The position numbers were made by a program, and so were the translations under genes. A stretch of DNA of 64,000 bases from Candidatus Peregrinibacteria bacterium CG11_big_fil_rev_8_21_14_0_20_49_14 (GTDB lineage Bacteria > Patescibacteriota > Gracilibacteria > Peribacterales > Peribacteraceae). A model generated the notes under the pieces. That model was not told where the DNA came from. It searched no databases and saw only the letters and a program-made list of their open reading frames with translations. This document shows, piece after piece, positions 1 to 64,000 of this stretch. Location: NCBI GenBank assembly GCA_002787035.1, contig PCVP01000010.1, positions 1-64,000 on the forward strand. Direction: 5' to 3'. The stretch's first letter is position 1. Each line of letters starts with the position of its first letter.

Positions 1-60
1 CATACTGTGCCAACGTGGGGCTTTAAGCTTCAGCTGGGTCGAGTCTGCTTTAGCAGACGA
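1..60 (+). pseudogene. degenerate partial duplicate of the tRNA-Ala 5' region
   Basis: CATACTGTGCCAACGTGGGG (1-20) is repeated exactly at 111-130; the following CAGCTGG and CTGCTTTAGCAG resemble the tRNA D-arm and anticodon arm. Confidence 0.5.
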
Positions 61-126
61 GCGAATAAAAAAACACCTGCTGTGCTCTAGCCAAACCGCA
101 TTCATCTCATCATACTGTGCCAACGT

Positions 127-203
127 GGGGCCATAGCTCAGCTGGCTAGAGCACCTGCTTTGCAAGCAGGGGGTCCAGGGTTCGAATCCCTGTGGCTCCA
201 CCA
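127..203 (+). tRNA. tRNA-Ala(TGC), CCA encoded
   Basis: GGGGCCA...TGGCTCC acceptor stem, anticodon loop CTTTGCAAG with TGC anticodon, GGTTCGAATCC T-arm, encoded ACCA end. Confidence 0.95.
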
Positions 204-356
204 ACATTACTCGAGTACCGAATCTAGTCATACATCCAATAACATTGATAGCTGCATTTTTTCCTCTTCCATAAGCCATTATACAGTATTTGACACTTTC
301 ATAATACCAGTTGCTTGTACTAAAAATAGAGACACGTTATACAGGAGGCATCCTTT

Positions 357-2147
357 ATGCATCTTCACGATGCCAAAAACAGAATCGATGCAGGCGCCGA
401 CCAGCTACGTCCGCAACTGTCAGTGGCGGATTCTGCCATACGACACATACGATTCGATCTCTCGCAACTGCTGACTGAACATGAAGATACGCTTCCGCAG
501 AATGCCGCAGAACTGATGCAAACAACTGTTCGACGCGTGTACTGGAATCGATTGCAGCGAAAATTCGACACCCCTGCTGCGGTAATTACCGCCATAAAAG
601 ATGACAAGGTAAACGGAGAAACTCCGACGGTATTCATACCGCATAACGACCTCACAGCCTTACGAATTTGGCAACTCTTACAAGAAGAGACAGCCGACAT
701 CATGCGGTTTACAATCGAAATGCTTCCCCAAGAAATAGAGGATAAAACAGCGACTCGACTGGGGAGAATGCCGGGACTTTTAAGCATGGCACACGATGGA
801 AAAGATACGCTTTTGCCATACCACGTTCCAGGTGCACGTTTCAATGAACTCTACGGATGGGACTCATACTTTATGGGTTTGGGACTTCTTGAAGACGGCA
901 ACACCGAGGGAGTACGAAATATTCTCACTCACCAAAAATATCAGATACGTCACTTTAACATGATTATAAACGCTCCGCGTCCTTACTACATTCGACGAGG
1001 GCAACCGCCGCTTTTTCCTTCTTTATTACGCACATACTACAAGGCACTTCCCGACGATGAGAAGCCCGAGCCGGAATGGATGCAAGAAGCAATACAAGCA
1101 GCTATTCATGAGTATCGCAGTGTATGGACAGATGCACATCACAGCACTCCCACAGGTCTTACAAGATACTACGAGTCTGCCAAAGGAATACCAATGGAAA
1201 CGGAAAAAGGACACTTCGACTCTATTTTTCACATACATGCGAAAGCAGCAGGCATGGAGTTACGAGAGTACCAAGCGGCGTATTTGCGAAACGAAATACA
1301 GAATGCGGAATTGGATGATTTTTTCGCACACGACCGTGCGGGACGAGCATCCGGGCACGATACCACAAACCGACTCGTAGGGCGGGCGGCGCACTTAAAC
1401 CCTGCCGATCTTAATGCGTTACTTTATAAGTACGAAACGGACATCGCAGATTTGCTGGAACAGCACTGTGGCGGAGAGCTGGCAGGATGGAACAGCGAGA
1501 CAGAGCGAGCAGACGAGTGGCGCAACGCAGCGGAGAAACGGAAGAATCGCATGACAGAAATACTCTGGGACAACGAGGTGGGTATGTTTGTGGATTACGA
1601 TTTTAAGCAAAACAGACAAGTGCGCTATCACAATGCCACAGGATTGTATCCGCTCTGGGCAGGGCTCGCCACTAAGGAGCAAGCCGATAGCATCGTTCGA
1701 TACCTTCTTCCGAAACTGGAACAGGCGGGAGGGTTGGCAGCTTCGGATGAAGAGTCCAGAGGAGAAGTAAATGTACAAAGACCGCTGCGTCAGTGGGATT
1801 TTCCGTTCGGATGGGCACCGCACCAAATGTTGGCATGGGAAGGACTGGAAAAATATGGCTATCACACGGAATCCCAGAGGCTGATATACAAATGGCTGCA
1901 CATGATTCTCTCAGAGGCGTTGAAATACAACGGTGCAATCGCAGAAAAATACGACGTGGTAACCTGTTCGCAGGATATAGAAGCTGAGTATGGAAATGTG
2001 GGAAGCAAAGTGGATATGAAAGTGGGCGCAGGCTTCGGCTGGACCAATGCGTCTTATCAGAAAGGGTACGCATTGCTCGACCCACAATACAAAGAGGCAC
2101 TGCAAGCACTCCTGCCACCGGACGCGGTCTTCGCAGCCCACGTATGA
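357..2147 (+). CDS. alpha,alpha-trehalase (GH37-like)
   Basis: Trehalase signatures PGARFNELYGWDSYFMGLGLL and QWDFPFGWAPHQ; SD-like AGGAGG upstream of ATG. Confidence 0.9.
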   Translation: MHLHDAKNRIDAGADQLRPQLSVADSAIRHIRFDLSQLLTEHEDTLPQNAAELMQTTVRRVYWNRLQRKFDTPAAVITAIKDDKVNGETPTVFIPHNDLTALRIWQLLQEETADIMRFTIEMLPQEIEDKTATRLGRMPGLLSMAHDGKDTLLPYHVPGARFNELYGWDSYFMGLGLLEDGNTEGVRNILTHQKYQIRHFNMIINAPRPYYIRRGQPPLFPSLLRTYYKALPDDEKPEPEWMQEAIQAAIHEYRSVWTDAHHSTPTGLTRYYESAKGIPMETEKGHFDSIFHIHAKAAGMELREYQAAYLRNEIQNAELDDFFAHDRAGRASGHDTTNRLVGRAAHLNPADLNALLYKYETDIADLLEQHCGGELAGWNSETERADEWRNAAEKRKNRMTEILWDNEVGMFVDYDFKQNRQVRYHNATGLYPLWAGLATKEQADSIVRYLLPKLEQAGGLAASDEESRGEVNVQRPLRQWDFPFGWAPHQMLAWEGLEKYGYHTESQRLIYKWLHMILSEALKYNGAIAEKYDVVTCSQDIEAEYGNVGSKVDMKVGAGFGWTNASYQKGYALLDPQYKEALQALLPPDAVFAAHV

Positions 2148-2245
2148 AAACTTGAAAAAGCAAAGAAAGAACCAAACGAACGAATGCTATAATATGAAAG
2201 GTAATTGCACACAGTATCGACGTATACAGGTATACTTTGGGATAC

Positions 2246-3907
2246 ATGAAACAAGCCTGTACCGACTGCGCGGCAAGCTACGATATTTCGCAAGATGAGC
2301 AAGATTTCCATGCGGACATGGAGGTGCCTGCACCTACGCAGTGCCCGAACTGTCGTTTCGTTCGCAGGTTAAACGAGCGCAATGCTCGTAACCTCTACAA
2401 GAGAAAGTGCGACCTGACCGGCCGCGACTTTATTTCTCCGTACAGTGATGTGCCTTTTCCCGTGTATCACCCGGACGAATGGTTCACGGACAAATGGGAC
2501 GAATATGACTACGGAAAAGAAGTGGATTGGAACAGACCTTTTTTCGACCAACTGGAAGAACTCCTTCACGCTGTCCCCCGTCAAGGTCAGTTCATATGCC
2601 CGGGAACAATAGAGAACAGCGATTACGTAAACTGTGCGGGGTACTTAAAAGACTGTTACCTCGTTGCCGAGACGGATTACAACGAACGATGCCTCTACGG
2701 TAACCGCGTGTTTCACAACCAGTACGTCGTAGACTGCAGCAATATTTACAACTCAGAACTCTGCTACGAATGCGTAGACGTACGGAAGTGCCACAGCCTT
2801 CGCTACAGCATAGATTGCGATACGTGCAGCGACAGCTATTTTTTAAAGAGCTGTATCGGCTGCCGCGACTGCATAGGATGTATGAACCAAAGACAGAAGC
2901 AGTACATGCTATACAATGAACAGCTTACGAAGGAAGAATACGCGCGTAAGAAAGCAGAGCTGAACTTGCATTCTCATGATGGTGTGCAAGCTGTGCGCAA
3001 AAAGGCCACAGCGTTCTGGAGTCTGCAACCGCACCGCTATGTTCAGATGGAACAAGTGCAAAATTGCAGCGGAGATCACTTGTACGATTCCAAAAACGCA
3101 CACGACTGTGTGGATTGTTCGGACCTCGAAGATTGCAAATATTGCGCACGAGTGTTCAGTGTAAAAAGCGCAATGGACTACACCAGCTGGGGAGATAAAT
3201 CCGAAAAAATGTTTCAGTGCGGATCTTGCGGCGACAATTGTTACAATCTTCGTTACTGCACCACATGTACCACAAACTGCAGCGACCTGACTTACTGCGG
3301 TCACTGCACGGGCTGTAAAGACTGTTTCGGGTGCATCGGTATGCGAAAGAAACGGTACTGCATTCTTAATAAGCAATACAATGAAAAAGAGTATCGCTCT
3401 CTCTGTAAACGACTAACAGAGCACATGCAAAGTACCGGCGAATGGGGCGAATTCCTGCCAAAAAGGTTCTGCCCGTTCGGGTACAATGAAACAATAGCAG
3501 CGGAATACTTTCCGCTGACGAAGGAAGAAGCGCTGGCAAAGGGGTATAAGTGGAAAAACACACATGACGAGCTACCGAATGTGGAAAAGGTGATTCCAGC
3601 AGAAAAACTGCCGCAGAGTATTGCCGATGTTCCCGACGATATTCTGAATTGGGCGGTAACATGCGAGGAAACGAAACGACCGTTTCGAATTATAAAGCAG
3701 GAACTGGAATTCTACCGGCAACTGGATATTCCCGTGCCACACTTTCACCCGGACGAGCGGCACAGACGTCGAATGGAACTGAGACCCTCACGTATTTTCT
3801 ACGACCGCAACTGCTCGAAATGCGGCAAGGAGATTGCAACGACGTTCGCTCCCGACCGACCCGAAACTATCTATTGTGAGGAATGCTATTTGAACGAAGT
3901 GTATTGA
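2246..3907 (+). CDS. Cys-rich array protein copy A (type I C-terminal module)
   Basis: N-terminal CTDC...CPNCR ribbon, about 43 Cys by hand count, C-terminal CSKC...YCEECYLNEVY; ATG at 2246 chosen by alignment with paralogs. Confidence 0.85.
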   Translation: MKQACTDCAASYDISQDEQDFHADMEVPAPTQCPNCRFVRRLNERNARNLYKRKCDLTGRDFISPYSDVPFPVYHPDEWFTDKWDEYDYGKEVDWNRPFFDQLEELLHAVPRQGQFICPGTIENSDYVNCAGYLKDCYLVAETDYNERCLYGNRVFHNQYVVDCSNIYNSELCYECVDVRKCHSLRYSIDCDTCSDSYFLKSCIGCRDCIGCMNQRQKQYMLYNEQLTKEEYARKKAELNLHSHDGVQAVRKKATAFWSLQPHRYVQMEQVQNCSGDHLYDSKNAHDCVDCSDLEDCKYCARVFSVKSAMDYTSWGDKSEKMFQCGSCGDNCYNLRYCTTCTTNCSDLTYCGHCTGCKDCFGCIGMRKKRYCILNKQYNEKEYRSLCKRLTEHMQSTGEWGEFLPKRFCPFGYNETIAAEYFPLTKEEALAKGYKWKNTHDELPNVEKVIPAEKLPQSIADVPDDILNWAVTCEETKRPFRIIKQELEFYRQLDIPVPHFHPDERHRRRMELRPSRIFYDRNCSKCGKEIATTFAPDRPETIYCEECYLNEVY

Positions 3908-3985
3908 TGAGCGAGTAGCGCATAGCGGTTAGCGATTAGTACCAGTCGCTACGCGCTAACCGCTAGTCGGTGTATACTCATTCCC
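3908..3985 (+). repeat. array spacer A-B: heptad inverted repeat plus TATACT
   Basis: TAGCGGTTAGCG (3923-3934) pairs with CGCTAACCGCTA (3954-3965); TATACT 3973-3978. Confidence 0.8.
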
Positions 3986-5542
3986 ATGCATCAAACCTGC
4001 TCTCAATGTTCGGCTTCGTTTGAGATCACAGAGGACGACCTCGCGTTCTACGACAAGATTTCACCTGTAATCGGAGCAAAGAAATACGGTATTGCCCCCC
4101 CGAAACTTTGTCCGGATTGCAGAGCGCAGCGGCGCCTTGTTTTTCGCAACCAACAAACCATCTACAAACGAAAGTGCAATGCATCAGGAAAGCCGATTAT
4201 TTCAATCTACTCCGCCGATAAACCGCAGAATGTATACTCTCCCGAAGAGTGGTGGGGCGACGCATGGGACGCATTGTCGTATGCTCAAACCTATGACTTC
4301 GAAAAAAGTTTTAACGAGCAATTTACCGAACTCATGCGTGCCGTCCCTCATATTTCGGTACTGGTAAGCAATGTGCAAAACAGTGAGTACACAAACCAAA
4401 CGTACGACTCCAGAGACTGCTACCTCTCCTCTGCCATTAAAGACTGCAATGGAGTGCTGTATTGCCAGAATGCCAACAAGGTCACGGATTCCATGGACAG
4501 CTCTTTCTGTTTTGAATCAGAACTGCTCTATGAGAGCACCGACAGCTACGGATGTTACGGCTGCACACATGCGGAGCACTGTTACAATTGTTCGGACTGC
4601 TCCTTTGTATTCGACTGCATAGGCTGCCAACACTGTTTCGGATGCATAGGCCTGCGACAACAGAAGTACCATTTCTTCAATCAGCCATGCAGCCCCGAAG
4701 ACTACAAACAAAAAGTGGAGGCATATGCACTTCATACATGGGAGGGGCTGGAGAAAGCGCGCAACGATATGACTGACTTTCTTCAAGACACTCCGCACGA
4801 AAGTACATTCCTAAGAAATTCGGAAAATGTGACGGGCAATAACATTCAGAACAGTCGCAACTGCAAAGAATGTTACGACGCTCTTGATCTTGAAGATTGC
4901 AGATATTCTTCGTGGATATTCAGCTGCAAAGATGCCGTGGATTGTTACGGCATGGGCGAAAGCCAAGTTGTTTACGACTGCATAGGCGTGGAAGAAGTGC
5001 AGATGATTGCATTCAGCTTCGGCACAACCGGATCACAAAACTGCTATTACACGGACCTCTGTTTTAATTGCCATGATTGCTTCGGATGTGTGGGCCTTCG
5101 GAACAAAGAATACTGCATACTCAATACGCAATATTCAAAAAAAGATTACGAAGATCTCGTACCTCGTATTATCGCCCACATGCAGGAAACCGATGAATGG
5201 GGAGAATTTTTTAAACCTAGTGTTTCCGCATTCGACTATAACGAAAGTAAGGCCTCGGAACTCTTTCCACTCACAAAGGAAGAGGCGCAGGCAAAAGGAT
5301 TCACATGGAAAGACAACATCGATGAACCCCCACAGGCAACCAAGGCAATCCCTGCAGAAAGACTTCCCTCGAACATAGGAGATATTCCCGATGATGTGCT
5401 CAACTGGGCTCTGCACTGCTCAGAAACAGGGAGACCATACAAAATTACGAAGAAAGAACTGGAATTCTATCGCCAGAGACAGTTGCCCGTTCCACGTCTG
5501 CATCCCGATTTACGGCTGAAGAAACGGTCTTTATGGAGATAG
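3986..5542 (+). CDS. Cys-rich array protein copy B (type I, lacks terminal zinc knuckle)
   Basis: Paralog of copies A, C-H; ends ...RLKKRSLWR without the CxxC/YCEECYxxEVY tail. Confidence 0.85.
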   Translation: MHQTCSQCSASFEITEDDLAFYDKISPVIGAKKYGIAPPKLCPDCRAQRRLVFRNQQTIYKRKCNASGKPIISIYSADKPQNVYSPEEWWGDAWDALSYAQTYDFEKSFNEQFTELMRAVPHISVLVSNVQNSEYTNQTYDSRDCYLSSAIKDCNGVLYCQNANKVTDSMDSSFCFESELLYESTDSYGCYGCTHAEHCYNCSDCSFVFDCIGCQHCFGCIGLRQQKYHFFNQPCSPEDYKQKVEAYALHTWEGLEKARNDMTDFLQDTPHESTFLRNSENVTGNNIQNSRNCKECYDALDLEDCRYSSWIFSCKDAVDCYGMGESQVVYDCIGVEEVQMIAFSFGTTGSQNCYYTDLCFNCHDCFGCVGLRNKEYCILNTQYSKKDYEDLVPRIIAHMQETDEWGEFFKPSVSAFDYNESKASELFPLTKEEAQAKGFTWKDNIDEPPQATKAIPAERLPSNIGDIPDDVLNWALHCSETGRPYKITKKELEFYRQRQLPVPRLHPDLRLKKRSLWR

Positions 5543-5574
5543 GGAATGTCAGATGTTATGTTGGCTGAAGCATA

Positions 5575-5648
5575 GTAGCGACTGGCGGTTAGCGTGTAGT
5601 GCTATTCGCTAAACGCTAGACGCTCCCCGTTGTATACTACGTATTACC
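5575..5648 (+). repeat. array spacer B-C heptad inverted repeat plus TATACT
   Basis: TAGCGACTGGCGGTTAGCGTGTAG...CGCTAAACGCTAGACGCT; TATACT 5633-5638. Confidence 0.75.
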
Positions 5649-7322
5649 ATGTACGAATTCTGCACTCAATGCTCGGCATCGTTTGAGATTATGAATGAAG
5701 ATTTGCAGTTTTACGACAGTGTCTCCCCCACCTTCGCAGGGAAGAAGTACAAAATCCCTCCGCCGAAAATGTGCCCTGACTGTCGATTTCAAAGAAGACT
5801 GATGTTTAGAAATGACAGGAATTTCTATCATCGAAAAAGTGACCTGAGCAAAAAAGGAATCATAACCATTTACTCACCAAACAAACCCTATACGGTCTAC
5901 GACAAAGAAGAATGGTGGGGAGATGCATGGAACCCATTGGACTACGGAGTGAATTTTGATTTCTCTCGTACCTTTTCTGAGCAGTGGCAAGAGCTACGCC
6001 TTAGAACTCCTCGTGCGAATTTATTTCAGAGCAATACGGAAAACAGCGTGTACACCAATCACGCGCTGAATATGAAAAACTGTTATCTCATTTGGGGAGG
6101 CGGTGACGATGAAGATTGCCTCTACGGCAATTTTATAACCTACTGCAAGGACATGGTGGACGGTCTTTCTGTCTTCTTCTCGGAACGCAGCTACGAAGGC
6201 ATAGCGTCCGAGCGCTGCTACGACTGCGTCGAGTTCCATAACTGCCGCGACTGTACGGAATGCATCATGGTGGAAGACTGCATATCCTGCAGCAAATGCA
6301 TAGGATGTTTCGGGCTCTACCGAAAACGGTACTGCCTCTTTAACCGGCAGCTCACCAAAGAAGAATGGGAGAAACACCGAGCGGAACTGGGGTGTATCAA
6401 TGCCAAAAACACCGCTCTGCTGCGTACGAAACTCAATGAACTGAAGCAAGACGCTCCGCACAGAGGTTCCCATATGTTCGCGAGTGAGAACTGCACCGGC
6501 GACAGCATTTTTAACAGTAAGAACTGTGAAAATTGTTTCGATATAAACCACTGCGAAGACTGCAAGAACGTCGGTTTCACGCCGAAAGGAATCTCTACCC
6601 ACGATGCAATTTTCAGTGCTCCCGATGGATTGGAACTCAGTTATAACACATGCTCGAGTCTTGGAGGACAGCGAATGCTTTTTACATTTCTTGCATATTA
6701 CTGCAACGACACGTACTACTCCATGGAGTGCCATCACTGCAGTAACCTCTTTGGATGTGCCGGCATGAGAAACAACTCCCACTGCATATTGAACAAACAG
6801 TACTCTCCGCAGGAGTACGAAAAACTTGCCGGACGCATAGCGGATCACATGATGGAAACAGGTGAATGGGGAGAGTATTTCTCCCCTGCTCTCGCACCTA
6901 TTTGTTACAATGAAAGTAATGCGATCGATTACTTCCCGATCACAAAAGAGGAAGCCGTTGCTCGCAACTGGACTTGGCACGATGAAAAGGAACAGCCTCT
7001 TACAGGAGAGAGACTGCAAGAGGTGCCCGATTCCATCGCGGAGGTGAATGACTCGGTGTGTGCCCGCGTTCTGACGTGCGAAACAACGGGAAAGCAGTAC
7101 AAAATCATTCCGCAGGAACTGAAATTCTACAAAGAGATGAATATAGCACTGCCCCGAAAATCACCGATTGCAAGGCATCATGACAGAATGAAACTTCGTC
7201 TTCCTCGCAAGCTCTGGAAGAGAGTCTGCGACAAATGTCGCAAGGAACATATGACAAACTTCAGCCCCGAAAGACCCGAAACCGTGTATTGCGAAGAGTG
7301 CTACATAAAAGAGGTATATTGA
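5649..7322 (+). CDS. Cys-rich array protein copy C (type II)
   Basis: CTQCSASFEI N-terminus, duplicated GLR/KEEYE-type unit, CDKC...YCEECYIKEVY end. Confidence 0.85.
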   Translation: MYEFCTQCSASFEIMNEDLQFYDSVSPTFAGKKYKIPPPKMCPDCRFQRRLMFRNDRNFYHRKSDLSKKGIITIYSPNKPYTVYDKEEWWGDAWNPLDYGVNFDFSRTFSEQWQELRLRTPRANLFQSNTENSVYTNHALNMKNCYLIWGGGDDEDCLYGNFITYCKDMVDGLSVFFSERSYEGIASERCYDCVEFHNCRDCTECIMVEDCISCSKCIGCFGLYRKRYCLFNRQLTKEEWEKHRAELGCINAKNTALLRTKLNELKQDAPHRGSHMFASENCTGDSIFNSKNCENCFDINHCEDCKNVGFTPKGISTHDAIFSAPDGLELSYNTCSSLGGQRMLFTFLAYYCNDTYYSMECHHCSNLFGCAGMRNNSHCILNKQYSPQEYEKLAGRIADHMMETGEWGEYFSPALAPICYNESNAIDYFPITKEEAVARNWTWHDEKEQPLTGERLQEVPDSIAEVNDSVCARVLTCETTGKQYKIIPQELKFYKEMNIALPRKSPIARHHDRMKLRLPRKLWKRVCDKCRKEHMTNFSPERPETVYCEECYIKEVY

Positions 7323-7401
7323 TGAGTGACTAGCGTTTAGCGATTAGCGTGTAGCACTATTCGCTAAGCGCTATACGCTCCTAGTTGTATACTGCATACC
7401 C
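7323..7401 (+). repeat. array spacer C-D heptad inverted repeat plus TATACT
   Basis: TAGCGTTTAGCGATTAGCGTGTAG...CGCTAAGCGCTATACGCT; TATACT 7388-7393. Confidence 0.75.
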
Positions 7402-9087
7402 ATGCAAAAGACCTGCGCCCAATGTTTGGCTTCGTTTGAGATCACAGAGGACGACCTCGCGTTTTACGATAAAGCCTCTCCCGTGCTGCAGGGCAAAACA
7501 CACACCGTTCCACCGCCGAAGCTTTGCCCCGCTTGCCGTGCCCAACGTCGCCAGTCGCATTTTAACTACGAGTTTCTGTACCGCAGAAATTCGGACAAAA
7601 CGGGAAAGAGTATTGTGTCGTCGCTGTCTGCAGAAAAACCGTACACAGTCTATGAACAGAGCGAATGGTGGAAAGATGATTGGGATCCCATGGAATACGG
7701 CAGAGAGTTTGCAGAGAATACATCCATACTCAATCAAATAGCGGGACTGCAACAAGATGTTCCGACCATGTCGCTTGTCACGGACTGCAACGAAAACTCT
7801 GAATATGTACAGTACAGCGGATGGGACAAAAACTGCTACCTGTGCTTCTGCACGGACTACAGTGAGGACTGCATGTACACCCACAGTATCTACTATTCCA
7901 AAAACACACTCGACTGCTTTATGGGTAACACGCTCGAACTCTGTTACGAGTGCGTTTACTGCAACGAATGCTACAGAGTGTTCCACGCTCAGAACTGTCA
8001 CAACTGCAGTGAATGTCGATTTGTACTTGATTGCCAGAACTGCACGGACTGCTTCGGCTGCGTGGGGCTGCGCAATAAACAGTACTGCATGTTCAACGAA
8101 CAGCTTGAGAAGCAGGAGTACCGAAAACGCCTGAAAGAATATAAGACAGCACACCACTCCGTACGTACAACCATGGAGTCAGCTCTGGGCACTCTTAAAG
8201 ATACACATGCCTGCAAAGCCACTATCGGTTTGCATAACGAGGATTGTACGGGAGACTATCTTTTCCACTGCAAGGACTGCACGGAGTGCTATGACTGTTC
8301 TGAGCTGCGAGATAGCAAATACTGCAACTCCATGCGAGGAGGAAATGACTGCTATGACATCTCGCACTGGGGACACCCGGCAGAACTGTGTTTGGAATGC
8401 GGAGGTGTGGGCGAAGGGGCAAACAAACTGCTCTTTTGCAATTGCTGTTGGCCAAACTGCAGCGATCTTCTGTACTGCAGTTTCTGCATTTCTTGCCGCA
8501 ATTGTTTCGGATGCGTGGGACTTCGTAACAAGCAGTACTGCATCGGCAATAAGCAATACGACAAAGAAACGTATGACGCGCTTGCAAGCACCATCATCAC
8601 AGCCATGGTACAGCAGGGAGAATGGGGCGAATACTTTCCGGTCACTGCAAGTCCCTACGCATATAACGAATCTGTTGCGCAGAAGTACTACCCGCTCAGC
8701 AAGGAGGAAATACTCAAGCGCGGATGGTCATGGAAAGAACCGGAGGACAACATTCCCGACGTCACAAAAACTATAGCAGGAAGTATGGTGCCCGATGCAC
8801 TGGAAGATATACCCGATGACATACTCAATTGGGCTGTAGTATGCGAAGTGACTCGGCGCCCGTTTAAAATTTTAAAGCAAGAACTGCAGTTTTATCGTGA
8901 TATGCAGTTACCTGTTCCGCGTATTCACCCGGATGAACGCGTGCGCATACGTATGATGAAGCGTAATCCGCGAAAACTGTTTGAACGAACCTGCGATACG
9001 TGCGACAGGGAACTGCAAAGCACCTACGCACCCGGCCGACCCGAGACCGTGTTCTGTGAAGAATGCTACCTTGCTGAAGTGTATTGA
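7402..9087 (+). CDS. Cys-rich array protein copy D (type I)
   Basis: CAQCLASFEI N-terminus, two CFGCVGLRNKQYC units, CDTC...FCEECYLAEVY end. Confidence 0.85.
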   Translation: MQKTCAQCLASFEITEDDLAFYDKASPVLQGKTHTVPPPKLCPACRAQRRQSHFNYEFLYRRNSDKTGKSIVSSLSAEKPYTVYEQSEWWKDDWDPMEYGREFAENTSILNQIAGLQQDVPTMSLVTDCNENSEYVQYSGWDKNCYLCFCTDYSEDCMYTHSIYYSKNTLDCFMGNTLELCYECVYCNECYRVFHAQNCHNCSECRFVLDCQNCTDCFGCVGLRNKQYCMFNEQLEKQEYRKRLKEYKTAHHSVRTTMESALGTLKDTHACKATIGLHNEDCTGDYLFHCKDCTECYDCSELRDSKYCNSMRGGNDCYDISHWGHPAELCLECGGVGEGANKLLFCNCCWPNCSDLLYCSFCISCRNCFGCVGLRNKQYCIGNKQYDKETYDALASTIITAMVQQGEWGEYFPVTASPYAYNESVAQKYYPLSKEEILKRGWSWKEPEDNIPDVTKTIAGSMVPDALEDIPDDILNWAVVCEVTRRPFKILKQELQFYRDMQLPVPRIHPDERVRIRMMKRNPRKLFERTCDTCDRELQSTYAPGRPETVFCEECYLAEVY

Positions 9088-9166
9088 TGAGCGACAAGCG
9101 GTTAGCGCAGAGCACTACTCGCTGATCGCTGACTACTGACTGCTACCCGCTACCCGCTACCCGCTG
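9088..9166 (+). repeat. array spacer after copy D, with GCTACCC x3 tandem heptamer
   Basis: GCTACCCGCTACCCGCTACCCGCT at 9142-9165; no TATACT box. Confidence 0.7.
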
Positions 9167-9174
9167 TAAACCGG

Positions 9175-9930
9175 TTACTTCGCAACGAACGCCGTGGCTC
9201 CGAGCCATGCCAAATCGAATACGGCTTTCATGGTCTGAGATAACGTGGGGCTTTCCACTATGAGACCGAGGTGTTCATTCGGATTGAGTGACACTATGCC
9301 AACGGAGTTACCGAAGATAAGAATGTCATTCTCAAACGGAAACTGGTCTTTGTTTATGAGAAGAATTTCCATGAGATTCGCATCGAACTCTTTCGGAAGA
9401 AACGGATCAATGGCGTGAACGCTTTCCACCGTACTGGGTGAAAGGTATCGGGATTTTATGCCGAGCTTCATACGCTTGTGCGTATACGATTTAAAAAAAA
9501 CAGGTATCTCCTCTATGAGTTGTTTTAAATTCGTATAACCGAGAATCTCCCCTTCGGAAGAAAGTGACTCCGTAAAGACGCGCTCTATGCCGTCCATTCC
9601 TTCGTAAAAACGGATCTTCGGTCGAAATCCGCCCGCAGTCGCAAGCGACTTGAGTTGCGGGAGAAGAGCTTTTGCAACGTGAACTTTTTCGAGCATAAGC
9701 TCTTCGAGTTTTTCGGGAGATTCCGGAGCAAAGCACTTCACACCGTTGCGGTTGTACTGGGAGAGAAGTTTCTTCTTCAAAAGATTTTCTATGGTGTGGT
9801 ACGCAGATACTCTGTTCACTCCCGCTTTCCGTGCTATTACAGATACCGGCCCTCCGTTTATCTCCAAACAAGAAAGATACAGTTTTGCCTCTTCGTCGGA
9901 GAGGCCGAGTTGTATAAGTTCTGCTTTCAT
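9175..9930 (-). CDS. TrmB-family transcriptional regulator
   Basis: N-terminal winged helix LGLSDEEAKLYLSCLEINGGPVSVIARKAGVNRVSAYHTIENLLKKKLL typical of HTH_TrmB. Confidence 0.8.
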   Translation of the reverse strand: MKAELIQLGLSDEEAKLYLSCLEINGGPVSVIARKAGVNRVSAYHTIENLLKKKLLSQYNRNGVKCFAPESPEKLEELMLEKVHVAKALLPQLKSLATAGGFRPKIRFYEGMDGIERVFTESLSSEGEILGYTNLKQLIEEIPVFFKSYTHKRMKLGIKSRYLSPSTVESVHAIDPFLPKEFDANLMEILLINKDQFPFENDILIFGNSVGIVSLNPNEHLGLIVESPTLSQTMKAVFDLAWLGATAFVAK

Positions 9931-9949
9931 GAAGGAATGATACCTGTGT

Positions 9950-9993
9950 TGTAGATTTTTTTCTACACTTTCTATTGATTAATTATGAATTAA
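9950..9993. promoter_or_regulatory. palindromes in the divergent intergenic region between the TrmB-like gene and ORF10074
   Basis: TGTAGA-TTTTTT-TCTACA (9950-9967) and TTAATT-ATG-AATTAA (9979-9993). Confidence 0.45.
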
Positions 9994-10073
9994 ATAGACA
10001 AATTAGTGCATTATTTCAATAGTTGTTGGACAGGTTTGACGTACTGTGAGATTGTACTGACACTGCAAAACGT

Positions 10074-10385
10074 ATGGAAATCTTCTCCTCAATTATCGGC
10101 AATTACCACGGTGCGGACTGGGCGGGAATGATTCTCCAGTGCATCTCCATCTATTTTCTTGGCAACCAAAAACGAATCGGATTTCTTATGGGTATTGGCG
10201 GTAACGCAGGATGGTTTATTTTTGGAATACTGACAGGGAGTATTCCTGATCTTCTTTCCCAATGCGTCGTTGCCACTTTGAATTGCCGCGGATATCTGCA
10301 ATGGCATACGAGTAACATTGAGGATTCTCCTCCATGGCTTCTGTCTCACAAGATTCACTCTTCCTTTCCGCATCCCCTCCTTTAA
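10074..10385 (+). CDS. small hydrophobic membrane protein
   Basis: Hydrophobic segments ADWAGMILQCISIYFLGN and IGFLMGIGGNAGWFIFGILTGS; stop lies 2 nt before the ATG of copy E. Confidence 0.55.
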   Translation: MEIFSSIIGNYHGADWAGMILQCISIYFLGNQKRIGFLMGIGGNAGWFIFGILTGSIPDLLSQCVVATLNCRGYLQWHTSNIEDSPPWLLSHKIHSSFPHPLL

Positions 10386-10387
10386 TT

Positions 10388-12064
10388 ATGAGCACTTGCA
10401 CACAATGCGCCGGCACCTTCGAAGTCCTCGCAGAGGATAAGGAAATGCTCGACCAACTCTCACCCGTTATCGGAGGCACGAAACTCAGTCTTCCCCCTCC
10501 GACCATGTGCTCCGATTGCAGACTGCAACGCAGACAGTCACATGTGAATCATGTGAACCTCTACGAGCGTAAGTGTGATTTTTCGGGAGCGCAGATAATT
10601 TCCAATATACATCCTGCCGCACCCTACAAGGTATACGCTCAAGATGACTGGTACAGCGATAAGTGGGATCCGCACACCTATGCGCGTGAGTATGACTTTT
10701 CTCGCCCCTTCTTTGAACAACTGAAAGAATTGGTATCGGTCGTTCCTCGGCCAAACCTCATGACGGGGTACGAATTCGATGAGAATTGCGACTACACCAA
10801 CTACGCCGGTAAGAACAAAGACTGCTACCTGATTTTCGATTCGGATGAAAATCGTGATTGTTACTACAGCTACAGCTTAAACCACTGTGTAAACTGTGTC
10901 GGCTGTTTTCGATCTCGTAAATCGGAACTCTGTTATGAATGCATCGACTGTGTACAGTGCTACGGCTCCGCTTACCTTCAGGACTGCGATAACTGTGCCG
11001 ACTCTGTGTTCCTGAAAAACTGTACGGGCTGTAAAAACTGCCTGATGTGCAGCAACTTAAAAAACAAGGAATACCATGTGGAAAACAAACCCGTAAGCAA
11101 AGAAGAGTATGAGAAATACAGAAAAATGCTCGGCAGTTACTCGGCTGTGCAATCTGCCAGAGAACGCTTCGACAAGCTGAAGATGGAATATCCGCAGAAG
11201 TACATGCATGGGGTGCAGAATGAAGACGTAGAAGGAGACTATCTCGTAAACTGCAAAAACGCTTTCAATTGTTTCGATAGTGAAGATCTCTGGGACTGCA
11301 GGCATGTGTATCAGGGATTTATGCCACTGAAAAACTGTATGGACATTCATGAATGCGGTGAAGGTGAACGACTGTACGAATGCTCCGTTGCAGGATACGA
11401 AATAAACAGTTGCTGCTTCTGCAACCACACTCTCGCCAATATGAGCGACATGCTCTACTGCTCGCTGTGTCATCATTCAAGTCACTGCTTTGGGTGTGTG
11501 GGCATACGCAGAAAGAAGTACTGCATATTCAACAAGCAATACACCAAAGAAGAATACGAGGAGCTCGTACCCAAGATTGTTGAACATATGCGAAAAACGA
11601 GAGAGTGGGGTGAATTCTTCCCGACGGATATGGCAACGTTTGCCTACAACGAAACCATCGCACAAGATTACTACCCTCTTACGAAAGAAGAAGTACAAGC
11701 CAAAGGATGGCAATGGTTTGAGAATGTGGAAAAGAAAAACCAGTACATGGGCCCGACAGTGGAACTTCCCGATAGTATTGATGATGTCTCGGACGACATT
11801 TGCGGCAAAATTCTGACCTGTGAAGAATCCGGGAGACAGTACAAAATTATCCCGCAGGAACTAGCCTTCCATACGCAACTTCATGTGCCGCTCCCTCGCA
11901 CCAGTTTCTTCGTACAGTATCGCGCGCAACTGGCCATGCGTAACAAGCGAAAATTGTACGATAGAAAATGTGACAAGTGCCATGCGGCAATACGCACGAG
12001 CTACACGCCGGATCGCACCGAAAAAATCTACTGCGAACCCTGTTATCAACACTCTCTTATTTGA
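10388..12064 (+). CDS. Cys-rich array protein copy E (type II)
   Basis: MSTCTQCAGTFEV start by alignment; C-terminal CDKC...YCEPCYQHSLI. Confidence 0.85.
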   Translation: MSTCTQCAGTFEVLAEDKEMLDQLSPVIGGTKLSLPPPTMCSDCRLQRRQSHVNHVNLYERKCDFSGAQIISNIHPAAPYKVYAQDDWYSDKWDPHTYAREYDFSRPFFEQLKELVSVVPRPNLMTGYEFDENCDYTNYAGKNKDCYLIFDSDENRDCYYSYSLNHCVNCVGCFRSRKSELCYECIDCVQCYGSAYLQDCDNCADSVFLKNCTGCKNCLMCSNLKNKEYHVENKPVSKEEYEKYRKMLGSYSAVQSARERFDKLKMEYPQKYMHGVQNEDVEGDYLVNCKNAFNCFDSEDLWDCRHVYQGFMPLKNCMDIHECGEGERLYECSVAGYEINSCCFCNHTLANMSDMLYCSLCHHSSHCFGCVGIRRKKYCIFNKQYTKEEYEELVPKIVEHMRKTREWGEFFPTDMATFAYNETIAQDYYPLTKEEVQAKGWQWFENVEKKNQYMGPTVELPDSIDDVSDDICGKILTCEESGRQYKIIPQELAFHTQLHVPLPRTSFFVQYRAQLAMRNKRKLYDRKCDKCHAAIRTSYTPDRTEKIYCEPCYQHSLI

Positions 12065-13731
12065 TGAGTAGCAACTGTACCAACTGCAGGCAAAATTTTG
12101 ATATTTCCTCAGAAGATCTCTCGTACTATAAAAAGGCATCACCGATAATCGGAGGTATTACATTGGATATTCCGCCTCCGACACACTGTCCCACATGCAG
12201 ACAACAGAGACGATTTTCTTGGCGAAACGAACGATCGCTCTACCACAGGAAAAGTGACCTTTCCGGGAAGGTGTATATCAGTAACTTTGCTCCCGATGCG
12301 GATATTAAGGCATATGAAATAGAAGAATGGTTTTCCGACAGATGGAATCCGAAGGACTACGGAAAAGATTTTGACTTTAAAAAACCGTTTTTTGAACAAT
12401 TTGCCGCTCTTCAAAAAGAAGTTCCACAACTCGGACTTTCGGTATGGAATTCGGAAAACGCCGACTATTGCAGTTACGTGGGACATGTATGCAACTGCTA
12501 CTTAATTTTTGGATCAGTCTACTCCGAAGACTGCTACTACGGATCTCCCTACTATTCTCGTGATTGTATGGATACTCTTGTGGTACGAGAGTGTGAACAA
12601 TGCTACGAATGTATCGATTGTCGTAAATTGCACACATGTTTCTACTGCCAAGATTGCCACAGCAGCAATAATTTACTCTATTGCTACGATCTGCTCGGAT
12701 GCAGTGATTGCATTGCATGCGCCGGACTGCGGCAAAAGAAATACTGCATTTTTAATACGCAATATACGAAGGAAGAATATGAAAAGATGAAAACGGAGCT
12801 GGATCTCAGCCTTCCGCACATTCATGAAAAATTAAAATCAGAGCTTCAAAAATTCTGTCTCAAGATTCCACACCGCTTCATGCAGAGCAACAAAGTGGAA
12901 AATGTCTCCGGAAACTATATTTATGAAAGCAAAAATACGCATGATTGCTACTATGCGGATCGTAGTGAAGACATTCGGTTCTGTGCACAAGTCGTAGACC
13001 TGAAAGATTGTTACGACAACAACTACACCGAAGAAAATGAGCTCTGTTGTGAGTATTTGGGCGCATACCAGAACAACCGCACTTCTTTTTCCAAGTTCTG
13101 CAACTTGGTGAACGACGCACTGTATTGCGATGCATGTCACTCCTCGAGCAACCTGCTTGGATGTATTGGCATACGTAACGGCAAATATTGCATCCTTAAT
13201 AAGGAATACACAAAAAATGAGTATGAAACACTTGTGCCAAAAATTGTGAATCATATGAAAAAAACCGGAGAATGGGGAGAGTTCTTCCCGGCTTCTATTT
13301 CTCCGTTCGGATATAACGAAACCGTCGCGCAAGAATATTTCCCCATGGAAGAAACTGAAATAAGGGAAAAGGGATGGAATTGGAGAAGTGAGAAAATAAA
13401 CAAAGAAAACTACATGGGACCTGTGGTCGAAGTTCCATCCGATGTACACAACATTGATGATTCATTTTGTGAGAAGATTTTAGAATGCGAATCTTCCGGC
13501 AAATTGTTCCGAATAATAGAACAGGAAATTCACTTCTACAAAAAGCTCCATTTGCCAATTCCGCACAAATGCCCGAATGCGCGCCATTTAGATCGCCTGG
13601 CGATGAGAAATCCTCGAAAACTTTGGAATCGTACGTGCACCAAGTGCAACAAAGAGATGCAGACCACCTATGCCCCGGAAAGACCGGAAACCGTGTATTG
13701 CGAGGAGTGTTATGTGAAAGAAGTGTATTGA
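12064..13731 (+). CDS. Cys-rich array protein copy F (type II)
   Basis: MSSNCTNCRQNFDI start overlapping the stop of copy E (TGATG); CTKC...YCEECYVKEVY end. Confidence 0.85.
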   Translation: MSSNCTNCRQNFDISSEDLSYYKKASPIIGGITLDIPPPTHCPTCRQQRRFSWRNERSLYHRKSDLSGKVYISNFAPDADIKAYEIEEWFSDRWNPKDYGKDFDFKKPFFEQFAALQKEVPQLGLSVWNSENADYCSYVGHVCNCYLIFGSVYSEDCYYGSPYYSRDCMDTLVVRECEQCYECIDCRKLHTCFYCQDCHSSNNLLYCYDLLGCSDCIACAGLRQKKYCIFNTQYTKEEYEKMKTELDLSLPHIHEKLKSELQKFCLKIPHRFMQSNKVENVSGNYIYESKNTHDCYYADRSEDIRFCAQVVDLKDCYDNNYTEENELCCEYLGAYQNNRTSFSKFCNLVNDALYCDACHSSSNLLGCIGIRNGKYCILNKEYTKNEYETLVPKIVNHMKKTGEWGEFFPASISPFGYNETVAQEYFPMEETEIREKGWNWRSEKINKENYMGPVVEVPSDVHNIDDSFCEKILECESSGKLFRIIEQEIHFYKKLHLPIPHKCPNARHLDRLAMRNPRKLWNRTCTKCNKEMQTTYAPERPETVYCEECYVKEVY

Positions 13732-13811
13732 TGAGCGAGTAGCGCATAGCGGTTAGCGGTTAGTACCAGTCGCTACGCGCTAACCGCTAGTCGCTGTATA
13801 CTGACTTTCCA
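13732..13811 (+). repeat. array spacer F-G heptad inverted repeat plus TATACT
   Basis: Nearly identical to spacer A-B; TATACT 13797-13802. Confidence 0.8.
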
Positions 13812-15452
13812 ATGGAGAATAGTTGTTCCCAATGTTCGGCATCATTTGAAATTACGGACTCTGAAATCCAATTCATAGAAAAAATTTCCCCACAGTTTAG
13901 AGGAACACATTATGCGTTTCCCCTACCTCGGCACTGCCCTGTCTGCAGAGAGCAGCACCGCATGGCACACCGAAACGAGCGTTGGCTCTACCATAGAAAG
14001 TGTGACAAAACAGGAAAGCAGATCATAGCGCTTTACGCTCCGCAGGAGCCGTACGAAGTCTACGACCAGCAGGCGTGGTGGAGTGACGAATTCGATCCTC
14101 TTTCGTACGGGAGAGATTTTGATTTTTCTCGACCGTTCTTTGAGCAATATAAAGAGTTGGAGTTGGCAGTCCCTAAAATTGCGATTATCAATGCCAAAAG
14201 TGAAAATTGTACATATACCAACTACTCTGGAGAAAATAGAAATTGCTACCTTGTAACGGGAGGTCTGGGCTCAGAAGATTGTTACTACAGTTATAGAATT
14301 TTTTATTCCAAAGATATTTGCGACTGTTATGACTTATACGAATGCGAGAGGTGCTACGAATGTTTGGAATCCACAAAACTCTACAACTGCATCTATTGCG
14401 AGCAGTGCCACGGCAGTTCCGATTGCGTGCTCTGCAAAGATTGCACGGGATGCAAAGACTGTTTCGGCTGCGTCAACTTACGAAATAAGCAGTACTTCAT
14501 TTATAATAAGGAATGTACAAAAGAAGATTACGAGAGAAAAATTATCGAAATCAGAAACAATCTCGATGCGGTACGCCCGGATATAGAACGACTGCATGCA
14601 CAAGCTCCTCATCGCTCTGCGCAACAAATACAATGTGAGCATGTCTCCGGAGATCAGCTCTGGCAATGCAAAGATTGCAGCAATTGCTACACACTCAAAA
14701 AATCACGCAACTGCATCTACGGAAAAATCGGCGAGGGAAATACGGACTGTATGGACTGCAATTTTTTCGATAACTGTGAACTGCAGTACTTCAATTGTAA
14801 TAACGAGAAGAATTATAACGTCTCATTCAGCTCGCTGATTTGGTACTCCAAACATGTTCTGTATTCCATGAATTGTTTTCACAGTGAGTATCTCTTCGGA
14901 TGCACGGGAATGAAGAAACACAAATACTGCGTTTTAAACAAAGAATATTCAAAAGAAGCGTACGAGGAATTGGTATCGAAAATCATACTGCACATGCAAG
15001 AAACGGGAGAATGGGGTGTCTTTTTTCCTCCCGAAATTTCCGCATTCGGATACAACGAAACAGTCGCCAACGATTTCGTTCCGCTCTCAAAAGAGGAAGT
15101 TGCAAAGAGAAACTGGAAGTGGCGTTCCATGGAAGATGCCCCGGTACACCATCTCGAACCAAAGGCAGATACGGATGCCAAGGATATCTGCACGAAGATT
15201 CTCACATGCGAGAAGAGTGGCAAACAGTATAAAATTATCCCTCAGGAACTGAAACTGTATGAAGACATGAACGTCCCTGTGCCGAATCTTTGTCCTGAGC
15301 AGCGGCATACCGACCGTATGGCACGGCTGAACCCCCGTACACTCTGGAGCCGCACCTGCGATAAGTGCGGTACAAGCATGGAAACGACATACGCACCAGA
15401 AAGACCTGAAATCGTATATTGCGAAGAGTGCTACATAAAAGAGGTATATTGA
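13812..15452 (+). CDS. Cys-rich array protein copy G (type II)
   Basis: MENSCSQCSASFEI; CDKC...YCEECYIKEVY. Confidence 0.85.
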   Translation: MENSCSQCSASFEITDSEIQFIEKISPQFRGTHYAFPLPRHCPVCREQHRMAHRNERWLYHRKCDKTGKQIIALYAPQEPYEVYDQQAWWSDEFDPLSYGRDFDFSRPFFEQYKELELAVPKIAIINAKSENCTYTNYSGENRNCYLVTGGLGSEDCYYSYRIFYSKDICDCYDLYECERCYECLESTKLYNCIYCEQCHGSSDCVLCKDCTGCKDCFGCVNLRNKQYFIYNKECTKEDYERKIIEIRNNLDAVRPDIERLHAQAPHRSAQQIQCEHVSGDQLWQCKDCSNCYTLKKSRNCIYGKIGEGNTDCMDCNFFDNCELQYFNCNNEKNYNVSFSSLIWYSKHVLYSMNCFHSEYLFGCTGMKKHKYCVLNKEYSKEAYEELVSKIILHMQETGEWGVFFPPEISAFGYNETVANDFVPLSKEEVAKRNWKWRSMEDAPVHHLEPKADTDAKDICTKILTCEKSGKQYKIIPQELKLYEDMNVPVPNLCPEQRHTDRMARLNPRTLWSRTCDKCGTSMETTYAPERPEIVYCEECYIKEVY

Positions 15453-15606
15453 TGAGCGAGTAGCGCATAGCGGTTAGCGTCCTTCGAGACGGCCGCGATT
15501 GTGTCATGGTGAGGGATTTTACGTAGCAAAATTGTCTCGAACCATCACAGTCGCGGCCTCCTCAGGATGGCACGCTAACCGCCAGTCGCTGTATACTGAC
15601 TTCCCA
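15453..15606 (+). repeat. array spacer G-H: heptad inverted repeat interrupted by a REP-like palindrome
   Basis: Left arm TAGCGCATAGCGGTTAGCG, insert about 15480-15571 with GGCCGCGATTGTG/CACAGTCGCGGCC, right arm CGCTAACCGCCAGTCGCT; TATACT 15592-15597. Confidence 0.75.
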
Positions 15607-17298
15607 ATGGAAAATAGTTGTTCCCAATGCTCGGCATCATTTGAAATCTCGGACGAAGATCTCAAACTTCTTGAAAAAATTTCTCCCGTCATCGGAGGCA
15701 AAACATACGCACTGCCACCGCCGACCATGTGCTTTCAGTGCAGACTGCAGCGCAGGCTCGCTTTCTACAATTCCCGGTCTCTGTACCGTCGGAAATGCGA
15801 TCTCACGAAGAAAAAAATCGTCTCCATTTACTCACCGGATAAACCGTTTACTGTCTACGAACGCAAAACATGGTATGGCGACGGATGGGATCCACTGGAG
15901 TACGGAAGGGAGTTTGATTTCAACAGACCATTCTTTGAACAGATGCATGAACTTATGGAAACAGTGCCGATGCTTTCTTTGGCAGTGCTGAGTGATAACG
16001 TAAACAGTGAGTTTACCAATGACAACTTAGCTCTCAAAAATAGTTATCTCATTTTCGACGGTGAACGCTCAGAAGACTGTATGTATGGCCACACATTCGC
16101 CGGCATAAAGTCCTGCCTGGATTTTACGTCCATCGTAGACTGCGAGCTGTGCTACGAGTGCGTGCATTGTAATCGCTGCTACAACTGCACATACGTCCGT
16201 TTTAGCATAAACTGCAGCGACAGCTGGTTTCTGCGCGACTGCATAGGATGCAAAAACTGTTTTGGTTGTGCCAATCTGCGACAGAAGCAGTACTGCGTAT
16301 TCAATGAGCAGAAAACCAAAGAAGAATACGAAGCGTTTCTACGGCAATTTGAAACATCATCGCATGCCGCCGTGCAGGAAATGAAGAAAAAAGCTGATGC
16401 ATTCTTCCTCGCTCACCCTGTAAAAGCCGTACGGGGAGAACAGAATATCAATGTCACAGGAGACAACATCTATCAGTCGAAAGATACGTCGCACTGTTTC
16501 GACTGCTACAGAATGCAAGACTGCCGGTACTGTACCAATTGCCTTGTCGGAGCCAAAGACTGCTGTGATGTGCATATTTGGGGTGACAATATGGAGCTCA
16601 GTTACAACTGTTGTGTCGCGGGTGTGCGTGTACGGAATTTGATTGGCTGCTACTACGTTTCGGAAGGGTGCGACAATATATCGTACTCTATCTACTGCAG
16701 CAGGCAGTGCTCCAACCTCTTTGGGTGCATAGGACTGAGACACAAGAGTAACTGCATCTTCAATACACAGTATTCCAAAGAAGAGTATCAAAAACTCGCC
16801 GCGCGCATTATGGTACATATGCAGCGTACCGGTGAATGGGGAGAGTTCTTTCCGCCTGCATTATCGGCATTCGGCTATAACGAGACAATGGCACAGACCT
16901 TCTTCCCTCTGGAGAAAAAAGAGGTACAGAATAAGGGATGGCAGTGGAGTGACTACGAAATGCCCTTGGCAGCAGAGAAAACGATCCCTGCAACGCAACT
17001 GCCCGATAACGCCAATGACATCCCGGAAGACGTGCTTAGCTGGGCAATTCTCTGCGAAGAAACAGGCAAACCGTTCAAGATCGTAAAAAAGGAACTGGAA
17101 TTTTACCGTGAGCACCGGTTACCGCTCCCCCGCAGGCATCCGGACCGGCGCCATGCAGACCGCTTCGCGTACAAAAACCCCTACAGACTCTGGCAACGAA
17201 CCTGCGCCAAAACAGGAGAGGAAATTTTGAGCAGTTATGCGCCAGAAAGACCCGAAATTGTCTTTGCGGAAGAAGCATACAAGCAGGAGGTGTACTGA
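15607..17298 (+). CDS. Cys-rich array protein copy H (type I, degenerate C-terminal knuckle)
   Basis: MENSCSQCSASFEI start at 15607 by alignment; C-terminus CAKTGEEILSSYAPERPEIVFAEEAYKQEVY. Confidence 0.85.
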   Translation: MENSCSQCSASFEISDEDLKLLEKISPVIGGKTYALPPPTMCFQCRLQRRLAFYNSRSLYRRKCDLTKKKIVSIYSPDKPFTVYERKTWYGDGWDPLEYGREFDFNRPFFEQMHELMETVPMLSLAVLSDNVNSEFTNDNLALKNSYLIFDGERSEDCMYGHTFAGIKSCLDFTSIVDCELCYECVHCNRCYNCTYVRFSINCSDSWFLRDCIGCKNCFGCANLRQKQYCVFNEQKTKEEYEAFLRQFETSSHAAVQEMKKKADAFFLAHPVKAVRGEQNINVTGDNIYQSKDTSHCFDCYRMQDCRYCTNCLVGAKDCCDVHIWGDNMELSYNCCVAGVRVRNLIGCYYVSEGCDNISYSIYCSRQCSNLFGCIGLRHKSNCIFNTQYSKEEYQKLAARIMVHMQRTGEWGEFFPPALSAFGYNETMAQTFFPLEKKEVQNKGWQWSDYEMPLAAEKTIPATQLPDNANDIPEDVLSWAILCEETGKPFKIVKKELEFYREHRLPLPRRHPDRRHADRFAYKNPYRLWQRTCAKTGEEILSSYAPERPEIVFAEEAYKQEVY

Positions 17299-17357
17299 AA
17301 AGAAATGAATAGCCAATTTGTTTACCAATCTGGCATTTACTGTACAATATCCCACCA

Positions 17358-19601
17358 ATGGCTACCCTGCACCATCTCCATATCATTATTCCTCAGGGAC
17401 AAGAAACTCATACGAAAATGGAGCCGAAGTTCCAGGAATTGCTCATCAGCTTGCGTAATACGGTGACGGGAGAACGATTTTCATTCGAATACTACGGAAA
17501 CGAACAATACACATACTTTTATGTCACAGTGGAAGAGAACTTTAAAAAAACGATTGAAGGACTTATTTATTCCATGTTCCCGGACGCCGAGATTTCCGAA
17601 ACTCAGGACTATACGAAACAGTTTAATCCTGAAAAACAGGCAATTGCAGGTGTGCAGTTAAAGCTCCGTGAAAAAGATGTCTACCCCGTACGTACCTACG
17701 AGCAATTCGACGAAGACAGCATGTCGAGACTGTTTTCTGTCATATCTAAAATACAAAGCGGCGAGCAGGTATGGGTACAAATAATTGTGGAACCGTTCGA
17801 TGATACCGCCAAGTACCACTTTCTCCGGAACTGGCGCTTTATTTTTGTACGCATGAAGAAGTTCTTCTCCATTCGAGACCGTATGCGCAAGGAAGGACTG
17901 AAAGGAATAAACCAAGTACGATTTGATGCCGCTAAAGAAAAAGAAAAAACAAAGCCGTTCCGCGTCAGTATTCGTTGTGCATACATAGGTCAAAACGATG
18001 CCGAGGCAAAACAAAAACTCAAAGCTGTAATAAACAGCTTCTATCATTTCAACGATACGGATATCAACGGATTCCAAACAGGCAAAGTTTCTACGGGAGC
18101 CACTTTTGTAAAGCAGTACCAGAGTCGCAGACACGGCACTGACTTTATTTTGAGTGCCAAAGAAGTGGCCACTCTTTACTACTTTCCGAATGCGGATCTC
18201 GTACCGCATATCGTCCATGTACTTGCCCGCAAGTCAGATCCTCCGCAGGACTTACCGCACGCAGACGAACCGAATGTAAGCGGATTCGGTGTGACCAACT
18301 ACCACAATAACCATGTCTCCTTCGGCATACGTAGGGAAGACCGCAGGCGTCACCTCTACGCAGTGGGAAAATCCGGTGTGGGTAAAAGTAAGCTTTTGGA
18401 ACTGCTGGTGTACCGCGATATTATGGAGGGTCACGGTGTTGCAGTGCTGGACCCTCACGGAGACTTAGTAGATGACATTCTCCGTTACATACCCGAAAAC
18501 CGCATAGATGATGTAATCGTCTTCGACCCTGCCGATACCGACTTCCCTATTGCATTTAATCCGCTTGAACGAGTCGACCCCGCATACAAAATGCAGCTGA
18601 CAATCGGTATTATCGATATCTTTAAAAAACTTTTCGGAAGCAACTGGTCGGACCGTTTGGAACACGTGCTTCGCTATACCATTTTGGCTCTGCTCGATAG
18701 CCCCAATACCACCGTGCTTTCTATTCTCAAGATGCTTTCAGATAAGAACTATCGCCAGAAGATCGTCGCACGCATAGAAGATAATGTCGTAAAAAGTTTC
18801 TGGGTCTCAGAATTTGCCGCATGGTCGGAGAAGTACGATGCGGATGCAATCACGCCATTACTCAATAAGGTGGGACAATTTGTCGCTACCAATATGATGC
18901 GTAACGTTGTGGGGCAACCCGATACGAAGTTTGATATTAGAGACGTTATGGATAACCGCAAAATTCTTCTTATGAAGGTATCGAAGGGACTGCTCGGAGA
19001 AGAGAACTCCCAACTTATGGGGGCAATGATCATTACAAAAATCTACCAAGCGGCTATGAGCCGCGCGGATATCCCCGAAGCACAAAGGTCCGACTTCTAC
19101 TTCTATGTGGATGAGTTCCAGAACTTCGCGACAGATACGTTCTACGAAATCATGTCGGAAGCTCGCAAATACCATCTCAACCTCACCATCGCTCACCAGT
19201 ACATGGGGCAACTCAGCCAGAAAATAAGACAAACGGTCTTTGGAAACGTCGGTTCCATGATCAGCTTCCGTGTGGGAGCCGAAGACGCGGGAGTAATGGC
19301 GGAAGAATTTTCTCCCATATTCAAAGAGAGAGATATCATCAACCTCGGTGTGCGAGAGTTTTATATAAAGATGTCTGTGAAAGGAGAAATACGAGAGCCG
19401 TTTTCCGGCAGAACACTGGATTCACCGAAGATTACCAAAGACAACACTGCTGCCATCATGGCGCAGTCACACAGAAAATACTGCAAGCCCAAAGCGGAAG
19501 TGGAGGAAATGCTCAAAAAATGGGACGAAGCGGCAGCCGCGCCTTTAAGCGAAAAAGAGCGCGCGTTGGTAGAGGAGAAATTTGAGGAACCGATTATCTA
19601 G
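17358..19601 (+). CDS. VirD4/TraG/HerA-like P-loop ATPase (conjugative-coupling-type)
   Basis: Walker A AVGKSGVGKSKLLE, LDPHGDLVDDIL, FNPLE, FYVDEFQNFATDTFYEIMSEARKYHLNLTIAHQY. Confidence 0.8.
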   Translation: MATLHHLHIIIPQGQETHTKMEPKFQELLISLRNTVTGERFSFEYYGNEQYTYFYVTVEENFKKTIEGLIYSMFPDAEISETQDYTKQFNPEKQAIAGVQLKLREKDVYPVRTYEQFDEDSMSRLFSVISKIQSGEQVWVQIIVEPFDDTAKYHFLRNWRFIFVRMKKFFSIRDRMRKEGLKGINQVRFDAAKEKEKTKPFRVSIRCAYIGQNDAEAKQKLKAVINSFYHFNDTDINGFQTGKVSTGATFVKQYQSRRHGTDFILSAKEVATLYYFPNADLVPHIVHVLARKSDPPQDLPHADEPNVSGFGVTNYHNNHVSFGIRREDRRRHLYAVGKSGVGKSKLLELLVYRDIMEGHGVAVLDPHGDLVDDILRYIPENRIDDVIVFDPADTDFPIAFNPLERVDPAYKMQLTIGIIDIFKKLFGSNWSDRLEHVLRYTILALLDSPNTTVLSILKMLSDKNYRQKIVARIEDNVVKSFWVSEFAAWSEKYDADAITPLLNKVGQFVATNMMRNVVGQPDTKFDIRDVMDNRKILLMKVSKGLLGEENSQLMGAMIITKIYQAAMSRADIPEAQRSDFYFYVDEFQNFATDTFYEIMSEARKYHLNLTIAHQYMGQLSQKIRQTVFGNVGSMISFRVGAEDAGVMAEEFSPIFKERDIINLGVREFYIKMSVKGEIREPFSGRTLDSPKITKDNTAAIMAQSHRKYCKPKAEVEEMLKKWDEAAAAPLSEKERALVEEKFEEPII

Positions 19602-20151
19602 TACCCGTTTCTCGTACGTACATCCCGCATAACCATTCCCCTTCCTGCAGCTCTTTTTTTAGCATATGACCGTTTTTCGTAAAGAAGCCGAGGGAACGTT
19701 CGTTTGGTACGGGCATGTGCGTAACGCCTGCAATAAGCACGCTGTCAGGCGCATTCGCAAAGAGAAAGTCATGCATCTTCTGCCCGATCCCCTTGTGTTG
19801 AAAATTTGAATCGACTGCTATTTGGTCTATGTAAATCCAATGCGGATACGACAGGCTGAAAAGGTAGTCTTTCAGTGTTTGCATGTAACCGAGGTTCGAG
19901 CCCAAAGCCTCCAATTCCGCTTTGTCGTGTGCGATAAGAAAGCCGACAATTTGCTCTTCTTCCAGAGCCACAACGCAGTATTGCGACACTGCAAAACGCA
20001 ATTCATATGCTTCTCGCGGCTTGGCGAATACCAGAAATCCCTGCGAAACCGCATGACCGATATCGTCACCCGCTCGCAGTTGTAACGTACTTGCAAGCTC
20101 CGCGATAGCGGGAGCATCTTCCGTTGCCGCCCTTCGACAAATGAGTGTCAT
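19594..20151 (-). CDS. GNAT-family N-acetyltransferase
   Basis: IYIDQIAVDSNFQHKGIGQKMHDFL acetyl-CoA binding motif; ATG at 20151 preferred. Confidence 0.75.
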   Translation of the reverse strand: MTLICRRAATEDAPAIAELASTLQLRAGDDIGHAVSQGFLVFAKPREAYELRFAVSQYCVVALEEEQIVGFLIAHDKAELEALGSNLGYMQTLKDYLFSLSYPHWIYIDQIAVDSNFQHKGIGQKMHDFLFANAPDSVLIAGVTHMPVPNERSLGFFTKNGHMLKKELQEGEWLCGMYVRETGTR

Positions 20152-20164
20152 GAGTATCTGCAGT

Positions 20165-23100
20165 TTACACTGTGAATCGCACAGACCTATACCCACTGCT
20201 CCGGGCTTTTTTCTGAGCTGATTGTTGCGCCTGAGCAAGTGAAGGACCGGCACGCAAATTCTCCGGCGTGTGGTAGACGTTGGTTGCAAAGTACACACTT
20301 TTCTCGTAGACCAAATTACCGCTTCCGTCATCTTTGTACGTATCCACTTTCGCGACGGTGAAGAATTTTCCTCCATTGCGTACGCGTACCTTCGAATTAT
20401 GATACCACATGCTCAGCTCACCTCTTTCCATTTGAGGCTGACTAACGGAATCGAAGTTCCCTACGACTCCCTCCTTTTGATTCATTTGTTCAAACAATCG
20501 AATAAGATCCTCATATTCCGAAGACCCAAGATCAACATCTCCCGCCAAAAGAGCGGGATCTTTTTCCGGAGCTTTCGGATTCGGTGCATTGCCGGTATCC
20601 AATGTTTTATCCGGCGTAGCATCGAATTTGACCCATTGCGATCCGTCCCATACCTCTGCCCAACCATGACCGTTCACAGGACCAAGAATGCTACGTTCGC
20701 CATCCGTATCAGCTGAGTATCCGACAGAAAGCCGTGCAGGTATTCCCGCCTCACGACAGAGTGCAACAAAGTAGGTATTCGCCACATCGCAATCTGCCAT
20801 ACGAGGATCGTGGCTATCTACCCTTTCCACATAGTTTTTTCCGCCTTCAGCAAGAATGTACTCACTGACTTTATCGTCTGTGGAATAGTAGAAATTATCT
20901 TTGATATAATGCAGGAACTCTCGAGCCTTTTGCGTGTTACTCACATTTTCCATGGAACGAACACGGGCTACTTCACCCTGCGTATCTGTTCCCAATGCAT
21001 TTGCATTTACCATATCACCCTGCTCTTCGGGCGTGGGCTCTCTGGTCAGTTTGTATTCCGGGTCCTGCCCGAAATCCACCGAGTATGTTACCGCACTTTC
21101 AGAGTCAAACTGCAAATGAGCAATACCGTGCTGGTCTTCGCTGATACGAACAGGAGTACTTGGTGTCGTGCGTAAACTGCCCGTCTGCAACCGATATCCG
21201 ATAGGAAGTGGTACTGCCACGCTGCCTTTTGCTTTACCGCTTATGGTGTGAATATCTCGAAGATTATCCGGCGCAGTAAATGCATACGGTGTGTATGTCG
21301 GCTCTTCTCTTGTCCACTTCCCGTCACGGAACTGCCCGTATGCCGCTGTCTTATAGTCTCCTTCCAAAGGAGGCGTAATGGTGTAGAAACGTGCGGCATC
21401 ACGCAGATTCTCTATCTTCCTCCCTTTATTGGTCATATTGGGCATGTACGACGGTGCTTCTTCCGGTGGCTCAAAATCTCCACCCAAAACCGGAGGTGCT
21501 TCCTGCTGACCCAGTCGCACTTCCAGATTACTTACAAATGCTTCCAGTTCCTCTACGGTCATTGCAGTAGATGTGCGCATATTGGATGCTGCATTCAAAT
21601 TCGGAAACAAAAGAGCGTCGTTGAGCACCTGTTCTGCCTTTAATACCACACGACCTGTAATAAGGCTTCTATCGACATGTACCGTACAACGACCGTCCTG
21701 CAAGCGATCTATGAAGATGGCATTCCGCACCAATGCGCGCTCATTTTCTTTTCCATTCCTGATAGCACGCTGCAAAAAGAGTTTCAATAGCGATTCCAGT
21801 TGAGCAATATCTACTTTCTCATTTATGTCCGGCTCTTTTGGTTCACCCCCGTCTCCGTCTAGCGGGGGTTCAGCTAAAAAACTCGGTGCTACGCTTATGG
21901 GCTGAGTATTGCCACTCTTCACATTCGCAATTGCCCTGAGTAACGCGTCTCGAATGGCAGTATCCTTTCTATTATTTTCTTCAGCTATGGCTTCATTTGG
22001 TGGGAGACCACGGAATTCATCGGGAAGAGACACACTGCTCTCCAGTGAAAGTGCAAGTATATTGCTTCCGTCACTTTGCCTTCGAACCCCCTGATATTCC
22101 CAACCTACCACCGAACCTATGCGGCTTCGCTCTTCACCGGCAGTATCCTCAGGAGTATCGGGGACAAAAGAGAAACTCACACTTCCCTGATAAAACGGAG
22201 GATCTGTTTCTACAATCAAGCCTTCCTGTACTTCTATGACAAGAGAGCTGCGTTCCGTTTCAGAAAGGTTCAACTGATCTATGGCAAGATTCACTTGCTC
22301 CATGGCATTGGAATTCAACAGTTCTTCCGTTTGGGCTCTGCGCTCTTCTAATGTTGGAATACGATAGAGCAAATCATCAGTCAGACGTGGTGGGGTATCT
22401 CCTTCTTTATCCGACACAGCCGGAGGATCTATATCCGAAGTATTAGCATCTGGCACCTGCCCCTGACTGAGAGCGGCACTCAAAATAGATCGCTGAGTGC
22501 CTCCTATATTCGTAATCGACGTCTCAAATTTAAGCAAATCAAGAATCAAACTAATTTGGTTCTCTATAGTTCCGCGATTCAGTGCGGGATCTGCACGTAC
22601 CAATCGTGCGATCGTCATTATTTCCTCGTCTTCCAATACTCCGTCTTCTCCTGCTTCACGAATAGCACGTACCGTACGTTTACTTACTTTTATTGCATTG
22701 TTGTCCTCCAAACCAAGTGCTTCAGCTAACTTTGGAAATTTCGTGCGAAGGAGCTTCAGCATTGCATCTCCAATCTTTTGCAGAAGCTCTCCCAACTTAC
22801 TTCCCGGTCTCTCCAGAGCATCGGAGAGTACAGGCTCAGACAATGCCGGCTGATCTGAAGTACTGCGTACAGGAGTAGTGAGAGGAGTATTCGCATCGGG
22901 GTCATTATTAGGATTCGATACATCTGCAGCAGCATCCGGTTGTACGCGTTCTATTCTACGTAGTGCTCTTACAAGTGCCTCATGCTGTGCAATTCGCTTA
23001 CCGTCTGAAATATACCGTGCAAACTCCGCCTGTGCTGCTGCAACATCCGGAGCACCGTTCGTTGTGCTTTCTAACACAATATTCGAACCCATGTCCGGCA

Positions 23101-23524
23101 AGGGGGGTGCATCCGGCCCTTCCCGAAAAGTCCATCCCTCTTCTATGGTTACAAGCTCGCCATTTTGAAGAAAGGAAATACGGATACTACCGTCATGCTG
23201 AGGTGGCAAAATATCTAACTGTACGGGACTCTCTTCTCCCTGCACTTCCAATGTTGCAAATTCCTCTGCTGTCAGCCGTTGCTGAAGTTGGTCTGCAATA
23301 TCAGGATGCTGGCTTAACGTATCTTGCGTTCTCTGCCGAAGTTCTTCGGGAGTCGGCAAACGTGTTACCAGTACATCATTTGATTCAAAAATATTATTCT
23401 GACTCACTAATGAATCCAACATATCGAGACGCTCTTCTGCAATGTCTAAAAAATCATCGATAATGCCGTTCTCATTTTCTGGAAGCGGTACAAAGGACTC
23501 ATTGGCATTTGTATCCGGAGACAT
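20165..23524 (-). CDS. large protein with transglutaminase-like cysteine protease domain
   Basis: DCDVANTYFVALCREAGIPARLSVGYSAD...NGHGWAEVWDGSQWVKFDATP. Confidence 0.8.
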   Translation of the reverse strand: MSPDTNANESFVPLPENENGIIDDFLDIAEERLDMLDSLVSQNNIFESNDVLVTRLPTPEELRQRTQDTLSQHPDIADQLQQRLTAEEFATLEVQGEESPVQLDILPPQHDGSIRISFLQNGELVTIEEGWTFREGPDAPPLPDMGSNIVLESTTNGAPDVAAAQAEFARYISDGKRIAQHEALVRALRRIERVQPDAAADVSNPNNDPDANTPLTTPVRSTSDQPALSEPVLSDALERPGSKLGELLQKIGDAMLKLLRTKFPKLAEALGLEDNNAIKVSKRTVRAIREAGEDGVLEDEEIMTIARLVRADPALNRGTIENQISLILDLLKFETSITNIGGTQRSILSAALSQGQVPDANTSDIDPPAVSDKEGDTPPRLTDDLLYRIPTLEERRAQTEELLNSNAMEQVNLAIDQLNLSETERSSLVIEVQEGLIVETDPPFYQGSVSFSFVPDTPEDTAGEERSRIGSVVGWEYQGVRRQSDGSNILALSLESSVSLPDEFRGLPPNEAIAEENNRKDTAIRDALLRAIANVKSGNTQPISVAPSFLAEPPLDGDGGEPKEPDINEKVDIAQLESLLKLFLQRAIRNGKENERALVRNAIFIDRLQDGRCTVHVDRSLITGRVVLKAEQVLNDALLFPNLNAASNMRTSTAMTVEELEAFVSNLEVRLGQQEAPPVLGGDFEPPEEAPSYMPNMTNKGRKIENLRDAARFYTITPPLEGDYKTAAYGQFRDGKWTREEPTYTPYAFTAPDNLRDIHTISGKAKGSVAVPLPIGYRLQTGSLRTTPSTPVRISEDQHGIAHLQFDSESAVTYSVDFGQDPEYKLTREPTPEEQGDMVNANALGTDTQGEVARVRSMENVSNTQKAREFLHYIKDNFYYSTDDKVSEYILAEGGKNYVERVDSHDPRMADCDVANTYFVALCREAGIPARLSVGYSADTDGERSILGPVNGHGWAEVWDGSQWVKFDATPDKTLDTGNAPNPKAPEKDPALLAGDVDLGSSEYEDLIRLFEQMNQKEGVVGNFDSVSQPQMERGELSMWYHNSKVRVRNGGKFFTVAKVDTYKDDGSGNLVYEKSVYFATNVYHTPENLRAGPSLAQAQQSAQKKARSSGYRSVRFTV

Positions 23525-23588
23525 ATGTATTTTAGTATTTTATAGTATTATACCATAAATTTTATTATAGTAAAATACTACTTTTCTC

Positions 23589-24725
23589 CTAAGTTACCAA
23601 CATATGCAACGCCTCCTTTTCAACGGCATTCTTCAGCTCCAGTCCTATACGCTCTCCAACGCTCATACACTCACCGTACAAGTACCCCGAATACGGAGTG
23701 GCACGCGTGCCAGGCGAACCCGGTATGCGGAACGACACATCAAAAATAACGATGTCCTCTTTCCCATCTTCGGCCACCACGGCACCTTGTAATGCGAACG
23801 GTCCTATTATGCCTTTGGCGGAAGGATCTATGGTGGGAGAAATTTTCTGTGTCTCTGCCACAAACTTCTCTCCGAGATCGAATGCTTTTTCCAAAATGGA
23901 TTCCTTCACCGTGCAGGAAACATGCCCTGTTTCAATCATCTTTAGGTCTACGTGCTTCATGACCTTGGCTTGCTGATTTGCAGTAAGACGCAAGAAGCCG
24001 TCCAGATTTGTCTGCCTTCGCATATCCGTACCCAACAGTTCCAGTTCTCTCGTAAGCGGTGAGTAGAAGTAATTGAAATTTACGGGAGCTCCCACCACAA
24101 ATTCTTCGATTGTGGCCGTACGCCAGTCGGACCCTACGAGTCCTTCCTTTTCGAGACGAGATCCCTCTTTCTCCCACGATGCTTTGTTGTCTGCCAAAAA
24201 GAATGCACGCTCGTAACCGCGATTTGCCTCACTTGCCTTTATGATACAAAGCCTGCCGTCCATATCGTCCGGAGATTCGAAAATGCGAGGGGTGCGAATG
24301 CCCGCATAGTGCAACAGGTGGTACTGGTGAAAAGGCTGATCTCTCTCCTCTATCTTCAAAAGATTTCGTGAGCCGAATATGGGCACGTTAAAATCATTTT
24401 CCACTTTTGAGAAATCATCGAAATACACCCAGAAGTACCTGTTATGAACGAATATAGTGTTCATTTCTCGCAATTGCTGCTGCACATCGCTGTCCAGCAC
24501 TCCCGCAAAAGTGTCTCGTACAATCACTTCGTCTATGCACCCTCGCCCGTCACGGCTTTTGTAATACGTATCGAATGTTTTTTCACGTCCTTTTCGCGCA
24601 AGACATACGGTACGAAAACCGTGCCTCTTCGCTCCGCTGCATACATCCAATGCGCTGTGACCGCCCAGTACCCCAACGGTAATATCGGAGAAATCGTAGC
24701 CGGAAAGGAGAGATGCTGCGTCCAT
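23589..24725 (-). CDS. PurP-like ATP-grasp ligase, divergent paralog 1
   Basis: VGVLGGHSALDVCSGAKRHGF...FYSPLTRELELLGTDMRRQ...GIIGPFALQ resembles archaeal PurP. Confidence 0.7.
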   Translation of the reverse strand: MDAASLLSGYDFSDITVGVLGGHSALDVCSGAKRHGFRTVCLARKGREKTFDTYYKSRDGRGCIDEVIVRDTFAGVLDSDVQQQLREMNTIFVHNRYFWVYFDDFSKVENDFNVPIFGSRNLLKIEERDQPFHQYHLLHYAGIRTPRIFESPDDMDGRLCIIKASEANRGYERAFFLADNKASWEKEGSRLEKEGLVGSDWRTATIEEFVVGAPVNFNYFYSPLTRELELLGTDMRRQTNLDGFLRLTANQQAKVMKHVDLKMIETGHVSCTVKESILEKAFDLGEKFVAETQKISPTIDPSAKGIIGPFALQGAVVAEDGKEDIVIFDVSFRIPGSPGTRATPYSGYLYGECMSVGERIGLELKNAVEKEALHMLVT

Positions 24726-24752
24726 AGTCGATAGTGTAGAGACGATTTCGTT

Positions 24753-25805
24753 TTAACCCAATATTTCCTCCAGTCTTCCCTGCTCTATTGCCTGCTTAAT
24801 ATCTCGAGCAATGCGGCGACCCGTACTCATGGGAACATCGTACTTGAGTGCCGTGTACGGAGAACCTTCTATATAAGGATTCGTACCCGCAACGATACGA
24901 GCGCTTATTTCAAAGCAGAAAATCTCCAGTTTTCTGGTAACAATACACTCCAAACAGAACGGACCGAAGAGACCCTTACCACACAGTTCTCTGCTTACCT
25001 TTACGACGTTCTCACCCATTTCGAAGAATTCCTGCAGCATGGACTCTCGTATAACCACGGGAATGTTTCCCACTATGGTGTAACTGGTGTGAATGTTCGC
25101 CGCCAGTTGGTCTTCCGCACGTATGCGACCAATGGAGTCTGCGTTGCTCTCGTAGCGCTTGTCGAAACTCATAATTTCAAGTTCTCCCGTAATGGGTGAC
25201 TGAAAGAAATGAGCATAAATCGGCACTCCGACGATGTATTCCTGTATGGCAAAATCATTTTCCTTTGGGTACTTACGATCTTTCACCTCCTGAAACTGCT
25301 CGGGAGTTTTGGCTATGAAGTATCCGAACCCTCCTCCTGCACCATGAAATTTCACGATGACCGGCTTGTCGATGTCTGCCGGATTCTCAAACACACGAGG
25401 AAGTTGCAAACCCGCCTTCTCCAACCACTGTCTCTCCAACGTTCTGTCCGATTCCCATTTGAGTATTTCTTTCGTTCCGTAGTACATCACTTGCATTTTG
25501 CTCACACGGTCATGACCCATGTACGCAATGAATGAACCGTGAGGAATAACAATCGCATTGCGTTTTATGAGCTCTTCTTCCAACTGCTCGTTCCAGTCGG
25601 ACCATTCGTCCACAAAAATAATCTCATCTGCCACACCGTAACTTTCGTACGCTCTCTCCGAACCCTTCTTACAAATTGCCAAACTCTTCAATCCTTCATC
25701 TTTTGCGCCTTTAAGAATCTGCAATGCACTGTGACTTCCTATCGTCGCTATGACGAAGTCGGACGGATTGGTGGAAGCCGGCAATATGGGCTGGTTCTTT
25801 GTCAT
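24753..25805 (-). CDS. PurP-like formate-dependent ATP-grasp ligase, paralog 2
   Basis: IATIGSHSALQILKGAKDEGL, VIPHGSFIAYMG, FQSPITGELEIMSFDKRYES, IPVVIRESMLQEFFEMGE. Confidence 0.8.
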   Translation of the reverse strand: MTKNQPILPASTNPSDFVIATIGSHSALQILKGAKDEGLKSLAICKKGSERAYESYGVADEIIFVDEWSDWNEQLEEELIKRNAIVIPHGSFIAYMGHDRVSKMQVMYYGTKEILKWESDRTLERQWLEKAGLQLPRVFENPADIDKPVIVKFHGAGGGFGYFIAKTPEQFQEVKDRKYPKENDFAIQEYIVGVPIYAHFFQSPITGELEIMSFDKRYESNADSIGRIRAEDQLAANIHTSYTIVGNIPVVIRESMLQEFFEMGENVVKVSRELCGKGLFGPFCLECIVTRKLEIFCFEISARIVAGTNPYIEGSPYTALKYDVPMSTGRRIARDIKQAIEQGRLEEILG

Positions 25806-25852
25806 GATATTTCAGGTATTGTACACAAAAACCTGACAATGACCAGTGAAAA

Positions 25853-26503
25853 TCAGCTCGCACGCAACAGAGACCTCATCCCCCCGTGTTTGCCGACACC
25901 ATTCGTTTCCACTCGAAACTTCCCAAGCTCGAGGATGACAGGCTTGGACCTTCCTTCTGCCGATCCGTCATCTTGCACATACGGAAGCGTAGTCCCCTGT
26001 TTTATCATTGTGAGATTGTGATCCGGATCCCACGCACGAGCTATAATGGCAGTATGTGCTTCACTGCGCGCTTCTTCTAACGTCACTTCCGTACAACGCT
26101 TCTGGGAAGCCAACTGTTTGTACTCATGCATCATGTGTGCAATTTCAGCCAAATATCTCCGAAATTCCACATCGAATTGCTCAATGGGCTCTGTGGTTTC
26201 CAGACGCTGTGTGAGCATAAGCACCTCATAAAACCTGCGCTGAAAATCCACAACAAGTACTTGTGCCGTCGGTAAGTGCAAAATGGTCTGCATATCTCTG
26301 CCATATCGCTCCGTAAACGCATGAACGGACTTCCAGTAGGGAAGAGGAGCGCGATCTCTGCCATAGTGCAACGCATCGTCTGCCACACTCCGAATGCGAG
26401 CTGATTCTTTGTCGTCCTCAGGTTGGTACTCCAACAGGGATTTCATCCAAATCAACATCTGCAAGCACTCTGTCTTGCAATTCGTCGGAGGTAAGATCTC
26501 CAC
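25853..26503 (-). CDS. hypothetical protein
   Basis: 216-aa ORF, no recognised motif. Confidence 0.5.
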   Translation of the reverse strand: MEILPPTNCKTECLQMLIWMKSLLEYQPEDDKESARIRSVADDALHYGRDRAPLPYWKSVHAFTERYGRDMQTILHLPTAQVLVVDFQRRFYEVLMLTQRLETTEPIEQFDVEFRRYLAEIAHMMHEYKQLASQKRCTEVTLEEARSEAHTAIIARAWDPDHNLTMIKQGTTLPYVQDDGSAEGRSKPVILELGKFRVETNGVGKHGGMRSLLRAS

Positions 26504-26683
26504 CGTTAATATGACGCATCACCATAGTTTCACACGCTACTCCGAATACATTTTTTGCACAAAGAAAAACCATGGCGGAACTATGCGAATGTCATAAAAA
26601 GCGCTCTGGAAAGCCAAAAAATATTGGTGGGAGATGTGAAACTGGCATAAGGACAGTGAATTCTCTACACTGCGACACAATTC

Positions 26684-27937
26684 ATGAAGCGCTTATCTGT
26701 CTTCCTCGGTCTTGCCCTTGTGCCCGTATTGGCTCTCGGATACCTGTATCCGGACAAATTGCTGAACGGACCTTCCATGGGCAGTGCACTGACGTACGCA
26801 CCGAGTCCGGGAGCAGAAATAGTGGTATTTGTTCGTGACGGATGTCCGCACTGTGCGGACTTTCACGAGTTCGCCCTGGAAAAAGGTTGGATTGTGGACT
26901 ACCGCGAAGTCACTCAAATAGACAGCCAGCAAATGTTTAAAGAATTACAAGAACATGTCCCCTCTTTAAATCAGGGAGTACCTACAATTGTACTGAACGG
27001 TCATGTGATGCAGGGGTACGACACACACGAAACATCCGGCAAACGCATAGAAGAGCGCTACGAAAAGTGTCGCAATTCCTCCGAAGGATGCCTCTCATAC
27101 AAAGAATTTATTGCAAGTGATGCGATAGTCGAACTGGAAAGTGCGGCGGAAGGAACCTGCTCGGAAGACTGCGATGCGAATCTGGATAAATACATCTTTG
27201 ATTTGTGGTTTATAGGAGAGGTGGATCTCACCCTCCTTTCTCTTCCCGTTCTCTCGATACTGCTCGGATTCCTAGACGGATTTAATCCGTGTGCCATGTG
27301 GGTGCTCATTACACTGCTCACCCTTCTCATCAATACGCACGACATGAAGAAGGTGTGGATAATAGGAGGCACATTCCTCTTTGTTAGCGGTGCGGTGTAT
27401 TATCTGTTCATTGCTGCGTGGCTGAATGTATTTTTGCTCATAGGATTGAATGCCATCGTACAAAAAGCCATAGGACTTGTGGCCATACTCGGCGGTGGCT
27501 TTTACTTGTATGAAGCATTCGGGAAAGACCCGAATCAATGCAAAGTGACGAACCTGAGCCGCCGACAGAAGACAATCGAGGAAATGAAACGCATCATGCA
27601 AATAAGCGCCTGGCCGGCCATGGTTCTGGGTGTGGCTGTCTTGGCAGTTTCTGTGAACATGATCGAACTCGTCTGTACGGCCGGACTGCCGGCGATCTTC
27701 ACACAGATTCTTGCGTTCAACGATGTTTCTAACATCGCTCGGTACGGCTACATAGGAATCTACATACTGCTCTATATGATCGATGATTTCGTCATCTTCG
27801 GAATCGCAGTACTGACGTTGCATGCCACCGGACTCACCACGAAGTACCGACGATTCACACTCATCTTCGGGGGGCTGCTTATGTACGGCCTTGGTCTCCT
27901 CTTAATTTTTGCACCGGAGCTACTGACCTTTGCGTAA
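26684..27937 (+). CDS. glutaredoxin/thioredoxin-like domain fused to CcdA/DsbD-like membrane domain
   Basis: EIVVFVRDGCPHCADFHEF CxxC active site, then multiple TM helices including GFLDGFNPCAMWVLITLL. Confidence 0.75.
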   Translation: MKRLSVFLGLALVPVLALGYLYPDKLLNGPSMGSALTYAPSPGAEIVVFVRDGCPHCADFHEFALEKGWIVDYREVTQIDSQQMFKELQEHVPSLNQGVPTIVLNGHVMQGYDTHETSGKRIEERYEKCRNSSEGCLSYKEFIASDAIVELESAAEGTCSEDCDANLDKYIFDLWFIGEVDLTLLSLPVLSILLGFLDGFNPCAMWVLITLLTLLINTHDMKKVWIIGGTFLFVSGAVYYLFIAAWLNVFLLIGLNAIVQKAIGLVAILGGGFYLYEAFGKDPNQCKVTNLSRRQKTIEEMKRIMQISAWPAMVLGVAVLAVSVNMIELVCTAGLPAIFTQILAFNDVSNIARYGYIGIYILLYMIDDFVIFGIAVLTLHATGLTTKYRRFTLIFGGLLMYGLGLLLIFAPELLTFA

Positions 27938-27938
27938 G

Positions 27939-27972
27939 AAAAAAAGAGACACCTTCCGGCATCTCTTTTTTG
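27939..27972. terminator. bidirectional intrinsic terminator between convergent genes
   Basis: AAAAAAAGAGACACCTTCCGGCATCTCTTTTTT. Confidence 0.75.
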
Positions 27973-27989
27973 AAGTGCTTGTACTGCTA

Positions 27990-28565
27990 TCAGCGATCTC
28001 CGCTGCGCTGTTCCACCAAACAGCGACTGCGACGTGAGCCGCTGAATTGCAGACAGTAGTCTGCATCTTGCTGCAGAGAAGAAGGTGCTTTCTTGATTTC
28101 AAAATCCACACCTGCCTCCGGTTCGTATCCCTTATAGTCGATCATACAGTCGGCAATATAGGCATCGAATGCGGCATGAATACTGCGACGAACGAGTCTG
28201 TCCACACCACGCAGAGGAATGAGAGGCACGATATCCGCACGGAGATCTTCCGCTATGCGAACTTTATCCGCACATCCTTCCGCATCGGAAATCGATGGTT
28301 TTGTTTCCGTGTCCTCCGTGCGCGTCGGTGCAACCGCATCTTCGAGAATGTGAGCCTGAGGTCTGGTGCGACGGTCTTCATCTATAATGGAACGTCTGCG
28401 AAAATCATCCTGCATAATAAATCCCTGCCTGTAAGAAACGAACTGATCATCAGCTCCCGTAAACAAGCTGGCCGTTACATCACGACCGAAAATAATTGTG
28501 CCGGCGCCAAGCATGGTTCCTACGACCATACCGCACACGGCAATGCTAACTTCTCTCTGAGCCAT
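27990..28565 (-). CDS. hypothetical membrane-anchored protein
   Basis: N-terminal hydrophobic VSIAVCGMVVGTMLGAGTIIFG, then polar domain. Confidence 0.5.
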   Translation of the reverse strand: MAQREVSIAVCGMVVGTMLGAGTIIFGRDVTASLFTGADDQFVSYRQGFIMQDDFRRRSIIDEDRRTRPQAHILEDAVAPTRTEDTETKPSISDAEGCADKVRIAEDLRADIVPLIPLRGVDRLVRRSIHAAFDAYIADCMIDYKGYEPEAGVDFEIKKAPSSLQQDADYCLQFSGSRRSRCLVEQRSGDR

Positions 28566-28972
28566 GATGGAAAGGGGAAAGGTGTGTTAATTTATATGTA
28601 CTTGTATACATTTAAGCATAAAAAATGATAGAAATCAATATTCCGTTCGCTTCTGACTGAAAATACCGGAACAGTCTTCTGCGAAGAAGACTTTGTTTGG
28701 TCTTGAGATGACGTACCTGACTCCCCTTCTTCTCGAGGATGTGCATGTGCCTTTTCAATACCAAAAGCACTGCAAAGAATTCACCATATCGCTCCGGAAA
28801 TCACGGAAAAGATGCGCATAACCACAGGAATAGCATGGTATCTGAAGAGAGAAAAACCAGAGCTCTTCGCAGTAAAATAACTCGCGAAGCGGAAACTTGT
28901 TTTCGCTGGAGCGATTCCTTAAAAGGGAAGGAGAGCCCGTGAGAGGAAACCGTAGGTTTCCTTTCACGAAAT

Positions 28973-29047
<75 letters not shown>

Positions 29048-29111
29048 ACAGTGCGGTGAGCATAGAACAGCTTTATCGTATTGAAAAGAATCTGGCACAG
29101 AACCTTCCAGA

Positions 29112-29684
29112 CTACTTCTTTTTCTCTTCTTTTGCTTCGGGATCTGCGAACACAGACTCCCGTAGTATGAGAATAATCTGATTTTCAAGATCTTCCTCCA
29201 CCGACACCGGTGCGGTTGCGGTAATGCTGTACCCCACTCCGTTTACCACGGTGCTCACCTGGTAAAACCGACGCAACGGTTCTTTGGCAGCGGGCTGTGC
29301 TTTGAAAATATGCAGTTTTACCTTCTCGTCAAAAACCACCAGATCTCTCGTATCGAGCTCTTCGTATTCGGGCAGAACGGTAACTGCACGAATGCTCGCA
29401 TCGCTGTACGACTGGGGAGTGGCATCTTGTAAGAGAGGCTCACGCGTTACCGCGACGGTCGGAAACTGACCGGAGACCGGAACGTCACTCTGAAAAGCCA
29501 CCAACGTATCTGCGGGCACTCCGCGCTGACGCAATGTTTCACTGTCTATGGTAACCCAATCTTCAGGCAAACACGTGCCGTACGTGCCATCCCAATAGTC
29601 TTGTTTACAGGATGTGTCTTCTCCGCTCCCTCCGCATCCTGCGAGCAAGAGCAGTGCTGCCAAACCAAGTAATGATCGTTTCAT
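29112..29684 (-). CDS. predicted lipoprotein
   Basis: Signal/lipobox MKRSLLGLAALLLLAGCGG. Confidence 0.65.
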   Translation of the reverse strand: MKRSLLGLAALLLLAGCGGSGEDTSCKQDYWDGTYGTCLPEDWVTIDSETLRQRGVPADTLVAFQSDVPVSGQFPTVAVTREPLLQDATPQSYSDASIRAVTVLPEYEELDTRDLVVFDEKVKLHIFKAQPAAKEPLRRFYQVSTVVNGVGYSITATAPVSVEEDLENQIILILRESVFADPEAKEEKKK

Positions 29685-29834
29685 GTGCCGTATGGTACGC
29701 TTTCTGTACAAAAAAGAGAAGAAGAAGGGCTCATGGAAGCGGTACAAACGTGGTAGACAAACGCGTGAAAGGTTGTCGAGATTCTATTCGTGAATTGAGA
29801 GAAATAACGCAGAATGGTACAATAGTATGATTTT

Positions 29835-32258
29835 ATGTCTAAAAAGCTCGTAGTCATCACTGCACTGTTTCTGGCACTCCCCTTCTCGGCAGCCGCCGCG
29901 AGTATTTCAGCAGACGATTCTGTCGCAGGTTTGGGCACGGATATAGACATAGCAGGTTTTCCCGCAAACACTTCGGTTCACGTGGTTGTATCGCCTCCTC
30001 TCGGAGCAGAAATACTGCTTCCCGTGCAAACAGACACATCGGGTGCGGGATCCGTACAACTGAAAGGGCGCGATACGGAAGTCGCAGGCATCTATACGAT
30101 AACGATAGAAAAATCCGGCATTGCATACGAAGGAACGGCGCATTTTGAAGTACTGCCAGACAGTCTCAGTACGCAAAACAGCAGTATTCAAGTGAGCAGC
30201 GACACCATACAGCCTACGGGAACGGACAAACTCACGGTGGCAGTCATCATTCGGGATACCTACGGAAACCCGCTCCCAAACAGACCTTTGAAACTTATTT
30301 CAAGCCGCGCGGCAGATCGCATAAGTTCCATGGAGAGTGAAACGGATGAAAGTGGCGAGCAGTTGTTTTCACTCACCACAAAAGAACAGGGAATTTTGCA
30401 CCTTCGCGCCATCGACCTCCTCAGTGGCACACTGATAGATGCCGAAGCGGACGTACAGGCCGGTACGCCATCGAATGCGGTGGGCGGACCACTTCCCACC
30501 GTGAACTCCGTACGAGGCCGTCAGCTCTTTCGGGCGGGCAGCAATTTTGTCGGAGACGTTACGGGAAACGGAGGCTCTTCTTTCGGACTCATAGATCACT
30601 TCGAACTGTTCGCACCGCGTGAGCTGGAAATTAATGAAGACACTACCATTAAAATCACCGCAGTGGATCGTAACGGAAACAGAGTGGAAGACTACACGGG
30701 ACTCGCGCTTATTTCGTCCACGGATCCCATGGCATTTTTGCCGGTGGGAGGAGAGGTGCGATTCGAACCCCGTAATCTCGGACAGAAAGTACTGACACTC
30801 GGTCTGCGCTTCCGCACCGCCGACGAACATATTCTCTATGTCGAAGACAGCGAAAATCCCGAGATCTTCGGACAAGCGTACGTCACGGTAACCGGCGGAT
30901 ACGGATCTGCTCCGGGAAGTAAGGTGATTCAGATTCTTTCTCCTGAAATCGGTACGGTCTTTAATGTTCCGCAAATAACAATTACCGGTGTCACTGAACC
31001 GTTTGTAAACCTGATAGTCAGCGGAGGCAAAGAAGATGTCCGTGGAGAAACAGACATAGAAGGACGATTCGCCATCACCATTACGCTGGATTCCGAATCT
31101 GGCAAACAAGACCACATGCTCCGTGTCCGCGATGAATTCGGACAATTGGATTCCGGAGAATTTTCCGTCGTGCTGGACAACATTCCTCCGCAATTTGAGT
31201 CCGTGGAGTTCTCTCCTTCGAATCCTACTGAGGGAACAAATGTTCTCCTCGTTGTAAAAAGTGAACCTGATCTTCCTGTTATTTCCGCCGATATCGCAGG
31301 AGCTCAAGTATCGTTGGATCCCGTGCCCGGACAACCGGGTATGTATCAGTACCTCTTTGTCGCACCTGTTGCAGGAGCGTATCAACCGATTATTTCTGTG
31401 GCAGACAGCGCAGGTAATACCGCACAATTCACTTCCTCTCTTGTATCGGAGCTGGAGGGACTTCCGAAGGTAACAAATATCCAGGCAACAGGAGAAGCAA
31501 ACGCAGTGACGCTCCAATGGGATCCGATCTCCACGGAACCAATAGACGCCTACCGAATTTACGTCGGTGAAACGGCAACAAGATTCGATTTTAATTTGGA
31601 TACGAATTTCACGACTACCGCAGCACAGGTAGCCGGCTTGATTCCGGGAAAAGAATACTTCTTCTCTGTCACCGCACTGCAAGGGGAAAGAGAGAGTCAG
31701 GAATTCGATGTTGTAAGTGCACTCGTAAAAGGACTGCTTCTGGATGTTTCGCCGCAACACTCCGGCCTTCTTATCGACTGGTCTTCTATTGTCACGGATA
31801 CTCCGCTCTCCTCTTTTATTCTGGAATTCGGAGTGGAGCCGGACACCTTTACCGAGAAACGTATTCTCAACGGCGAACTGCGCAACTACACACTGCGAGA
31901 TCTCATTAACGGTGTGACATACTTCTTAAAACTCACTCCCGTGGACATAACGGGACAACTGGTGGAAGACCTTGCAGCCACTGCGGAAGGTATTCCCACC
32001 GGTGAAGGATTTGCCGTGACTCCCGGAGACACTGTGCCTTTCGATACGCGCATTCGTACTGTCAACCGTTCCGCAGCTCCGCCGGATATGAACAGAAACG
32101 CACCGCACACCGTACCCTCGGGTCTTCCGACGGTAGGATGGTGGGCACTCGTTACTCTGGCTGCAGGAGGACTGATGTTCTACTGGCAGCGCAAACGTAA
32201 ACTCCAAGCTACCGTAGCTTTCTTTCGGGAAATGGAGTCCCGCTACAAACAAAAGTAA
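29835..32258 (+). CDS. surface-exposed Ig-like/fibronectin type III protein with C-terminal TM anchor
   Basis: Signal peptide, beta-rich repeats, FN3-like ATGEANAVTLQWDPISTEPIDAYRIYVG, C-terminal TM then RKRK. Confidence 0.7.
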   Translation: MSKKLVVITALFLALPFSAAAASISADDSVAGLGTDIDIAGFPANTSVHVVVSPPLGAEILLPVQTDTSGAGSVQLKGRDTEVAGIYTITIEKSGIAYEGTAHFEVLPDSLSTQNSSIQVSSDTIQPTGTDKLTVAVIIRDTYGNPLPNRPLKLISSRAADRISSMESETDESGEQLFSLTTKEQGILHLRAIDLLSGTLIDAEADVQAGTPSNAVGGPLPTVNSVRGRQLFRAGSNFVGDVTGNGGSSFGLIDHFELFAPRELEINEDTTIKITAVDRNGNRVEDYTGLALISSTDPMAFLPVGGEVRFEPRNLGQKVLTLGLRFRTADEHILYVEDSENPEIFGQAYVTVTGGYGSAPGSKVIQILSPEIGTVFNVPQITITGVTEPFVNLIVSGGKEDVRGETDIEGRFAITITLDSESGKQDHMLRVRDEFGQLDSGEFSVVLDNIPPQFESVEFSPSNPTEGTNVLLVVKSEPDLPVISADIAGAQVSLDPVPGQPGMYQYLFVAPVAGAYQPIISVADSAGNTAQFTSSLVSELEGLPKVTNIQATGEANAVTLQWDPISTEPIDAYRIYVGETATRFDFNLDTNFTTTAAQVAGLIPGKEYFFSVTALQGERESQEFDVVSALVKGLLLDVSPQHSGLLIDWSSIVTDTPLSSFILEFGVEPDTFTEKRILNGELRNYTLRDLINGVTYFLKLTPVDITGQLVEDLAATAEGIPTGEGFAVTPGDTVPFDTRIRTVNRSAAPPDMNRNAPHTVPSGLPTVGWWALVTLAAGGLMFYWQRKRKLQATVAFFREMESRYKQK

Positions 32259-32264
32259 ACTCAT

Positions 32265-33263
32265 ATGTCCAAACGTACGATGTCCATTGGCGGTGCCACT
32301 TACGATCTCTTCGTGCGTTTCAGCGAAGAAACCGTAGCCATGTACAGTGACCACAAGGCTTTCAAGCTGACACTGGGTGATAAAATTCGGGCAGAGGAAG
32401 TACTGGAAATGTGCGGAGGCGGTGCGTCTAACACTGCGGTAGGCCTCGCCAGGCTCGGATGCCAAGCGGGATTCTGCGGAGTGGTGGGAGACGACCAGTG
32501 GGGAGGAAAACTTCTGGAGAACTTCAACAAAGAAAACGTTGATATTACCTGCGCAACAGTCGTGGAGGGAGAGGTATCCAGCTTCTCGATTATTCTGTCT
32601 GCCGGTTCGGGAGAACGTGTGATTTTGTATGACCCGGGAACAAACGACCATCTGCACGATGTGACATTCGACAAAGAGCAAGTCGGCACAATGGACTGGA
32701 TCTACTTTAACCACATTCAAGCCAACACATGTGCGATAGAAGACGATATGATTGGTATTTTGGCTGCGGAAACGGGGCCGGGACTCACATGGAATCCCGG
32801 AGGATGCCAAATAGATGTCGGGGTGGATGCTCCCAACAACTGCACGTTGCTTGCTCATACGAATCTGCTGCTGCTCAATAAGAGTGAAGCACTGGAATTC
32901 TCGAAAACTTCCACCGTCGAAGAGGCGATGAAGACACTGCTCGCAAAAGGGGTACGCAACGTATGCATCACCGATGGCAGCAGAGGAACGATTGCATCGG
33001 ACGGCAAGAATACATACCACTGCCCTATTCTCTCCGAGAGCACCGTAACAGATACGACCGGTGCGGGAGACGCGTTCGGAACGGGTGCCACATGGGCACT
33101 GCTGGAGGGCAAAAGCTTGCCTGAGGCACTGCGAGCGGGTACGATAAACGCATCGAGCGTCGTCAGTAAAATTGGCGCTCAAGCGGGTCTACTCACACAC
33201 ACCGAGATGAAACATCAATTACAAAACACTGCACTTGATGTGACGAGTACTCCTCTCCTCTAG
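32265..33263 (+). CDS. PfkB-family carbohydrate/nucleoside kinase
   Basis: GGGASNTAVGLARLG and DTTGAGDAFGTGATWALLEG signatures. Confidence 0.88.
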   Translation: MSKRTMSIGGATYDLFVRFSEETVAMYSDHKAFKLTLGDKIRAEEVLEMCGGGASNTAVGLARLGCQAGFCGVVGDDQWGGKLLENFNKENVDITCATVVEGEVSSFSIILSAGSGERVILYDPGTNDHLHDVTFDKEQVGTMDWIYFNHIQANTCAIEDDMIGILAAETGPGLTWNPGGCQIDVGVDAPNNCTLLAHTNLLLLNKSEALEFSKTSTVEEAMKTLLAKGVRNVCITDGSRGTIASDGKNTYHCPILSESTVTDTTGAGDAFGTGATWALLEGKSLPEALRAGTINASSVVSKIGAQAGLLTHTEMKHQLQNTALDVTSTPLL

Positions 33264-33286
33264 ACCACCTCTTTCCTTTTTCCATT

Positions 33287-33910
33287 ATGTCAGACGACGC
33301 ACTCATCCAAGTACAAGAACTCATAGAATCCGCAGAGTCTTCACTCAAAACCGCACGAGCTCTTCTGCGATCTATGACAGGAGTATCCGACGCAAGTATG
33401 GAGAGACATATGGAAAAAGCGGGAAGCATGGCATCGGGAAGTGCGGTGAGCGGAAAAGTAATAGAAGGAATATTCGACGGACAGAACATGATAGATTCCG
33501 AAGGGCAAACGTATCCCGTACCCGCCAACTACGCCAGTAAGAGTAAGCTGGTGGAAGGCGACGGCATGAAACTGACCATTACCGACGAAGGAAAATTTAT
33601 CTACAAGCAAATATTGCCCATTAAAAGACGAACCGCAGTCGGATCGCTTATTCAGGAAGACGGTCAGTACAAAGTGTTGGTGGATGGAAAGGTGTACCGC
33701 GTGCTGCTTGCATCCGTTACGTTTTACCGTGCCGAAGTGGGAGACCAGGTAACTATTCTTCTGCCGGAAGACGACGAAGCGAAATGGGGAGCTATTGAAG
33801 CGGTCATACCGAAGCAAATGGCAGACGCCGCTTCCAAAAGTGCACTGAACTCACGTTCCACCGAAGATACGGACGGTGAACTCAGTCCCTCCGTAGAAGA
33901 CGACATCTAA
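33287..33910 (+). CDS. hypothetical protein
   Basis: 207-aa ORF in operon context. Confidence 0.6.
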   Translation: MSDDALIQVQELIESAESSLKTARALLRSMTGVSDASMERHMEKAGSMASGSAVSGKVIEGIFDGQNMIDSEGQTYPVPANYASKSKLVEGDGMKLTITDEGKFIYKQILPIKRRTAVGSLIQEDGQYKVLVDGKVYRVLLASVTFYRAEVGDQVTILLPEDDEAKWGAIEAVIPKQMADAASKSALNSRSTEDTDGELSPSVEDDI

Positions 33911-33945
33911 CATCTTTCGTCCTTTAACTTTTTCGCATTTCCTGT

Positions 33946-35253
33946 ATGAGTATTCCGGCGCGCATCACCGCTCCGATAATCTTTGCCTTCCTCTGTGCCG
34001 CAGCTCTTGTGGCATTTTTATGGTGGCAGCTCGTACAATCAACGGAAGTACTGCGTCAGGCGACGGTACCCGAAATGCAACAAGTCATAGCACCCCAAAC
34101 AGGCAACGCCCTGCTCGACTCCCCCATAGACCCCCGAGACCGCGCACTCTTTTATTTGCGACAAGGTGATCTGCTTGCGTTGCGAGGCCAGTGGGCGGAT
34201 GCCCAGGAGGAATATGAAAAAGCCGTGGATGCGGACGGAGGTTTGCCCGCGTTACGCAAGCTTGCCCAGGCGCAAATGCAGAGACGTGACATAAGCGGCG
34301 TACGCTCCACTCTCAGACAACTGAAAAAGGCCGGAGCAAAAACAGAAGATCTTCTTCTGCTTGAAAGCATTGTCGCCCTGCGTACAGGAGAGTTGCTTGA
34401 GGCACGAAAGCTCCTGGTGAATGCCGAGGAATCTCCGCAGAAACAGTACGGGCTCGCTCTGCTCTCCATTATAGAAGGCAATCACGAACAGGCACAGTTG
34501 CAACTGCAAGAAGTCATACGAGGATGGGAACCCGTGTTGCGTTCTCACGCGCGAGCAATACTTTCTGCCTACCAAGAATTTGCTCTCTTTGAAGAAAGTA
34601 CGAATATTCACCTCACTACCCTGCTCGCCAGAAGTCTTGCACAGGTGCAAGAGTGCGAACTGGCTCTGCCATTGCTCGTACAAGTCACCCAGGTGAAAGA
34701 TGACTACCGAGATGCATGGATAATTCAGGGGTACTGTGAGCTGACAACGGAACGACCCGAACAGGCGCTCTCCTCTTTGGAGCAGGCGTATAACTTAGAT
34801 CCGCAAAAACCGGAGATTCAGTACTTTTTGGCACGAAGTTATGCCGCATTGGGTGATCATCGGTCTGCGGTGACATTCTTTGAATATGCACTGCAAAACG
34901 GCTTCCAGCCGGCATCCGAAGTACGAAGGCAAATAGCGCAATCCGCTCTTGCAGACGGCAATGCGGATCTTGCTCTCTCACAGTACGAAGCACTCACCAA
35001 AGAGCACGATACGACACTGGAACCCTACCAAGGATACGTGGCAGCGAGCGTTGCGCTGGGCAGAAATGAAGAGGCATACTTTATGGCTAGTGAAGCGGTA
35101 CGACGTTGGCCGGAGAATGCAGACGCGCAGTATCTGCTGGGGTGGACCGCCGCGGAATCCGATAAAAAGGAGGAGGCGAAAACCGCACTGCGTAAAGCAC
35201 TGAAAATTAATCCGTACTTACTCGAAGCGGAAGAGAAATTAAAGAAACTCTGA
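33946..35253 (+). CDS. TPR-repeat protein with N-terminal TM anchor
   Basis: Repeated TPR helices e.g. AWIIQGYCELTTERPEQALSSLEQAYNLDPQKPEIQYFLARSYAALGDH. Confidence 0.75.
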   Translation: MSIPARITAPIIFAFLCAAALVAFLWWQLVQSTEVLRQATVPEMQQVIAPQTGNALLDSPIDPRDRALFYLRQGDLLALRGQWADAQEEYEKAVDADGGLPALRKLAQAQMQRRDISGVRSTLRQLKKAGAKTEDLLLLESIVALRTGELLEARKLLVNAEESPQKQYGLALLSIIEGNHEQAQLQLQEVIRGWEPVLRSHARAILSAYQEFALFEESTNIHLTTLLARSLAQVQECELALPLLVQVTQVKDDYRDAWIIQGYCELTTERPEQALSSLEQAYNLDPQKPEIQYFLARSYAALGDHRSAVTFFEYALQNGFQPASEVRRQIAQSALADGNADLALSQYEALTKEHDTTLEPYQGYVAASVALGRNEEAYFMASEAVRRWPENADAQYLLGWTAAESDKKEEAKTALRKALKINPYLLEAEEKLKKL

Positions 35254-35271
35254 CCCAAATAATCATATAGA

Positions 35272-35308
35272 ACAAAGAAGGCCAGATATAACCTCTGGTC
35301 TTCTTTGT
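35272..35308. terminator. strong hairpin terminator
   Basis: ACAAAGAAGGCCAGATATAACCTCTGGTCTTCTTTGT. Confidence 0.7.
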
Positions 35309-35309
35309 G

Positions 35310-35693
35310 TGTGTATTGTCTATCCTCCTCGACTATCAACAACGGTACAAAGTAATATTGCTGAGCCGTTTAATGGAGAATGACTGAGGAGAGGTGTCCT
35401 CGACTCTCTGCCTTGCTGAGGTTTCTTGTTTCTCCTCGTAACCCGGCGAGGTCCCCGGACCGGCTCATTTAGACTTCGCCATAACGCGGTCAGTGAACAC
35501 TGGGGAGTAATGTGGGCATGATGTACAGCAACCTCCCATGTACAACACGACGTCACAGAGCAGAGAGGAGGATACGCACCAGGCGGATATGCATCCTCCT
35601 CTCGGCGGTCAAGAACGGTAATCGGTGTTTGTGTGAGAACAGAATCGATAGTGCTCGGGGCGAATCCTGTTTTGGTATCCACCCCAAGCAAAT
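35310..35693 (-). ncRNA. candidate structured non-coding RNA of unknown class
   Basis: Minus-strand promoter TTGAGT-N17-TACAAT (35728-35700), terminator hairpin at the other end, 11-bp hairpin GAGAGGAGGAT/ATCCTCCTCTC (35563-35603), long-range TGAGCCG/CGGCTCA (35362-35467); no convincing ORF. Confidence 0.45.
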
Positions 35694-35699
35694 CAGATT

Positions 35700-35728
35700 A
35701 TTGTACTCGATTTTCGTTCAAAACTCAA
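35700..35728 (-). promoter_or_regulatory. sigma70-like promoter for the candidate ncRNA
   Basis: Reverse complement TTGAGT, 17-nt spacer, TACAAT. Confidence 0.5.
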
Positions 35729-35788
35729 GAAAAAACATTCCGGCAACGACAGGAGACACAATGGATTTTCCCGCTACAATAGGAGCAG

Positions 35789-37198
35789 ATGATACGACAC
35801 ACTTTTAAACGAACAGGCATCGTGCTTCTTGCGATACTCGGAAGCGCAGCACTGGTAATTCTGCTGGCAACAGTCACAAGTATGCTCACCGTTCTCAATA
35901 GAACAGCTGCGGATCTGCTCCCTGCAAAACAGACAATCGCATTGGTACAAAACCCCGGCGAACCGGAACTGGCACTGATGCAATCGCTGTTCCCGAATGT
36001 TACTATGGAATACGGCAACACGTTGCCCGAAGCAGTGGCGATACTGGAGCTACCAAGTACGCAGCAGGCATCTGTGCTTCTCTACCAACAGAAAGACGCA
36101 CCGAAAAACGACACCGGATTCACGGCAACACTCGGCACGTACGTGATTGTGGCTTCGCAGGAAGGTGCACTGCCTCTTATACGCCAAGGTGACGGCAGAC
36201 TGGCATACGACAATGCATATATGGCCTTACATGGACGAAAAGAGCGTAAGCAGCCCTGGCTATTCGTTCGTAAAAATGCACTGGCATCGGCTGAGGATGC
36301 CTCAGGTCAATTTATGCGTTCACTGATGTTGCAACAGGGAAACGCGCTGGCACTGGAGCTGCAAGGCAGCGGGGGGCAGACATTGGAAGTTCTCGGAGAA
36401 AAAACATCACTGCTCCAACCAAGCGTGCTTCCTCTGGCTCCGACAGATTCCACCGTTTTTACGGCAGGAATCTTTGACCTGCGAGATCTCTGGACACAAG
36501 CGTTGAAAGGAATGAAACCTGAGAAACGAACCGTATTCACGGGTACGATACACAGCTTGGTTCAGAAGGCATTCGGCTCATCGGTAAGTACCGAGTACGA
36601 CATTCTTCCTCTCCTGAAAAAAGACAGTGTCATCACTCTAAACCGCACAAGTTCCGGACAACTCATAGGTATGATTCACGGTCATGTCGACAATACGGAA
36701 CAACTGGGAAAGGCACTGGATCGCATGCATCAGGGATTTCGAACAAAACTGCCAAGTATTCAAACGCAAACGTACCGATTCGATGACAGATTCTCCACCA
36801 CGAATATCCGCAGTGACAGATCGGCGGTGGAGCAAGATATGTTTATGCAAAACAACTGGCAAATCCGCTCCACGCACAAAACAAATGCCGTCAACGGACT
36901 CTTTACTGCGGTACGACAGAATGAGTATGTCATAAGTAACAATCGAGACATGCTCCTGCAAACCATGGAAGCTAAATCCCCTCTCATGTCCATCGGAGAA
37001 TCAGATCATCTGCTGCAAAGCACACGGCAGGCAAGTGGCTGGCTACGTAAGGCAGCACTGCAGCAATTGCTGGAAGAACATCTGTCGGTGCTGCTCACAG
37101 ATTCTACGGCTGTGCTGACTCCTGCTCTCAGGGAAAACATCACGTGGTCTCTGGAAAGACAGGGAAAACTCTCGGTCATTCACCTGTATTCGGAATAA
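35789..37198 (+). CDS. hypothetical membrane-anchored protein
   Basis: N-terminal TM GIVLLAILGSAALVILLATVTSML; AGGAG SD upstream. Confidence 0.6.
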   Translation: MIRHTFKRTGIVLLAILGSAALVILLATVTSMLTVLNRTAADLLPAKQTIALVQNPGEPELALMQSLFPNVTMEYGNTLPEAVAILELPSTQQASVLLYQQKDAPKNDTGFTATLGTYVIVASQEGALPLIRQGDGRLAYDNAYMALHGRKERKQPWLFVRKNALASAEDASGQFMRSLMLQQGNALALELQGSGGQTLEVLGEKTSLLQPSVLPLAPTDSTVFTAGIFDLRDLWTQALKGMKPEKRTVFTGTIHSLVQKAFGSSVSTEYDILPLLKKDSVITLNRTSSGQLIGMIHGHVDNTEQLGKALDRMHQGFRTKLPSIQTQTYRFDDRFSTTNIRSDRSAVEQDMFMQNNWQIRSTHKTNAVNGLFTAVRQNEYVISNNRDMLLQTMEAKSPLMSIGESDHLLQSTRQASGWLRKAALQQLLEEHLSVLLTDSTAVLTPALRENITWSLERQGKLSVIHLYSE

Positions 37199-37263
37199 AA
37201 ATCCCGGAAGAATCTTCCCGGGTGCTGGATTCCCTGTTCAAAACGCGGTAGGCTTCTGCACCG

Positions 37264-38163
37264 ATGTCCTTTCTACGCCCAGCCAAATTCTTTCTCTCCC
37301 TTTCCGCAGTACTTTCTGTGGCGGGATTGGTTTTGCTCGTAGTTCCCGGCCCCATTCTGAGCATAGATTTCACGGGAGGAACACTAATGGAGCTTGCCAC
37401 ATCGGCAGAAACAACCAAAGAAAGCCTGGCAGATGCCGTCGGTACTTTCGGTGGTGAAGAGCCGATTGGAAATGTGGCGATTTCACGCACAAAAGATGCC
37501 AGTTATCTGCTACGCATGCGCAGCCTGAGCAATGAAGAGCACCTCGCGCTTCTTTCGCATTTGGAAAACAAACTCGGAACCCTGCAAGAACGTCAATTCA
37601 CTATTATCGGTCCTACGGTGGGAGAAACGCTCAAAGAGCGCGCCATATGGGCTCTGATAATAGCATCCGTAGCCATAGTGCTATATGTTGCATTCGCATT
37701 TCGTAAAGTCCCCCGCAAACTCAGTCCGTGGCGCTTCGGTATTATAGCCGTTGTAACTCTGCTGCATGATATTCTTGTGACTGCGGGTATTTTTGTCATC
37801 ATCAGTCATACGACATCATTTGAGTTCGACACACTCTTCGTTACCGCGCTCCTCACTATTTTGGGATACTCCGTCAACGATACCATCGTCATTTTTGACC
37901 GTATTCGAGACAATCTTGCCAATCAGGATCGCGGAGAAGATTTTGCAGCGGTTGCCGAACGCAGCCTGCAACAGAGCATTGCCCGCTCCATTAATACCAG
38001 TGTCTCGACTCTCATTATGCTTGTTGCTCTGTTTGCCCTGGGCTCCGATAGTATCCGATGGTTTGTACTCACCCTCATTACCGGAGCCGTGGTGGGTACG
38101 TACTCCTCCATCTTCCTGGCAACTCCTCTCTTGGTGTACTGGAGAAGTGCACAGAGAAAATAA
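37264..38163 (+). CDS. secF: protein translocase subunit SecF
   Basis: LSIDFTGGTLMEL, LTILGYSVNDTIVIFDRIRDNL, RSINTSVSTLIMLVALFALG. Confidence 0.88.
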   Translation: MSFLRPAKFFLSLSAVLSVAGLVLLVVPGPILSIDFTGGTLMELATSAETTKESLADAVGTFGGEEPIGNVAISRTKDASYLLRMRSLSNEEHLALLSHLENKLGTLQERQFTIIGPTVGETLKERAIWALIIASVAIVLYVAFAFRKVPRKLSPWRFGIIAVVTLLHDILVTAGIFVIISHTTSFEFDTLFVTALLTILGYSVNDTIVIFDRIRDNLANQDRGEDFAAVAERSLQQSIARSINTSVSTLIMLVALFALGSDSIRWFVLTLITGAVVGTYSSIFLATPLLVYWRSAQRK

Positions 38164-38183
38164 CAGCCTATTACTCACGTATC

Positions 38184-39464
38184 ATGACGAACGAACCAAC
38201 AATAGAACGCCTTTCACATGGCAGAGTTGTCTGCACCATGACATTTACTCCCGAGCAAGAAACCGCCTCACAAGAGAAAGCCGTTCGGAAGCTCGGTGCC
38301 TCTATTATAATAGAGGGCTTTCGTCCGGGCACCGCACCTGTGGATCTGCTGAAAGAAAAAATTCATGAAGGTGCTCTGTTTGAGGAAACCGTACGAGGTC
38401 TGCTCCCAGACACATTCGAACAGTTGGTGACAGAGCATGACATTAAGCCTGTTATTGCTCCCAAGGTGGAAATAGAAAGTAATACTCCCCTTACGGTAAA
38501 AGTTACATTCATAGAAAAACCTGCAGTCAAACTGAAGGGCGCCGATAAAATAAAGGTGACAATGAAAGAAGCAATGCTGAAGGAAGATGCGGTGGATAAA
38601 ATGATCGACTACGTGTTAGGTCAACACCAGCAGAGCAACCCCGTGGAGCGACCCGCAAAAAAAGGTGACCGCATTACCATGGATTTCTGGGGAGAAGACG
38701 CACAACAGGTGGAGGTGCCGGGAGTCCGTTCACAATCGCATCAGGCAGTCATAGGAAGCAAAGTACTTCTCCCCGGTTTTGAAGATGAGCTCATCGGCCT
38801 GAAAAAAGGAGACACCAAAGACTTCACACTTACCTTCCCGGAGAAACATCAGGCAGAGCAGCTTCGTGGTAAGCCGGTGACCTTTCATGTCACTGTAAAA
38901 CAAGTGGAAGAGATATCGCTCCCCGAACTCACGGATGCCTTTGTGCAAGAGCACATGCAGGCGGATTCCGTAGCGGCATTTCGAAAAGAGGTGGAAGACT
39001 CCATGAAAAGCCAAGAGAGTGACATAGAGCGCAGAAAAGCTGAAGAAGAGGCGATGGAGAAAATACGGGAAGCAGTGCAGGTGGATCTTGCGGAAGAATT
39101 GCTGGAAGACGAACAACGAACGATGTTTGAAGATATTCAGTCTCAGCTCTCCAGACAAGGCATGAGTATGGAAGACTGGCTGAAGAACACGGGCAAGTCG
39201 GCAGAACAGGCTGCCAAGAAAATAAAGGAGCAAGCTGAAAAAAGACTGACACTGCGACTGGGATTGGCTGCCTTGGTAGAGGAGCGCAATCTCGATATAA
39301 GTGACGAGGAAATGGAGTCCGCCATTGCCACGCTTCTTTCTCCGCTTTCCGAAGAAGATCGAAAGAATATTGCCGCCGCATACGCAAAAGGGCAGAACGC
39401 ATACGAACAACTGAAGTGGCAGAAGAAGGTGGAAAAACTCCTTGATACGATTATTACGACGTAG
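38184..39464 (+). CDS. tig: trigger factor
   Basis: Overall trigger factor organisation with FKBP-like middle region KGDRITMDFWGEDA and C-terminal chaperone helices; ATG at 38184. Confidence 0.75.
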   Translation: MTNEPTIERLSHGRVVCTMTFTPEQETASQEKAVRKLGASIIIEGFRPGTAPVDLLKEKIHEGALFEETVRGLLPDTFEQLVTEHDIKPVIAPKVEIESNTPLTVKVTFIEKPAVKLKGADKIKVTMKEAMLKEDAVDKMIDYVLGQHQQSNPVERPAKKGDRITMDFWGEDAQQVEVPGVRSQSHQAVIGSKVLLPGFEDELIGLKKGDTKDFTLTFPEKHQAEQLRGKPVTFHVTVKQVEEISLPELTDAFVQEHMQADSVAAFRKEVEDSMKSQESDIERRKAEEEAMEKIREAVQVDLAEELLEDEQRTMFEDIQSQLSRQGMSMEDWLKNTGKSAEQAAKKIKEQAEKRLTLRLGLAALVEERNLDISDEEMESAIATLLSPLSEEDRKNIAAAYAKGQNAYEQLKWQKKVEKLLDTIITT

Positions 39465-41403
39465 CAGTATCTTCCCGGTTACCGTACCACCAGACACGTA
39501 ACATGCGCTCCGGATTTGCATGACGAAGCATTCCGCATTCTTTGCGGTGCACAACCACCAAACCTCCTCGCCCTATTACTCCACGCAAGGGACCGTGCGG
39601 CCACTCCTGTGGTTTGCAACATTTTGCACATCTCGTCGGCAGGGGCACATTTCCCTCCACTTCAAATTCAGGCTTCGCTCTTTGAATATGCACGGCGGCA
39701 ACATTTCCCTGCTCTTCAGTTCTTTGAGACTCCAGTTTACCTTTCAGTAACTCCAAACGAGGCAGCAGTGCCTGCGTACGTTCGGAACCCTGTCCTATTT
39801 TCATAAGAATATCTTCCCGCTGTTGCATGGACAGCACGCTTCCGTCGCACTGTCGCAAGAGCGAAAGTGCCGTATCCAGCGGCGGCAACTTGTGTCTGCG
39901 TAGCTCCGCATTCACCAGCTCGCGTCCGCGTACCACCAGTCTCGGACGATCTTGTGCGTAGAGGAACCTCTTCAGTTTTGAACGAGAAGATGCCATGCGT
40001 AGAAGCTGCATCCACTGCGGAGACGGCTGCGGAGTCTTTCGTTTTAAAATCTCTATGACGTCACCGTTTTCGAGTCTGTAATCCAAGGGAACTATCACGC
40101 CGTTTACACGTGCGCTGCGGAAAGAAAGACCCAAATCGGTATGAAGCTGAAACGCAAAATCCAGAGGTGTTGCTCCTTCGGGCAATTCTATTACATCGCC
40201 GTGCGGAGTCAGCACAAAAATATGGTCGGCAAGCGCATCTTCCTCCACCCCTTCCAGGGATTGCTGTGTTGCCAGTACATTTTGCAGTTGAACTTGGTGT
40301 GTCGCACGAGCAGTCGAAGAACTTCCTTCTTTGTACATCCAGTGTGCCGCAACTCCGTACTGCGCATCCGTATGCATTTGCTGTGTACGTACTTGCACCT
40401 CCACAAACAGAGACTCGTCTTCTATGCCGGGAAGTTTGACAAGAGTCGTATGCAAACTCTGATATCCGTTGGGTTTGGGAAACGCGATGTAATCTTTAAA
40501 TCTGTTGGCAACAGGCCTCCCTATTTTATGCAGCAAACCCAGTACCTGGTAACATTCGGCCTCCGTAGTCACGATAACGCGAATGGCAAAGAGATCGTAA
40601 AGATCCGATACATGCGAAAGGCTCTTATCTCGCATTTTACGAAAGATGCTGTACGACTGCTTTTCGCGCATCTCTACGCGGGCATTGATATGTTGCTCTT
40701 GCAGGTACCGCTCCAACGATGCAGCTGCCTTCTCCAAAAATCCGCCAAGGCGCTCTTGTACCTGTTCCAGTTGTTCCCCTATTCGCTCGGCGTCATCCGG
40801 ATACACAATGGGGAATGCTCGGGACTCGAGAGCGTGCTTTAAGTTGTAGATACCAAGACGAGCGGCGACAGGAGCAAAGAGCTGTAAGACATCCTGTGCT
40901 ATTTGCACGCGTTCATCTTTGGGAAGAAGTTCGCATGCATCAAGAAGATAGAGACGATCACAGAGCGTAAGAAGCACGGTACGAATATCATCGGATACGG
41001 TAAGAAGCATAAGACGAAGGTCTCCCACCGAACTGCGACGATCTCGTAAGGTGACATGAGAGAGAAGGTGCACACCACTGACAAGCTCACGTACTTTGGA
41101 GCCAAAATGTTCCTCAATGTCGTTCAGCGTCCAATATTTCACATCCAGAAGGTGATGCAAAAGCGATGCTAAAATCGCATCTTCATCCGGCTGATACGGG
41201 AGTAATGTCGCAAGCATGCCCATGACGTGTTCCAGCAACGGCATTCCTGTCCAATGCGTATGTCCTTCGTATGCCTCTATCGCCACATTCCATGCTCGTC
41301 GCAGGCGTTCCGTATCACAACCAATACGAGCAGAGCGCATATGCTCTACCAAATGATCATATGTCCTGACGTGGGGTGAAATCATACAAAGGTGCAATGC
41401 CAA
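39454..41403 (-). CDS. RelA/SpoT-family (p)ppGpp synthetase with degenerate HD motif
   Basis: Synthetase motifs FKDYIAFPKPNGYQSLHTTLVK and EVQVRTQQMHTDAQYGVAAHW; TGS domain; LLHHLLD in place of LLHDVxED. Confidence 0.88.
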   Translation of the reverse strand: MALHLCMISPHVRTYDHLVEHMRSARIGCDTERLRRAWNVAIEAYEGHTHWTGMPLLEHVMGMLATLLPYQPDEDAILASLLHHLLDVKYWTLNDIEEHFGSKVRELVSGVHLLSHVTLRDRRSSVGDLRLMLLTVSDDIRTVLLTLCDRLYLLDACELLPKDERVQIAQDVLQLFAPVAARLGIYNLKHALESRAFPIVYPDDAERIGEQLEQVQERLGGFLEKAAASLERYLQEQHINARVEMREKQSYSIFRKMRDKSLSHVSDLYDLFAIRVIVTTEAECYQVLGLLHKIGRPVANRFKDYIAFPKPNGYQSLHTTLVKLPGIEDESLFVEVQVRTQQMHTDAQYGVAAHWMYKEGSSSTARATHQVQLQNVLATQQSLEGVEEDALADHIFVLTPHGDVIELPEGATPLDFAFQLHTDLGLSFRSARVNGVIVPLDYRLENGDVIEILKRKTPQPSPQWMQLLRMASSRSKLKRFLYAQDRPRLVVRGRELVNAELRRHKLPPLDTALSLLRQCDGSVLSMQQREDILMKIGQGSERTQALLPRLELLKGKLESQRTEEQGNVAAVHIQRAKPEFEVEGNVPLPTRCAKCCKPQEWPHGPLRGVIGRGGLVVVHRKECGMLRHANPERMLRVWWYGNREDTATS

Positions 41404-41451
41404 AGTGTAGCACTCAAGAAATGATGTGAATAGCGTAATGTAAAGAATTTA

Positions 41452-41892
41452 TTACCGTTCCAATATGATGGTACAAGGTCCGTCATTCACCAGTGACACA
41501 TCCATCATCGCACCGAAGACTCCCGTACGAACCGGCACACCGTGGGCAGCAAGTTTGGATCCGAAGTATTCGTAGAGTTCTCTTGCCCTGTCGGGAGCTT
41601 CTGCCTGCACGAAGTCCGGCCTGTTTCCCTTCTCCAGCCTGCCTGCCAAGGTGAATTGCGAGACAAGAAGAATTTCACCTCCTGTTTCCAGGATGGATTT
41701 GTCGTTTATCGTACCGTCCTCTCCGGGGAACAGTCGTACCTTTATGATTTTCTCTGCCAAGAAATCCGCCTGCTCCTCTAAATCGCCTCGCATGACTCCC
41801 AAGAAGAGAAGAAATCCCGCGGAAATCTCGCCGACGGTGTCGGTACCCACTGTTACGGAAGCCCGACGAACGCGCTGTAGCACTATTTTCAT
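41452..41892 (-). CDS. dtd: D-aminoacyl-tRNA deacylase
   Basis: MKIVLQRVRRASVTV, LLVSQFTLAGRLEKGNRPDF, NDGPCTIILE. Confidence 0.92.
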   Translation of the reverse strand: MKIVLQRVRRASVTVGTDTVGEISAGFLLFLGVMRGDLEEQADFLAEKIIKVRLFPGEDGTINDKSILETGGEILLVSQFTLAGRLEKGNRPDFVQAEAPDRARELYEYFGSKLAAHGVPVRTGVFGAMMDVSLVNDGPCTIILER

Positions 41893-42012
41893 GATGATAT
41901 GGTAGCGTGGCAACCGCGGAGTATCCACCGTATCAAGAATATATTTATAAAATAATATGTACTTTTGTCATTTGCGCTTCGTGTGTTAACTGGGAAATAC
42001 ACGCACAGATTC

Positions 42013-42040
42013 TTGACACTCGGGAGCTGCTGAGTAGAAT
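42013..42040 (+). promoter_or_regulatory. promoter of rplJ-rplL
   Basis: TTGACA, 16-nt spacer, TAGAAT. Confidence 0.75.
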
Positions 42041-42046
42041 CCTTGT

Positions 42047-42197
42047 ACCGTCCGAAGACCGAGGGCATTAGGCTGATGGCCGAAGGTAAGCCCCTCCGAG
42101 GCACACAGCATCGCTCACTCGGCTTCTGCTTAGTGCGTCGTGTCGTTTGCCTCGCTGGTCTCCCGGATGGAGACCTTTATTTTTATCTACGCATATC
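42047..42197 (+). promoter_or_regulatory. structured 5' leader of rplJ (L10-leader-like) ending in an attenuator
   Basis: About 150-nt leader upstream of L10, followed by GGTCTCC-cggat-GGAGACC-TTTATTTTT (42157-42184). Confidence 0.6.
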
Positions 42198-42887
42198 ATG
42201 GCTCTAACGAAGGAACAAAAGCAGGCACAAGTGAAAGAACTCACGGAGAAAATGAGCGCAGCATCCTCACTCATACTCGCCAATTACATAGGACTCAATG
42301 TGGCCGAAGTCAGTGAATTGCGTGGTCAACTGAAAGAATCGGATGCAGAAATGAAAGTAGCAAAGAAGACGCTGATGAAGATCGCCGCCAAAGATGCAGG
42401 TATTGAAAATTTCGCCGATGCGGAATTTGAAGGACCTGTTTCTATCATCTTCAGCTTCGGAGATCCCCTCTCCGGTGCACAGACAGCCTTTAAGTTTTCC
42501 AAGAATCACAAGCAGGTCGAAATTATCGGAGGCATGTTCGACGGAAAGATTCTGACACGAGAACAGGCTCTTGAACTTGCACAAATGCCAAGCAGAGATG
42601 TTCTTCTTGCAACATTCGTCTGTATGATTCGCTCTCCGTTGGTGAGCTTTGCCGGTATGTGTAACTCTCCGCTCACAGGATTTGCCCGTGCATTGAGCGA
42701 GTTATCGAAGAAGGGCGGCGTTGCACCGGAAGCCGCAGCTCCCGTAGCAGAGGCTCCTGCCACAGCAGCACCAAGCGAAGTCCCCGCAACAGAAGAGGCA
42801 GAAGCCCCAACAACCGCAGATGAATCCGCCCCATCCACTGAGGCGGCTGAGACAGAAACTTCTGACTCAGAAAAATCTGAATCCTAA
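42198..42887 (+). CDS. rplJ: 50S ribosomal protein L10
   Basis: [42 protein letters not shown]; neighbour of rplL; ATG 42198 lies after the attenuator. Confidence 0.9.
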
Positions 42888-42919
42888 ATTCTTTTATTTT
42901 TTCTTTCCCAATCATTCCC

Positions 42920-43342
42920 ATGTCCGATGATGCAGCAAAAGCTGAGAAGGTCGAACTCTCCAAAGAGGAGAAGGCGGTCATCGATGCTCTCGAAAAGCTC
43001 AACGTTGTACAACTCAACAATGTCGTAAAATTCATGGAATCTGAATACGGCATTTCTGCAGCCGCTCCGGTGGCAGTCGCAGCAGCAGGCGCACCGGCAG
43101 GTGGAGCCGATGCAGGCGGAGCAGAAGAAAAGAGCAGTTACGATGTTGAAGTAACTGAAGCAGGTGGTCAGAAGATCGCCGTTATCAAGGTAGTCCGCGA
43201 GATTACCGGCCTCGCTCTCGGTGAAGCCAAGGCAGCCGTAGACAGCGCTCCTAAAGTCGTGAAGGAGGGCGTACCGGCAGCAGAAGCAGAGGCGATGAAG
43301 AAAAAGCTCGAGGAGGCAGGCGCAAAGGTCACACTCAAGTAA
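42920..43342 (+). CDS. rplL: 50S ribosomal protein L7/L12
   Basis: [71 protein letters not shown]. Confidence 0.97.
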
Positions 43343-43366
43343 AACCCCCGCTTCAACGCAGCATTT

Positions 43367-43396
43367 CAAACACCCCGAAAGGGGTGTTTTGCTTTT
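43367..43396 (+). terminator. intrinsic terminator after rplL
   Basis: AACACCCC-GAAA-GGGGTGTT-TTGCTTTT. Confidence 0.85.
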
Positions 43397-43471
43397 CTGC
43401 CAATACGCCACACCATTCTCGCGGCGTACGGTGGTCAAATACGGTAAAGAATGCTAGAATAAGACATAGAT

Positions 43472-43699
43472 ATGAAGAAGTATTTGCACTCACCGTGGTT
43501 TCCGATTTCATTGGCAATTGCAGGCCTGATCGTAGGCTATGGTACCGTTGCCCTGCGACAAGGGACTGCGTTTGCAGCACTGGAATGTCCTGCGGCAAAG
43601 CAAATCTGCAAAGACGGCGATTGCGGTGCGTCACCGGAGTGTGCTTCCGGTGAGTGTTCGGCAAACTGCCCTGGCAACTGCGGCACTCACAACTCATAA
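43472..43699 (+). CDS. small membrane-anchored Cys-rich peptide
   Basis: TM segment then CPAAKQICKDGDCGASPECASGECSANCPGNC. Confidence 0.5.
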   Translation: MKKYLHSPWFPISLAIAGLIVGYGTVALRQGTAFAALECPAAKQICKDGDCGASPECASGECSANCPGNCGTHNS

Positions 43700-44148
43700 T
43701 GCATACGATGCAGTGGAAGTTTTTATACAATCGGTCGTTTTGGCACTGGGCGTGCGGAGCCGCACTCGTTTGTTCTCTCTTTTTTCTATGGGAACTCGGG
43801 ATGATTCCACGCATACCCGGCCCTCCCAGGCCCGCGCCGACAACCGCCGAAATTCTATTCAGTATTTTTCTTATCGCTCTCCTCTCTTTGAACGTGGGAT
43901 TGCTCCACTGGAGAAAAAATACAGGCGGATGCCCCATAGGAGCGAAGGGTGCCACCGGCATCGGAGGAACACTCGGAGCACTGGCACTCCTCTGCCCTGT
44001 TTGTCTGCTGCTCCCGTTCTCTCTGTTCGGATTAAGCCTGAGCCTTGCCTTCTTAAGTCCGTTCCTTCCACTTCTACGTATTATTGCCACCGTGCTCCTT
44101 GTGGCGAGCACCGTCATGCTATGGCCGAAGAACACCATGCGTACGTAA
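43699..44148 (+). CDS. polytopic membrane protein
   Basis: Start overlaps previous stop (TAATG); several hydrophobic helices. Confidence 0.55.
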   Translation: MHTMQWKFLYNRSFWHWACGAALVCSLFFLWELGMIPRIPGPPRPAPTTAEILFSIFLIALLSLNVGLLHWRKNTGGCPIGAKGATGIGGTLGALALLCPVCLLLPFSLFGLSLSLAFLSPFLPLLRIIATVLLVASTVMLWPKNTMRT

Positions 44149-44160
44149 TGTTTCTGTCCT

Positions 44161-44862
44161 ATGGAAAACACTCCGAAGCGGTATCTTGAAATAGATCTCC
44201 TCCGAACTCTCGCCATTGCAATGATGGTTGCATACCATACTGCATTTGATCTGGAGTACTACCACAACATTCCCGTTCTCCGCAGTATGGGAAACGGTGA
44301 ATGGATTTTTGCACGAACAACTGCAATTCTCTTCCTCTTGCTTGCCGGCATGAGTATGAGCATTTCCAAAAAGAACGGAGCGGCAAGAAGATGGAAACGA
44401 ATAGGCAGCATTGCACTCTGTGCACTCGGAGTATCCGCAGTCACATACGTTTGGGAACCTGAAACATACATTCGTTTCGGTATCCTGCATTGTATAGCCG
44501 GCAGCTTGGCTCTGCTCATGATACTGCCATCGTCCCCCATGCTGCGCGGAGTCATGGCGTTGGTTGCTATTGTTCTGAGTAACGCGCTGACTCCCGTTAC
44601 CGTGCACACGGAACTCCTCGTACCGCTTGGTATACGACCGTCACACTTCGTCTCTCTGGACTACTTCCCGCTGCTCCCGTGGTCAGGTGTCGTCATAGCG
44701 GGTTCCGTACTGGCTCCGTACCTGCTGCGGACAATGCACACCTACGCGCACCGCAAACGTAACGCCACTTCTCTTCTTACGTTTCCGGGAAGGCATGCGC
44801 TGTTTCTCTATTTGGTGCACCAACCCATACTGATACTGATTCTTAGTATCGTGCTTTCTTAA
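44161..44862 (+). CDS. DUF1624/acyltransferase-like membrane protein
   Basis: RYLEIDLLRTLAIAMMVAYHTAFDLEYY plus multiple TM helices. Confidence 0.65.
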   Translation: MENTPKRYLEIDLLRTLAIAMMVAYHTAFDLEYYHNIPVLRSMGNGEWIFARTTAILFLLLAGMSMSISKKNGAARRWKRIGSIALCALGVSAVTYVWEPETYIRFGILHCIAGSLALLMILPSSPMLRGVMALVAIVLSNALTPVTVHTELLVPLGIRPSHFVSLDYFPLLPWSGVVIAGSVLAPYLLRTMHTYAHRKRNATSLLTFPGRHALFLYLVHQPILILILSIVLS

Positions 44863-44945
44863 GCCAAGAACGATCGTACACCATACGGAAAAAAGTGCCA
44901 GCGATTGCCGTGACGAACGCAAAAGGATGCCGTACTATATGCGCA

Positions 44946-46487
44946 ATGTCTTTCAACATCCGTCGGGTTGAAGATACACCCAAGCGCTCCGAAAAATGGA
45001 GAAAACTTCTCATCGGCGCGCTCGAGATCGGCAAACCACTCGTTGGTTGGTACGGTCTCTGGAAACAACGTCGGCAAGTACAGTTAAAACATCAGCGCAC
45101 CACCGTGCTGCTCAAGCGCACATTACTCGTGCTCATCTCCGTGCTGTGCGCACTCCTGCTACTGGCAGGAACGGTGAAAGGTTTGATGTCCGTGCAGATA
45201 CTGAACTTCGGAAGTATCGTCTCTGTTGCGGGCGCAGACCTGACGTACGACGAACAAGGATACGTCAATATACTGCTTATGGGCCAAGGAGATGAAGATC
45301 ACGATGGCAAAGACCTTACAGATACGCTGATAGTCGCAAGCATAGATCCGAAAAACACCAGAAGCGTCGTGCTGCTTTCACTTCCCCGAGATCTCTACTT
45401 CTTGCAAACGGAAAAAATGGGAAAAGGAAAAATAAACAGTTTCTACCGCGACTATAAAAGCTATCTCAGATACCGCGAGGGTATGGAGCCCGAAGCAGCC
45501 GGCGTGGAAGCATTGCGCGAACTGGGTGCGGAAGTGGGAAGGAAGTTGGATATGGAAATTCCATATGTCATCAAAGTAAACTTCAGTGCGTTTACCGACA
45601 CCGTGGATGCATTGGGTGGTGTGGATATCGATGTACCCGAAGACATACTGGATACGGAGTACCCCAATGAAAGTTACGGGTACGAAACCTTTGCCATTGC
45701 ACAAGGGCCACAGCATTTCGACGGAGCAACCGCACTGAAATACGCACGGTCACGACACTCAACCAGCGACTTCTCACGCTCCGCAAGACAACAACAGATT
45801 CTCAGGGCAATCGCACAGAAAGCAAAAGACAAGGGTGTTGCCAAGGACACGGGATTCCTGACAAAAATGGCGCAGTCACTCTCGTTGAACGTAGAGACCA
45901 CCATGAGTCTCCGTGAAATCATCAGCCTTGCCGAACTCGGACGTGACATAGAAAGAGATCACATCATTACCATGCAATTGAACGACAGAAATGCTCTCTA
46001 CGATGGATTTGTTGAACAGGGAGGCTTTCTCTACACCCCTCCACGTTCTCTGTTCGACGGTGTGTCCGTTCTGCTCCCCGTCTCTATTCCTGAGTTTCCC
46101 ATTTCGTGGCGGCAACCAAGGACACTCGTAAAACTGCTGCTCAATACACGCAATGCCTACCTGAGTAATCCGAGAATCAACATCTTAAACAACGGTGCAA
46201 AAAGCGGCTCTGCCCGCAAACTTGCCGTGGAACTTATTCGGTACGGATTTACCGTAGATACCATTGCCAACGCCACACTGCCGCAAGAGCAGGAAAAATC
46301 CATGGTATTCCAAACCTCCGAAGAGGAAGAAAATACACTCGCACTGTTCTTCGCTTCCCTTCTACACATGGAACTTGCAGCGAAGCCGGATGCGCTTCCT
46401 TTTGGAGAAGTGGCAGATATTACGATAATCCTTGGGAAGGATTACAGCTACGCCCCTCTGCAAAACCTTCTTGCTCCCTCTTCCTAA
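44946..46487 (+). CDS. LytR-CpsA-Psr (LCP) family protein
   Basis: VNILLMGQGD...LTDTLIVASIDPKNTRSVVLLSLPRDLYF, ALGGVDIDVPEDI, ALKYARSRHSTSDFSRSARQQQ. Confidence 0.88.
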   Translation: MSFNIRRVEDTPKRSEKWRKLLIGALEIGKPLVGWYGLWKQRRQVQLKHQRTTVLLKRTLLVLISVLCALLLLAGTVKGLMSVQILNFGSIVSVAGADLTYDEQGYVNILLMGQGDEDHDGKDLTDTLIVASIDPKNTRSVVLLSLPRDLYFLQTEKMGKGKINSFYRDYKSYLRYREGMEPEAAGVEALRELGAEVGRKLDMEIPYVIKVNFSAFTDTVDALGGVDIDVPEDILDTEYPNESYGYETFAIAQGPQHFDGATALKYARSRHSTSDFSRSARQQQILRAIAQKAKDKGVAKDTGFLTKMAQSLSLNVETTMSLREIISLAELGRDIERDHIITMQLNDRNALYDGFVEQGGFLYTPPRSLFDGVSVLLPVSIPEFPISWRQPRTLVKLLLNTRNAYLSNPRINILNNGAKSGSARKLAVELIRYGFTVDTIANATLPQEQEKSMVFQTSEEEENTLALFFASLLHMELAAKPDALPFGEVADITIILGKDYSYAPLQNLLAPSS

Positions 46488-46488
46488 C

Positions 46489-47403
46489 ATGCAACCGCGA
46501 GACATTATTGCGAAAGCCTGGGCCATTACCAAAAAAGAGAAGGATCTGCGCATCTGGGGATTTTCGGGTGCGCTGCTGAAAACACTTCTCAATGCGAAAC
46601 TCTTCTTGTTTCAGGCATGGCTTATTTATTCGTATTTCATTCTGAAAAATCCCATCGGATTCTTTACGATTGAAAAAACACTCATAGAAAATCTTCCGCT
46701 GGCAGTCGCCATAAGCATTATTGTGTTCTTCTTTCTGCTGCTCTTTGTGGAATGGCTGTTCCCCCACATGGCGAAAGGAGCGATTATCGGTCTGGCAGCA
46801 AAGTCGTATAAGAAAGAAGATGTAAAAGGAGGATTGGTACTCGCTATCTACAACTTCTTCCCGCTCTTTGCCATCCACGAAATGCTGGTTCTCAGCAGTA
46901 TTACAACCACCATCACACTGTGTTCACTGTCGTTGCGGTACGGCGGAGGTGCCGGGCCCATCGCAGTCATGCTCCTTGTAACATTCTGGCTTGTTTCCAA
47001 TATCTTGGAGTTCTTCTGGATTTTTGCGGAAGAGGCCGTGGTGGTGAAGAAGATCGGAATTCGTGAAGCTGTAAAACAGAGCTTTAAGTTGGTAATCAGT
47101 TATTTGGGACATGTGGTGTTTCTTATGCTTCTCCTCTTTGTGATTGCTCTGCGTATTATTGCAAATCTCCTCATGGTTATTCTTATTCCCGGTATCGTAC
47201 TCGGACTCGGCTTCTTGCTTGCCACGTTCCTTCCGCCGGTTGTGAGTTACAGCGTTACCACCGTGCTCGGCCTCGTTATCATTGTGCTTGCGAGCTATCT
47301 CTTTGCGTACCTGGAAGTATTCCGGCAAACCGTATGGACCATTACATACATGGAACTGAGTCAGCTGAAAGATTTGGATGTCATAGAAAAAGACGACGAG
47401 TAG
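46489..47403 (+). CDS. polytopic membrane protein
   Basis: MQPRDIIAKAWAITKKEKDLRIWGF then several TM helices. Confidence 0.6.
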   Translation: MQPRDIIAKAWAITKKEKDLRIWGFSGALLKTLLNAKLFLFQAWLIYSYFILKNPIGFFTIEKTLIENLPLAVAISIIVFFFLLLFVEWLFPHMAKGAIIGLAAKSYKKEDVKGGLVLAIYNFFPLFAIHEMLVLSSITTTITLCSLSLRYGGGAGPIAVMLLVTFWLVSNILEFFWIFAEEAVVVKKIGIREAVKQSFKLVISYLGHVVFLMLLLFVIALRIIANLLMVILIPGIVLGLGFLLATFLPPVVSYSVTTVLGLVIIVLASYLFAYLEVFRQTVWTITYMELSQLKDLDVIEKDDE

Positions 47404-47474
47404 CATACTGTTTGCATAGCAGAAATGTGAACAGGCTGTTTTGTATAGTGAAAAAATCTTGACCGTGCACTTTC

Positions 47475-47494
47475 GTACACCTAGTATGGTGGAC
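47475..47494. promoter_or_regulatory. candidate LexA operator overlapping the lexA promoter
   Basis: GTACACC-TAGTAT-GGTGGAC imperfect inverted repeat (6/7). Confidence 0.4.
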
Positions 47495-47513
47495 GATTGT
47501 CCCCCATACGTTT

Positions 47514-48122
47514 ATGTCGCCACTTACTCCTCATCAGCGCACGGTGCTCACATACATCGGTGAGTTTCAACACAAGCGCGGGTACTCACCTTCTCTGTCG
47601 GATCTTGCCGTTGCGTTCGGGGTACGCAGCAAAAATGCCATAGCGAAAGTAGTGAACGTACTGGTACGAGAAGGACACCTGGAAAAAGATCCGAAAGGCC
47701 GCATAAAAATTATTGAGATGGTGGAACCCCAAGACATACCTCATCCCATGACACTCCCGCTTTTCGGTCCCATTTCCGCAGGATTTGCGGCGCCGGTGGA
47801 AGAGCAGGCGGAAGAACTGCTGACGCTCGATACCTACCTTGTACGAGACCAGGCTTCGACGTTTCTGCTGCGAGTACGAGGTGACAGCATGGTAGACGCG
47901 GGTATTTTTGAGGGAGATCTCGTTATTGTGGAACGCGGCAGAGAGCCAAAAGTCGGTGACATTGTCGTCGGTGTGCTCGACGGAGAATTCACGCTCAAGC
48001 GACTGAAAAAAGAGAAAGGGAAATACTATCTGCAAGCGGAAAATCCCGACTATCCCGATATGTACGCCATGGAAGAGCTGCAAACGGCGGGAGTGGTACG
48101 GGGCGCCGTACGTCGGTACTAA
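47514..48122 (+). CDS. lexA: LexA-type SOS repressor
   Basis: N-terminal HTH, SAGF cleavage site, VRGDSMVDAGIFEGD Ser and TLKRL Lys. Confidence 0.93.
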   Translation: MSPLTPHQRTVLTYIGEFQHKRGYSPSLSDLAVAFGVRSKNAIAKVVNVLVREGHLEKDPKGRIKIIEMVEPQDIPHPMTLPLFGPISAGFAAPVEEQAEELLTLDTYLVRDQASTFLLRVRGDSMVDAGIFEGDLVIVERGREPKVGDIVVGVLDGEFTLKRLKKEKGKYYLQAENPDYPDMYAMEELQTAGVVRGAVRRY

Positions 48123-48126
48123 AGTA

Positions 48127-48187
48127 TGTCACCTTGAGCTCGTCGAAGGGTGACACCAGTATCATGGTTCGACGAGCTCACCATGAC
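48127..48187. repeat. REP-like intergenic palindrome between lexA and the Y-family polymerase gene
   Basis: TGAGCTCGTCGAA (48135-48147) / TTCGACGAGCTCA (48168-48180), plus two internal hairpins. Confidence 0.75.
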
Positions 48188-48205
48188 ATGTAACTCTATA
48201 CTGCT

Positions 48206-49393
48206 ATGATCGCACACATAGATGCCGATGCTTTTTTTGCATCCGTATTGCAACGCAAACATCCTCGGCTGAGGGGCAAACCCTTACTGGCACTCGGTAT
48301 GGGCGGAGGATGTGTGATAGCTGCGAGTTATGAAGCCAAAGCCAAAGGCGTAAAAACAGGCATGCGCCTGCTCGATGCGCGCAAGCTCTGCCCGGGAGCT
48401 CTGGAAATGCCATCGGACTTCGAAGAAACCGCCATCGCCTCTCGTCAGATAGCGAGCATACTCGGAGAGCAGTGTCCGATAGTGGAGAAGATGTCGGTGG
48501 ACGAATGGTTTTTAGATCTCAAATCACTGCAGGGAGGTATACCGAAAGATCTCACCAAGTGGGCGCGGCAACTGCAGCAGGACATACAACGTCGTGTAGG
48601 CATCAGCGTTTCTGCCGGCATAGCGGGAAGCAAATTGCTTGCCAAGATGGCAAGTGAATACCGCAAACCTGCGGGCGTCACGGTCGTCGATATGCCGACA
48701 ATCGAACATTTTTTGCGAGACAGACCCGCAGAAGCCATACCCGGCATTGGCAAGCGCCGCTCTCTGCATGCACAAGCGAATCGATGGCAAACCGCATGGG
48801 ATATCGCCAATGCCGATACGGAAACTATACGTCGCCTCTTTGGAAAACCCGGGAACGATATGCAGCAAGAGCTTTTGGGGCACCGTACGGAAGAAGTGGA
48901 AACTGTGCATGCACCTCCGAAATCCATTTCACGATGCCGGAGTTTTCGTGCCACGACAGACGAACGTTTCATCGTTTCTTCGGTCATGGATCACCTGAGT
49001 TATACGGTATTAAAAATGAGACGGCATCAGCTTACGTGCAACGAAGTGAGTGTCTGGCTGCGAAACAGCGAATACCACCACGACGGAAGGCATGTAAAGC
49101 TACCGCAGTTCATGGATACCGAAGAGCAAATCCTGCCGTACGTACGCCAATGCTTTGCGCATCTGTACGCAGCAACACCGCGCTGCACACAAACGGGATT
49201 GGCACTCTGCGGGCTTCGCCCGAAGGGCGCACTGCAATACTCGCTGTTCGAGGATGCGGTGCGCACGGGCGGTGCCGAACAGATACAGGAAAAACTGGAT
49301 GAGCTGCACGAGCGCTACGGAAGAGAATCCGTCACACGAGGATCAGCTATGCCACGTAAAAACGGAGCGAAACCACATCTCAATATTTTATAG
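48206..49393 (+). CDS. Y-family DNA polymerase (DinB/Pol IV-like)
   Basis: IAHIDADAFFASV, SYEAKAKGVKTGM, SVDEWFLDL, YRKPAGVTVV. Confidence 0.85.
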   Translation: MIAHIDADAFFASVLQRKHPRLRGKPLLALGMGGGCVIAASYEAKAKGVKTGMRLLDARKLCPGALEMPSDFEETAIASRQIASILGEQCPIVEKMSVDEWFLDLKSLQGGIPKDLTKWARQLQQDIQRRVGISVSAGIAGSKLLAKMASEYRKPAGVTVVDMPTIEHFLRDRPAEAIPGIGKRRSLHAQANRWQTAWDIANADTETIRRLFGKPGNDMQQELLGHRTEEVETVHAPPKSISRCRSFRATTDERFIVSSVMDHLSYTVLKMRRHQLTCNEVSVWLRNSEYHHDGRHVKLPQFMDTEEQILPYVRQCFAHLYAATPRCTQTGLALCGLRPKGALQYSLFEDAVRTGGAEQIQEKLDELHERYGRESVTRGSAMPRKNGAKPHLNIL

Positions 49394-49398
49394 CAAAA

Positions 49399-50079
49399 TT
49401 ATTTGGGGAGCCACGGTCCTGTTTTGGAGGATTCGTTATGCCTCTTATTCTCTGTCAACAACCGTTCCAACCGCATTGCAGTTACTCTTGTATCGTCCGG
49501 AAATCGCGGAATACGAGTAGTATCCACGTCATCTATATCAAAATCCAAGTTGGGTCCCGAAGCCATGTTGTTCGCATGTACGAGCACAGGGTCCGTACCG
49601 GGAAGGGCGCATGTCTCACGTGCAATGGAGTGTATCTCCATCAGTTGCCCTGCGGGATCTGAGAGACCAAGGAGTTCTGAGTACCTGTGAATCAACTCCA
49701 GTTCTCTATGTACAATTTTCAAAAGAGAATCCGTATCGTTGGGAAGTGGCTCTGTTTTACATTCATTTTGTTCATCGAGTGCGGCAGTACCGCGCATCGT
49801 AAGTGCAATGCGCAGTGCATTGCGCGTGGCACCGTACACATGTTGAAGCATGTGCTCATATGCAGACAGCTTATACATAGAAAGCGCACTCGCATTCTTT
49901 GGCAGACCTCGCATAGATTCATGCGCAGCCTGAAAATCCGTATCCACATGTCTGCCACTTGGCAGAAGTAAATGCTTTTCTGCGGGAAGAAGCAGTCTTG
50001 CTTGCCCGAGTTGCTCCGCAACCCTGTTCCATAGGGGGTCACGAGCAGAAGCGCCGAGTTCGGTGAGTTCCGGAGGCAA
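49399..50079 (-). CDS. hypothetical protein
   Basis: 226-aa ORF, no recognised motif. Confidence 0.5.
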   Translation of the reverse strand: MPPELTELGASARDPLWNRVAEQLGQARLLLPAEKHLLLPSGRHVDTDFQAAHESMRGLPKNASALSMYKLSAYEHMLQHVYGATRNALRIALTMRGTAALDEQNECKTEPLPNDTDSLLKIVHRELELIHRYSELLGLSDPAGQLMEIHSIARETCALPGTDPVLVHANNMASGPNLDFDIDDVDTTRIPRFPDDTRVTAMRLERLLTENKRHNESSKTGPWLPK

Positions 50080-50127
50080 AGGAAAAAATTATGCTACAAC
50101 ATAAAGATACTCACAAGTAAATATCCG

Positions 50128-52875
50128 CTATTTCAGCGCTTTCAGTCGCTCCTCCACCTTTATTAGCTTCTGCTGTGAAACGGCAAGTTTCTCGCGCTCC
50201 TTCTCCACCACCTCTTCTTTTGCATTCTGCACAAATTTTTCGTTATCGAGCTTTGCAGCAATGCCTCGAATAAAGCCTTCGAGTTTTTCTTTCTCTTTCG
50301 AAAGTCGTGCGACTTCTTTCTCCACATCTATGAGTCCCTCGAGAGACAAATGCACCTCCGCGTTGCTCAGGAAAACCGAAGCCACGTTCTCATGCTTCTG
50401 TGTGGCACTAGAAACAGTAAGAGTCTCCAGTCTTGCCATACGAATAATATGCTCCTGCTGAGCAGACAGAAGATCCGCATGCTCGGAGTGAATGATGACA
50501 GTGATTTTTTTCGCGGGCTCTATTTCTTGGTCCGAGCGAAGACTGCGAATGGCAGTAATAACATCGATGACAATTTGCAGTTCTTTATCGGAATGATTTT
50601 TCAGCGAAGCATCTGCCACCGGCCACGCCTGCTGCAAGAGCATATCCGCACCTTCGGGCTTTATGTGTCCCCACAGCTCTTCCGTGACAAACGGACAGTA
50701 CGGATGCAGCAGTGCGACTATCGTGCGAAGCCCGTACAAAAGCACATTTGTATTTGCCTCTCCTTTGGAGAGCTCCAAGTACCAGTCGCAAAAGTAATCC
50801 CATGTAAAGCTGTAGAGCCGTTCCCCCACCTCACTGAGGCGATAGTCTGCCAAGCCATTCGTCACATCCGTAATGAGATCTTGCAACGCGGAAAGCAGCG
50901 CACGGTCGGCAAGCGACAAACTGCTTGCTGCTTGCTGCTTGCTTCCTGCTATGGAATGCGGGTCTACTCCCGCATCTTCACACTGCATCAGTACGAACCG
51001 AGAGGCATTCCACAATTTGTTTATGAAGTTTCGGTACCCTGCGATTTTCTCTTCGTAGAGCTTTTGGTCGTTGCCCGGGCTTTGCCCGACTATCATGGCC
51101 ATGCGCAGCGCATCCGCTCCGTACTGCGGAATGATGTCCAGAGGGTCTATCATGGTTTCGGGCTTGGACTTACTCATTTTCTGCCCGTCCCTCGCACGAA
51201 TCATGCCGTGCAGATACACCGTCTTAAACGGAATTTCTCCCGTAGCGTAGGTCGTCATAAGAATCATACGGGCAACCCAGAAGAACAGAATGTCGTACCC
51301 CGTCTCCATCACTTGTGTGGGGTGGAACTTTTGAATATCGGGACTCTTTTCTATGATCTCCTTTAGCGTGAGTGAATAGTCCTCTGTGAGCTTGGGGTCT
51401 ACGAGGGTACTCCATGTCCAGAGAGCGGAAGAAAACCACGTATCGAGCGTATCCGGGTCTTGTACCCAGTCGTCACCGTCGGGAGGCTGCACTCCCGAAA
51501 ACTCCTCCGCTCCTTTGTACCAAACAGGAATGCGGTGCCCCCACCATATCTGGCGAGAAATACACCAGTCTCGCAGGTTGTCTATCCAGTGGAAGTACGT
51601 CTTTTCAAACCGCTCGGGAATAATGTTGATGTCTCCCGAGCGCACTGCATCTTGCATAACTTCCTTCAGGCTTATTTTTCTGTCCTTCCACTGCACTACT
51701 TGGCGGTTGACGTCTATGAACCACTGCAATTTGATTTGCGGCTCTATGACACCGCCCCCTCTGCTGTTGAGCGCAACTGTGTGCGTGTATTTTTCATCGA
51801 TTTTCACCAGCAGGCCTTTGGAGTCCAACTTCTCCACTATGTTGGCGCGAGCATCTTCTATGCGCATGCCCTCGAACTCTCCCGCTATAGGTAGCAGCTT
51901 TCCTTCAAAGTCTATGACCTGTTCTTTATCCAACCCGTGACGCTCCGCAATTTCGAAGTCCACACCGGAATGCCACGGTGTAATGGTCATTACTCCCGTT
52001 CCCATTTCAGGGTCCACCGATTCATCTTTGATGATCGTCGCAGTTATGGGGCCGTTTATCCACTCGCACTCAAAGGTATCTCCGTGCTTGTACTTCTTGT
52101 AGCGCTTGTCATCCGGATGCATAACCACGTACTTATCGCCGAACTTTGTTTCGGGACGAACCGTACCTATCTCAAACGGACCGTAGCGAAACGTGTAGAA
52201 CGGATCCGTGCGGTCTTCCCACTCCACTTCGTCGTCGGACACGTTTGTCTGCAGTTTCGGATCCCAGTTTACAATGCGGTGCCCCCTGTAAATGAGGTCA
52301 TCAGCAAACATTTTGCAAAACACTTCGTTCACAAGCCGATGTCTGGGTGCATCCATCGTGTACGCCTCGCGTGACCAGTCACAAGAACTTCCCATTTTGC
52401 GAATTTGGGAACGAATGGTGTCTTGGCTTCCCGAGACGAATTCTTTTATGGCATCCACCAGTTTTTCCCGCCCGAGCTCTTCTCGCGGGTCTCGTATTCC
52501 TTCATCTTTCAGCTTTTTAATAACAACGTTCTCCGTGGCGATGGCAGCATGGTCCGTACCCGGAACCCACAGAGCTTCTTTCCCCCGCATACGCGCAAAA
52601 CGAATGAAGATGTCTTCCAACGCAAGCATCACCGCATGCCCAAGGTGCAACTGCCCCGTCGCATTGGGCGGCGGCATACTGATGGTAAACGGTTCTTTGT
52701 CGGTGGTGTTATCTGCCCTAAAAGCACCACTCTTCTCCCACATAGAATAAATACGATCCTCAACTTTCATTGGGTCATACACCTTCGACAAATGCGGCAT
52801 GCCAGCCGTAGATCCGGCGAAGCTGGACGAAGGTTGGTCTTCGGTACCCGATGGATCGTATGCCTTCGGTAACAT
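50128..52875 (-). CDS. valS: valyl-tRNA synthetase
   Basis: PPPNATGQLHLGHA (HIGH), KMSKS, ValRS domain order; internal ATG at 52800 may be the ancestral start. Confidence 0.93.
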   Translation of the reverse strand: MLPKAYDPSGTEDQPSSSFAGSTAGMPHLSKVYDPMKVEDRIYSMWEKSGAFRADNTTDKEPFTISMPPPNATGQLHLGHAVMLALEDIFIRFARMRGKEALWVPGTDHAAIATENVVIKKLKDEGIRDPREELGREKLVDAIKEFVSGSQDTIRSQIRKMGSSCDWSREAYTMDAPRHRLVNEVFCKMFADDLIYRGHRIVNWDPKLQTNVSDDEVEWEDRTDPFYTFRYGPFEIGTVRPETKFGDKYVVMHPDDKRYKKYKHGDTFECEWINGPITATIIKDESVDPEMGTGVMTITPWHSGVDFEIAERHGLDKEQVIDFEGKLLPIAGEFEGMRIEDARANIVEKLDSKGLLVKIDEKYTHTVALNSRGGGVIEPQIKLQWFIDVNRQVVQWKDRKISLKEVMQDAVRSGDINIIPERFEKTYFHWIDNLRDWCISRQIWWGHRIPVWYKGAEEFSGVQPPDGDDWVQDPDTLDTWFSSALWTWSTLVDPKLTEDYSLTLKEIIEKSPDIQKFHPTQVMETGYDILFFWVARMILMTTYATGEIPFKTVYLHGMIRARDGQKMSKSKPETMIDPLDIIPQYGADALRMAMIVGQSPGNDQKLYEEKIAGYRNFINKLWNASRFVLMQCEDAGVDPHSIAGSKQQAASSLSLADRALLSALQDLITDVTNGLADYRLSEVGERLYSFTWDYFCDWYLELSKGEANTNVLLYGLRTIVALLHPYCPFVTEELWGHIKPEGADMLLQQAWPVADASLKNHSDKELQIVIDVITAIRSLRSDQEIEPAKKITVIIHSEHADLLSAQQEHIIRMARLETLTVSSATQKHENVASVFLSNAEVHLSLEGLIDVEKEVARLSKEKEKLEGFIRGIAAKLDNEKFVQNAKEEVVEKEREKLAVSQQKLIKVEERLKALK

Positions 52876-53131
52876 TGCAGAAAGTCTACAAGATACGGTG
52901 CGATCGTCCAGAAACTCTTCTCCATTTCAAATGTTCTTTCACAGCAGTCATCTGAAATTCACGTTATTAAAAAAGCGACCGCCGGTAGTGGGCGGTCAGC
53001 TAGATGAGAGAAAGAGCGACACTTCTATATTGAAGCCGAAACTTTTTACAGGAAGAGAAAATGTAATGCAAGGTTTTCCAGTGAAAAACATTGCCAGAAT
53101 CCTTCAAAAATACTATACTTCGCATCTGGTT

Positions 53132-53665
53132 ATGATGCGATTTTCACCTCTAAAAATGGCTTCCGCACGCGAAAAGAGACTGATTGCCATCAGTCACACC
53201 GGGCAACTTGGAAAAGATATAGAAAGATACCATCTGCGAACAGACGGTCCGCTGGAAACAGTGGGCGCCATTCCTTTGGCGGTGGGTGCGGGGATTGGGA
53301 AAATAGGCAATACCGTGGTGGCAGATATCAGCAATGCGCTCGGCGCAGACACACACCCCATTCCTCTTGGAGAGGGTAATTTCAAATACATGAGACGCGA
53401 TGTCGCTTCCGTATTGGATAACACGATGGCCTTCGGAAAAAACGTGCTTACGTTGCACCCCTTGCGTGCAACGGGAAACGCCTTGAAGACCGGCTTTGAT
53501 TTGGTGGATCTTACATTCGTCGACCCGGTATTGGATGGTGGCACTGCGGTGTTTGGTCATGCATACGAAAAAAAAGGGAGCTCGCGCATTCTCAGTCAAG
53601 CCATGGATACACGTGCCCGGATGAATAAGGCATCTATGAGCGACGCTCCGTTCAGCCAAAACTAA
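53132..53665 (+). CDS. hypothetical protein
   Basis: ATG at 53132 preceded by TATACT; stop overlaps the next small ORF. Confidence 0.55.
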   Translation: MMRFSPLKMASAREKRLIAISHTGQLGKDIERYHLRTDGPLETVGAIPLAVGAGIGKIGNTVVADISNALGADTHPIPLGEGNFKYMRRDVASVLDNTMAFGKNVLTLHPLRATGNALKTGFDLVDLTFVDPVLDGGTAVFGHAYEKKGSSRILSQAMDTRARMNKASMSDAPFSQN

Positions 53666-53820
53666 TGGTTTTGGAAGAATCATCTCTTATAGGAGAAACT
53701 CCTGCGCTGGGTGCGGCTATTAATACGCACGGTCTTATTACACTGGGGATTTACGCTATCGGTGCAGTTATTGTGTATAAAGTTGCCGGAGCACTCGCGA
53801 AGAAGGGCGGGCTTACGTAA
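53665..53820 (+). CDS. 51-aa small membrane protein (not in ORF track)
   Basis: MVLEESSLIGETPALGAAINTHGLITLGIYAIGAVIVYKVAGALAKKGGLT; TAATG overlap with upstream stop. Confidence 0.5.
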   Translation: MVLEESSLIGETPALGAAINTHGLITLGIYAIGAVIVYKVAGALAKKGGLT

Positions 53821-53835
53821 GATACGGCGCACACT

Positions 53836-54132
53836 ATGCCTACTTTTGATTTTCAGTGCAGTACGTGCGACCACGTTTTTGAATTCAATCGCCCGTTTGG
53901 AAGCATCGAAATACCACCGTGCCCGGTATGTGACAGTGCGAAAACGAAGAAGCTCATAGCCGCACCCACCATCGCCTTTAAGGGCGAAGGATTTTACAAG
54001 ACAGACAGCCAAAAGAAGCCTGAAATCAAGCCTGCTGCGCCAAAAGAGGAAAAGAAGCAAGATACGCCGCCTCCCGAGAAAGCTCCGGAACCGAAGCCTG
54101 AGCAAAAGGACTCAAAAAAAGAACCAAAATAG
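53836..54132 (+). CDS. FmdB-type zinc-ribbon protein
   Basis: MPTFDFQCSTCDHVFEFNRPFGSIEIPPCPVCDSAKTKKLI. Confidence 0.88.
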   Translation: MPTFDFQCSTCDHVFEFNRPFGSIEIPPCPVCDSAKTKKLIAAPTIAFKGEGFYKTDSQKKPEIKPAAPKEEKKQDTPPPEKAPEPKPEQKDSKKEPK

Positions 54133-54152
54133 GGTATAATGGAGTGAACTCT

Positions 54153-55025
54153 ATGAAAAAAACAGAACATCACTCCCTCTACGCTCGATTTTTCGAAAAG
54201 CTGATGAGCCTGACATATTCGCAGCTCTTCTGCATATGGGCGGAACTCGCGATTTTGTTTGCCTTCGGCTACTTTATGTTCGCAACCATAGGAGATATTC
54301 AACATCACGGACCTGCGGAATTAGTGGCGATAGAGAGCGTATGGAGCAGATTTTTTAACAGTATCTACTTCAGTGTTATAACCGCAACATCCACAGGGTA
54401 CGGAGATATTGTTCCCCGCGGATTTTCCAAAGCACTTGCAGGTATGCAGAGCATAAGCGCACTGTTTGTATTTGCGGTGTTCGTAACGAAACTGGTTTCA
54501 CACAGACAAGAACTGGCACTGAGAGAAGTGCACAAACTCACATTCGAAGACGTGTTTCATAATATTCGAGAAGGACTGTATATTATTCGCAAAGATTTTG
54601 ACAATCTAATAGAGCATGTGAATCACAATAAAAAGCTGGATGACGAAGATTGGGATACGCTCATTATCGCGTACAAACAAGGGCAGAGTCTCATTGCGGA
54701 AATTCCGGATTTTTACGACAACAGCAATCACCTCTACACGTTGGATGCTCGTCGTGAGCAACTGCTCCATGAAGCAACGCACCGCACATTGCACCGCATA
54801 AACCAAATGTTGGATGTGCTGAGTAGGCACGATGTGAACTGGATTTCTCACGAAGACAGCATGAAAGAACTCCGTGAACTGCTGCTGGTGGTAAAAAAAG
54901 TCACTCCTCTCTGGAGAGAGAAATCACCGTACAATTGCAAAGAGGCATTCGAAGACATCATGCATTTAAAAGACAGTGTGATGACACGCATAGAAAAAGA
55001 ATTGCCTATAAAAAAGACAAAATAA
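54153..55025 (+). CDS. two-TM potassium-channel-like protein
   Basis: Pore/selectivity filter TATSTGYGDIVPRG between two TM helices; TATAAT and GGAG upstream. Confidence 0.85.
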   Translation: MKKTEHHSLYARFFEKLMSLTYSQLFCIWAELAILFAFGYFMFATIGDIQHHGPAELVAIESVWSRFFNSIYFSVITATSTGYGDIVPRGFSKALAGMQSISALFVFAVFVTKLVSHRQELALREVHKLTFEDVFHNIREGLYIIRKDFDNLIEHVNHNKKLDDEDWDTLIIAYKQGQSLIAEIPDFYDNSNHLYTLDARREQLLHEATHRTLHRINQMLDVLSRHDVNWISHEDSMKELRELLLVVKKVTPLWREKSPYNCKEAFEDIMHLKDSVMTRIEKELPIKKTK

Positions 55026-55088
55026 AACTGCAGGGGATACAAGTACCGAGGTACTTCTGCAGCTTTTTGGCTTAATGCACAGCGTTCC

Positions 55089-55709
55089 TTAGAGCTGTGC
55101 GACTTTGCCGGGGTTCAATGGAACCGACGGCCTTGGCCTTGTTGCTCGCGGAAGAAACTCTTCTCGCCGTGCGGGGTCTGTCGACCCCGGAGTGTAAGGC
55201 TTCGGCTTCGCCGGATTGAAAACCGGTGGTGGAAGCGGAGGTTCCACCACGAAGGGGCTTTCCCGACGCGGCGGTTCCGGTATATTGCCCGGCCACGGTG
55301 AAGGACTTCCGTCCCACTCCCGCGGAAAAACAATAACCGGCTCCGGGTACTCCTCGGCCATAACCGGCGGAGGTGGTAAGCGCCTCAATGCAGGCGCATC
55401 ACCTCGCGACCCGATTCGATCCGACTCAGGTTCCATCTCGATAGTAACATGCGCAGTTGGCACACTTGCCTCCCATGCATGACGACACAAATCTGCTTCG
55501 GTTTCGATTTTCAAGCGGCTGATTTCCGCTTGTTTGTCGATTCCGTAGACAGCCACGAACACCAGTGCGCCGGTGACAACCGCAGTCATCAAAAGCGCAA
55601 AGAATCCGCGGATCCAGAACTTGGCCATAGGCCCAGCCTCCATGCTGTTGAAGTTCGGTACGTATTCCCCTGCATCCTTGCCCCGGTATCCCGACGAGGA
55701 AGTCTGCAA
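55089..55709 (-). CDS. single-TM, proline-rich hypothetical protein
   Basis: TM WIRGFFALLMTAVVTGALVFVAVYG then Pro-rich tail. Confidence 0.5.
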   Translation of the reverse strand: MQTSSSGYRGKDAGEYVPNFNSMEAGPMAKFWIRGFFALLMTAVVTGALVFVAVYGIDKQAEISRLKIETEADLCRHAWEASVPTAHVTIEMEPESDRIGSRGDAPALRRLPPPPVMAEEYPEPVIVFPREWDGSPSPWPGNIPEPPRRESPFVVEPPLPPPVFNPAKPKPYTPGSTDPARREEFLPRATRPRPSVPLNPGKVAQL

Positions 55710-55795
55710 AGGCAGAACGAGAGCCCACTGCGGGCTCCTGCCTCGTTCATCCAGAACAAGGAGTGGGGGGAATAAGCTATGATGTGAATGAACCG

Positions 55796-55828
55796 CAAAA
55801 AGAGGAGTGAGTCTAGCTCACCCCTCTG
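55796..55828 (-). terminator. intrinsic terminator downstream of pnp
   Basis: Minus strand GAGGGGTGAGCTAGACTCACTCCTCTTTTTG. Confidence 0.75.
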
Positions 55829-55847
55829 TGCGTACGAAGCAAAATAC

Positions 55848-58103
55848 CTACCTTCTGGGACCGCGATCTCCTCCTCTGAATCCGCCGCCGCGATGGCCGC
55901 CGCCGCCATGTGGGCGAGGTGGGCGATCTTCCATTCCCTCAGGACGCTCTTGCATCTGCTTGAGTGAGAGACGAGTTTTACCGTCTGCTGCGTTGTACTC
56001 CACACACTTCGCTTGTATCTGATCTCCGACGTTCACCACATCTTCGACATTTTCCGTTCGCTTCCACTGCAATTCGGAAATGTGAATCATGGCATCTTTG
56101 CCGCCGAGGAATTCCACTATCGCACCGACACCGTCGATAATACGCACAACGGTACAGTCGTAAACCTTGTTCACTTCCGGCTTGGCAACAATCATTTCTA
56201 TCCATTCTTTGGCTTTCTTCATGGACTCTCCGTCCACCGAAGTAACGAATACCAATCCGCTGTCTTCGATATCGATATCGACTCCAGTTTCCTTGGTAAT
56301 TTTCTGAATGGTTTCACCGCCCTTTCCGATAACGAGGCGAATGTCTTCAGGGTCGATTTTTATTGTCTCAATACGAGGGGCGAACGGACTCATTTCCTTA
56401 CGCACTTCAGGAATAGCTATAAGCATCTGTTCCATAATATGCATACGACCGGTCTTGGCCTTTTCCAGAGCCTGTACGAATACTTCGTCGGGCAGACCCT
56501 TTATTTTAATATCCATTTGAATGGCAGTAATACCCTTCGCAGTTCCGGTTGCCTTAAAGTCCATGTCTCCACCGAAATCTTCCTCGTCTTGAAGATCGGA
56601 AAGCACAATGTACTTCCCTGCTTCTTCGTCCGAAATCAGTCCGAGAGCAATACCGGAAACAGGAGCGGAAATAGGTACTCCCGCAGCCATGAGAGCGAGT
56701 GTGGAACCACACGTCGCAGCCATGGAAGAAGAACCGTTACTCTCTAAAATCTCCGTGACCGTACGAATAGTGTACGGAAATTCCTCTTCGGAAGGCAGCA
56801 CAGGCTCTATGCCGCGCTGAGCCAAGTTTCCGTGTCCGATTTCACGGTTGCCCGTGAACAGACGGTTACTCGTTTCACCTACGGAGAACGGAGGGAAGTT
56901 GTAGTGGTGGAAGTAACGAGCTTCTTTTTCACCCATCATTCCTTCGGTAAGGAGTTTGTCTCCGGGTGCACCGAGGGTGCAGGTGGTAAGACCTTGTGTC
57001 TCTCCGCGCTGGAACAGTGCGGAGCCATGCACACGGCTGGGGAGAAAATCCACAATAACACCGATAGGTCGAATTTCATCTACCTTGCGGCTACTCATAC
57101 GCAAACCTTCTTCGAGAATAAGTCTGCGTACTTCGCTCTTTACAACTTTATCCATTAAGGACGATGCGTTCTTGTAGAGCGCAACGAGCTCTTCGTTGTC
57201 GCCTGCAGGTCCGTACTTCTCTTCCAACTTTGCGGCTGCTCCGCTCATAAATTCATTGAAAATCTCACGACGTTCCAGTTTTGCAAGCGGCTCTTTTATT
57301 GCCTTGTTAATATCGGCAAGGGCCCATTCTTTCAGGTATGCCAGTGCCTCTTTGTTCTCGTAATCAACGGGAGCTTCCCACTTTGGCTTTCCGATTTCTT
57401 TCTGAATGTCAGCGAGAGTGCCGGCAATTTTCTGTGCCCACTTCTTCCCGAACTCTATGGCGCGCAGCACTTCTTCTTCCGGCACCTGATTTGCCGCTGC
57501 TTCAATCATAACTATGCGCTGCTGTGACGCGGTAAGAATCATATCCAAATCACACTTGGTTCTGGCTTCATGAGAAGGATTGAGCACAAGCTCTCCGCCA
57601 ATTATGCCCACGCGAACCGTTCCTATCGGACCGTCTGCGGGACAATCGCTTATGGCAACTGCGAGGCTTGCGGCATTCGCAGACGCGATGTCGTGCTCAC
57701 TGTCGAAATCGTAGGACAGCACCGTACAAAAGACCTGAATATCATTGTGAATGGTCTTTGCAAACATCGGACGCAGTCCGCGATCTATGACACGTGCGGT
57801 AAGAACAAAGTCATCTGCAGGACGACCTTCGCGCTTACGGAAGCGTGAACCTGCAACCTTACCTGCTGCGTAGAATTTCTCCTGGTACACAACCTGAAGA
57901 GGAAGAAAATCCACACCGTCTCGCGCTTGGCGACTGGTGGTAACGTTGCTCATACAAACGGTGTCACCCATTTGGCAGAGCACCGTTGCATTTGCTTGCG
58001 TAGCAAGCATACCCGTCTTAAAGACGAGCTTCTGATCACCGAGTTCCACGGTGTATTCTTTATTGGGAGCGATAGCTGTGTCGCTCTTCTTGTTTCCAAA
58101 CAT
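55848..58103 (-). CDS. pnp: polyribonucleotide nucleotidyltransferase (PNPase)
   Basis: Two RNase PH-like domains, KH IRLVIGKGGETIQKITKETG, S1 domain, Gly/Arg-rich tail. Confidence 0.95.
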   Translation of the reverse strand: MFGNKKSDTAIAPNKEYTVELGDQKLVFKTGMLATQANATVLCQMGDTVCMSNVTTSRQARDGVDFLPLQVVYQEKFYAAGKVAGSRFRKREGRPADDFVLTARVIDRGLRPMFAKTIHNDIQVFCTVLSYDFDSEHDIASANAASLAVAISDCPADGPIGTVRVGIIGGELVLNPSHEARTKCDLDMILTASQQRIVMIEAAANQVPEEEVLRAIEFGKKWAQKIAGTLADIQKEIGKPKWEAPVDYENKEALAYLKEWALADINKAIKEPLAKLERREIFNEFMSGAAAKLEEKYGPAGDNEELVALYKNASSLMDKVVKSEVRRLILEEGLRMSSRKVDEIRPIGVIVDFLPSRVHGSALFQRGETQGLTTCTLGAPGDKLLTEGMMGEKEARYFHHYNFPPFSVGETSNRLFTGNREIGHGNLAQRGIEPVLPSEEEFPYTIRTVTEILESNGSSSMAATCGSTLALMAAGVPISAPVSGIALGLISDEEAGKYIVLSDLQDEEDFGGDMDFKATGTAKGITAIQMDIKIKGLPDEVFVQALEKAKTGRMHIMEQMLIAIPEVRKEMSPFAPRIETIKIDPEDIRLVIGKGGETIQKITKETGVDIDIEDSGLVFVTSVDGESMKKAKEWIEMIVAKPEVNKVYDCTVVRIIDGVGAIVEFLGGKDAMIHISELQWKRTENVEDVVNVGDQIQAKCVEYNAADGKTRLSLKQMQERPEGMEDRPPRPHGGGGHRGGGFRGGDRGPRR

Positions 58104-58326
58104 GAGAGAAAAAGAAAAAGGTACAAATACCCTTTCCTCCAACGCTTCTCTTTACTGATGTGGATTCACATAGCAACCCTCAAACCCAATTCGGAGAGAG
58201 AATTCTTACGTAAACCCAGCAAAGCAAAGCGGCGGCGGAAGGAAGGATCTGCACATATCATATCCCTATTTGACGCCCAAAAAAAGCGTTATGACGCCAT
58301 TTTCGGGCTCTTGCCAATGCTCGTAC

Positions 58327-60474
58327 TTACGCGCTGCGAAGGAACGGTTCCACCGTTTCTTTCACCACACGCATTTTCTGTTCCGTTTCCCTGTATTCAG
58401 CGGCATCGTCGGAGTCGTACACAATACCTGCCCCCGCCTGCATGGTCAGTTCGTCGCGGGTTCGCATAAGCGAGCGCAATCCCACGACTGCCTCCAAACC
58501 CCCTCGCATATCCACAAATCCGAACGATCCCGCGTAGAGACCTCTGGCCTCTCCTCCTTCTTTCTCACGGATTATCTGCATGGAACGCACTTTCGGTGCC
58601 CCCGAAACGGTCCCCATGGGCGCAATGGCAAGCAGAGCCTGCAATGGCGGAATACCGTTGACCCTACTGCGTACCTCGGATGCCATATGCATCACCCTGC
58701 CCGCATCCAAGCGATGCATGAGCATTTCGGGCGTAAGCTCCACTGTTCCGGGCAGAGAAGACATCGCAAGATCGTTACGAGCGAGATCCACCAACATTCT
58801 GTGCTCCGCACATTCTTTCGGATCTTGACGTAAATCCTCAAAGGCGGCGGCATCTGTTTCTGCGTCTCCCGTAAGCGGTCTGGTTCCTGCCACTTGGTAC
58901 GTCACAGCTTCGCCGTTTGCCACCTTCAACGTGAGCTCGGGGAAAGATCCGATGCTTTCAAAGTCACCCATTTTCACCGCATGCATATTTCCCGAAGGAC
59001 TGATGTCCCGCAGGCGCGTGTATAACGGAGCCATGGATCCCTGAATATCAAAAATGCGCTTTCTTGAAAGAACAGTTTGGAACGATTCTCCCGTGCGAAT
59101 TTTTTCATCGCGCACCTCGCGAACTTTCTCCATAAAGTCTTCGGCAGACTCCCCTTCTGACTTCAAGGAAACACGCGGAACTTCCTGTGAAGATTCTCTG
59201 CTCAAAATATCCGTGAAGAGATGTCGACGGTCTGCACCTCTGGTGTAGTACGAGTACCGGCCCGTTTCTTTGTCGTACACAAGTCCGTCGGAAAAGTATC
59301 CGAATGAAAATGTTTTTTGATCCGCAGGAGTGGATACGCCCACCGTCGGTTCCCGGTACTGAATCGCTTCGTAACTCATGCCTCCCACAAATCCCCCCGT
59401 AAGTCGCTGCTCCTGCGGAATGTCATCTCCGTCCACAGTCTGCTTGCGCACGTGTTCGACTGCGGCATTGAGAGCGTCGAACGCGGAAGAGTCTCCTATG
59501 TCCACCTGCTCGTCATTCACAAAGAAATTGTTATTGGTGGCACTGAGTACGAATTCGGGCTCCAGCCCGAAATACGAGAAGCGCCCCGTGCGCTCTCCGC
59601 CGTTGGAATCGAGCGACTCGAACGTGTAGGAATGCTCCGATGCGTCGTGCAATCGCTCGTAGACTTGTTCGGGAAGCAGATTGCACTCAAATGGCATCTG
59701 CTGAAAAGCGCGGATATCCACGGTATCTGCGACGGAGCGAAGAGATTCCGGCAGTGCGATTACATGTGTGGAAACGGAAGAATCAGCAATCCCTTTTTGC
59801 CGTAATTCTTCGTACGCATCGGGATTCATTTTCAGGAAGTTTTCAAGCAAGGCTTGACCACGCTGAGTCGCGAACGATTCGGGATGAAACTGCACTCCGG
59901 CTATCGGAAGCTCTCTGTGTTGAAATGACATGATTGCCGCCGTGTCGTCTCGCACCCTGGAAGTCACATGGAGAATATCCGAAGGAAAACTTTCATCTGC
60001 AGCTATGAGAGAGTGATACCGCATGACCTCTCCGACATCGTCCACATCGGCAAACAGATCTCCCGGATTCTCCGCAAGATTCAACTCGCTTGTTTTGCCG
60101 TGCAGTATGTCGTCTGCCTGTACGATATCTCCTCCGAAATACTTGGCGATTGCCTGGTGTCCGAGACATACCCCAAGCAGTACTTTGTGTTCACGCACCG
60201 CGTATTCTATGACCTGATTGCTCACGCCGATATCTTCGGGCTTATTCGGCGTGCCCGGTCCGGGACTGATGATGATGTGAGAAGGATTGAGAGATTCCAC
60301 CTCTTCAATTGTGATTTCGTCGTTACGAACGATTGTGCAGTCCACACCCAGTTTCGCAAGTGCTTCTCGAATGTTATAGGTAAAAGAGTCGTAATTATCG
60401 ACTATGAGTACATTGGCAGTGCTTTGCACGCCTTCGGTAACGGCCGTTTCATGGACGGATGATGAAGTATTCAT
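58327..60474 (-). CDS. anthranilate (or aminodeoxychorismate) synthase, amidotransferase-TrpE/PabB fusion
   Basis: N-terminal VLIVDNYDSFTYNI...GVCLGHQAI...VQFHPES; C-terminal chorismate-binding DLARNDLA, GTVSGAPKVRSMQII. Confidence 0.9.
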   Translation of the reverse strand: MNTSSSVHETAVTEGVQSTANVLIVDNYDSFTYNIREALAKLGVDCTIVRNDEITIEEVESLNPSHIIISPGPGTPNKPEDIGVSNQVIEYAVREHKVLLGVCLGHQAIAKYFGGDIVQADDILHGKTSELNLAENPGDLFADVDDVGEVMRYHSLIAADESFPSDILHVTSRVRDDTAAIMSFQHRELPIAGVQFHPESFATQRGQALLENFLKMNPDAYEELRQKGIADSSVSTHVIALPESLRSVADTVDIRAFQQMPFECNLLPEQVYERLHDASEHSYTFESLDSNGGERTGRFSYFGLEPEFVLSATNNNFFVNDEQVDIGDSSAFDALNAAVEHVRKQTVDGDDIPQEQRLTGGFVGGMSYEAIQYREPTVGVSTPADQKTFSFGYFSDGLVYDKETGRYSYYTRGADRRHLFTDILSRESSQEVPRVSLKSEGESAEDFMEKVREVRDEKIRTGESFQTVLSRKRIFDIQGSMAPLYTRLRDISPSGNMHAVKMGDFESIGSFPELTLKVANGEAVTYQVAGTRPLTGDAETDAAAFEDLRQDPKECAEHRMLVDLARNDLAMSSLPGTVELTPEMLMHRLDAGRVMHMASEVRSRVNGIPPLQALLAIAPMGTVSGAPKVRSMQIIREKEGGEARGLYAGSFGFVDMRGGLEAVVGLRSLMRTRDELTMQAGAGIVYDSDDAAEYRETEQKMRVVKETVEPFLRSA

Positions 60475-60490
60475 AATGGTAGGTGGTACG

Positions 60491-60519
60491 AAAAAAAGAA
60501 GTCCTCTTTGGCAGAGGAC
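60491..60519 (-). terminator. intrinsic terminator/attenuator in the leader of the fusion gene
   Basis: Minus strand GTCCTCT-gccaa-AGAGGAC-TTCTTTTTTT, ending about 16 nt before the ATG. Confidence 0.7.
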
Positions 60520-60654
60520 AACCGTATGTACCGGTTTTCCTACTGTCGCAGAGGTGCGATAGCACTGCTTCGCCACCGTAGCCGTTGGGGGAGAATGTTA
60601 TTCTGCACCGTTACAACGGTACATCGGTCGTACGAAAAAGACAAGCGAAAAACT

Positions 60655-60942
60655 TTATTTGTTCAGCTTCTTTAAGAAGTGCTGAAATCCCCCGCTTCCG
60701 TACTGGAGCATACGAGAACCTCTTGTAATTTTGCTGATGCTAATACCGAGCTTCTTTGCAATATCTCGCTGTGGCTTTCCCGAATGCAACGACTGCACAA
60801 GCTGCCATCGTTCTGCCAAACTCTCGAGTTCTTGGGGGGTGAGAATATCATTCAAAAGAAGCTTCGCCTCGTCGGTGGTGTCGACGTGTGAAAAAAGTTC
60901 GTACAAATCCCGAAGATGATCCCGAGGAACAGGCACGTACAA
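60655..60942 (-). CDS. TrpR-like repressor, TTG start
   Basis: LTPQELESLAERWQLVQSLHSGKPQRDIAKKLGISISKITRGSRMLQYG. Confidence 0.88.
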   Translation of the reverse strand: MYVPVPRDHLRDLYELFSHVDTTDEAKLLLNDILTPQELESLAERWQLVQSLHSGKPQRDIAKKLGISISKITRGSRMLQYGSGGFQHFLKKLNK

Positions 60943-60959
60943 ATTGTACTGTCGTACCG

Positions 60960-61229
60960 TTACTTCTTCAAGCTGTTGGCTTCGAGAACGGACTGGTACT
61001 CCTCAGGTTGATTCATTTTGAGGTAGTTCAGCAGGGTTCTGCGACGTGCCACCTTTCCAAGAAGACCCTTGCGGGCGGAGTGGTCTTTGGCGTGCTCCTG
61101 TAAATGCTTGGTCAACAAAGAGATCTCTTTTGTAAGAATAGCAACCTGAACGCGCGGTGAGCCGGTATCTTTTTCGTGTGAACAATGTTTCGCGATCAGT
61201 CGCTTTTTAGAGGTTCTCTTTATAGCCAT
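60960..61229 (-). CDS. rpsO: 30S ribosomal protein S15
   Basis: DTGSPRVQVAILTKEISLLTKHLQEHAKDHSARKGLLGKVARRRTLLNYLK. Confidence 0.96.
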   Translation of the reverse strand: MAIKRTSKKRLIAKHCSHEKDTGSPRVQVAILTKEISLLTKHLQEHAKDHSARKGLLGKVARRRTLLNYLKMNQPEEYQSVLEANSLKK

Positions 61230-61425
61230 AGCAGGGAACAGGAAAGAAATGAATGCTCCAATCACAGCGCCCCAAGCGTTACGCCTGAAGACGTGTGATC
61301 GGCTTCCCATTCTAAGAATACACCATTGGAAATCAAGTATTTGGGCGATTTCTTTGTTTTGGGGCTCCTGCAAGCGACAGAAATGAAGTGGACAACTGTC
61401 CACCACATGCTAGCATGGTGAACAT

Positions 61426-62610
61426 ATGGATATTCTTCAAATCACTATTGTCATTGCCCTGGTCGTCCTTATTGCTCTTCAATTCAGAAAAGGCAGAGAA
61501 GGTGCGGAAGCGTACAAAGCTGCGGATCTTGAACACACGAAAAAGCGTGTCGGAGAGCTGGAAGCGCAACTGCAAGCTGAGCGCTCTGAAAAAGACGACG
61601 TACGAGGACAGGCACGTCAGCTGAAAGACGCGTACATCAAAATTGAAAAGGAGAAAGAACTGGCCGAGAAGGTAAAAGAGGAGCTTGCGAGAAAACTCAC
61701 AACATTCGAATCCGAACAAAAGCGGAAACAGCAGGACTTCGAAAAGAAGATAGAAGATCTTGAGGCAGCCAAACGCGGCTACGATGAAGAGCGTGCCCGT
61801 GTGATACGAGATGATGAAGCAAGAATAAAAAAGGAAGTGGAAGAGCGAGATCGTATGTGGAACGACCATGAGAACAACGTGAACTCCATACTTAGCAGTC
61901 TCTGTAAAATGCAGGAACACTCCTTCGAATTTTACGATAACACCAATCTTCCGGAAGGATTCGATGGCAGTCTGAAGCCCGACTTCCTCATAGAGTTTTT
62001 GGGTCAGTACATTATTTTCGACTCCAAAATCTCCAAGCGTACGGATGGAATACAAACGTACATAAATGAGAACATTAAAAAGACAGCAAAGAAGCTGAAG
62101 AATAAAGAGAGTATTTATCCCACGGTATTTTTCGTCGTACCGACCGATGCGATTTCTCAGCTGAAGAAGACGTACTTCTATGAAGACGGATTCTCTTTCT
62201 ATGTGGTAAGCCCAGAGGCTCTTGCGCCGATTCTTGCGAGCCTGAAAAAGATTACCAACTACGAACTTACGGAGCAGTTGGACCCCCTGCAAAGAGAGAA
62301 CATCGTGTCTCTCATCGCAGATTTGGACTACCACGTCTACTTCCGGAATGCGGCGGATATATTTATGTCGAAATTGGGAGTGGATATTCTGAGCAAGGCA
62401 CGTAATTTGGATCCTGAAATCGCACAAGAGGTGAAGTCACGAAAAGAAAACATGCGCATGCCAAATATGAATACCGCAGACATGAAAAAGCTTTCTAGTA
62501 GCGTGGAAATTCAGGAAGATGAAATTCGAGCGCTCGAAAACCCGAAGGCTTCCGTGCCGCAGAATGTCATAGAAAAGGCGAAGGCAATGCTCACGGAAAA
62601 ATTCCAATAA
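61426..62610 (+). CDS. RmuC-family DNA recombination protein
   Basis: N-terminal TM and coiled coil, KPDFLIEFLGQYIIFDSKISK nuclease-like core. Confidence 0.8.
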   Translation: MDILQITIVIALVVLIALQFRKGREGAEAYKAADLEHTKKRVGELEAQLQAERSEKDDVRGQARQLKDAYIKIEKEKELAEKVKEELARKLTTFESEQKRKQQDFEKKIEDLEAAKRGYDEERARVIRDDEARIKKEVEERDRMWNDHENNVNSILSSLCKMQEHSFEFYDNTNLPEGFDGSLKPDFLIEFLGQYIIFDSKISKRTDGIQTYINENIKKTAKKLKNKESIYPTVFFVVPTDAISQLKKTYFYEDGFSFYVVSPEALAPILASLKKITNYELTEQLDPLQRENIVSLIADLDYHVYFRNAADIFMSKLGVDILSKARNLDPEIAQEVKSRKENMRMPNMNTADMKKLSSSVEIQEDEIRALENPKASVPQNVIEKAKAMLTEKFQ

Positions 62611-62651
62611 GATAGCATCACGCATTACAAGAAGTCAGGTACCATGGCTCC

Positions 62652-64000
62652 GTGCCTATCGCCACTCACCCCGCACTCGACGGCCTGAACGAACCGCAGC
62701 AGCAAGCTGTGCTGCATACGAAAGGACCGGCGCTTATTCTTGCGGGTGCGGGAAGCGGTAAAACAAGAGCACTCACTCACAGAATTGCCTACCTTATAGA
62801 TCAAGGAGTGCCACCATGGCAGATTCTCTCCGTTACGTTTACGAATAAAGCCGCAAAGGAGATGAAAAATCGCATCGTAAATATGCTGCATATTACGGAA
62901 GGCGAAGCGCCCGGAGCGGAGTTCACGTTTAACCAGAGCAAACTTCCCGTCATGGGAACATTTCACTCCATATGCGTACGCATACTGCGAAGAGACATAG
63001 AGCACATGGGAGGAGACAAGAGATTTGTCATCTACGACTCCGACGACCAGCAGCGCCTTGTAAAAGGAACACTGAAAGATATGGCGATAGATGAAAAAGA
63101 GCTGAAACCCCGTTCGGCTCTCTCGTATATAGGACGATTTAAATCCGAAGCTCTCAGTACCAAAGAAGCCGAAAGCCAGGCGAACTCCGCACACATGCAC
63201 CAGGTCATAGAAGTGTATAAGCAATACCAAAAAGCATTGTCGGAAGCCAATGCCATGGACTTCGATGATCTGATTTTAAAAACGGTACGCCTGTTCGTGA
63301 AATGCCCCGACGTACTGGAGCGCTACCAAGACACGTGGCAGTACCTGCATGTGGATGAGTATCAGGATACGAACCACGCACAGTATCTGTTCATTTCTCT
63401 TCTTGCGAAGAAGTACCGAAATCTCTGTGTCATAGGAGATCCGGATCAGTCCATTTACTCGTTTCGGGGAGCAGATATCCGCAATATTTTGGAGTTTGAA
63501 AAAGAGTACCCGGATGCCCTGCGCATTAAACTGGAACAGAACTATAGGTCCACTCAGCCTATTCTTACCGCTGCCGATGCGGTGATAACCGCAAATCCCA
63601 ACAGGCCGGAAAAGCAAATGTGGACGGAACGAAAAGATGGGCCGCAGATTGTCCTTAACGAAGTGGAAAACGAACGCAAAGAAGCACAGGAAGCCGTGGA
63701 AGCAGCAAAGCAAAAGCAGGCAAACGGACTGACACTGAACGATCAGGTCATTTTGTACAGAACCAACGCACAATCACGTATGTTTGAAGAAGCATGCATG
63801 CGAGCAGGAATCCCCTACCGAATAATAGGAGGCGTAAAGTTCTACGCACGACGTGAAGTGAAGGACGTTCTTGCGTATCTTTACGCAATATTGAATCCGA
63901 ACGATACGCTCTCGCTTCTGCGCATCATCAACGTTCCCTCTCGTAAAATAGGGCAAACGACCATCGGTCATATGCAGGCGTACGCATCCGGAAACAACAT
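62652..64000 (+). CDS. UvrD/PcrA/Rep-family helicase (truncated by window end)
   Basis: LNEPQQQAVLHTKGPALILAGAGSGKTRALTHRIAY translated by hand; HVDEYQDTNHAQY, GDPDQSIYSFRGAD; GTG start likely. Confidence 0.88.
   Translation, partial: MPIATHPALDGLNEPQQQAVLHTKGPALILAGAGSGKTRALTHRIAYLIDQGVPPWQILSVTFTNKAAKEMKNRIVNMLHITEGEAPGAEFTFNQSKLPVMGTFHSICVRILRRDIEHMGGDKRFVIYDSDDQQRLVKGTLKDMAIDEKELKPRSALSYIGRFKSEALSTKEAESQANSAHMHQVIEVYKQYQKALSEANAMDFDDLILKTVRLFVKCPDVLERYQDTWQYLHVDEYQDTNHAQYLFISLLAKKYRNLCVIGDPDQSIYSFRGADIRNILEFEKEYPDALRIKLEQNYRSTQPILTAADAVITANPNRPEKQMWTERKDGPQIVLNEVENERKEAQEAVEAAKQKQANGLTLNDQVILYRTNAQSRMFEEACMRAGIPYRIIGGVKFYARREVKDVLAYLYAILNPNDTLSLLRIINVPSRKIGQTTIGHMQAYASGNN

Follow-up and report, generated by a model that had tools for sequence, protein, structure and literature searches.

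Homologous terminal modules with apparently recurrent loss of the inner metal site in a cysteine-rich protein family of Patescibacteria

Comparison of sequences showed that the two ends of a cysteine-rich protein of Candidatus Peregrinibacteria bacterium CG11_big_fil_rev_8_21_14_0_20_49_14, here called D (ORF at 7402-9087, + strand; 561 aa from ATG to stop), carry modules apparently derived from one treble-clef-type module of ~90 residues with two sites. The history that we propose comprises homology of the N- and C-terminal modules, a two-site ancestor and repeated loss of the inner site, and we give it a probability of about 0.8. The window, that is the whole stretch of 64,000 nucleotides analysed (contig PCVP01000010.1, positions 1 to 64,000), belongs to a genome of 1.44 Mb in 46 contigs, which holds 10 paralogues of the family, eight of them in tandem at 2246-17298. 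D consists of N module, solenoid 1, solenoid 2 and C module. The first and second Cys quartets are named N1 and N2 in the N module and C1 and C2 in the C module; N1 and C2 are the outer sites, far from the core, and N2 and C1 the inner sites, next to it.

The N module of D (7402-7686, + strand; residues 1-95) presented an intact N1, with the motif C5-x2-C8 ... C42-P-A-C45-R, and a lost N2, the second-knuckle positions being occupied by S64, T67, E85 and E88. In the C module (8821-9084, + strand; residues 474-561) C1 was lost, with C481-EVT, where the first Cys is kept, and H509-PDE512-R at the first knuckle, and C2 was intact (C531-x2-C534 and C552-x2-C555). These residues bore out the preliminary description of D, which had assigned to the N module a first knuckle (CxxC + CPxCR) without the second and to the C module a second knuckle with the first one lost (CEVT, HPDER). 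All eight copies of the window kept N1, and N2 and C1 were absent from all of them as complete Cys quartets. C2 was also intact in copies A (2246-3907; 553 aa), C (5649-7322; 557 aa), E (10388-12064), F (12064-13731) and G (13812-15452), which lie on the + strand, as do B and H. Most copies had been described as similar to D, with B and H deviating at the second C-terminal knuckle, and this was found to be correct: copy B (3986-5542; 518 aa) has no C2 because of an in-frame stop after residue 518, following the C1 region, the entire second half of the module being gone, and copy H (15607-17298; N1 intact) retains that half without its Cys (C..T and AEEA). A gene for a TrmB-like regulator (9175-9930, - strand) is located within the array, between D and E. 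The genome G074, of ~0.9 Mb, contained 55 family matches, remarkably many for a genome of reduced size.

The homology of the two modules of D, claimed earlier from the letters of this copy, was confirmed. Two-sequence blastp aligned its N and C modules over 80 positions with 24% identity (E 1.8e-6), and a match between the two modules was obtained within each of the other seven copies of the window (E 1e-14 to 5e-6), the best one corresponding to copy G. The N- and C-module profiles matched significantly in HHalign, with E 1.7e-25 for 51 full-length members and 7e-30 for 255, and with E 4.7e-24 when every Cys of the 255 members was masked. As controls, the N module compared with column-shuffled C modules gave E values of 0.12-0.64, and the best values against core windows were 0.0096 for the N module and 0.016 for the C module (outside its own region). 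Both modules are rich in Cys and Arg, as would be expected if their likeness came from chance or from Cys composition; this explanation was ruled out, its probability being practically nil, by the Cys-masked match, the shuffles (E at least 0.1) and the equal order of predicted structural elements.

The AlphaFold2 model of D, obtained with 70 relatives, reached a mean pLDDT of 90 and a pTM of 0.89. Elements predicted in the N module were E2-4, E11-13, H16-25, H43-51, E60-63, E70-73 and H86-89, those of the C module were E477-480, a strand at 487-488, H492-501, H510-518, E527-530, E537-540 and H553-560, and those of a free-standing module (pLDDT 85, pTM 0.49) were E9-12, E19-22, H24-33, H42-54, E59-62, E69-72 and H85-92. 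Compared by secondary-structure order, the three share the same predicted succession, E-E-H-H-E-E-H, so that the folds proposed for comparison in the preliminary description agreed, and the main predicted elements of the N and C modules of D coincide residue by residue in the HHalign register. The fold look-up of the module in PDB and viral structures gave no significant match to a solved structure (nothing below E 0.001). Sequence matches of the module to LIM domains had E values of 0.003 or weaker, and the sole match to the Pfam LIM family (PF00412) was a sub-threshold one in copy F (E 0.011). LIM domains resemble the family module in having two consecutive Cys-rich zinc units per domain, and a weak match to the second LIM finger was obtained; they differ in their two-residue spacer and His/Cys ligands, whereas in the family module the two Cys4 sites lie 18 residues apart.

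The two-site module supposed in the preliminary description exists as a free-standing protein. A 92-aa protein with both knuckles intact, encoded on contig C46 of the source genome, matched PF13451 (2e-18) and PF23477 (2e-15); it is a more distant relative of the family modules than another free-standing form, of ~92 aa, that carries the long linker of the family (R-R-x-x-x-R-N-E-R-x-L-Y-x-R) and occurs in several dozen class genomes. All eight Cys were invariant in the 28 aligned modules of the latter form; both Cys4 sites were thus present in one module in 28/28 free-standing modules and in neither the N nor the C module of D. In the ancestral-type module, knuckle 1 is PF13451-like and knuckle 2 resembles PF23477 with its CxxC-x17-CxxC motif; this spacing, also that of TIGR04272, was found in D at C531, C534, C552 and C555. 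With PF13451 (cut-off 24 bits), D and the best fused copy of the genome scored below the threshold (20.2 and 22.3 bits, respectively) and the free-standing modules L154 and L153 above it (36.6 and 30.2 bits); with PF23477 (cut-off 27 bits), D scored 23.9 and five other copies of the genome 28.0-32.7. The short proteins of PF13451 (zf_Tbcl) and PF23477 (zf_Tbcl_2/TIGR04272) are like the family modules in their two Cys4 sites, the equal order of these and their length of ~90 residues; these two-site proteins, one of which is encoded in the source genome, and the full-family profile match each other. In contrast to them, the family presents a longer RN-x-R-x-L-Y/W-x-R linker, has its modules fused to a solenoid core at either end and usually retains a single site in each copy.

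Free-standing modules were accompanied by a core gene at 29 of 30 loci. The gene directly upstream was core-only at 24/30 and encoded core plus C module at 2/30, and a VirD4/TraG-like ATPase was present at 8/30. Core-only genes of these split loci match family positions ~108-431 and include neither end module.

The Cys-rich core of D is formed by two halves, predicted by AlphaFold2 as beta-solenoids (7783-8109, residues 128-236, and 8215-8559, residues 272-386; + strand). The halves are homologous to each other (HHalign E 2.2e-37), and the whole protein thus corresponds to a predicted module-solenoid-solenoid-module arrangement; the mean number of Cys in the core of the family was 27. Foldseek with the whole protein against PDB and viral structures gave nothing below E 0.001 and no convincing relative, and left-handed beta-helix enzymes such as LpxD were set aside (E 0.0035, TM ~0.1). 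Residues 144-270 of D (7831-8211) match phrog_15341, a phage family of unknown function (E 2.7e-6). No family match appeared in the phage and plasmid collections (tblastn in the phage collection), one partial viral contig matched among viral sequences, and the Cys-rich family had no match in the defence library.

The retention of sites was analysed in 255 full-length members, where the intact Cys quartets amounted to 227 for N1, 68 for N2, 38 for C1 and 242 for C2. To judge from these counts, the outer sites are kept and the inner ones appear dispensable. The combination seen in D, with N1 and C2 kept and N2 and C1 lost, occurred in 135 members; only C1 was lost in 50, only N2 in 17, and the four sites were all intact in 14, two being the commonest total of intact sites (144/255). 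Positions 67/85/88 of N2 were all Cys in 68 members, none in 186 and mixed in a single one, and positions 484 and 512 of C1 were both Cys in 38 members, whereas in the other 217 neither was. The inner sites were thus lost nearly always as whole units, as would be expected for sites that bind metal. N1 and C2 would bind structural Zn(Cys)4, as suggested by family names and knowledge together with the all-or-none retention of Cys.

The replacements raise the question of whether the inner sites are empty. Their first Cys was mostly retained in the lost sites (146/187 for N2 and 202/217 for C1) and the substitutions recur: position 2 changes to T/S in N1, N2 and C1, position 4 is often E or Q, and the inner sites carry H and E/Q in C1 and D/E and E in N2, usually giving a set of the type C-x-x-T/S ... 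(D/H/C)-x-x-E. A different metal site or a regulatory site could accordingly be formed by C481/H509/E512 and by C64/D-E85/E88. We consider this quite unlikely, since positions 3 and 4 of C1 are too variable for fixed ligands (H 136, C 46, S 18 and others, and E 103, Q 60, V 24 and I 11, respectively). According to the preferred reading, in which the inner site was lost, the inner half of the module would be stabilised by packing and hydrogen bonds once covalently joined to the core; with this stabilisation by fusion the inner metal would not be needed, as in the passage from RING to U-box. Loss of zinc by treble-clef-type domains after duplication or fusion is found both in RING to U-box and in the NosL/MerB-like fold; the latter arose from duplicated treble clefs, and zinc-less treble clefs are stabilised otherwise (PMC4999995). 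Compared with RING/U-box and NosL/MerB, the loss in the family is partial, affects only the inner site and is recurrent, and intact and lost states coexist.

The preliminary description had proposed that a two-site module was duplicated and that reciprocal loss then followed. The homology of the ends and the existence of a two-site module and of four-site members agreed with this reading, but a single reciprocal event did not. N2 and C1 each required 27 state changes on the core-only tree, and 32 and 20, respectively, on module trees without the Cys columns; these counts are rough, because the trees were fast ones with many weak forks, which inflate them, as recombination between tandem copies would also do. 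Thirteen independent pairs on well-supported branches differed at N2. A single loss event was unsupported, since each inner site changes state at least 20 times on the trees tried, and the same applied to a compensatory loss of N2 and C1, which showed no correlation (Fisher p 0.07; independent pairs about even). The losses of N2 and C1 are, as the trees indicate, recurrent and separate, and their common feature is position.

How the module came to occupy both ends was addressed with a phylogeny of 117 modules in which PF13451-type proteins served as the root. The N modules formed one clade (support 100/99) and the C modules another (100/100), with free-standing forms basal to both on short branches. 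When N and C modules were held as sisters the likelihood was 5.7 above that of the free search (p-AU 0.588), and the other orders gave p-AU values of 0.276 and 0.327, none being rejected; the AU test has power on this alignment, because a deliberately wrong clade was rejected (p 2e-5). The tests do not decide between the orders and are therefore compatible both with duplication within the gene and with two captures of a module gene. Thus, for the duplication put forward earlier, the within-gene order has the best likelihood but is indistinct from a capture at each end. Two captures, in which a separate module gene from an array of alternating core and module genes would have joined the core twice, once at either end in unconnected events, have a substantial probability, somewhat short of even. 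The gene order core-module-core exists at four of the loci, and proteins with core plus C module, then a free module, exist at two; moreover, the N modules and the C modules are each grouped together with good support, and free-standing forms branch basal to both groups. Against these points, the tree with N and C as sisters had the higher likelihood, by a non-significant 5.7, and no clear module-core intermediate without a C module was present among the loci examined.

The direction could also be the opposite, with the fused form as ancestral and the split pair of core gene and two-site module gene derived by fission. Fused members outnumber split ones and are more widespread, and fission is compatible with the branching order (p-AU 0.28-0.59). 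We nevertheless regard it as improbable: free-standing modules are basal, with short branches, and each of them would need to have retained or regained the full set of eight Cys. In addition, when the core halves were placed in one tree and rooted on each other, fused first halves fell on one side (support 84) and split ones did not, a weak signal. This core-halves tree weakly favours a split form older than the fused one.

Directly after the array, the window encodes an ATPase similar to VirD4/TraG-type coupling proteins (17358-19601, + strand; PF02534 31.8 bits, cut-off 20.1), with the Walker A motif GKSGVGKS at 337 and the Walker B motif YVDEFQ. An N-terminal transmembrane segment was not apparent, no strongly hydrophobic 19-mer being found there (best overall mean 1.27, at residue 442). 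In the defence library the ATPase showed a weak likeness to mad8/HerA. Of the 30 proteins closest to this ATPase, the one of the window counted, 26 had a family member within 1.5 kb, and no third gene was conserved beside the ATPase in more than four of the 30 loci. Of 147 genomes of the class, 66 had both the family and an orthologue of the ATPase, 66 had neither, 14 had the family only and one the ATPase only (Fisher 2e-26, ignoring phylogeny, and with thresholds set after viewing both score ranges). In eight of the 14 family-only genomes a family member lies no more than 1.5 kb from an ATPase homologue, three have a long ATPase homologue with no family member in its flanks, and the remaining three gave no match like the dedicated ATPase, possibly because of incomplete assembly. 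Scores were lower in many of these apparent exceptions because TGA is read as an amino acid; class lineages with this reading (L085, L215-L235) carry family and ATPase too. The 20 large ORFs between 23.6 and 60.6 kb that were scanned gave no match to type IV secretion families. Beyond the ATPase, the window also encodes a 1,119-aa protein (20165-23524, - strand) carrying a transglutaminase-like core domain towards the C-terminus, and two adjoining related genes (23589-25805, - strand), each with DUF1246 and DUF1297.

Gene neighbourhood and co-occurrence suggest, tentatively, that the modules are adaptors to the VirD4/TraG-like ATPase. The module would then link the Cys-rich solenoid to the neighbouring ATPase, acting in trans where it is a separate protein and in cis where it is fused. 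It is also possible, if rather doubtful, that the modules bind nucleic acid and that the protein takes part in DNA handling by a HerA/VirD4-like ATPase, instead of being cargo or adaptor in protein transport. Treble-clef modules often bind nucleic acid, the linker is Arg-rich (RRLSLRNERKLYKR) and the ATPase belongs to a DNA-translocating superfamily; large arrays of diverged paralogues (10 in this genome and up to 55 matches in G074) are, however, unusual for DNA-transfer machinery. Extending the adaptor reading, we can speculate on a machine specific to Patescibacteria, unlikely in its full form, in which a dedicated VirD4/TraG-like ATPase would handle an expanded and diverging set of Cys-rich double solenoids through a two-zinc adaptor; the module, once a separate subunit, would have been fused to both ends of the cargo, each copy then keeping the one metal site needed for contact with the ATPase or with the outside.

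The ATPase is of the kind of the VirD4 (T4CP) homologues of Patescibacteria, of which a survey counts 5,713 in 2,918 genomes, only 148 of them near virB4, and leaves their role open (PMC12102498). It differs from other such homologues in belonging to a sub-group tied to the Cys-rich solenoid family, an association that was not found reported in the literature searched, as far as its accessible text extends. Another Cys-rich gene cluster of Peregrinibacteria is that of Ca. Peribacter riflensis, whose proteins have a mean of 1,655 aa, most with predicted signal peptides (PMC4736985), whereas those of the present family have ~560 aa and have the zinc module at their very start. Domains of this type are known, as are their duplication and the loss of zinc sites. 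In the literature searched we found no account of such modules at both ends of a protein, of intact, half-lost and free-standing states occurring side by side, or of an association with an orphan coupling-protein ATPase. Because these three states coexist in the family, often in one array, the loss of structural metal sites that follows duplication or fusion can be studied here with natural intermediates, and the family offers an unusually clear case of proteins that share out and lose such sites. For some of the many coupling-protein homologues of Patescibacteria located away from virB4, the association of the family with an orphan VirD4-like ATPase points to a definite partner that can be put to the test.
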